Shown piece after piece: positions 1 to 25,774 of a DNA stretch of 25,774 nucleotides; position 1 is the stretch's first letter, and every line of letters starts with the position of its first letter. The position numbers and the translations under genes were made by a program. The stretch comes from a virus: the IMG/VR virus record IMGVR_UViG_3300000148_000007, positions 1 through 25,774 of that record; one strand, given 5' to 3'. Below the pieces are notes generated by a model. The model was not told where the DNA came from and did no database searches. It worked only from the letters and a program-made list of their open reading frames with translations.

Positions 1-841
1 TAGAAAATACTTCGATTACTTCTCCGGGAGTTCCTGAAATATCACCGTCTTCGTCAACGACTACAACGTGTATTTCATCATTTGTACCTGATCTATCAGA
101 TACCCATGGTGAAGTTCCTGGAGCGCCATCAACAGCGTCATAATATCTCCATTTTCTTTTTATGTGTGAATTGTCAGCAATAACTCTTTTTAATCCACCC
201 GATCCTCTTGGGTGTTGTACGATTGATAAAGTTGCACTGTTAATTGCTGTTACTCTGTACTGTTCGCCATCATCAAAATCTGATGTAGAAGCTGTAGTAG
301 AAAATGAAACAATGTCTCCAACATTAAATGCACTTCCTAAATCAGTTATAATAGTTAAATCTCCTACAGCTACTGCTGCATCGTCAACTAATGTTGCTGA
401 TATTTCTTCAAAAGCACTACCTGATGGACAAGTTGAAACTAATAAACTGTTTCCCCATGTTCCAGCTGATCTTGCTGCGAATGTTCCTACAGAACCTTGT
501 CCTGTAGAATAATTGTTTTCATAAGCGTCAACATTACTTACTAAAAGTCCTGTTCCACTTGATGTTGCGTTTACTAATGATGTATTGGTTGCCCGTACTA
601 CTCTTAAAGCGTTAGAGTATTGTAAGAAATTAGCTGCGCTGAAAAAGTACTCAAAATTTGTTGAGTCGGGTTTTCCAAACGTATCTACTAATTCTTGTTC
701 ACTAGAAATTGATACGATTTCGTCAACTGGACCTTTTGCGAATTGTCCCGCAATTGCTCCGATTGATGTAGAGACCGCAGGAATTACTCTGCTTATATCT
801 TTTTCTTGTACGAGAACACCTGGTGATACTTGAAATGCCAT
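1..841 (-). CDS. 18: Tail sheath protein gp18, N-terminal part (cut by window edge)
   Basis: The minus-strand frame starting at 841 is open to the window edge, giving about 280 residues of a protein that continues outside. It begins MAFQVSPGVLVQEKD and continues with VSTSIGAIAGQFAKGPVDE, the typical N-terminus of T4-like contractile tail sheath proteins. The sheath polymerises around the tail tube and contracts during DNA injection. The start is well supported: an AGGAGA ribosome site lies 8 bases upstream of ATG. The gene follows terminase gp17, the conserved T4-like order. A TATAAATA late box lies 98 bases upstream of the start, with a hairpin between box and gene. Two plus-strand open frames over this region (162-512, 585-833) are shadows. 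Confidence 0.93.
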   Translation of the reverse strand, partial: MAFQVSPGVLVQEKDISRVIPAVSTSIGAIAGQFAKGPVDEIVSISSEQELVDTFGKPDSTNFEYFFSAANFLQYSNALRVVRATNTSLVNATSSGTGLLVSNVDAYENNYSTGQGSVGTFAARSAGTWGNSLLVSTCPSGSAFEEISATLVDDAAVAVGDLTIITDLGSAFNVGDIVSFSTTASTSDFDDGEQYRVTAINSATLSIVQHPRGSGGLKRVIADNSHIKRKWRYYDAVDGAPGTSPWVSDRSGTNDEIHVVVVDEDGDISGTPGEVIEVFS

Positions 842-888
842 AGGTTATTTCTCCTGTTTAATTAGCTATTATATTTTTTAATTTCGTC

Positions 889-910
889 AAAAATCGTAAG
901 TTTTCTTACG
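889..910 (-). terminator. Hairpin with T-run between gp17 and gp18
   Basis: Read on the minus strand, CGTAAG-AAAA-CTTACG forms a perfect 6-bp stem with a four-base loop, followed by ATTTTT. This is the shape of a short rho-independent terminator for transcripts coming from gp17. It lies downstream of the late box at 939-946 and upstream of the gp18 ribosome site, so it would also sit in the leader of a gp18 late transcript. It may therefore be a partial terminator or a leader stem-loop. The stem is short, so termination strength is uncertain. Confidence 0.5.
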
Positions 911-938
911 CCCATATTCAAACTTTATCAGTTGTAGA

Positions 939-946
939 TATTTATA
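939..946 (-). promoter_or_regulatory. T4-type late promoter box for gp18
   Basis: Exact TATAAATA on the minus strand, in the short gap between terminase (ending at 965) and tail sheath (starting at 841). T4 late promoters consist essentially of this -10 box, read by host polymerase carrying the phage gp55/gp33 factors. Predicted initiation is a few bases downstream, near 930. Intergenic position and orientation support it; in AT-rich DNA the octamer alone would be weak evidence. Confidence 0.7.
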
Positions 947-964
947 ATAACAAAAAAGTGTAGT

Positions 965-2602
965 TTATTGACCCTTTCTTACGACAGGATACCATCGTGT
1001 TCCATACTCGTCAATCGTATCTTCATTTTCGGGTGTATTAATACCATCATCTACAAACCCAAAAGGTGCCATATCTTGTTCTATCAATTTTTGATTATCT
1101 ACATACATTTGATTACGTATATTTGAATCCGATAATTCTTTGAAATAAGGTTGATTAGAGAGCCAGCCAAATATAACTAAACACATAACCAAGTCATCAT
1201 TTTGTCCTTCTTCAGCCTGCCAAGATGCCCCTTTACGTGAAAAAGTTGACATTTCTTCAATGACATTGAAGTCATTGATTACAAGTTTATCACCCTCCAC
1301 AAGCGTCTTAAAATTCGCACAACCAATCTTTTTTATCTGTTTTGTCATACGTATACCTAATGATGTACCACGACCTGAGAACATTGCGCCAAGTATTTGT
1401 CCAGCTCGACCCTTTTGTGTCGTCATCAATACGTTAGGATATTCTAACTCATAGTGTAATGCATCTGAAATTTGTTGACCTAAATCATTGACTTCAACAA
1501 GAATATGAGCTTCATTGTATCCTTTACAAGCTTGTTCTATAATGTTTGGAAACACATATGGTTTAATTTCATTATTCTTGTAAGTACACACAACTCTATA
1601 AGGTACTTGTTGAACATCTATAATTGTAAACGCTGAATAATCTCTACCAGTCCCTCGTGCCACGTCAACTGTACATACATAGAGTCCATCCTTCTTAGGT
1701 TTTTCAAACATATTTAATCCACCTTTAGCTTGTAATGGTGTCATGTATGGTGTAGCTTTAATCTTTGTTCCTGATATTAAAGTATCAACTGAACCTAAGA
1801 AGTCACATTCAAATTCTTGTTGGAATTGCTCTTGACTAGTGTTTCTTATTGTTTCTGCTTTCCACTTTTGATCTCGGCCAGGAACTTCTGACCAATGTAC
1901 TTCAATTGGTATATAATCATTTCGTTTATTTTCTGCGTCTGTCCATAGTTTGTAAAACTGATTCATACCCATAGGTGTAGATACAATAATCATTTTTGTT
2001 TTATTACCAGATGAAATTGTAGGATAAACTGAACTAAAGAATTGCTCAGCGATATTCGCTGGTACGAATGCAAACTCATCAAGGAATATAATATTATATG
2101 AACCTCCCCGAATGGCACTTGAAGATGTGGCAGCGGCGACTATGGTTGATTTGTTTTCTAATTCAATATTACCTTTGTTCCAATTGATTACACCTTGTTG
2201 CATCCATTTAGGTAAGTTTTCATAAGCAAGTTGTAGTCTTCCCAATATATCTCTAGCAGTAGATGATTTGTTAGCAAGTAGTGCGATATTAGAATTAGGA
2301 TTAAACAAAGCATAATGTAAAAGATAAGAAATTGTTGTAGTTGATTTACCAGACTGTCTAGGTAATTTACAAATTGTAAATCTATTATTGTGGATTGTTT
2401 TTACAATTTTTTTTTGAAAATCATACATCGCAAAAGGAATTAAACCTTTATCAAGCGATACAATTTGAACATAGTTTAACATAAAGTAAATAGGATCATC
2501 AGCACATTTTTGATATTCTACTATTTGCTCTTGTGTAAACTCAACAGGTGTATTTATCTTTTTAAGATTCGGATTACCGAGATATGCATCATTATTATTC
2601 AT
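965..2602 (-). CDS. 17: Terminase large subunit gp17 (DNA packaging motor)
   Basis: 545-residue ATPase-nuclease that pumps phage DNA into the prohead and cuts the concatemer. The ATPase domain has a Walker A motif PRQSGKST at about residues 81-88, Walker B IIFLDEFAF at 171-179, and a coupling-type motif STP at 208-210. The C-terminal RNase H-like nuclease shows the acidic segments TVDVARGTGRD (Asp near 313), ILVEVND (Glu near 370) and EGQNDD (about 475). T4 gp17 is 610 residues, so this is a slightly compact version. The start overlaps the gp16 stop by four bases (ATGA), indicating translational coupling. All motifs are intact. Confidence 0.97.
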   Translation of the reverse strand: MNNNDAYLGNPNLKKINTPVEFTQEQIVEYQKCADDPIYFMLNYVQIVSLDKGLIPFAMYDFQKKIVKTIHNNRFTICKLPRQSGKSTTTISYLLHYALFNPNSNIALLANKSSTARDILGRLQLAYENLPKWMQQGVINWNKGNIELENKSTIVAAATSSSAIRGGSYNIIFLDEFAFVPANIAEQFFSSVYPTISSGNKTKMIIVSTPMGMNQFYKLWTDAENKRNDYIPIEVHWSEVPGRDQKWKAETIRNTSQEQFQQEFECDFLGSVDTLISGTKIKATPYMTPLQAKGGLNMFEKPKKDGLYVCTVDVARGTGRDYSAFTIIDVQQVPYRVVCTYKNNEIKPYVFPNIIEQACKGYNEAHILVEVNDLGQQISDALHYELEYPNVLMTTQKGRAGQILGAMFSGRGTSLGIRMTKQIKKIGCANFKTLVEGDKLVINDFNVIEEMSTFSRKGASWQAEEGQNDDLVMCLVIFGWLSNQPYFKELSDSNIRNQMYVDNQKLIEQDMAPFGFVDDGINTPENEDTIDEYGTRWYPVVRKGQ

Positions 2603-3054
2603 TTTTTAGGTGTGATGTCTTTAGTTTCAGTATTTACATTGTTCTTTAACATCTTTTGTAACTCAGCAGTAGACCCCACAAACAAAGCATTCTTAATAGT
2701 GTTATTTGCTGTTTTAGGTAAATCTTTTAATGCTTTAAGTTTTTTTTGTAAGTCTTGTAGTTTATCTACGGTATCGCCAACTTGTCCAATTAATTGACCA
2801 GCAACTTCATATGCTCTTGGGTGTTGACCTTCTCTAGCAATATCAAGGATTCCTTCAATTGCTTCTTGGCCTCTTTCAATTAGATTATAATAATTTTCTC
2901 TGCTGAAAGTATAGTCGTTATCTATATCAGCTTTATTATCATCTTCTTTACGAAGTGTTACTGGTTTTAATTCTTGTTTAATTATTTCTTTTTTAGGTTC
3001 TTCTGGAGGATCTATTCCTAAAATTTCATTTACTTTATCTTCTAATTTAGTCAT
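2599..3054 (-). CDS. 16: Terminase small subunit gp16
   Basis: 151-residue protein directly upstream of gp17, the T4 position and size (T4 gp16 is 164 residues). The small terminase subunit forms a ring that recognises DNA and stimulates the large-subunit ATPase. The middle part (about residues 50-120) is predicted helical, with segments such as YNLIERGQEAIEGIL and GDTVDKLQDLQKKLKALKD resembling the coiled-coil core of gp16. The N-terminus is acidic and proline-rich, and the C-terminus is lysine-rich. The call rests on synteny plus this general pattern; sequence conservation in this family is low. Confidence 0.85.
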   Translation of the reverse strand: MTKLEDKVNEILGIDPPEEPKKEIIKQELKPVTLRKEDDNKADIDNDYTFSRENYYNLIERGQEAIEGILDIAREGQHPRAYEVAGQLIGQVGDTVDKLQDLQKKLKALKDLPKTANNTIKNALFVGSTAELQKMLKNNVNTETKDITPKK

Positions 3055-3074
3055 AATATATTATGTTTATTTAT

Positions 3075-3881
3075 CTATTCATCTGAATCCGTAGATGGGT
3101 TATAGTTTTTACCATCATCAAACTTTGTTATTGTTGTAGTAAATCCAAAATCATCATCAGCGTCTGCCGTAGTAGGGTTTGGAATTACTACAATTCTTTC
3201 TTCTCTCGCTTTGTTTGTTGTATCAGTATCTGTATATATATCAGATTGTACAGTTTTAACAACTTTTTGAGTTGATGCTGGTCCAAATAGATAAGTTTTT
3301 GCTGTGAAATTTAAAGTATAAACAACAGCTCTTCTAGTTGTAAAATCACCACTATAACTATCTTCATAATTTACATTGTTTAAAATGATAGGGACATCTC
3401 TCTTAATATCTAATTCAGGTATAGCATTAACAGTTACCGTATAGTCTGGTTGAAAGAATGGTAAAATTTGTTCTATGATTTGTAATCCACTTTCAGCCGT
3501 AGCAGTAAATACATTCAAAGTATAACTCAGATTATAAGGAACTGGAGTGTAATTAAAGTTTAATATTTTTCCATCTTTACCTGTCTTAACTGTTTTATAC
3601 TTCTGCATTCTTGTAAGTTTACGACTTGAATCGTAACTAATACCTGTGATTTCAAAACTCATACGTGGTAATGTAATCGCAAATTCTCTTTTATTTAAAT
3701 CGGGTTGCTGATCCAATCTTACTAAAAACTTTTCTTTTGGTGCATACGCTAACGGAACTTTAATAGCTTGAGTAACAGTACCAGCAGAGTCTTTTCTTTT
3801 AATTTGTATGTTATTAAAGAGCTGACCAAATGCGATGGTCATTCTTCTCATACTTTCGTTATAAAAATATTGTCCAAACAT
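3075..3881 (-). CDS. 15: Tail completion / sheath terminator protein gp15
   Basis: 268 residues, very close to T4 gp15 (272). The N-terminus MFGQYFYNESMRRMTIAFG, followed by LFNNIQIKR and KVPLAYAPKEKFLVRL, is the characteristic start of gp15-type proteins. These form a hexameric ring capping the tail tube and sheath so the tail can join the head. ATG follows the gp14 stop immediately (stop at 3882, start at 3881), so translation is probably coupled. The C-terminal 50 residues are rich in Asp and Thr (TTADADDDFG). No internal damage seen. Confidence 0.93.
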   Translation of the reverse strand: MFGQYFYNESMRRMTIAFGQLFNNIQIKRKDSAGTVTQAIKVPLAYAPKEKFLVRLDQQPDLNKREFAITLPRMSFEITGISYDSSRKLTRMQKYKTVKTGKDGKILNFNYTPVPYNLSYTLNVFTATAESGLQIIEQILPFFQPDYTVTVNAIPELDIKRDVPIILNNVNYEDSYSGDFTTRRAVVYTLNFTAKTYLFGPASTQKVVKTVQSDIYTDTDTTNKAREERIVVIPNPTTADADDDFGFTTTITKFDDGKNYNPSTDSDE

Positions 3882-5165
3882 CTAAATATCTATATCTCCA
3901 AAAGGGTTACGTTCTGTAAAATCTAATATATCATCAGCTGTAGAAGCGGTATCAAAACCAGCTTGACTATCTAAATCTAAATTATCAGCATATGTTGATT
4001 GTGTTTGTATGCTATAGTCTTCATTAATAAAGTAGTTAACTTCACCTGAAGCACTATCATTTTCTAATATAACTGCTCCGGTTGCGCCTGTGTTTTCACT
4101 TATAGTTACAGTAGGAGTTAATCCAAGATAACTTGAACCATCAACTGAAATTGTAACATTTGTTAATACACCAGAAGTTAAAACTGCTGTTGCTGCAGCT
4201 GTTACTGCGACACCAGTTCCACCAACTGCAACACTCGTTACAGAAGAAATATCCGTAATTGTAGGAGTAGATACTGCTGTGATTGTACCATTAGTCAAAG
4301 TCACAACTGCAGAACTATCTGTTTTAGTTGTAGTATCTGTTGCTACATAAATTAATGTAACCGTTGGTACTAAACTGTAACCACGACCTGAGTTACTAAT
4401 AGTAAATGAGGATAATGTACTACCAGATAAATTTGCTGATAATACACCATTTATTGTAGCAGATGGTGCTGAAATTGTAATGGTAGGAACTGTTGTATAT
4501 CCTTCTCCACCAGAAGTAATTGGAATAGAAGTAACTTCATCACCGGTAACTACCGGAGAACCTAACACGGCACTGAACGTACCTGATTCCAATGATGTTT
4601 GGTATAGTGTTTGATTTAATGAATATTTGTCTTCGGCATCGTCAATCGCAGCAATACCTGTATCTAATTTTTCACTGGAGTATTCCCAACGTGTACATCT
4701 TAATTTGTAAACAGGTAAGTTACCTAATTGGAAGAATGGCTCTTGATCTTGTATGAATTGTATCTCAAAAAAACTTTCCATCAAAGGCATATAAATAATA
4801 TCACCTTCGTTAGGTCTTCCTTCAACTATCATTGTATGAGCACTATCAACTTGATTTTGCCATCTTCTTTTAGATATTATGAAAGTTGTATCTTCTCTTA
4901 TCTCTAAACCAAACTTATTAATAATCTCTTGTTCGCCAGCAAAACCTTCTGTGGTTTCCATGTACATTTCTAGTAAATACGAATCATCAAATTTAGCAAG
5001 AGTATCCTCTCCTAAAATTAAATCTCGATTAACTAATGTTCTTGGAAGATAGTAACAGTCTTGTCCGTAAATTTGTAAACCTTCAATGATTAAATCTTCG
5101 TAAAGTCTTTTCTCATTACTATTACCAATACCTGCTCCACCTTGAAAATAATGATTTGTTGCCAT
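3882..5165 (-). CDS. 14: Neck protein gp14 with a repeat-rich inserted domain
   Basis: 427 residues against 256 in T4. The N-terminal 190 residues (MATNHYFQGGAGIGNSNEKR, later IISKRRWQN and DIIYMPLMESFFEIQF) and the last about 55 residues (ending DFTERNPFGDIDI) match the usual gp14 head-to-tail connector plan of marine T4-like phages. Between about residues 195 and 370 lies a Thr/Ser/Val-rich segment with repeated strand-like units (ITSGGEGYTTVPTITIS, ISNSGRGYSLVPTVTL, a third near 336-356). Removing it leaves about 250 residues, the T4 length. The start lies four bases after the gp13 stop, with AGGAT as ribosome site. Gp13 and gp14 together close the filled head and accept the tail. Confidence 0.9.
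   Translation of the reverse strand: MATNHYFQGGAGIGNSNEKRLYEDLIIEGLQIYGQDCYYLPRTLVNRDLILGEDTLAKFDDSYLLEMYMETTEGFAGEQEIINKFGLEIREDTTFIISKRRWQNQVDSAHTMIVEGRPNEGDIIYMPLMESFFEIQFIQDQEPFFQLGNLPVYKLRCTRWEYSSEKLDTGIAAIDDAEDKYSLNQTLYQTSLESGTFSAVLGSPVVTGDEVTSIPITSGGEGYTTVPTITISAPSATINGVLSANLSGSTLSSFTISNSGRGYSLVPTVTLIYVATDTTTKTDSSAVVTLTNGTITAVSTPTITDISSVTSVAVGGTGVAVTAAATAVLTSGVLTNVTISVDGSSYLGLTPTVTISENTGATGAVILENDSASGEVNYFINEDYSIQTQSTYADNLDLDSQAGFDTASTADDILDFTERNPFGDIDI
4056..4583 (-). repeat. Degenerate protein-level repeats inserted in gp14
   Basis: This segment encodes about residues 195-370 of gp14. At least three degenerate units share the pattern (hydrophobic)-x-(I/T)-S-x-G-x-(G/S)-Y-x-x-(V/T)PT(V/I)T(I/L), at residues about 213-232, 253-271 and 336-356, with more degenerate copies between. 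Similar GGxGYxxxPTVTIS units occur in surface-exposed structural proteins of marine T4-like phages (recalled family knowledge, not searched). They probably fold as small beta domains decorating the neck. Confidence 0.6.
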
Positions 5166-5169
5166 GACA

Positions 5170-5976
5170 TTATCCTATCATAAGAGGTTGTGACATTTCA
5201 AATGATTTTCTTATTTCATCTTCTATTTTTTCAATGTCAGTTAATGCTTCTGAAAAAATTTGTTGACCATTTAATGTAACGCCACCTAACATAGCAACTC
5301 CATTAAATTTAGATAAGTTTGAACCCCATTGTTTTTTAAATAAAGCAGTTACATATCTTTTTAAAATCATGTCATTATAAACGTCTGTGTAAACATTTGG
5401 ATCTAATTTTCTATAACACTCTATAACTAAAAACTCACCAACGAGTAAATCTTCTTTCCAATCTTGGTCAATATATAATCTGTTATCGTTTTGATTAAAT
5501 CTTATAGGTTTTTCTCCTACTAGAATATGATCTAAAAAATCTAAATGCCTCATTACAACATCATAGTTAACAACTGATGTTGAAGAAAAATCGTATAGAT
5601 CGTTTAATCTCATTTGATATCTAACATCAAATAAGTTCATACTACCTTTTGAGGAGTATGGGAATATGTTAATAACGGAGATAACACTTTCAGGAACTAC
5701 TATAAAACCATTACCTTCTTGCCAAGCAGATGTAACTGAATTTTTAGTTACTGATTCACTAGTGTTAGCGTTTATTCTATCGTAATCTGTTTGTGTATAT
5801 TGATACTTTAAATAAGTTCTTCTAATACCATCATAATGATATTGATGATAATATTGTAATGCTTCGTCAATTCTATCTTCTAATTGGTCATTTTCTGCAT
5901 TAATCTCTATCACAGGTTTCCCAAGTGCCCTTAAAGCGTATTGTTTTAACTGTTCTCTGCTTGCTGGTTCTGCCAT
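5170..5976 (-). CDS. 13: Neck protein gp13
   Basis: 268-residue protein (T4 gp13 is 309) and the first gene of the minus-strand block. The N-terminus REQLKQYALRALGKPVIEIN followed by EDRIDEALQYYHQYHYDG is the typical gp13 start in marine T4-like phages. Gp13 joins gp14 to complete the head after packaging and build the tail-docking site. The start is supported by AAGGA seven bases upstream, and an exact TATAAATA late box lies 30 bases upstream of ATG (6006-6013). Downstream genes gp14, gp15, gp16 and gp17 follow in the T4 order with minimal gaps. Confidence 0.92.
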   Translation of the reverse strand: MAEPASREQLKQYALRALGKPVIEINAENDQLEDRIDEALQYYHQYHYDGIRRTYLKYQYTQTDYDRINANTSESVTKNSVTSAWQEGNGFIVVPESVISVINIFPYSSKGSMNLFDVRYQMRLNDLYDFSSTSVVNYDVVMRHLDFLDHILVGEKPIRFNQNDNRLYIDQDWKEDLLVGEFLVIECYRKLDPNVYTDVYNDMILKRYVTALFKKQWGSNLSKFNGVAMLGGVTLNGQQIFSEALTDIEKIEDEIRKSFEMSQPLMIG

Positions 5977-6005
5977 AAATTTCCTTAATTGGTATATATC
6001 ATCTA

Positions 6006-6013
6006 TATTTATA
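6006..6013 (-). promoter_or_regulatory. Late promoter box for the gp13-gp17 operon
   Basis: Exact TATAAATA on the minus strand, 30 bases upstream of the gp13 start, in a 115-base gap between divergent genes. With T4 late initiation a few bases after the box, the transcript would have a leader of about 20 bases carrying the AAGGA ribosome site. It is paired with an oppositely oriented box at 6059-6066. Confidence 0.75.
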
Positions 6014-6058
6014 CATCATAAATAGTTGTATTATGACGAAATTAACCTAAGTAAGTCT

Positions 6059-6066
6059 TATAAATA
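6059..6066 (+). promoter_or_regulatory. Late promoter box for the 6092 gene
   Basis: Exact TATAAATA on the plus strand, 25 bases before the ATG at 6092. Together with the minus-strand box at 6006-6013 it makes a divergent late promoter pair separated by 45 bases, marking where the gene direction switches between the structural block and the cargo. Confidence 0.7.
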
Positions 6067-6091
6067 TGAATACAACAACGGATAAATTAAA

Positions 6092-6376
6092 ATGTCAATA
6101 ACAGTAACATTAACTCAAACTAGACCTAATACAGATGTCAATTTTCATAGTGCTTCAGATGATTTTAAAGCATTAAAAAACGAAATGGTGGCAGCTGGAA
6201 CTCTAGTAGATAATGGTGGCAGTAATAGTGAAAACGGTTTAATAAGAACTTGGAGTTTAACGTTTTCAAATGACACTACACAATCAGCATTTATAAATGA
6301 CAGTAGAAATGTAACTTACGAAGAAGACAGACAAACTCACAATAGTGACAATGGTATTAGTGAACAAATATCTTAA
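6092..6376 (+). CDS. Small unknown protein under late promoter
   Basis: 94 residues, not recognised. Soluble and rich in Thr, Asn, Ser and Asp, with no signal peptide or membrane segment. The N-terminus MSITVTLTQTRPNTDVNF alternates polar and hydrophobic residues and looks like beta strand; a middle segment (DDFKALKNEMVAAGTL) looks helical. A second strand-like part (LIRTWSLTFSNDTTQSAF) follows, then a disordered acidic tail. The late box 25 bases upstream suggests expression with virion genes, so a small structural or assembly role is possible but unproven. The ribosome site is weak (GATAAATTAAA before ATG). Confidence 0.7.
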   Translation: MSITVTLTQTRPNTDVNFHSASDDFKALKNEMVAAGTLVDNGGSNSENGLIRTWSLTFSNDTTQSAFINDSRNVTYEEDRQTHNSDNGISEQIS

Positions 6377-6400
6377 TCTATATAATACATTATTTTTATT

Positions 6401-6952
6401 ATGCTTCCAAACGATATAGAGCAATATCAAGTTTTTAATAAACAAACATATACCCCTTACAAAAAACAGCTAAATTTACTATTAAATGATTTTAGTAATT
6501 CAACTGATAAATTAAGTAAAAACTATACACTAGAAAATATAGATATTAATAATTTAGATGATATTACTTTAATTGTTTACAAAAATAATATTGTGTCTTT
6601 TGCTTCAGTATTAAGTAGATCAATTTGGCCTAAAAATACTAGTAGAATATTTAATCGATTACTAAGAAATAAAAGATTTGAATGGAAAAATCCTGCATTT
6701 GGTATTATATCAAAGCTGGTTCATGACCATCAAATAGCTTACTGTAAAAGTGTTAAGAAAGATTATGTGTTTATATCACAAGAAACTAAAAAACTATGGT
6801 TGAGAAAATGGGTTCAACAAGCTAATGAATATAATTCCGGTTGGACAATCTGTGATGAAAAGAAAAAAGTTACAAATGGCAATTCAAGTGGTTCTATACA
6901 ACATATAGCTTACAAAAAAATTTCAAATACTAATCAGCCTTTTCTTCTATAA
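6401..6952 (+). CDS. Unknown protein, possibly acyltransferase-like (GNAT fold)
   Basis: 183 residues, 24 bases after the 6092 gene and probably on the same late transcript. No family is firmly recognised. The stretch ITLIVYKNNIVSFASVLSR followed by charged RIFNRLLRNKRFEW, then a helix-strand-helix pattern (LVHDHQIAYCKSVKKDYVFIS, TKKLWLRKWVQQANEY), is reminiscent of GNAT N-acyltransferase folds, but the glycine-rich acetyl-CoA loop is not evident, so this is only a guess. It is Lys/Asn/Ser rich with no membrane segment. Its 3' end overlaps the 3' end of the convergent desaturase gene by 23 bases, and no terminator hairpin separates them. Confidence 0.6.
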   Translation: MLPNDIEQYQVFNKQTYTPYKKQLNLLLNDFSNSTDKLSKNYTLENIDINNLDDITLIVYKNNIVSFASVLSRSIWPKNTSRIFNRLLRNKRFEWKNPAFGIISKLVHDHQIAYCKSVKKDYVFISQETKKLWLRKWVQQANEYNSGWTICDEKKKVTNGNSSGSIQHIAYKKISNTNQPFLL

Positions 6953-7685
6953 AAGGTAAAAATATTGTACTAGGATCAAACTCTCCTTTTTCTGCAAAGT
7001 TATATAGTCTAGTATTGTGGTGGTGATTGTTATGTAATGCTTGGCCCCATGTCAACCATGAAAGTATAGTTATGTTCATTGAATTATCTTTTGTATTAAA
7101 TGTCCTGTAACCAAATTTACCCAAATGACAAACTGTATTGACAAGCGCTTCTTGGTGATATGATAATGCTGCTGGTATCAACCAAAACCATAACATAAGT
7201 TGTATATTAATTAAACTCAACACTATGAAAGTTATACAAACAATGTAAGTATACTTACGATTTAACCATAAATGAAATTTATCTTTTCTTATGTCAGGAA
7301 TAACTCTAGTATTGATCTTACTTAATTTTCTATTATGAATCCAACCAATATAAGAATGAAAAAACCCATCTCTAGGACTATGCGGGTCTCCATCTTTATC
7401 AGCATGTGGGTGATGTTTACCTCTATGAATTGCTGCCCACCACAGAGGACTACCTTGTACACACAAACAAGATAACAACAATAAAGGTTTTCTTAATGAG
7501 GATTTTAGTTTGATAGAATTATGACTTACAACTCTATGTAATATAACTGAAGAGCCTAGACCACAGAATACTATCCAACCGAAAAACAAATATAGAAAAT
7601 TAGGTGATGTAAAAATTATACCTAATAATGCTATTATCTGAACAGGCCAGAATATAAACCATAAATTTATTTCGCTTTTACTCAT
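6930..7685 (-). CDS. Membrane fatty-acid (acyl-CoA/acyl-lipid) desaturase
   Basis: 251-residue member of the membrane desaturase family that inserts a double bond into acyl chains using a di-iron centre. The three histidine boxes are visible: HRVVSH at residues 50-55, HRGKHHPHAD at 87-96, and HNNHHH at 218-223, plus the supporting histidine in VNTVCHLGKFGYR. Box two has three residues between the first His and the HH pair, one more than the common HRxHH. Hydrophobic segments at about 7-27, 31-49, 67-85 and 145-175 fit a four-span membrane topology. It is shorter than typical delta-9 enzymes (about 300) but complete. ATG overlaps the stop of the upstream radical SAM gene (TAATG). It may alter host membrane fluidity or modify a lipid-linked product. 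Confidence 0.9.
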   Translation of the reverse strand: MSKSEINLWFIFWPVQIIALLGIIFTSPNFLYLFFGWIVFCGLGSSVILHRVVSHNSIKLKSSLRKPLLLLSCLCVQGSPLWWAAIHRGKHHPHADKDGDPHSPRDGFFHSYIGWIHNRKLSKINTRVIPDIRKDKFHLWLNRKYTYIVCITFIVLSLINIQLMLWFWLIPAALSYHQEALVNTVCHLGKFGYRTFNTKDNSMNITILSWLTWGQALHNNHHHNTRLYNFAEKGEFDPSTIFLPFIEEKAD

Positions 7686-8524
7686 TAGTATCCTCCATCG
7701 TTTTCCTTTACGTGTTCTAAAAAAGGGGCAACTTCAAAATTTTGAGTTAATCTACCACGGTTATCATTTGTTTCTTCATCAAAACCTCCATCAACACCTT
7801 CCCAATTAGTTATATTTATTCTAAATTTACCTTGTCTTACTGTCCAAGCATATTGGTTATCTTCAAGTAATTTTGGATTTGAACTTATACCAAATTTTTT
7901 TGATATTAATTGTTTTAATTCGTCAAACTTATAATTATCATCTTTATCAACCATATAACGACCTACTTGCCCTACATTTCTAAACTCAAAAGATGTGCCT
8001 GATCTCCAAGGATATTTATCTTTTACACTAACTATTTTATCTATAACGTGTTCATTTAACCCCTTGATAACAATACAGCCAATAGATAATCTTAATTTTA
8101 AAGATAAAACATTTTCTAATGCCTTCATTTTTTTCTTAGCACATTTTAATCTATCAGTTTTAATGTAAACATCATCATCATCAAAACCAGTCATACTTAA
8201 ATAGACAGTTTTTAATCCAGCACCTTTTAACTCTTTTAAATAATCATAATGTGAAATTCGTAATCCGTTAGTTGCAATCGCTGTTCTATGACCAAGCGCT
8301 GTTGCTTCTTTTATAATCTTTGGTAAATCTTTGTGTAGTGTAGGTTCACCTCCAATAAGTCTAAATTCAGTTTTAACTTTAAATCTTTTTATAAAGTCAA
8401 TAACTTTATCTGTATTTAAATCTGCATAATCCCTAAAAGGTAAGTAACAATTAGCACACTCCATATTACATCTATGTACTATATCACAATATACTGCTTT
8501 ATATCTACTGTCTTCTGGTCTCAT
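7685..8524 (-). CDS. Radical SAM enzyme
   Basis: 279 residues. The CxxxCxxC motif that binds the 4Fe-4S cluster is at C19, C23 and C26 (RCNMECANCYLP), and the GGEPTL motif at 58-63 contacts S-adenosylmethionine. The rest is a partial TIM barrel (AIATNGLRIS, VYLSMTGFD, RLSIGCIVIKGLNE). No C-terminal cysteine-rich SPASM cluster is present, so this is a one-cluster enzyme. Substrate unknown. ATG overlaps the stop of the 2OG oxygenase gene upstream (ATGA), and its own stop overlaps the desaturase start, so the three are translationally coupled and probably act together. Confidence 0.9.
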   Translation of the reverse strand: MRPEDSRYKAVYCDIVHRCNMECANCYLPFRDYADLNTDKVIDFIKRFKVKTEFRLIGGEPTLHKDLPKIIKEATALGHRTAIATNGLRISHYDYLKELKGAGLKTVYLSMTGFDDDDVYIKTDRLKCAKKKMKALENVLSLKLRLSIGCIVIKGLNEHVIDKIVSVKDKYPWRSGTSFEFRNVGQVGRYMVDKDDNYKFDELKQLISKKFGISSNPKLLEDNQYAWTVRQGKFRINITNWEGVDGGFDEETNDNRGRLTQNFEVAPFLEHVKENDGGY

Positions 8525-9090
8525 ATTAATTTTCCGTTGTTATACATATCTTTAATTAAACTAAAACTATCATATTCATCTCTAAATGATATACTTAAAA
8601 TAACTCTATCGTTTGTACTATCATTAATAACGCCATGTGGCACATTTGTATTAAGACATGTTGCTTTGTTTAAATACATTTTTTCTACAACTTTACTTTT
8701 TTTAAATCTTTTAGCATTTACATCTTGTACTTTATCACCAACAGTAATTTTAGGTATATCAAAACTATTAGTTTTTTCATAGAAGACTGTGCAACTTTTA
8801 TTATCAACAACCACAGGTATATTAATTGCAACTTTTCTTTTATCAGTATGTGACTGTATATTACCTTTTGTTAATGTTTTAAAAAATTTTATATTTTCAA
8901 CAATATTAAGATTATTAAATTTATTTATTATTGAGGCGATAACGGCATTATCTAACGATACATATTGAGTATATAAAGAATTGTTTTTACTTGTTCCATA
9001 TGAAGCCCATTCGTTTTTATTGTTAGTATATAGTTGTTGTAATTCTTTTTTATTAAAGATAATTTCTGGTATTTCAAAATAGTTTTGCAT
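8521..9090 (-). CDS. 2-oxoglutarate/Fe(II)-dependent oxygenase (Asp/Asn hydroxylase-like)
   Basis: 189 residues. The metal triad and 2-oxoglutarate anchor are visible in order: HTD (H81, D83), the distal histidine in NVPHGVIND (H152), and R162 in DRVILSISF. The pattern resembles phage proteins related to aspartyl/asparaginyl beta-hydroxylases, with jelly-roll strands around AINIPVVV and TVFYEK. Substrate unknown: a peptide side chain, nucleotide or lipid are all possible. The gene is upstream of and coupled to the radical SAM gene. A truncated paralogue lies just upstream (9224-9493). No clear Shine-Dalgarno precedes its ATG. Confidence 0.8.
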   Translation of the reverse strand: MQNYFEIPEIIFNKKELQQLYTNNKNEWASYGTSKNNSLYTQYVSLDNAVIASIINKFNNLNIVENIKFFKTLTKGNIQSHTDKRKVAINIPVVVDNKSCTVFYEKTNSFDIPKITVGDKVQDVNAKRFKKSKVVEKMYLNKATCLNTNVPHGVINDSTNDRVILSISFRDEYDSFSLIKDMYNNGKLI

Positions 9091-9093
9091 AAT

Positions 9094-9249
9094 TTATTTT
9101 ATTTCTGTTATTTTAATATCACGTTCTCTGTTAGAGTTAGTCCAAGTCATAGATTTGTCAGGCAATTCATGTACATTTCCATAAGGATCAGTCGCTTTAT
9201 CAGACGATCTTATATCTACAATTTTAACCTCTCTTTGTTTTTCTTTTAT
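9094..9249 (-). pseudogene. Orphan 3' end of a lost gene
   Basis: In the minus-strand frame one base off from the truncated oxygenase, an open stretch runs to a TAA at 9094-9096 and reads as well-formed protein: EVKIVDIRSSDKATDPYGN, then HELPDKSMTWTNSNRER and IKITEIK. It has no upstream start of its own, because a TGA closes the frame near 9265. It does not continue the oxygenase fold and I do not recognise the family. It looks like the C-terminal 45 or so residues of a different gene whose 5' part was deleted when the truncated oxygenase was joined to it. Confidence 0.5.
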
Positions 9250-9493
9250 CCGTATGTGGTGGTATCACACCCGTAATACAAGTTTTAAAAAATTTAGTAT
9301 TATCTATCAACTCTTTATAATTTTTAAGTTGACTAATATGTTCTAGTACATCTTCTATGGAAACATATTTAGTATATAAACAGTCTACCGTTCCTTCACC
9401 ATATGTCGCCCAAACACTTGTATTATTTAAATATGTTTTTTGTAATTTAAATACGTCAACTTTAAATTCAGGTATTTCAAAAGCATTAATCAT
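9224..9493 (-). pseudogene. Truncated 2OG oxygenase paralogue
   Basis: 89 codons that align with the first 86 residues of the oxygenase at 8521-9090. Shared landmarks in the same order are the opening FEIPE, WAxYG, LYTxYVS, xNxKFFKTxxTGxI and HTDKRK. Immediately after HTDKRK it runs into TKRG and a stop, so the distal His and Arg needed for metal and 2-oxoglutarate binding are absent. It should be catalytically dead, though a good ribosome site (GGAGAG, nine bases before ATG) means it could still be translated. The break falls in an A-rich tract, and the downstream DNA encodes an unrelated gene end (9094-9249). Confidence 0.75.
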
Positions 9494-9509
9494 AAAATAA
9501 TCTCTCCAA

Positions 9510-9962
9510 CTATATAACTCCCACTATATGTATTCTATCTTCCCAAGAAGCATTTACAGCTGTATGGTATTTTGTAGTATCCGTAATATAATAAGTGCCA
9601 TTAGCTGGATAATGTTCTAGTTTTTTATCAATTATCATAAAACAATTTTCATTGGTTATTATCGGAATATGTATTCTTTTTGAATAATCTTTATGATACG
9701 AATAACAGGTTTTTGATTTTAAATTCATAATTCGAGTTCTAGTCATATTTAAGTCTTTTATTATAGAATTTATATAAGGAATATTAAAAATAGGTACTCT
9801 AAAATCATTTTCCACATAGCCTAAATTTTTAATTTTTAAAAAAGAACCACAACTAAAAAATGGATCGTTATTATCTTCAGTACCTTGAAGACCAATTTGA
9901 CCTTCAATATAATTAGGTAATGTTTTCAATTCTTCTTTTATCTTATCTAAATCTAAGGACAT
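9510..9962 (-). CDS. 2-oxoglutarate/Fe(II)-dependent oxygenase, short
   Basis: 150 residues with a complete catalytic set: H90 and D92 in YSYHKDYSKR, distal H133 in TKYHTAVNAS and R143 in EDRIHIVGV. The HxD...H...R arrangement and compact size match small aspartyl/asparaginyl-hydroxylase-like proteins of marine phages. It is not closely similar to the 8521-9090 protein outside the motif, so it is a separate lineage. The start at 9962 overlaps the end of the SDR gene by ten bases. Substrate unknown. Confidence 0.8.
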   Translation of the reverse strand: MSLDLDKIKEELKTLPNYIEGQIGLQGTEDNNDPFFSCGSFLKIKNLGYVENDFRVPIFNIPYINSIIKDLNMTRTRIMNLKSKTCYSYHKDYSKRIHIPIITNENCFMIIDKKLEHYPANGTYYITDTTKYHTAVNASWEDRIHIVGVI

Positions 9963-10381
9963 ACTGTAATTTCTTTTACTCTATGAGGTTGTTTTAATAC
10001 CCAGTCAATAATTTCCACACAATAATTAATAGACATCTTATTAGCATCAATATGAGCAACTCTAGGTGAATCAAAATAACCAAATCTAACAATTGTTGTA
10101 TTAATACCTTGATAAAATAATTGATGATTAGCCTTATCTAGTGCTGATTTTTCAACAGCGTAAATATGCTTAACTCTCTTGGTTTCATCTGGCGAGTTTG
10201 ATCCAATATTGATTATCTTTTTATTTAACTCGGCTGCCTGATATAACAACTCAACTTGTTTAAAACCATCATGTTTACAATTAATGAAAACATCACATTC
10301 TTCCATGGTTTCAACAGTATCATATATTTCAGATAATGCTTTACCAAGACCTCTGCGTTTACCAGTAATATAGTATTTCAT
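9953..10381 (-). CDS. Short-chain dehydrogenase/reductase-like protein
   Basis: 142 residues from the chosen start. The N-terminus MKYYITGKRRGLGKALS is a Rossmann TGxxxGLG cofactor motif; CDVFINCKH takes the place of the NAG strand, NIGSN that of the catalytic-serine strand, and YAVEKSALD carries the YxxxK pair. At about 140 residues it is far shorter than usual SDRs (about 250), missing much of the region between the cofactor strand and NNAG; all key motifs remain, as in compact phage versions. The frame is open upstream to an ATG at 10420, but those residues (MFISLFINYINMI) precede the fold, so 10381 is preferred. A TATAAATA box abuts the start. Confidence 0.75.
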   Translation of the reverse strand: MKYYITGKRRGLGKALSEIYDTVETMEECDVFINCKHDGFKQVELLYQAAELNKKIINIGSNSPDETKRVKHIYAVEKSALDKANHQLFYQGINTTIVRFGYFDSPRVAHIDANKMSINYCVEIIDWVLKQPHRVKEITVCP

Positions 10382-10386
10382 AATCA

Positions 10387-10407
10387 TATTTATATAGTTT
10401 ATAAATA
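10387..10407. promoter_or_regulatory. Face-to-face late promoter boxes (inverted repeat)
   Basis: TATTTATA-N5-TATAAATA. The left arm (10387-10394) is a late box on the minus strand and the right arm (10400-10407) a late box on the plus strand. The plus box lies 37 bases before the ATG at 10444, with AGGAG at 10431-10435, a normal late promoter layout. The minus box ends only six bases before the SDR start at 10381, so a transcript from it would be nearly leaderless. The two boxes are too close for two polymerases to bind at once. Confidence 0.65.
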
Positions 10408-10443
10408 GTGATATGAACATTAGAACAATTAGGAGAAAAATAA

Positions 10444-11055
10444 ATGTCGTTTAATAAATACTTAGAAAAGACTATTCAAAAGTCTCAACACTGTAACAGA
10501 AATTGGGATTTATCTAAGCAGATATCGCAAGAGGATTTAGAAACATTAAAGGTTTCTGTTACAAAGTGTAGTTCAAAACAGAATAGAGTTTTTTATAAAG
10601 TCTTGTACACGCAAGATCGAGATAAGATTAAAGCTATTCACAAAGCAACGGATGGATTTGTTTACGATTTTGAAAATCAAAAAACCACCACCAATTCTCA
10701 GGTTTTAGCTAACACACTATTTGCATTCGTAAAAGACAGTGATACAAATGTGCGTACAAATGAAGAGTGGCAAAAAGGAAAGGAAGAAGGTCGATCAGAT
10801 ATAGACGAAGATCGTTCTGTGGGTATAGCAGCAGGCTATCTTACATTAGCAGCTAATCTACTTGGATATGAAACAGGGTGTTGTCAATGTATGGATACAG
10901 TTGAAGTAAAGAATATACTTGGTAGTGACTCTGACGTGCTTCTATTAATGGGAGTTGGAATAGGAGATAAGACTCGCTCACGATTAGAACACCATGATGA
11001 TCCTTCTTTTAGATTTCCTTCTTTCACAAAAAATATAAAGATAGAAGTTGCATAA
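10444..11055 (+). CDS. Nitroreductase-family FMN oxidoreductase-like protein
   Basis: 203 residues. The segment SVGIAAGYLTLAANLLGYET (about 125-144) followed by GCCQCMD, and later LLLMGVGIGD, match the core helix and strand of nitroreductase-family flavoproteins, which bind FMN as homodimers and use NAD(P)H to reduce diverse substrates. The N-terminal HCNRNWDLSKQISQEDLETL fits the usual early helix region where an R..R..S type FMN-phosphate contact sits. Two vicinal cysteines (GCCQC) are unusual. The ribosome site AGGAG is eight bases before ATG, under a plus-strand late box. Substrate unknown; it could supply reducing power to the neighbouring oxidative enzymes. Confidence 0.75.
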   Translation: MSFNKYLEKTIQKSQHCNRNWDLSKQISQEDLETLKVSVTKCSSKQNRVFYKVLYTQDRDKIKAIHKATDGFVYDFENQKTTTNSQVLANTLFAFVKDSDTNVRTNEEWQKGKEEGRSDIDEDRSVGIAAGYLTLAANLLGYETGCCQCMDTVEVKNILGSDSDVLLLMGVGIGDKTRSRLEHHDDPSFRFPSFTKNIKIEVA

Positions 11056-11063
11056 TATAAAAC

Positions 11064-11936
11064 ATGAACATGGTGAATATAGTATGTACAGGCAAACCGG
11101 GTGATGGTCTTTTAAGATACAGTTACGAACATTGTTGTGCTCTAAATTCCAAAGGCATTAAAAGTCAATGTATAATAATACCTAATCCTGATTTTACAAA
11201 CGAAGACTATATAAAATCAATAACAGATCAGTATAAGACTTACCAAAATGTGATCTTTGATGATTATACTCCTTCTAAAAATGAAATTACTTTGGTGTTA
11301 GGTAGAAGTATGATAACTTTACCTTACCTAGATAAACATAGATATACTAACGACCAACTATTAACTTTACATCTATTATTCAGTAATAAAATAATAGCAA
11401 TTTATTCAGAAAATCAGCCTGAAGATTATCCTTTAGCACTAGAATATTTTAAACCTAAAAAGATTTTTGACCTATGTGATTTTGATGTATATCCTAATGG
11501 TGTTGGAACACAATACGAAAAGATAATTAACTTTGATGAATATAAACCAATAAAAGAAGAAATTATACACAAGTATTTATTTTTAGGAACAACTGAAATA
11601 TATTATAAAGAAATAGAAAAAATAATTGATAGATATTCAGACTATGGTATTGTAACCTATAATGTAAAATGGATAAATCCTAAGTTGAATAATCTATTTG
11701 CACCCGTATCTAATATACTGGGTAAGTTTGAAACCTATGTATATACAAAACCTAATTTTGATCCTGCACCTAGACTATTTGTAGAGTTTAAATGGCTAGG
11801 AAAAAATGTAGATTATGTAAGAGATAAGAACATTAAAGACGGTGGTATGGTATATTGGAATAGACCTCAACCCACGAAAGAGATATATAACAACAATATA
11901 AATATACTTGTTACATTGATTAATAAAATTAAATGA
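11064..11936 (+). CDS. Glycosyltransferase-like protein, copy 1
   Basis: 290 residues, clearly paralogous to the gene at 15131-16165. Shared landmarks are CTGKPGDGLLRYSYEHC near the N-terminus, LVLGRSMITL near 85, FDVYPNG near 145, NILGKFETYVY and FDPAPRLFVEFKWLGK near 235. The last motif resembles the acceptor-side APRLxxExK segment of GT-B-type enzymes, which suggests glycosyl transfer, but no family is firmly recognised. This copy lacks about 50 residues present between FDVYPNG and NILG in the other. The start could be 11064 or the ATG at 11070. It is nine bases after the nitroreductase gene, so probably on the late transcript. Confidence 0.65.
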   Translation: MNMVNIVCTGKPGDGLLRYSYEHCCALNSKGIKSQCIIIPNPDFTNEDYIKSITDQYKTYQNVIFDDYTPSKNEITLVLGRSMITLPYLDKHRYTNDQLLTLHLLFSNKIIAIYSENQPEDYPLALEYFKPKKIFDLCDFDVYPNGVGTQYEKIINFDEYKPIKEEIIHKYLFLGTTEIYYKEIEKIIDRYSDYGIVTYNVKWINPKLNNLFAPVSNILGKFETYVYTKPNFDPAPRLFVEFKWLGKNVDYVRDKNIKDGGMVYWNRPQPTKEIYNNNINILVTLINKIK

Positions 11937-11975
11937 AAAGTCTAAAGAAGAAATTAATAATAAACTGTTAGAACA

Positions 11976-12004
11976 TTGACAAACTAGTTAATACGTGTTA
12001 TAAT
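11976..12004 (+). promoter_or_regulatory. Consensus sigma70 promoter with extended -10
   Basis: TTGACA at 11976-11981, a 17-base spacer, and TATAAT at 11999-12004, both hexamers exact. The spacer ends in TGT, giving TGnTATAAT, an extended -10. Initiation is expected near 12011, 28 bases upstream of the ATG at 12039, which has AAAGGA at 12026-12031. It would be read by unmodified host polymerase, the early-promoter type in T4-like phages. It lies in the 102-base gap before the 13-gene run. Confidence 0.85.
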
Positions 12005-12038
12005 TGCACTAAATATACTTACATTAAAGGATTAAATA

Positions 12039-12986
12039 ATGAAAATATTAGTTACAGGTGGTTTAGGATTTATTGGTTCAAAACTCGTAGAACAGTTAAG
12101 TAAAAACAATTCAATTATTGTTTTGGACAATAAAGATACATATGGCCTTCTTAATAGTATTGAAGAAGATACTCTCTATAAAACAAGAACTGTTAATTGG
12201 AACAAAAAAAATGTTAAGATTATTGAAGGTGATATATTAAATCAAAATGCCTGCTTAGACGCATTTAATTATAATCCTGATGTTGTCATACATCTCGCTG
12301 CATACCCAAGAGCTTCCATAGTTGATAACAATCCCATATTAGGTGTACCTAAATTAATAAGTGGTACTACAAATATACTATACAATTGTGGTACGCATTC
12401 AATAAAAAAAATGATTTATGTAAGTAGTAGTATGGTTTATGGAAATTTTAAAGATGGTATTGAAGAAAGTGCTAGTACAAAACCAACAAATATATATGGA
12501 GAAGCAAAACTAACTGGAGAAAGACTTACAAAATTGTTTTCTAAAAAAAACAATATGTCTTATATTATAATAAGACCAAGTGCTGTTTATGGACTAAATG
12601 ATTTACCGGATAGAGTTATTCCTAAATTTTTTTCAAAAGCAATAAAAAATGAAGTTATAACTTTACACAATGGTGATAATAAAGCAGATTTTACTTTTAA
12701 AGATGATCTTGTTGATGGTTTAATTGCTGCTACATTTTCAGATGTAAAAAACGAAAGTTTTAATCTAACTGCAGGTAAAGCATTTTCATTAAAAACGTTA
12801 TCAGAAAACGTAAAAAGTATAACGGGAAGTAATTCAATTGTAGAAGATATCGGTAATCATAGATTATATCCCACGAGAGGCACCTTAGATATATCTAAAG
12901 CAAAAAATATGTTAAATTATAAACCACAAGTTACATTTGAACAAGGATTGAAACTTTATTATGAATCAATACAAAATACCATTTAA
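12039..12986 (+). CDS. NAD-dependent sugar epimerase/dehydratase (extended SDR)
   Basis: 315 residues, the usual length for UDP-glucose 4-epimerase-like enzymes. N-terminal Rossmann motif MKILVTGGLGFIGSKL (GxxGxxG), EGDILN for the adenine-side Asp, HLAAYPRAS, the serine strand IYVSSSMVYG, and the catalytic pair in IYGEAK. The C-terminal part has PSAVYGLND and FTFKDDLVDGL, typical of nucleotide-sugar binding. It probably epimerises or dehydrates a nucleotide sugar, feeding the aminotransferase encoded next, whose start overlaps it by 26 bases. First gene after the sigma70-type promoter. Confidence 0.92.
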   Translation: MKILVTGGLGFIGSKLVEQLSKNNSIIVLDNKDTYGLLNSIEEDTLYKTRTVNWNKKNVKIIEGDILNQNACLDAFNYNPDVVIHLAAYPRASIVDNNPILGVPKLISGTTNILYNCGTHSIKKMIYVSSSMVYGNFKDGIEESASTKPTNIYGEAKLTGERLTKLFSKKNNMSYIIIRPSAVYGLNDLPDRVIPKFFSKAIKNEVITLHNGDNKADFTFKDDLVDGLIAATFSDVKNESFNLTAGKAFSLKTLSENVKSITGSNSIVEDIGNHRLYPTRGTLDISKAKNMLNYKPQVTFEQGLKLYYESIQNTI

Positions 12987-14064
12987 TAACTTATACTCAC
13001 AATACGAGGAGTTAGAAAATGATATTAACGAATCAATTAAAACTATTATAAAAAATTCAGATTTTTTAACAGGTAAACCTACTGAAGATTTTGAAAAAGC
13101 TATTTGTGAATACACAGGCGCTGAAGATTGTGCAGCTACAAGTTCAGGTTCAGACTCACTTATATGTGCATTAAAAGCTTTAAATATAGGGCCAGGAGAT
13201 CAAGTGATGACAGTAGGACATACGTTTATTGCTACTACAGAATCAATTGTTAATGTAGGTGCTACACCTGTTTTTGTTGACATAGATAAATTCTATCATT
13301 TAGATGTATCTCAATTAAAGATAACAGATAATTTAAAGGCAATTCTATTTGTAGATTTATATGGTCAAACACCCGACATTGATAAAATTAAAAATTTTGC
13401 TAATAAATTTAATTTAAAAGTTATTGAAGACGCTGCTCAAAGTTTTGGTTCATCATATAAAGGAAATAAAGTAGGTAGTTTAGTAGATTTAACTTGTTTT
13501 AGTTTTAATCCTTTAAAAAATTTAGGAGCTATGGGAGATGCTGGTGCTGTAACAGGTAAAAGAAAATATGTTGAAAGAGTAAAAGCAATAAGAAATCATG
13601 GAAGAAGTAAAAATAACAATACAATAACTGGATATAACTTTAGAATAGATAATATACAAGCATCTATTTTAAACATAAAGTTAAAAAAAGTTGATGAATG
13701 GATAAAACAAAAACGACATATCTGTCAGATATATTCAAATGAATTAAGTAATATTGTAAAATGTCCTAAAGAAAATGAATGGAGTTATCACACGTATTAT
13801 GTTTATGTTATAGAAACTCCAGAAGGTACTAGGAATGACTTAAAAAAATACCTAGAAAAACAAAATATTGAAACAAAAATACACTATGAAAATTCTACTC
13901 ATCTATTACCTTATATAAATAATAAAAAAAATCTACCTAATACAGAATATACAACTAGTAATATATTAAGTTTACCTAATTATTATGATCTACCTGAACA
14001 TTGGCAACAACATATAATAAAGTCTATAAAAGATTTTTATAAAAAAAACAATTATGGAAAATAA
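12961..14064 (+). CDS. DegT/DnrJ/EryC1-type sugar aminotransferase (PLP)
   Basis: 367 residues, full length for the family. IPFNNLYSQYEEL at the N-terminus, ATSSGSDSLICAL for the PLP phosphate loop, VGHTFIATTESIVNVGATPVF, then VIEDAAQSFGSSYKG, where Asp contacts the PLP ring, and SFNPLKNLGAMGDAGAV, with the Schiff-base lysine. IRNHGR and NFRIDNIQASIL complete the signature. It transfers an amino group, normally from glutamate, to a keto-sugar nucleotide. Paired with the preceding epimerase/dehydratase, it should make an amino sugar. The start is inside the 3' end of the epimerase gene. Confidence 0.95.
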   Translation: MNQYKIPFNNLYSQYEELENDINESIKTIIKNSDFLTGKPTEDFEKAICEYTGAEDCAATSSGSDSLICALKALNIGPGDQVMTVGHTFIATTESIVNVGATPVFVDIDKFYHLDVSQLKITDNLKAILFVDLYGQTPDIDKIKNFANKFNLKVIEDAAQSFGSSYKGNKVGSLVDLTCFSFNPLKNLGAMGDAGAVTGKRKYVERVKAIRNHGRSKNNNTITGYNFRIDNIQASILNIKLKKVDEWIKQKRHICQIYSNELSNIVKCPKENEWSYHTYYVYVIETPEGTRNDLKKYLEKQNIETKIHYENSTHLLPYINNKKNLPNTEYTTSNILSLPNYYDLPEHWQQHIIKSIKDFYKKNNYGK

Positions 14065-14773
14065 CCTAGACACACACTTTTTTAACAGAAGAGGAATAAA
14101 CATTGACATTACACATAGATGTCCTTTAGAATGTCAAAGATGTCAAAGATGGTCCTCATTTACTAGTAAAGGTCTTAAGGTTCCCGGTGAAGATATTACC
14201 ATGGAAAATTTCTTAAAAATACTTAATTATTTTAACCATATAAATTTTTGTGGTCAGGTATCTGATCCCGTGCACCATCCTAAATTTATAGAATTATTAA
14301 AAAAAATACACGAACTAAATAAATCATGTAGTATTCATCATGCATCAGCTGCTAAACCCTTACCCTGGTATCCAAAAGCATTTGAAGCAGCTCCTAACGC
14401 ACAGTGGTGGTTTGGTATAGACGGTGTACCCAAAGATAGTCACAAGTATAGAACAAATCAAGACGGTGAAAAGTTATATAATATAATGAAAGACAGTGTT
14501 AAGTATCTAAATAAAACACCTATATGGCAAATGATAGTTTTTAAATTTAATGAAAATGATATTGAAAAAACAAAAAATATGGCAAACGATATTGGTGTAA
14601 AATTTGTCGTAATAAACTCTTCCAGATGGATAGGGGATAACGATCCTTTAAGACCAACAGATAAAAATTTAAGTTTAAATTTAAAAGACAAAGGTAAGAT
14701 AACCACTAAATTTGGTGGCTTACATGAATTTAGATTTTTAAATGAGAATGATTTAAAAAGAATAAAGAAATAG
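14054..14773 (+). CDS. Radical SAM protein, N-terminal half of a split gene
   Basis: 239 residues. THRCPLECQRCQRW carries the CxxxCxxC cluster motif at C23, C27 and C30, close to the N-terminus. The GGEP motif of other family members is replaced by FCGQVSDPVHHPKF, a variant seen in some radical SAM proteins acting beside glycan genes (my inference). WWFGIDGVPKD and IWQMIVFKFNEND are barrel strands. The protein stops at 14773, and the gene beginning two bases later encodes a cysteine-rich tail like a SPASM domain, so the two may once have been one protein of about 355 residues. It overlaps the aminotransferase end by 11 bases. Confidence 0.85.
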   Translation: MENNLDTHFFNRRGINIDITHRCPLECQRCQRWSSFTSKGLKVPGEDITMENFLKILNYFNHINFCGQVSDPVHHPKFIELLKKIHELNKSCSIHHASAAKPLPWYPKAFEAAPNAQWWFGIDGVPKDSHKYRTNQDGEKLYNIMKDSVKYLNKTPIWQMIVFKFNENDIEKTKNMANDIGVKFVVINSSRWIGDNDPLRPTDKNLSLNLKDKGKITTKFGGLHEFRFLNENDLKRIKK

Positions 14774-14774
14774 A

Positions 14775-15128
14775 ATGAATAAAGATAAAACTAAATTACC
14801 TGAAGTAGATCCTAAATGTATGGATAAACGACAAGGAAATTATGGGTTCACAAATAGGGGTGAACTAATACCTTGTTGTTGGTTAGATACACAAAATAAT
14901 AGAAAAGAAGAAAAATATAAAAAACTATTAGCTGTAAGTAATATTAATGACCATGATAGTGTTGAAGATATTGTTATGCAAAAAGAATGGATAGATTTTT
15001 ACAAGGAATTAAAACAAGGAAGAGGGTTTCCTCAATGTCATCATGTATGTAAAAAACGTGAAAAACCACAACATCAAAAACAAACTTTTTATAAAGACAA
15101 TAAAGTTGTTAGTGTAAGAGAAACTTAA
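14775..15128 (+). CDS. SPASM-like cysteine-rich protein, C-terminal half of the split radical SAM gene
   Basis: 117 residues with cysteines C15, C34, C35, C88 and C92 arranged as in auxiliary iron-sulfur (SPASM or twitch) domains: YGFTNRGELIPCCWLD, then FPQCHHVCKK. The NRGELIPCCW pattern resembles the NGDVxPCC segment of SPASM domains. It starts one base after the upstream stop, in the +1 frame relative to the radical SAM gene. It may be made as a separate subunit that assembles with the radical SAM half, or be the result of a one-base indel in an A-rich stretch (14760-14775). The C-terminal 25 residues are very basic. Confidence 0.75.
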   Translation: MNKDKTKLPEVDPKCMDKRQGNYGFTNRGELIPCCWLDTQNNRKEEKYKKLLAVSNINDHDSVEDIVMQKEWIDFYKELKQGRGFPQCHHVCKKREKPQHQKQTFYKDNKVVSVRET

Positions 15129-15130
15129 TT

Positions 15131-16165
15131 ATGAAAGTAGTTATAGCATACACAGGTAAACCTTGTGACGGCCTCTTTTATTATAGTTATGAACATTGTA
15201 GTCACTTAAACTCTTTAGGTATTAAAACAAAACTAGTTATAATTTTGTATCCTCAATCTAAAAAAGAAGAATATGTAAATGCTTTAAAATCAAAATATAT
15301 TGATTATCAAAATGTTGAATTTGATGTATATTCTCCAGAGTTAAACGATATAGTATTAGTTATGGGTCGTAGTATGCTAACACTTGGATATGAACATATT
15401 ATTTTTAAAAAATACAATCTAGAGCAAACTCTTTCAACAAAACTTCTATTTACCAATAAAATTATTAATGTTTTTGCTGAAAATCACCCTATTAGATTTC
15501 CAAAAGCTTTAAACTATTTTAAACCTAAATTTAAGTACGATTTATGTGACTATGATGTTTATCCAAATGGTGAAGGTGAACCTTTTAAAAAGATAATAAA
15601 TTTTAGTATATACAAGCCATTTGAAAATAATATTAAATTTAAATATTTATTTAATGGAGTCAATGAGAAATATTATGATAGTTTTTTAAATAATATAAAA
15701 CTTACATCACCAAAATATTTAAAATTTAATGAGTTAGAAGTTAGTAAAGTACCATACTTTGATGGTAAGAAATTAAATTACATAGAAACATCATCTATTA
15801 ATAATTTTAAATCGCATGGAATATTAGTTTTAAGAGATATTTTAACTAGACCTTTTTTCAAATATGGTATAAAATTTAAAGATGACAGATATAACAATAT
15901 TGAGGTACCTGTAAAAAACATATTAGGTATGTTTGATACTTATGTATATAACAAACAAATATTTGATCCAGCACCAAGACTAATGATGGAGTGTAAATAT
16001 TTTAAAAAGAAATTTCTCTTTTTAAGAGATACTAAAATTATTGATGGAGGAAGTGCATATTTAAAAAGAGAACCCTATTGTTTAACAAGTGATAAAAATA
16101 AAGATAACATTAATGTTTTAATAACGGCTTTGGAAAAGACACATGAAAAAAATATTATTGGTTAG
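15131..16165 (+). CDS. Glycosyltransferase-like protein, copy 2
   Basis: 344 residues, a paralogue of the protein at 11064-11936. It shares AYTGKPCDGLFYYSYEHC at the N-terminus, LVMGRSMLTL, FKYDLCDYDVYPNGEG, NILGMFDTYVYN and FDPAPRLMMECKYFKKKF near the C-terminus. It carries an extra segment (about residues 190-245) missing from copy 1. The APRLxxExK motif and two-lobe pattern suggest a GT-B-like glycosyltransferase, without a named family. It starts three bases after the preceding gene and overlaps the SGNH gene by 23 bases, inside the sigma70-driven run. Confidence 0.65.
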   Translation: MKVVIAYTGKPCDGLFYYSYEHCSHLNSLGIKTKLVIILYPQSKKEEYVNALKSKYIDYQNVEFDVYSPELNDIVLVMGRSMLTLGYEHIIFKKYNLEQTLSTKLLFTNKIINVFAENHPIRFPKALNYFKPKFKYDLCDYDVYPNGEGEPFKKIINFSIYKPFENNIKFKYLFNGVNEKYYDSFLNNIKLTSPKYLKFNELEVSKVPYFDGKKLNYIETSSINNFKSHGILVLRDILTRPFFKYGIKFKDDRYNNIEVPVKNILGMFDTYVYNKQIFDPAPRLMMECKYFKKKFLFLRDTKIIDGGSAYLKREPYCLTSDKNKDNINVLITALEKTHEKNIIG

Positions 16166-16859
16166 TGGAGATAGTTGGACAGATCCTAACTTTATTTCAG
16201 CTGAACACCCAGAGCTAGATTGTTCATGGCCTAAATGGCCTGAGATATTAGCTAAAAAATTAAACATGGAATGTGTAAACTTAGGAAGAAATGGAGCAGG
16301 CAATGAATATATTTATAGCTCTATACTAGATCAATTACAAATTATAGATCATACGCAAATAGGATATGTAATTGCTGGATGGTCTGGAGCAAATAGACGT
16401 TCTTATGCATTCAATAAGCCAACTCAATGGAGAACTGAAAAAGTAGATAATAAGGGTGATTTGAGATATTGGTTACAGAGAAGTATCCGATATTATTATT
16501 CATTTCAAACAGTAATGAACTATCTAAAATTACCATATATTCATATGCAAATGGTTAATATGTATCGAGGATATCTACACCAAAGAATTTTTAACCCACC
16601 TCAAGCAACTAATAAATTTTTAAAAAAACTAGCACTTAATGAAATACTCAGTACGTCATACGAGTTTAATGATAAATTTTTAGGTTGGCCCACAGATAAA
16701 GACTTGGGTGGGTTTTCTATTGATGTAGATATTATACAAGACCAATATGGTGTTGATTTAGATATTATAAAAAACGATTTGATAATATCAAAGTTAGACT
16801 TACACCCCAATAAAAAAGGACAAGAAAAAATAGCGGAGTATATCCATGAAAATATATAG
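16143..16859 (+). CDS. SGNH/GDSL-family hydrolase or acyltransferase
   Basis: 238 residues. Block I LVSGDSWTD has the nucleophile Ser (S11), GRNGAG near residues 48-53 provides the Gly/Asn oxyanion elements, and the C-terminal LDLHPNKKGQ carries the catalytic Asp-His pair (D219, H221) with one residue between. SGNH enzymes remove or transfer acyl groups on glycans and other esters. Among sugar genes, deacetylation or O-acetylation of a sugar is the likeliest role. No signal peptide, so it acts in the cytoplasm. Both ends overlap neighbours (23 and 14 bases). Confidence 0.85.
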   Translation: MKKILLVSGDSWTDPNFISAEHPELDCSWPKWPEILAKKLNMECVNLGRNGAGNEYIYSSILDQLQIIDHTQIGYVIAGWSGANRRSYAFNKPTQWRTEKVDNKGDLRYWLQRSIRYYYSFQTVMNYLKLPYIHMQMVNMYRGYLHQRIFNPPQATNKFLKKLALNEILSTSYEFNDKFLGWPTDKDLGGFSIDVDIIQDQYGVDLDIIKNDLIISKLDLHPNKKGQEKIAEYIHENI

Positions 16860-18405
16860 TGTTGCTTTAAATTTACATGACCACAATACCTATGATGGCA
16901 AACATCACAATCAACTAGAACGATTTACCCGGTTTAAGCACAATATTCCTTTGCATTTTGATTCTTATGCTGTCTATGGTGAGTCTGACAAGATGAACAT
17001 AAATGATTACAAATTAAATGTTGATTTTTATAATAAATATTTTTACAAAAAAGAAAAATCTGTTTTAGCCTTTACATTTACGAATGGGGGTATACGAGGG
17101 TTATTAAATAAAGACTACATACTCAAATATTCTAGCACCTTAGAATATACCAAAAGTTTAGATGAGGTTTTAGGTAAACACAAAGATGCTATTTTAAAAT
17201 TTAAACCTAAAAATATATGGGATCATTTTTACAAAGATGACTTATATTATATAGATCATCACCAATCTCATGCTACATATGCATATTTAAATTCAGGATT
17301 TAAAGAATCTGATATTTTAGCAATGGACGGTATAGGTTGGAATTATAGATGTATCTTTATAGATAAAACTGGAACAATACAAGATTTTTCTAAAGAATTA
17401 CCATTAGGTTGGATCTGGAATCAAATGTCTAAATTAGCTGGGTTTGGATCATTGGGTGCAAGTAAACTTATGGGTTTAGTGGGATATGGTAAATATGACG
17501 AATATTATAACAATGTATTTCATATGTTAGTAGAAGATGAACGTAGAGAAAAAGGAAATGACGATCACCATAAAATAAAAATTAATGAATCTACTTTACC
17601 TAATTTAGCATATACTTTACAACAATTTACAATAGACAAAATTAAAGAACATATCTATCCTTTAAAAAGTTGTGATAATCTTTGTATTGCTGGAGGTGTA
17701 GCATACAACGGATATATGAATGAGGAATTTACTAAACATTACAATAATGTATTTGTTCCTCCTGCAGTTGGTGATGAGGGACAGGCATTAGGAACTTATC
17801 AACATGCTGACTACGTACTGAATAACAATGTACATAAAACAAAAACATTTGCTGGTAAAGAATATGACTATATAGGAGATAAAAGAGTTAACTATAAAGA
17901 AGTGGCACAAGCAATTGCTGATGGTAAAATAGTTGGTTGGTTTCAAGGTAAGTCAGAAAGTGGTAATCGTGCATTAGGTAATAGAAGTATATTAGCAGAC
18001 CCTCGTAATCCTGACATAAAAGATATTATTAATAATACTATTAAAATGAGAGAAGACTTTAGACCATTTGCACCAGCGGTATTAGAAGAACACTATAAAG
18101 AATACTTTGATACAAATAGTCCTAGTCCTTATATGTCTAGGATATGTAAAGTTAAGTCTAATAAAGTACCGGGTATAACTCATATAGATAATACAGCAAG
18201 AATACAAACTGTTAATCAAAAGTTTAATGGTAAGTTCTATAATTTAATAAATGAGTTTTATAAAATAACAGGTATACCAATGTTATTGAATACTAGTTTT
18301 AATTGTCAAGAACCCATAGTAGAAACTCCTGAACATGCAATTAGAACTTTTAAAAGAACCTCATTAGACTTACTTGTTATAAATGATTGGATTATAAGAA
18401 AATGA
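16846..18405 (+). CDS. O-carbamoyltransferase (NodU/CmcH/TobZ family)
   Basis: 519 residues. The N-terminal ASKHA-fold half shows DHHQSHATYAYLNSGF, with histidines that bind metal and carbamoyl-adenylate, and DILAMDGIGWN. LCIAGGVAYNGYMNEEF is the nucleotide-binding segment. The C-terminal YrdC-like half has GWFQGKSESGNRALGNRS, DFRPFAPAVL and PMLLNTSFN, the family signature. The enzyme uses carbamoyl phosphate and ATP to carbamoylate a hydroxyl group. Known targets in the family are sugars (nodulation factors, tobramycin) and cephems; a phage relative has been reported to act on hydroxymethylated DNA cytosine. All key motifs are intact. Confidence 0.93.
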   Translation: MKIYSVALNLHDHNTYDGKHHNQLERFTRFKHNIPLHFDSYAVYGESDKMNINDYKLNVDFYNKYFYKKEKSVLAFTFTNGGIRGLLNKDYILKYSSTLEYTKSLDEVLGKHKDAILKFKPKNIWDHFYKDDLYYIDHHQSHATYAYLNSGFKESDILAMDGIGWNYRCIFIDKTGTIQDFSKELPLGWIWNQMSKLAGFGSLGASKLMGLVGYGKYDEYYNNVFHMLVEDERREKGNDDHHKIKINESTLPNLAYTLQQFTIDKIKEHIYPLKSCDNLCIAGGVAYNGYMNEEFTKHYNNVFVPPAVGDEGQALGTYQHADYVLNNNVHKTKTFAGKEYDYIGDKRVNYKEVAQAIADGKIVGWFQGKSESGNRALGNRSILADPRNPDIKDIINNTIKMREDFRPFAPAVLEEHYKEYFDTNSPSPYMSRICKVKSNKVPGITHIDNTARIQTVNQKFNGKFYNLINEFYKITGIPMLLNTSFNCQEPIVETPEHAIRTFKRTSLDLLVINDWIIRK

Positions 18406-19148
18406 AAATAGTATGTATAAAGTATGGTGATAAATTTTCTTACAAGCATGTTAATCGCTTGTATAAGATGGTAAAAAGAAACTTTAAGAATAACTTTGAT
18501 TTTTATTGTCATACAGAAGACCCTAGAGGAATTAATAAAGAAATTAAAATAATAGACTTACCACCTGAGTGGGAAGATTATAAAACTGAAGTATATCCAT
18601 ATTGGGTTAAGTTACAAGCATTCTTTGAAAAACCAACTGATGAAACTACAATATATTTTGATTTAGACATTGTAATACAAAAAGACATAACTCATTTAAC
18701 AAAATATTGTGAAAAAGATAAAATTTGTATAATAAAGGCATATTGGAAACCACATTTTCATATGACAAAACCTAAGGCACCAAATTATGATATGGACCTT
18801 AACGCTTCAGTTATGATATGGACAGGAGATTGTACATGGGCCTGGAATAACTTTAAAAAACATCTTGATTATTATGCACTCATCTACAATGGAACAGACC
18901 CCTATCTGTATATACATAATTATGATAATTTAACTTGGTTACCAAAGGGTGAGGTGTACTCACGCTTATATGGGTATGATGAAAATAATTTTTACCATCC
19001 ATATTTGGGTGACTCTACAAAATTATTTTATAATGAAAATTATAATATATGTATTTTTAATGGTTGGGAAAGAAAAAAAAAGATAAATGGTTCATATGCA
19101 TTAACAAATGCATCATATAAAGGTTTTGAGAAATACTGGAATGATTGA
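18402..19148 (+). CDS. Glycosyltransferase with DxD motif
   Basis: 248 residues from the chosen start. The ATG at 18402 overlaps the carbamoyltransferase stop as ATGA and gives MKIVCIKYGDKF, matching the start of its paralogue at 22057 (MRIICAKWGEKYT), so it is preferred to the ATG at 18387. IYFDLDIVIQKDI contains the DxD motif that binds the metal-nucleotide-sugar complex in GT-A enzymes, and DLNASVMIWTGDCTWAW is shared with the 22057 paralogue. The shorter protein at 21354 has a similar design. It presumably transfers one sugar residue in the glycan encoded by this run. Confidence 0.82.
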   Translation: MKIVCIKYGDKFSYKHVNRLYKMVKRNFKNNFDFYCHTEDPRGINKEIKIIDLPPEWEDYKTEVYPYWVKLQAFFEKPTDETTIYFDLDIVIQKDITHLTKYCEKDKICIIKAYWKPHFHMTKPKAPNYDMDLNASVMIWTGDCTWAWNNFKKHLDYYALIYNGTDPYLYIHNYDNLTWLPKGEVYSRLYGYDENNFYHPYLGDSTKLFYNENYNICIFNGWERKKKINGSYALTNASYKGFEKYWND

Positions 19149-19785
19149 TTTAGAAAAAAATACAATAGATTTAAACTTTTTTAAAAAAATAATTAAAACA
19201 ATTAAACAAACTTATAACAGCGATTATAAAAACTCAAAAGAATTATTAGATTCTTTAAGTTATACCCAATTTGAATCTAAATCAAAATTGTTAGAATATA
19301 TTGATTTGTTAGGAATACTTAATACAGATTGTCATGTAAGTGTATTAGGCTGTTGGTTTAATTCCATCTTAGGATCAATTTTATCAAGTAAAGTAAAAAA
19401 TATAACGGGTTATGATATGGATAAGTCTGTAGTACAGATGGGTAAAAATATTTTTAGAGATCGTAAGAATGTAGATTTTTACCATTTAAATGTTTTTGAA
19501 ACTATTAAAGATCGTATTGAAAAAACTAATTTGTTAATTAATACATCTTGTGAGCATATGAAACCTATGAAAGAATGGCCTTTTTGGAACAGAATAAAAC
19601 CAAATACATATTTGGCATTTCAATCACATAACGACAAAACAATAAAAGACCATATAAATTGTGTTCAATCTTTAGAAGAATTTAGAAATCAACTTCCTAG
19701 TAATATTAAAATATTATTAGAAAAGGAGTTAAAGGAAACACATAGAAATGGTACAAGATATACGATTATAGGTAAAACAATATGA
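19141..19785 (+). CDS. Class I methyltransferase-like protein
   Basis: 214 residues starting MIDLEKNTIDLNF at 19141, which overlaps the preceding gene by eight bases. A longer reading from 19108 adds residues that only mirror the neighbour's 3' end and is disfavoured. HVSVLGCWFNSILGSIL resembles the SAM-binding first strand and loop, ITGYDMDKSVVQMGKNIF is the second strand with its acidic residue, VDFYHLNVFETI the third, and NLLINTSCEHM the fourth. The glycine-rich loop is atypical (GCWFNS rather than GxGxG). It may methylate a sugar or a protein; the substrate is unknown. Confidence 0.65.
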   Translation: MIDLEKNTIDLNFFKKIIKTIKQTYNSDYKNSKELLDSLSYTQFESKSKLLEYIDLLGILNTDCHVSVLGCWFNSILGSILSSKVKNITGYDMDKSVVQMGKNIFRDRKNVDFYHLNVFETIKDRIEKTNLLINTSCEHMKPMKEWPFWNRIKPNTYLAFQSHNDKTIKDHINCVQSLEEFRNQLPSNIKILLEKELKETHRNGTRYTIIGKTI

Positions 19786-20651
19786 GTAAAGTAATTTATA
19801 GTCTTTACATAGACATACCAAAAGAAGAACTTGATTTATTTGATAGCAATATATTAAAAAAAAATGAAATACCCACAAACTATAATACAAAAAATAAGTT
19901 TAAACAAAATTATAGTAAACTTATTAATTGTAAAAAAGATTATGCCAAACAAATAGGTGTTGATTTTAAAATGTTTGAATATGATAAGAGTTTTATTTTA
20001 TATCAAAAAACCATGAAAACAAAATATCCCTTTCTCACATCTTATAATGTAGTTAATTTTTATAAAATACATTTACTATATAAATTGGCTGAAGAATATG
20101 ATGATATACTTTACCTAGACTTTGATGTTGTACCTATGAAGAATATAAACTTTTTTGATAATTGGAATTTATCAAAAGGTATAGCTGTATTAAGTAATAC
20201 TGATAAAGTAAAAAGAATTGAAGAAATAACAGAATACACGCAAACTATACGAAGCCCAACATCAAAGTATTATAACGCTCAAGCTATGTTAATTGAAAGA
20301 AATTTAAATCCTGTACATGAGGTTGTAAATACTGGTATTATAGGTATAAACAAAAAACACTTAACACAACTAAAATATTTTGACAACTTTGAACTTGATT
20401 TAAAACAAATGAGCAACCTTATAAATAGTAATGAAATTTTTCCTTCAAAATTAACAAACTTTTTTGGTTGGGATAATGAAACATTGTTTGCTGTAAAACT
20501 TGTTGAAAACAATATTAATGTACAATGGTTAAATAACGAATGGCATTATTTTTTTGATACGCAATTTTTTATACCAGAAAATATAATTTTATGTCACACA
20601 ATAAACAAAAAATTTGAAATAGTATGGAGAAGATATGAAAATAACATATAA
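19782..20651 (+). CDS. Glycosyltransferase with DxD motif
   Basis: 289 residues. EEYDDILYLDFDVVPMKNI carries the DxD-type motif of GT-A glycosyltransferases, followed by VNTGIIGINKKH, and later FGWDNETLFAV and WLNNEWHYFF, which line the acceptor site in related GT8/GT32-like proteins. It is longer than the other DxD proteins of the run and only distantly related to them. ATG overlaps the preceding stop (ATGA), and the end overlaps the PP-loop gene by 17 bases, so it belongs to the same transcript. Confidence 0.8.
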   Translation: MSKVIYSLYIDIPKEELDLFDSNILKKNEIPTNYNTKNKFKQNYSKLINCKKDYAKQIGVDFKMFEYDKSFILYQKTMKTKYPFLTSYNVVNFYKIHLLYKLAEEYDDILYLDFDVVPMKNINFFDNWNLSKGIAVLSNTDKVKRIEEITEYTQTIRSPTSKYYNAQAMLIERNLNPVHEVVNTGIIGINKKHLTQLKYFDNFELDLKQMSNLINSNEIFPSKLTNFFGWDNETLFAVKLVENNINVQWLNNEWHYFFDTQFFIPENIILCHTINKKFEIVWRRYENNI

Positions 20652-21354
20652 TAATACAACAATAGATTTTTTTCCTGAAGATTTAAAAGAAATAATGTTT
20701 TCTTTATCAGGCGGTACTGACTCTGCTTCATTGCTTTACTTGATATGTACAAATTTTCCTAAAATGAAAATACGTCCTTATAATATGTTAGACATTAACC
20801 ATCCTTTTGATACAGAATGTGCTAGAGATGTTCTGTCTTGGTTTAAAACTAATTTTCCTAAACAACAAATAGAAGAGCTTGAGTTATATCCTTTTGATGA
20901 TTTAGATCCTAATTATCAAGAAAAAGCTAAAAAAATATTAAATGTAAACCCAGGTTACTATACAGCTGTAAGAGGTGTGGTAAAAATTTTAAAAGGAAGA
21001 GAAATTCATGCACAAATTCGTAAAAAATATCCACAATTGTTAAAAGTTACCGGTATGTCTAAAAATCCTTCTTTTGAAGATATGAAAAACTATGACAATA
21101 CTATTTTATTTAACAATAGAGAACATAGAAGGGACGGAATTAGAGAACAAATGCAAAGTGGCTTATATCAGCCATATTTAAATGTTGATAAAAAGTTTAT
21201 TGCAGATATATTTAAAAAACACAACTTAATGGATGATTTATTTGAAAGAACTGGATCTTGTGTAGGCAGCGCTAATGTAACTAATGGTTTTAGTGAACCT
21301 TGTAAAGATTGTTGGTGGTGCCATGAAAAAAGATGGGCATTTGGTGAGTTTTAA
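20635..21354 (+). CDS. PP-loop ATP pyrophosphatase, QueC-like
   Basis: 239 residues. FSLSGGTDSASLLYLI near the N-terminus is the SGGxDS PP-loop that binds ATP and adenylates a carboxylate or amide. The C-terminus has GSCVGSAN followed by EPCKDCWWCHEKRWAF, a four-cysteine pattern very like the zinc site of QueC (7-cyano-7-deazaguanine synthase), and the length also fits QueC. No other deazaguanine genes (QueD, QueE, FolE) are in the window. An alternative is an amidotransferase-like step on a sugar, as in the PP-loop WbpG/PseA proteins, though the cysteine pattern fits QueC better. The ribosome site GGAGAAG lies just before the ATG. Confidence 0.75.
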   Translation: MKITYNNTTIDFFPEDLKEIMFSLSGGTDSASLLYLICTNFPKMKIRPYNMLDINHPFDTECARDVLSWFKTNFPKQQIEELELYPFDDLDPNYQEKAKKILNVNPGYYTAVRGVVKILKGREIHAQIRKKYPQLLKVTGMSKNPSFEDMKNYDNTILFNNREHRRDGIREQMQSGLYQPYLNVDKKFIADIFKKHNLMDDLFERTGSCVGSANVTNGFSEPCKDCWWCHEKRWAFGEF

Positions 21355-22076
21355 TGCTTAAAATCTGTGTCGTTTACTTTGATGGTTTTTATACACCAGA
21401 TTATGTAACCAATTTACATGATAGTTTACGAAAACACACAACAGTTGATTTTGAGTTTGTATGCTTATCTGATAACAAGAACATTAAAGCTGATATTGTT
21501 TTACCCTATAATCACCATAGTGATATAAAAAAACATTGGCATAAACTTAAATTTTTCAGTCCACTTTTTGGTAATCAACAACCAAATGATGATATTATAA
21601 TTATGGATATTGACCAAGTTATATTACAAAACATTGATGACCTGATAACTTGGCCAGTAAAAGAAAACGAGTTAGTGACGTATGGTCAATGGTGGGAGAA
21701 TAAACTAGGTATCAATGGTGGGTTTTATAAATTTAAATCAGGAAGTTTAAAATTTATTTGGGACGATTTTATAAAAAATCCTAACTATTGGCAAACTCAT
21801 TACTATAACAACGGTGATGTTCATATCAAATATTATGGTGAACAAAACTATGTTAAGTGGAAGACACAAGAACACAATGCAATCATAACAAAAACTCCAC
21901 CGGAATGGCTGTGTAAATACACAGACAACTACAAAGATAACTTACAATTGAACAAGTTGTACATGCAAAAATTTAATACTGACTATATGATTATGGGTAA
22001 TGAGGTAAATAAAAAAATAAAAGTAATACACTTTACAGGAGTAGGTAGGAAAATAAATGAGAATTATTTGCGCTAA
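21354..22076 (+). CDS. Glycosyltransferase with DxD motif
   Basis: 240 residues. DDIIIMDIDQVILQNIDDL has the DxD motif, followed by LGINGGFYKFKSGSLKFIW, equivalent to the acceptor-site NxSxMxWxxG segment of its neighbours. The N-terminus MLKICVVYFDGFYTPDYV is the first Rossmann-like strand. ATG shares its A with the preceding stop (TAATG), so translation is coupled. It is the third DxD-type enzyme of the run and distantly related to those at 18402 and 22057. Confidence 0.8.
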   Translation: MLKICVVYFDGFYTPDYVTNLHDSLRKHTTVDFEFVCLSDNKNIKADIVLPYNHHSDIKKHWHKLKFFSPLFGNQQPNDDIIIMDIDQVILQNIDDLITWPVKENELVTYGQWWENKLGINGGFYKFKSGSLKFIWDDFIKNPNYWQTHYYNNGDVHIKYYGEQNYVKWKTQEHNAIITKTPPEWLCKYTDNYKDNLQLNKLYMQKFNTDYMIMGNEVNKKIKVIHFTGVGRKINENYLR

Positions 22077-22626
22077 ATGGGGTGAAAAATATACCGATTG
22101 GCATGTTAAAAATTTAAAACATATGATTGATACCTACTCGGGTATTAAGTATGATAAGTTTGAAGTGTTTACAAAAAACAATTATGGTAATATGTATAAC
22201 AAACTAGAAATGTTTGATACATACAAAGATGGTGAGAATATCTACTTTGATTTAGATATGGTCATTTATAATAAAGTTCCAAATTTAGTTAGAACAAATT
22301 TTACATTAATGTATGATTGGTGGAGAGAACCCTACCATACACCATTAAACTCATCAATGGTATCATGGACTGGAGATATATCTCATATATGGAAGAAATT
22401 TAAATCTAATGAGAAAGATTATTTAAAAAAATATCCACATAGTATAGATGAATTTTATTTTAAAGAAATAAATTATGAAACATTTGACAAGGTGTGCTAT
22501 TCAATAAAAGGACATGAGTATGACAAAGAAGCTAATAAAGACTTTAGTATATGTACCTTAGGACAAATGCAACATCTTATGGAAAAAGGTTGGAATGGTT
22601 GGTGGACAGAATATTTCTATTCGTAA
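22057..22626 (+). CDS. Glycosyltransferase with DxD motif, short
   Basis: 189 residues, a shorter paralogue of the protein at 18402-19148. MRIICAKWGEKYTDWHVKNL matches its N-terminus, IYFDLDMVIYNKVPNL has the same DxD, and LNSSMVSWTGDISHIW the same acceptor segment. It lacks about 60 residues, mostly in the region before DxD and at the C-terminus. Last gene of the sigma70-driven run. Its 3' end overlaps the 3' end of the convergent radical SAM gene by ten bases, with no terminator hairpin visible between them. Confidence 0.8.
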   Translation: MRIICAKWGEKYTDWHVKNLKHMIDTYSGIKYDKFEVFTKNNYGNMYNKLEMFDTYKDGENIYFDLDMVIYNKVPNLVRTNFTLMYDWWREPYHTPLNSSMVSWTGDISHIWKKFKSNEKDYLKKYPHSIDEFYFKEINYETFDKVCYSIKGHEYDKEANKDFSICTLGQMQHLMEKGWNGWWTEYFYS

Positions 22627-23741
22627 CTTTTTATTTCTTTAATTAGATCAGACCACACTTCTCTCCATTTCAATTTTCTATGTTTAAATAGTAAGTCAAG
22701 GTAAGTAAATGCTTCTTCATATCCATTATCTTTGTGTGCAGGTTTAAGTAATTCTGTAACAATAGGATCTTCATCATGGTATTTTTTAAGGTAATAATTT
22801 TTCATTTTTTGAGGAAGATTACATATTGAAAATATTTTTGGACTATACACTATATTATTAAACTCTATAACCATACCCTTATCATTGTAATATTTTTTTA
22901 TTTCATGTAAATCTTGAATATTTAAGATTCCAACAGTCAAATTCATAATATGTTTATAGTTATCGTCCTTAATTTTTTTCAAATTTTTTTCAAATTTTTT
23001 TACATCAATAGGATACCTTATATATTTTAATTTTTTTCCAAAATGGTCACATGATATTCCTAACTTAACCTCTTTAAATTTTTTTCTAACCCAATCTAAA
23101 CTATAATTTTTCCAAGTTAAACTAGTTAAGTTAGTATCATATGATATTCTAATATTTTTTGCTGCTTTATCTGGAATTCTTTTCAGTAATTCCCAATGTT
23201 TTGGTAATTGTAATGGTTCACCTCCCAATAATCTAATAATATTTACATGATGTATATTTTTTAAAATATTTTCCACTATTTCATTATATCTTTTAAAATT
23301 AACTGTTGTAGGCTTATCACCAAACCAAACTTTTCTTATTTCATTATCTGTAAATATTTCTTTAGTTTCATTATCTTTAGTGCTTGAATTAGAAGGATAA
23401 CACATATAACATGATAAATTACAAAAGTTTGTGCCTATACCTTGTAACTTTAAAGAAATTTTAATATCTTTATATTTTTCTCCATACATCTCATTGTATA
23501 TTTGTCTCCAAGACTTGCCATTTAATTTTTCTATTTTCCAACAAATATCACAGGCTTTTGGTTTTTCATTTAATAAAAATTTTAATCTAGTATCCTTTAT
23601 CTGATCTGAAAAAAAATAATCAAATGGAGTATAGTCTTCAACTTTAAATTCACTTGGATTAGCATGACAACATAATTTGTATCGCCCTTTAGTGTTTGAA
23701 TAAATCTCTTTAAAAGGCATAACACAGAATGTATCAGACAT
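22617..23741 (-). CDS. Radical SAM protein with N-terminal extra-cluster cysteines
   Basis: 374 residues. The core CxxxCxxC is at C107, C111 and C114 (NFCNLSCYMCYP), with the GGEPLQLP motif at 173-180. Ahead of the core is a cysteine-rich region: C6 in FCVMPF, C24 and C25 in YKLCCHANP, C64 and C67 in ACDICWK. This resembles a SPASM or twitch auxiliary cluster placed before the barrel, an order seen in radical SAM proteins of marine T4-like phages. Such proteins usually modify peptides or small molecules; the substrate is unknown. It lies on the minus strand with the structural genes, separated from the 23751 gene by nine bases. Confidence 0.88.
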   Translation of the reverse strand: MSDTFCVMPFKEIYSNTKGRYKLCCHANPSEFKVEDYTPFDYFFSDQIKDTRLKFLLNEKPKACDICWKIEKLNGKSWRQIYNEMYGEKYKDIKISLKLQGIGTNFCNLSCYMCYPSNSSTKDNETKEIFTDNEIRKVWFGDKPTTVNFKRYNEIVENILKNIHHVNIIRLLGGEPLQLPKHWELLKRIPDKAAKNIRISYDTNLTSLTWKNYSLDWVRKKFKEVKLGISCDHFGKKLKYIRYPIDVKKFEKNLKKIKDDNYKHIMNLTVGILNIQDLHEIKKYYNDKGMVIEFNNIVYSPKIFSICNLPQKMKNYYLKKYHDEDPIVTELLKPAHKDNGYEEAFTYLDLLFKHRKLKWREVWSDLIKEIKSYE

Positions 23742-23750
23742 TTTAATAAA

Positions 23751-24239
23751 TTATTCTACACATTCCAAAGCTGCTTTAATAACATCTAATTTATTTGTTG
23801 AAGTTCTTAATTTTTTTCTTGCTTCATTATTTTTTGAATCCCTTATGTAAGTTAACTCAAACAATGCTAACTTTAAAGCAAATAAATGATCTGTATTATT
23901 TTGATCTTCAAAAATAGATTTAACCATATACGGAAAAAACTTTGTATCTACTTGTTCATAGTCAAATATTAATCCTTGTTTTTTAGCAAGATCAATTGCA
24001 ATTTTTTCCATACTTTCTTTTTCCGTTTTCTTTTTTTGGTAAGTTGCTTCATGTAGTTGATCTATATTAATAACAGTCATTAATGCTTTGAACATATGAT
24101 TATCTTCCTTAAAGGGTATAATCGTAGGTATTACACTTTTACCGTCTTCACTTGTTGTTAAAATTTCTATATTTTGTCTTTCACTATCTATAAAAGCTGC
24201 CGTAATAAAATTATCTTTTAAGTATTCTTCAGTTAACAT
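23751..24239 (-). CDS. Unknown protein
   Basis: 162 residues, not recognised. The N-terminal half has strand-like segments (FITAAFIDSERQNIEILTT, SVIPTIIPF); the middle is a charged helix (EATYQKKKTEKESMEKIAID), and the C-terminal half is helical (FALKLALFELTYIRDSKNN, NKLDVIKAALECVE). No signal peptide or membrane span. A strong GGAG ribosome site precedes the ATG, which lies inside the epimerase 3' end (11-base overlap). Position between a virion gene and cargo leaves the role open; it could be a structural accessory protein. Confidence 0.75.
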   Translation of the reverse strand: MLTEEYLKDNFITAAFIDSERQNIEILTTSEDGKSVIPTIIPFKEDNHMFKALMTVINIDQLHEATYQKKKTEKESMEKIAIDLAKKQGLIFDYEQVDTKFFPYMVKSIFEDQNNTDHLFALKLALFELTYIRDSKNNEARKKLRTSTNKLDVIKAALECVE

Positions 24240-24969
24240 CTTTATTCTCCTCTATGTATTTGTATAGGTTAATCTTTGATGACCACCCAAGTTTATTTAG
24301 TGTTTTTGTATTTGCAGTATTATCTAATCTTTCAGTTTCATCAGCAATATTACATCTATGATCTATCTTAAAATATTCTGCAATATCAATCAGTTTGTTC
24401 GTTGTTCCTGTACCTACGTCTATAACACCCTTTATATCAGTATGTAGAACGGTATCAATAGCGGATATAACATCATCTACATGAATAAAGTCCCTTGAAT
24501 GATTTACATTTAAATAGTCTATATCATTTTTAAGTATCTTAGGTATTAACATTGTTTCTCTAGCACCAGGACCATAGACAGTTGTAAATCTCAACCCTAA
24601 ACTATTTGGATGTTCTAATTGTTCCATACCATATTTGCTCAATGCGTATGGGTTTCTCCAAGGCTCGTATGCTGTTGATGAACTAGCATAGATAATCCTA
24701 GAATCATATTTTTCTTTATAGAAATCAAATATTTTTTGACTACCTAAAACATTTGTTTTCCAATACTCTGTTGGATTGTTTAAACTATCTCTCACACCGG
24801 ATAGGCCTGCTAGATGTATTACTGTGTGTATGTTGTGTGGAAAATCTGTAGTAAGTATATCAGTACCCGAAAGTATATCCATAGGAATAACTGAATGATC
24901 TTTAGCTTGTAGATAAGCGTGCAATCTATTTCCAATGAAGCCCTTATGGCCTGTCAATAATATATTCAT
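24229..24969 (-). CDS. NAD-dependent epimerase/dehydratase, short
   Basis: 246 residues. MNILLTGHKGFIGNRLHAYL has the GxxGxxG-type cofactor motif, IHTVIHLAGLSGVRDS and IIYASSSTAYEPW the central strands, and YALSKYGMEQL the catalytic YxxxK. SRDFIHVDDVISAI and VIDVGTGTTNKLIDI are typical of UDP-sugar epimerases and dehydratases. It is about 65 residues shorter than the 12039 protein and only distantly similar, so it is not a recent copy. It directly follows a virion structural gene on the minus strand (14-base gap) and presumably acts on a nucleotide sugar. Confidence 0.9.
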   Translation of the reverse strand: MNILLTGHKGFIGNRLHAYLQAKDHSVIPMDILSGTDILTTDFPHNIHTVIHLAGLSGVRDSLNNPTEYWKTNVLGSQKIFDFYKEKYDSRIIYASSSTAYEPWRNPYALSKYGMEQLEHPNSLGLRFTTVYGPGARETMLIPKILKNDIDYLNVNHSRDFIHVDDVISAIDTVLHTDIKGVIDVGTGTTNKLIDIAEYFKIDHRCNIADETERLDNTANTKTLNKLGWSSKINLYKYIEENKDVN

Positions 24970-24982
24970 AATAATTTCGTTA

Positions 24983-25774
24983 TTAAGATTTGTGTATTCT
25001 TAAATAATATGTTGCTGCTGTTGTTGCTGTACCATTCGGAAATTCTTGTGCTCTATAATCATCACCTACTTGAAGTGTTTGATAATTACCAGCGCCATTA
25101 AGTATTGTATCTGCTATTCCAGATCCTCTAGTATTTCCTGAACCCGATGCTCCAATGTTATAACTTATTGCATAACCATCAACTGATGATGCTGCAGTAT
25201 ACCTAATCCAACCTTGTATTAATGTGTTAAAGGCTGTACCTGTATATTCTTTTATGTCATTATTAGAGTCAATAAAATAAGGTTCTGTGTATGTTGGCGA
25301 AGCGCCATTAACTCTTTGTAAATAATAACTTGTAATATTTGTTGGTTGATCTAAAGTTTCACCAATTCCTGCTGCTGAATATAAAGATGTATCTGCTCTA
25401 GTATCTACAAAGATAGCTGTGTTTGTACCACTCACTTCTGTTGCACCACTAACTGATGTAGTAGTAGAAATAAAGTAAGTACCTGCTTGAGCTGTTGTTG
25501 TTGTTGCTGCAGTTAATAGATCAATTGCAGGGTGTAAAAAAGTATCTTTAATATCAGCTAAAGTCATAGCTTGAATTTGACTACTTGCGTTATAGTAAAC
25601 AGGCCATAGTTTAACCGAATCTGCTGTTGGTGTCACACTTGCATTAGCATGACTAATTTTATCATAAGTAACTGTTACTGTTCCAGGTTCAGCTGTTGTA
25701 GCTTCATTTGGAAAAGCAGTAGCACTATTTGACACTGCGCCAGCTTGTTTTCTTGTATCTGTAATAGCTGCTAG
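24983..25774 (-). CDS. Virion structural protein, C-terminal part (baseplate or tail-fibre type; cut by window edge)
   Basis: The minus-strand frame is open to the right edge. The 13 codons before the GTG at 25735 read LAAITDTRKQAGA without a stop, so the GTG is internal and the protein is a fragment of at least 263 residues. Composition is rich in Thr, Ser, Ala and Gly, with no Cys, as in virion fibre and baseplate proteins. SATAFPNEATTAEPGTVTV, the middle FVDTRADTSLYSAAG, and the end YRAQEFPNG then TYYLRIHKS look like the terminal region of a large baseplate or tail protein in marine T4-like phages. The position upstream of gp13 would suit a gp10-like or tail-fibre gene, but the exact identity is not certain. 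Confidence 0.6.
   Translation of the reverse strand, partial: LAAITDTRKQAGAVSNSATAFPNEATTAEPGTVTVTYDKISHANASVTPTADSVKLWPVYYNASSQIQAMTLADIKDTFLHPAIDLLTAATTTTAQAGTYFISTTTSVSGATEVSGTNTAIFVDTRADTSLYSAAGIGETLDQPTNITSYYLQRVNGASPTYTEPYFIDSNNDIKEYTGTAFNTLIQGWIRYTAASSVDGYAISYNIGASGSGNTRGSGIADTILNGAGNYQTLQVGDDYRAQEFPNGTATTAATYYLRIHKS

Follow-up and report, generated by a model that had tools for sequence, protein, structure and literature searches.

A conserved frame with exchangeable sugar chemistry in a marine T4-like phage's probable host recognition cluster: a candidate system for tailoring the host surface glycan

Described systems

T4-like phages of SAR11, the pelagimyophages, carry a "host recognition cluster" (HRC) behind their neck genes: a hypervariable region with glycosyltransferases and radical SAM cassettes. 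The portion of the 2020 description considered here proposes O-chain modification, and mentions neither a carbamoyltransferase nor the gene set treated below (Zaragoza-Solas et al., PMC7029224). The Campylobacter phages CP220 and CPt10, also T4-like, bear radical SAM clusters with NDP-sugar-transferase-type proteins; their radical SAM module is interchangeable, with equal function and different sequence, and its authors proposed a metabolic boost (PMC2853527). One isolate, Mosig EXVC030M, holds the syntenic set examined here, which its genome announcement does not discuss (PMC7892664).

The DNA analyzed is a viral contig of 25,774 nucleotides (IMG/VR record IMGVR_UViG_3300000148_000007; hereafter, the window). 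Its cassette shares the HRC traits listed above, and probably belongs to that published cluster. Mosig genes 82-94 (MT647606) and their surroundings match it in ten orthologous cassette genes and three flanking ones, arranged alike and with 34-68% identity; we infer the contig's host from Mosig. Mosig encodes a DegT enzyme with a BtrN-like radical SAM protein, whereas the window encodes an SDR protein with another DegT enzyme. The window additionally contains a second GT-B protein, one extra GT-A protein, and a PP-loop protein. CP220 and CPt10 differ from it in having an amidinotransferase where the window has a carbamoyltransferase, and a radical SAM core only 27% identical. A first-pass annotation had not recognized the combination as a described pathway. 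This was half right: the HRC, the O-chain idea (PMC7029224), and the radical SAM module (PMC2853527) were known, whereas no description was found of the cassette's constant frame, of the exchange of its amino-sugar modules, or of radical SAM and SPASM parts in separate genes. The promoter, too, goes beyond the 2020 account.

The cassette, its promoter, and its neighbors

Thirteen ORFs on the + strand span 12039-22626 (coordinates below are + strand unless noted), each beginning -41 to +2 nt from the preceding stop. Ahead of them, at 11976-12004, lies an extended -10 σ70 promoter-like site of host type (TTGACA-17-TATAAT, with TG before the -10), a 12/12 match; 300 dinucleotide shuffles of the window yield 0.1 such sites by chance, both strands included. 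The arrangement first noticed, one promoter and 13 coupled genes, is thus confirmed. Among relatives, a like site precedes the first cassette gene in 13 of 68 at a threshold of at least 11/12 (0.4 expected). Further pattern matches within the GT-B coding region of relatives were set aside, judging from their position, as coincidences of conserved coding sequence. Sites of the σ70 type mark the cassette head and do not precede internal genes; late-type ATAAATA motifs lie upstream of many structural genes.

The limits of the block needed revision at one end. Although the 13 genes do begin at 12039, the cassette of relatives begins upstream of the promoter, and therefore the functional block starts with a nitroreductase-family gene (10444-11055; PF00881, 4.5e-7; 29% to Mosig_00093) and a GT-B gene (11064-11936). 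The larger cassette, roughly 10444-22626, includes the 13-gene block. Relatives carry nitroreductase-like genes too, in several places along the cassette.

About 100 non-redundant IMG/VR loci contain parts of the cassette, and 23 contain its whole span. Three families that were not baits in the full-span search recur in these 23 loci: DegT (all 23), the methyltransferase-like protein (22), and the GT-A family of 19782-20651 (22). Searching for the gene set in other phages and hosts therefore upheld the proposed linkage: given Mosig synteny and the 23 full-span loci, the cassette is linked, and homologues scattered without co-occurrence are ruled out. Its constant frame consists of the GT-B enzyme, DegT, carbamoyltransferase, methyltransferase-like protein, and GT-A enzymes; the interior varies. 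This variation separates close relatives. A sister contig (L074) is 96.6% identical over the structural genes at 1-6066, and from 6067 on only its GT-B gene matches, as expected of a host-interaction locus. Hypervariability between close relatives and richness in glycosyltransferases are HRC traits, and this locus shows both, with several glycosyltransferase-like proteins.

Might the region instead consist mostly of neutral "stuffer," metabolic genes that headful packaging carries along and that serve no single pathway? A possible stuffer role has been suggested for LPS clusters in large cyanophages (PMC3037559), and the interior here does vary a lot between loci. However, frame and order are fixed across very divergent phages, the ORFs are intact, and active-site residues and promoter are conserved; we consider this reading quite improbable.

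The proposal that the system is self-contained did not survive. Pfam searches of the window recognized no nucleotidyltransferase, flippase, polymerase, or ligase, and nothing that makes or activates NDP-sugars; none of the 13 proteins contains a 19-residue segment with hydropathy above 1.6, and hence no transmembrane segment is predicted. A complete O-antigen or capsule biosynthesis system is ruled out, there being no initiating transferase, flippase, polymerase/ABC exporter, or membrane component. What stands is a linked sugar or glycan modification cassette, supported by Mosig synteny, by the 23 loci, and by enzymes for oxidation/amination, carbamoylation, methylation, and glycosyl transfer. 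The interpretation as a whole is thus upheld for the linked cassette and not for its autonomy. Individual gene functions as first assigned mostly hold (epimerase family, DegT, carbamoyltransferase, glycosyltransferases), according to Pfam, PHROG, and profiles built from relatives.

The HRC extends from the neck gene gp14 to VrlC. On the left, the window contains a T4 neck protein gene (PF11649, 3882-5165) followed by the next neck gene (5170-5976). On the right are four genes on the - strand: a twitch-domain radical SAM gene convergent with the block (22617-23741; NF033640, 251.5 bits against a cut-off of 170); a conserved gene closing the cassette (23751-24239; 51% to Mosig_00095), with 63 relatives found and present in 23/23 full-span loci by selection; a second nucleotide-sugar epimerase family gene (24229-24969; PF01370, 1.5e-26; 66% to Mosig_00096); and a gene for a probable virion or tail-associated protein (24983-25735; 64% to Mosig_00097). 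Mosig_00097 sits two genes from VrlC, which in Mosig comes after the orthologous flank; the window ends before VrlC. Adjacency to a probable tail protein also suits virion glycosylation.

A virion target deserves weighing here: the cassette would put a decorated amino sugar on the phage's own tail fibers or other virion proteins, shielding the particles or helping them bind a receptor. All its proteins are soluble, as a cytoplasmic protein acceptor requires; it lies beside the probable tail protein and VrlC, near tail fiber genes in Mosig; and conservation of the cassette goes together with that of the 24983-25735 protein and the convergent genes. Yet the promoter is σ70-type rather than late-type, and the tail region and cassette are conserved independently, with GT-B, GT-A, and flank genes differing in their tree neighbors. 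We judge a virion target rather unlikely. The first-pass annotation had listed host surface glycan, virion protein, and DNA side by side; the first is favored over the second, and DNA is unlikely (see below).

A putative amino-sugar module and its exchange

The block opens with an SDR-family nucleotide-sugar epimerase/dehydrogenase (12039-12986; PF01370, 2e-41). It contains YxxxK, and has SSSM where 4,6-dehydratases are expected to carry a DE pair; it falls under every NCBIfam cut-off. Next is a DegT/DnrJ/EryC1 PLP aminotransferase of the SDR-coupled subfamily (12961-14064; PF01041, 1.5e-93; 34% to Mosig_00087). Enzymes for legionaminic or pseudaminic acid were not matched at NCBIfam cut-offs: LegB, 98 of 475 bits; LegC, 185 of 420; PseC, 213 of 423.5.

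Most relatives carry different chemistry at this step. In 47 of 50 loci the module pairs DegT with a twitch radical SAM protein, BtrN being its closest fold; in the window and two other loci it is SDR plus another DegT. The twitch protein of relatives, absent from the window's 13 genes, has invariant C22/C26/C29 (CxxxCxxC) and C195/C214/C250/C253 (four cysteines for the auxiliary cluster) in 20 sequences, the cysteine pattern of BtrN and SpeY. Its model (pLDDT 78, with a poor cluster loop) gives BtrN as the top Foldseek matches (4m7s/4m7t) and SpeY as the sixth; dehydrogenases of this type turn a sugar or cyclitol alcohol into a ketone. According to trees, the modules of the three SDR cassettes trace back to one origin and sit in two or more backbones, so module exclusivity represents few events; an earlier count of 50 independent cases was dropped on this ground.

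Pathways for 2-deoxystreptamine offer a parallel: butirosin synthesis uses BtrN/BtrS, and others use an NAD-dependent dehydrogenase. There too, a radical SAM twitch dehydrogenase with DegT is replaceable by an NAD-dependent dehydrogenase with DegT, although the BtrN similarity belongs to the relatives' gene and to none of the window's 13. The BtrN reaction has been described (PMC9012708).

SAR11-family genomes also pair these enzymes. SDR and DegT genes are neighbors in every one of the eight loci where the SDR matches best; a carbamoyltransferase domain occurs in 147 of 247 such genomes. One such surface polysaccharide locus (L235) resembles the window in having adjacent SDR and DegT genes followed by a pair of carbamoyltransferase genes; GT4 and a polysaccharide deacetylase are encoded there as well. 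It differs in its identity of only 28-37%, and in lacking the phage-type GT-B, split radical SAM, and an SGNH match.

Candidate decorating enzymes

The "radical SAM pair" of the first-pass annotation is indeed two adjacent genes, but together they encode a single enzyme whose core and SPASM parts are separate. The core protein (14054-14773; 53% to Mosig_00084) lacks a C-terminal SPASM domain and conserves CxxxCxxC (C23, C27, C30), with a PF04055 score of 20.7 bits, below the cut-off of 29.5. The stand-alone SPASM-like partner (14775-15128; PF13186, 0.005, below cut-off) has five cysteines invariant in 19 relatives. With SPASM encoded apart from the conserved core motif, 14054-15128 does not conform to the single-polypeptide radical SAM/SPASM type. 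Separate, neighboring SPASM and core genes occur in dozens of loci, in both orders. A sequencing or programmed frameshift was rejected because the split recurs with many overlap lengths, and also in reversed gene order. No report of split radical SAM/SPASM enzymes was found in the open-access literature.

Three further enzymes could modify a sugar or glycan: an SGNH/GDSL-like hydrolase or acyltransferase (16143-16859; weak GDSL Pfam matches; 39% to Mosig_00086, with S11, G51, N54, D219, and H221 in common); a NodU/TobZ-type O-carbamoyltransferase (16846-18405; 68% to Mosig_00089); and a class I methyltransferase-like protein (19108-19785; 44% to Mosig_00090), whose 19-relative profile matches MJ0882 (3.6e-6) and spermidine synthases. 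The carbamoyltransferase well exceeds the cut-offs for PF16861 (Carbam_trans_C, 1.4e-66; 223.6 bits versus 27) and PF02543 (Carbam_trans_N, 6.8e-21; 75.5 bits versus 24). Its HHxxHA and DG motifs align with GdmN, placing it in the NodU/TobZ family; its closest solved relatives are GdmN (2.8e-49), TobZ (5e-45), and novobiocin carbamoyltransferase.

These antibiotic enzymes, together with BtrN and SpeY as closest solved relatives for the relatives' module, raise the idea that the product is diffusible, either an oligosaccharide or something aminoglycoside-like: pathways for aminoglycosides or related antibiotics include carbamoyltransferases, DegT enzymes, and dehydrogenases of the BtrN/SpeY type. 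The block, however, lacks transporter and resistance genes and any enzyme that would form a scaffold, and multiple GT-A enzymes in an HRC position better suit a surface glycan. A diffusible product is very improbable.

The PP-loop ATP pyrophosphatase (20635-21354; weak TilS/QueC matches) appears to be variable cargo. SGGxDS and the four cysteines of its C-terminal site are invariant in 16 relatives, and its family profile weakly matches ThiI, NadE, and QueC. It falls short of QueC (7-cyano-7-deazaguanine synthase): PF06508 scores 16.9 bits against a cut-off of 22, with only the C-terminal cysteine part matched.

Glycosyltransferases

The GT-B fold glycosyltransferase-like protein of 11064-11936 (63% to Mosig_00083) is the constant first cassette gene product. 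Its AlphaFold model (pLDDT 93.8) has GT-B glycosyltransferases as best Foldseek matches, and alignment of 23-24 relatives reveals 48 invariant columns. A second GT-B-like protein (15131-16165), otherwise unannotated, is assigned the GT-B fold through paralogy (42% identity over 335 aa), and conserves an FDPAPR motif.

Four GT-A-like proteins follow: 18387-19148 (phrog_1962, 1.1e-11; FDLD motif), with the ATG at 18402 as its likely start; 19782-20651 (48% to Mosig_00091), with no Pfam or PDB match and an invariant DxD (D113, D115) across 18 relatives; 21354-22076 (phrog_1962, 2.2e-16; 64% to Mosig_00092); and the block's last gene, 22057-22626 (64% to Mosig_00094), related to 18387-19148. Sequence searches of solved structures with the GT-B and 19782 families found nothing.

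Relatives of the GT-B protein were sought in 84,980 genomes, which returned mis-binned phage contigs only, and in 247 SAR11-family genomes, which returned one. Host origin of the gene was rejected on this basis; at the sensitivity used, the family has no SAR11-family relative, so the phage did not borrow it from host O-chain synthesis, which counts against a host-glycan role.

Fold matches of this protein include T4 DNA α-glucosyltransferase (AGT), which bears on whether these genes modify phage DNA, either by base glucosylation or by a 7-deazaguanine route through the PP-loop protein with its QueC-like cysteine site. But PimA and a bacterial glucosyltransferase fit the GT-B model equally well, and Mosig has ThyX, with no annotated dCMP hydroxymethylase in its examined parts. 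DNA modification is rejected as extremely unlikely because the QueC score is under cut-off and partner genes are missing: the window contains no recognizable QueD, QueE, DpdA, or TGT-like gene.

A model for surface tailoring

The block probably makes an unusual decorated sugar and attaches it to the host surface. We lean moderately toward viewing the cassette as an early-expressed, exchangeable set of tailoring enzymes that put a carbamoylated amino sugar on the host surface glycan; the published reading of the region, in the portion considered, agrees with a surface-glycan target (PMC7029224). Host polymerase would transcribe the cassette early. Starting from an NDP-sugar of the host, the SDR enzyme (12039) would carry out an oxidation or epimerization, giving a keto-sugar that DegT (12961) would aminate. 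GT-B and GT-A enzymes then would move sugars onto the host's cytoplasmic glycan precursor, with the carbamoyltransferase, methyltransferase, SGNH, split radical SAM/SPASM, and PP-loop enzymes decorating sugar or glycan. The host's own flippase and ligase would export the product. Adsorption to the altered surface would then fail, whether for rival phages or for the phage's own offspring meeting spent cells.

By swapping the chemistry inside a common frame, each virus may be able to give its host a new label and keep rivals out. More tentatively, marine T4-like phages could practice serotype-like switching, in which promoter and glycosyltransferase frame stay constant, radical SAM+DegT and SDR+DegT are interchangeable, the split radical SAM enzyme decorates the sugar, and each module carries its own exclusion specificity. 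If so, each module would give infected cells a distinct carbamoylated amino-sugar label.

Few bacteria and phages in the sea outnumber SAR11 and its phages. A fixed frame with swappable chemistry turns "LPS genes in phages" into testable questions: which sugar each module makes, and whether exchanging modules alters the set of rivals excluded. The module swap also predicts which reaction an uncharacterized family of phage radical SAM proteins carries out. As for the split radical SAM/SPASM genes, they would supply an enzyme in two subunits where one chain is the norm.

Extent and content of the cassette

The IMG/VR virus record holding the window is 26.4 kb long, and the genes in the window include a T4-like terminase, a tail sheath stabiliser, and neck genes. 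The nearest named phage is Pelagibacter phage Mosig EXVC030M (MT647606), with 75.5% DNA identity across the terminase and its neighbours; the host is therefore probably SAR11-like.

The first-pass annotation described a candidate glycan modification block of 13 genes behind a single sigma70-type promoter. The promoter is a perfect extended -10 sigma70 site at 11976-12004 (0.1 expected per window), followed by 13 coupled plus-strand ORFs with inter-gene gaps of -41 to +2 nt. The block does not begin at 12039. The orthologous Mosig cassette starts at a nitroreductase-annotated gene, which moves the start in the window to about 10444. From that gene the Mosig cassette continues with GT-B, radical SAM, SPASM, and SGNH genes, then DegT, a second radical SAM, carbamoyltransferase, methyltransferase, and GT-A genes, and it abuts convergent genes that are present in the window as well.

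Pfam, PHROGs, and NCBIfam agree with the original calls of epimerase family, DegT (12961-14064), carbamoyltransferase, and two glycosyltransferases, and lend weaker backing to SGNH, radical SAM, and PP-loop (20635-21354). The methyltransferase-like protein belongs to the class I methyltransferases, as judged with a profile built from 19 relatives. The AlphaFold model of 11064-11936 (pLDDT 93.8) matches GT-B glycosyltransferases, among them PimA, T4 AGT, and a glucosyltransferase from bacteria, which assigns this predicted structure to the GT-B fold class and to nothing finer. An unannotated 344-aa protein (15131-16165) is its paralogue (42%). This second GT-B gene heads the SGNH-carbamoyltransferase half, which suggests that the window cassette is two cassettes joined.

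An opposite-strand group at 6930-10420 encodes fatty acid desaturase, radical SAM, and Asp/Asn hydroxylase-like proteins, and contains a truncated second copy (9224-9493) of 8521-9090 (45%). Mosig has a second cluster at 124832-130666: glycosyltransferases, a sulfotransferase, and two methyltransferases.

Linkage and turnover

The same gene set was sought in other phages. Loci for the first collection came from five family scans of IMG/VR, made before a further scan with the SDR; together with named phages and the window, they collapsed to 102 groups without any common 300-mer. Twenty-three loci span the GT-B gene to the closing gene (23751-24239, minus strand), having been selected on GT-B, carbamoyltransferase, and the closing gene. 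Three non-bait families establish linkage in these loci: DegT (23/23), the methyltransferase-like family (22/23), and the GT-A-like family of 19782-20651 (22/23). Counts of SGNH, GT-B, radical SAM, and PP-loop genes, all used as baits, are biased. The PP-loop gene, present in 16 of 53 loci having the carbamoyltransferase, is variable cargo, and its protein is absent from all 50,697 named phage records.

Among those records the GT-B gene occurs in Mosig only. Among 84,980 genomes it occurs on three GTDB MAG contigs, labelled Pelagibacter, Rhodobiaceae, and Planctomycetota; each carries the phage cassette itself, and so is probably phage DNA mis-binned into a bacterial genome.

Turnover is fast. 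Across structural genes (1-6066), the window and the sister phage contig L074 share 96.6% identity. From 6067 on, L074 1-11774 and window 1-11931 match only in the GT-B gene (85.6%) and over 44 bp elsewhere, and in L074 a different PP-loop gene lies directly behind GT-B. The constant GT-B gene is plausibly a recombination anchor.

Exchange of the putative amino-sugar module

Fifty groups have both DegT and carbamoyltransferase. In 47, a Mosig-type DegT accompanies a radical SAM protein of the Mosig_00088 type, without an SDR of the 12039-12986 family; in the other three (the window and contigs L112 and L128), the SDR accompanies a different DegT, without that radical SAM. Mosig_00088-type proteins contain CxxxCxxC plus four more invariant cysteines. 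Their model, of moderate confidence (78), has BtrN as its best structural match and SpeY sixth. BtrN acts on an aminocyclitol alcohol, which it oxidises to the ketone (PMC9012708). Thus, both arrangements look like an oxidation and transamination pair: one NAD-dependent, the other radical-based.

The window and L112 methyltransferases are mutual nearest relatives, as, less clearly, are the carbamoyltransferases, whereas trees of GT-B, the 19782 family, and the closing gene place the two apart, among other loci. This discordance indicates that a single module sits in two or more backbones, and not that three independent swaps took place. The SDR-DegT pair is present also in an unrelated phage (L198). 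In SAR11-family genomes, DegT adjoins SDR in 8/8 loci with the best SDR match; one such locus also holds a pair of carbamoyltransferases together with a GT4 and a deacetylase.

A split radical SAM enzyme

The radical SAM core (14054-14773) and SPASM (14775-15128) ORFs are two coupled genes, separated likewise in Mosig. Among representatives, the core precedes SPASM in 45 pairs, SPASM precedes the core in 16 adjacencies (some falling between consecutive pairs), and the two are fused in five proteins. The stand-alone SPASM protein has five invariant cysteines. Occurrence in both orders, rarely fused, points to a naturally split enzyme family. We know of no described enzyme divided in this way, and none turned up in a search of open-access papers for split radical SAM/SPASM enzymes.

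A long array on a marine phage contig (L005, 1-15715) alternates radical SAM/twitch genes with QueC-like four-Cys PP-loop genes, and also holds SGNH, nitroreductase, and 2OG oxygenase genes. It and two similar arrays (L190 and L191) look like a different, undescribed pathway.

Expression and function

Many relatives have an extended -10 sigma70 site immediately before the GT-B gene, and in 13 of 68 it scores at least 11/12 (0.4 expected). For DegT, 1 of 54 scores as high; none reaching 11/12 was found upstream of the carbamoyltransferase, methyltransferase, or 19782 GT-A genes. ATAAATA, expected by analogy with T4 to be a late-type motif, lies 20-36 nt upstream of many structural genes in the window and Mosig. 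Sigma70 sites at the cassette head and ATAAATA at structural genes indirectly favour early expression, and so modification of the host rather than the virion, although a CTAAATA is also present 30 nt upstream of the window SDR gene. In several relatives (L017, L021, L080, L110, L112, L123, L128, L145, L175, and others), a gap of 5-7 nt separates the -10 hexamer from the called GT-B start, which suggests leaderless transcripts.

Most likely, the cassette tailors the surface glycan of its host by adding a carbamoylated amino sugar, drawing on host precursors and host export; PMC7029224 proposes such a role for pelagimyophages in general terms. The analysis establishes the linkage of the genes, their domain families, the promoter, and the turnover, whereas the substrate, the acceptor, and an effect on other phages are inferred.
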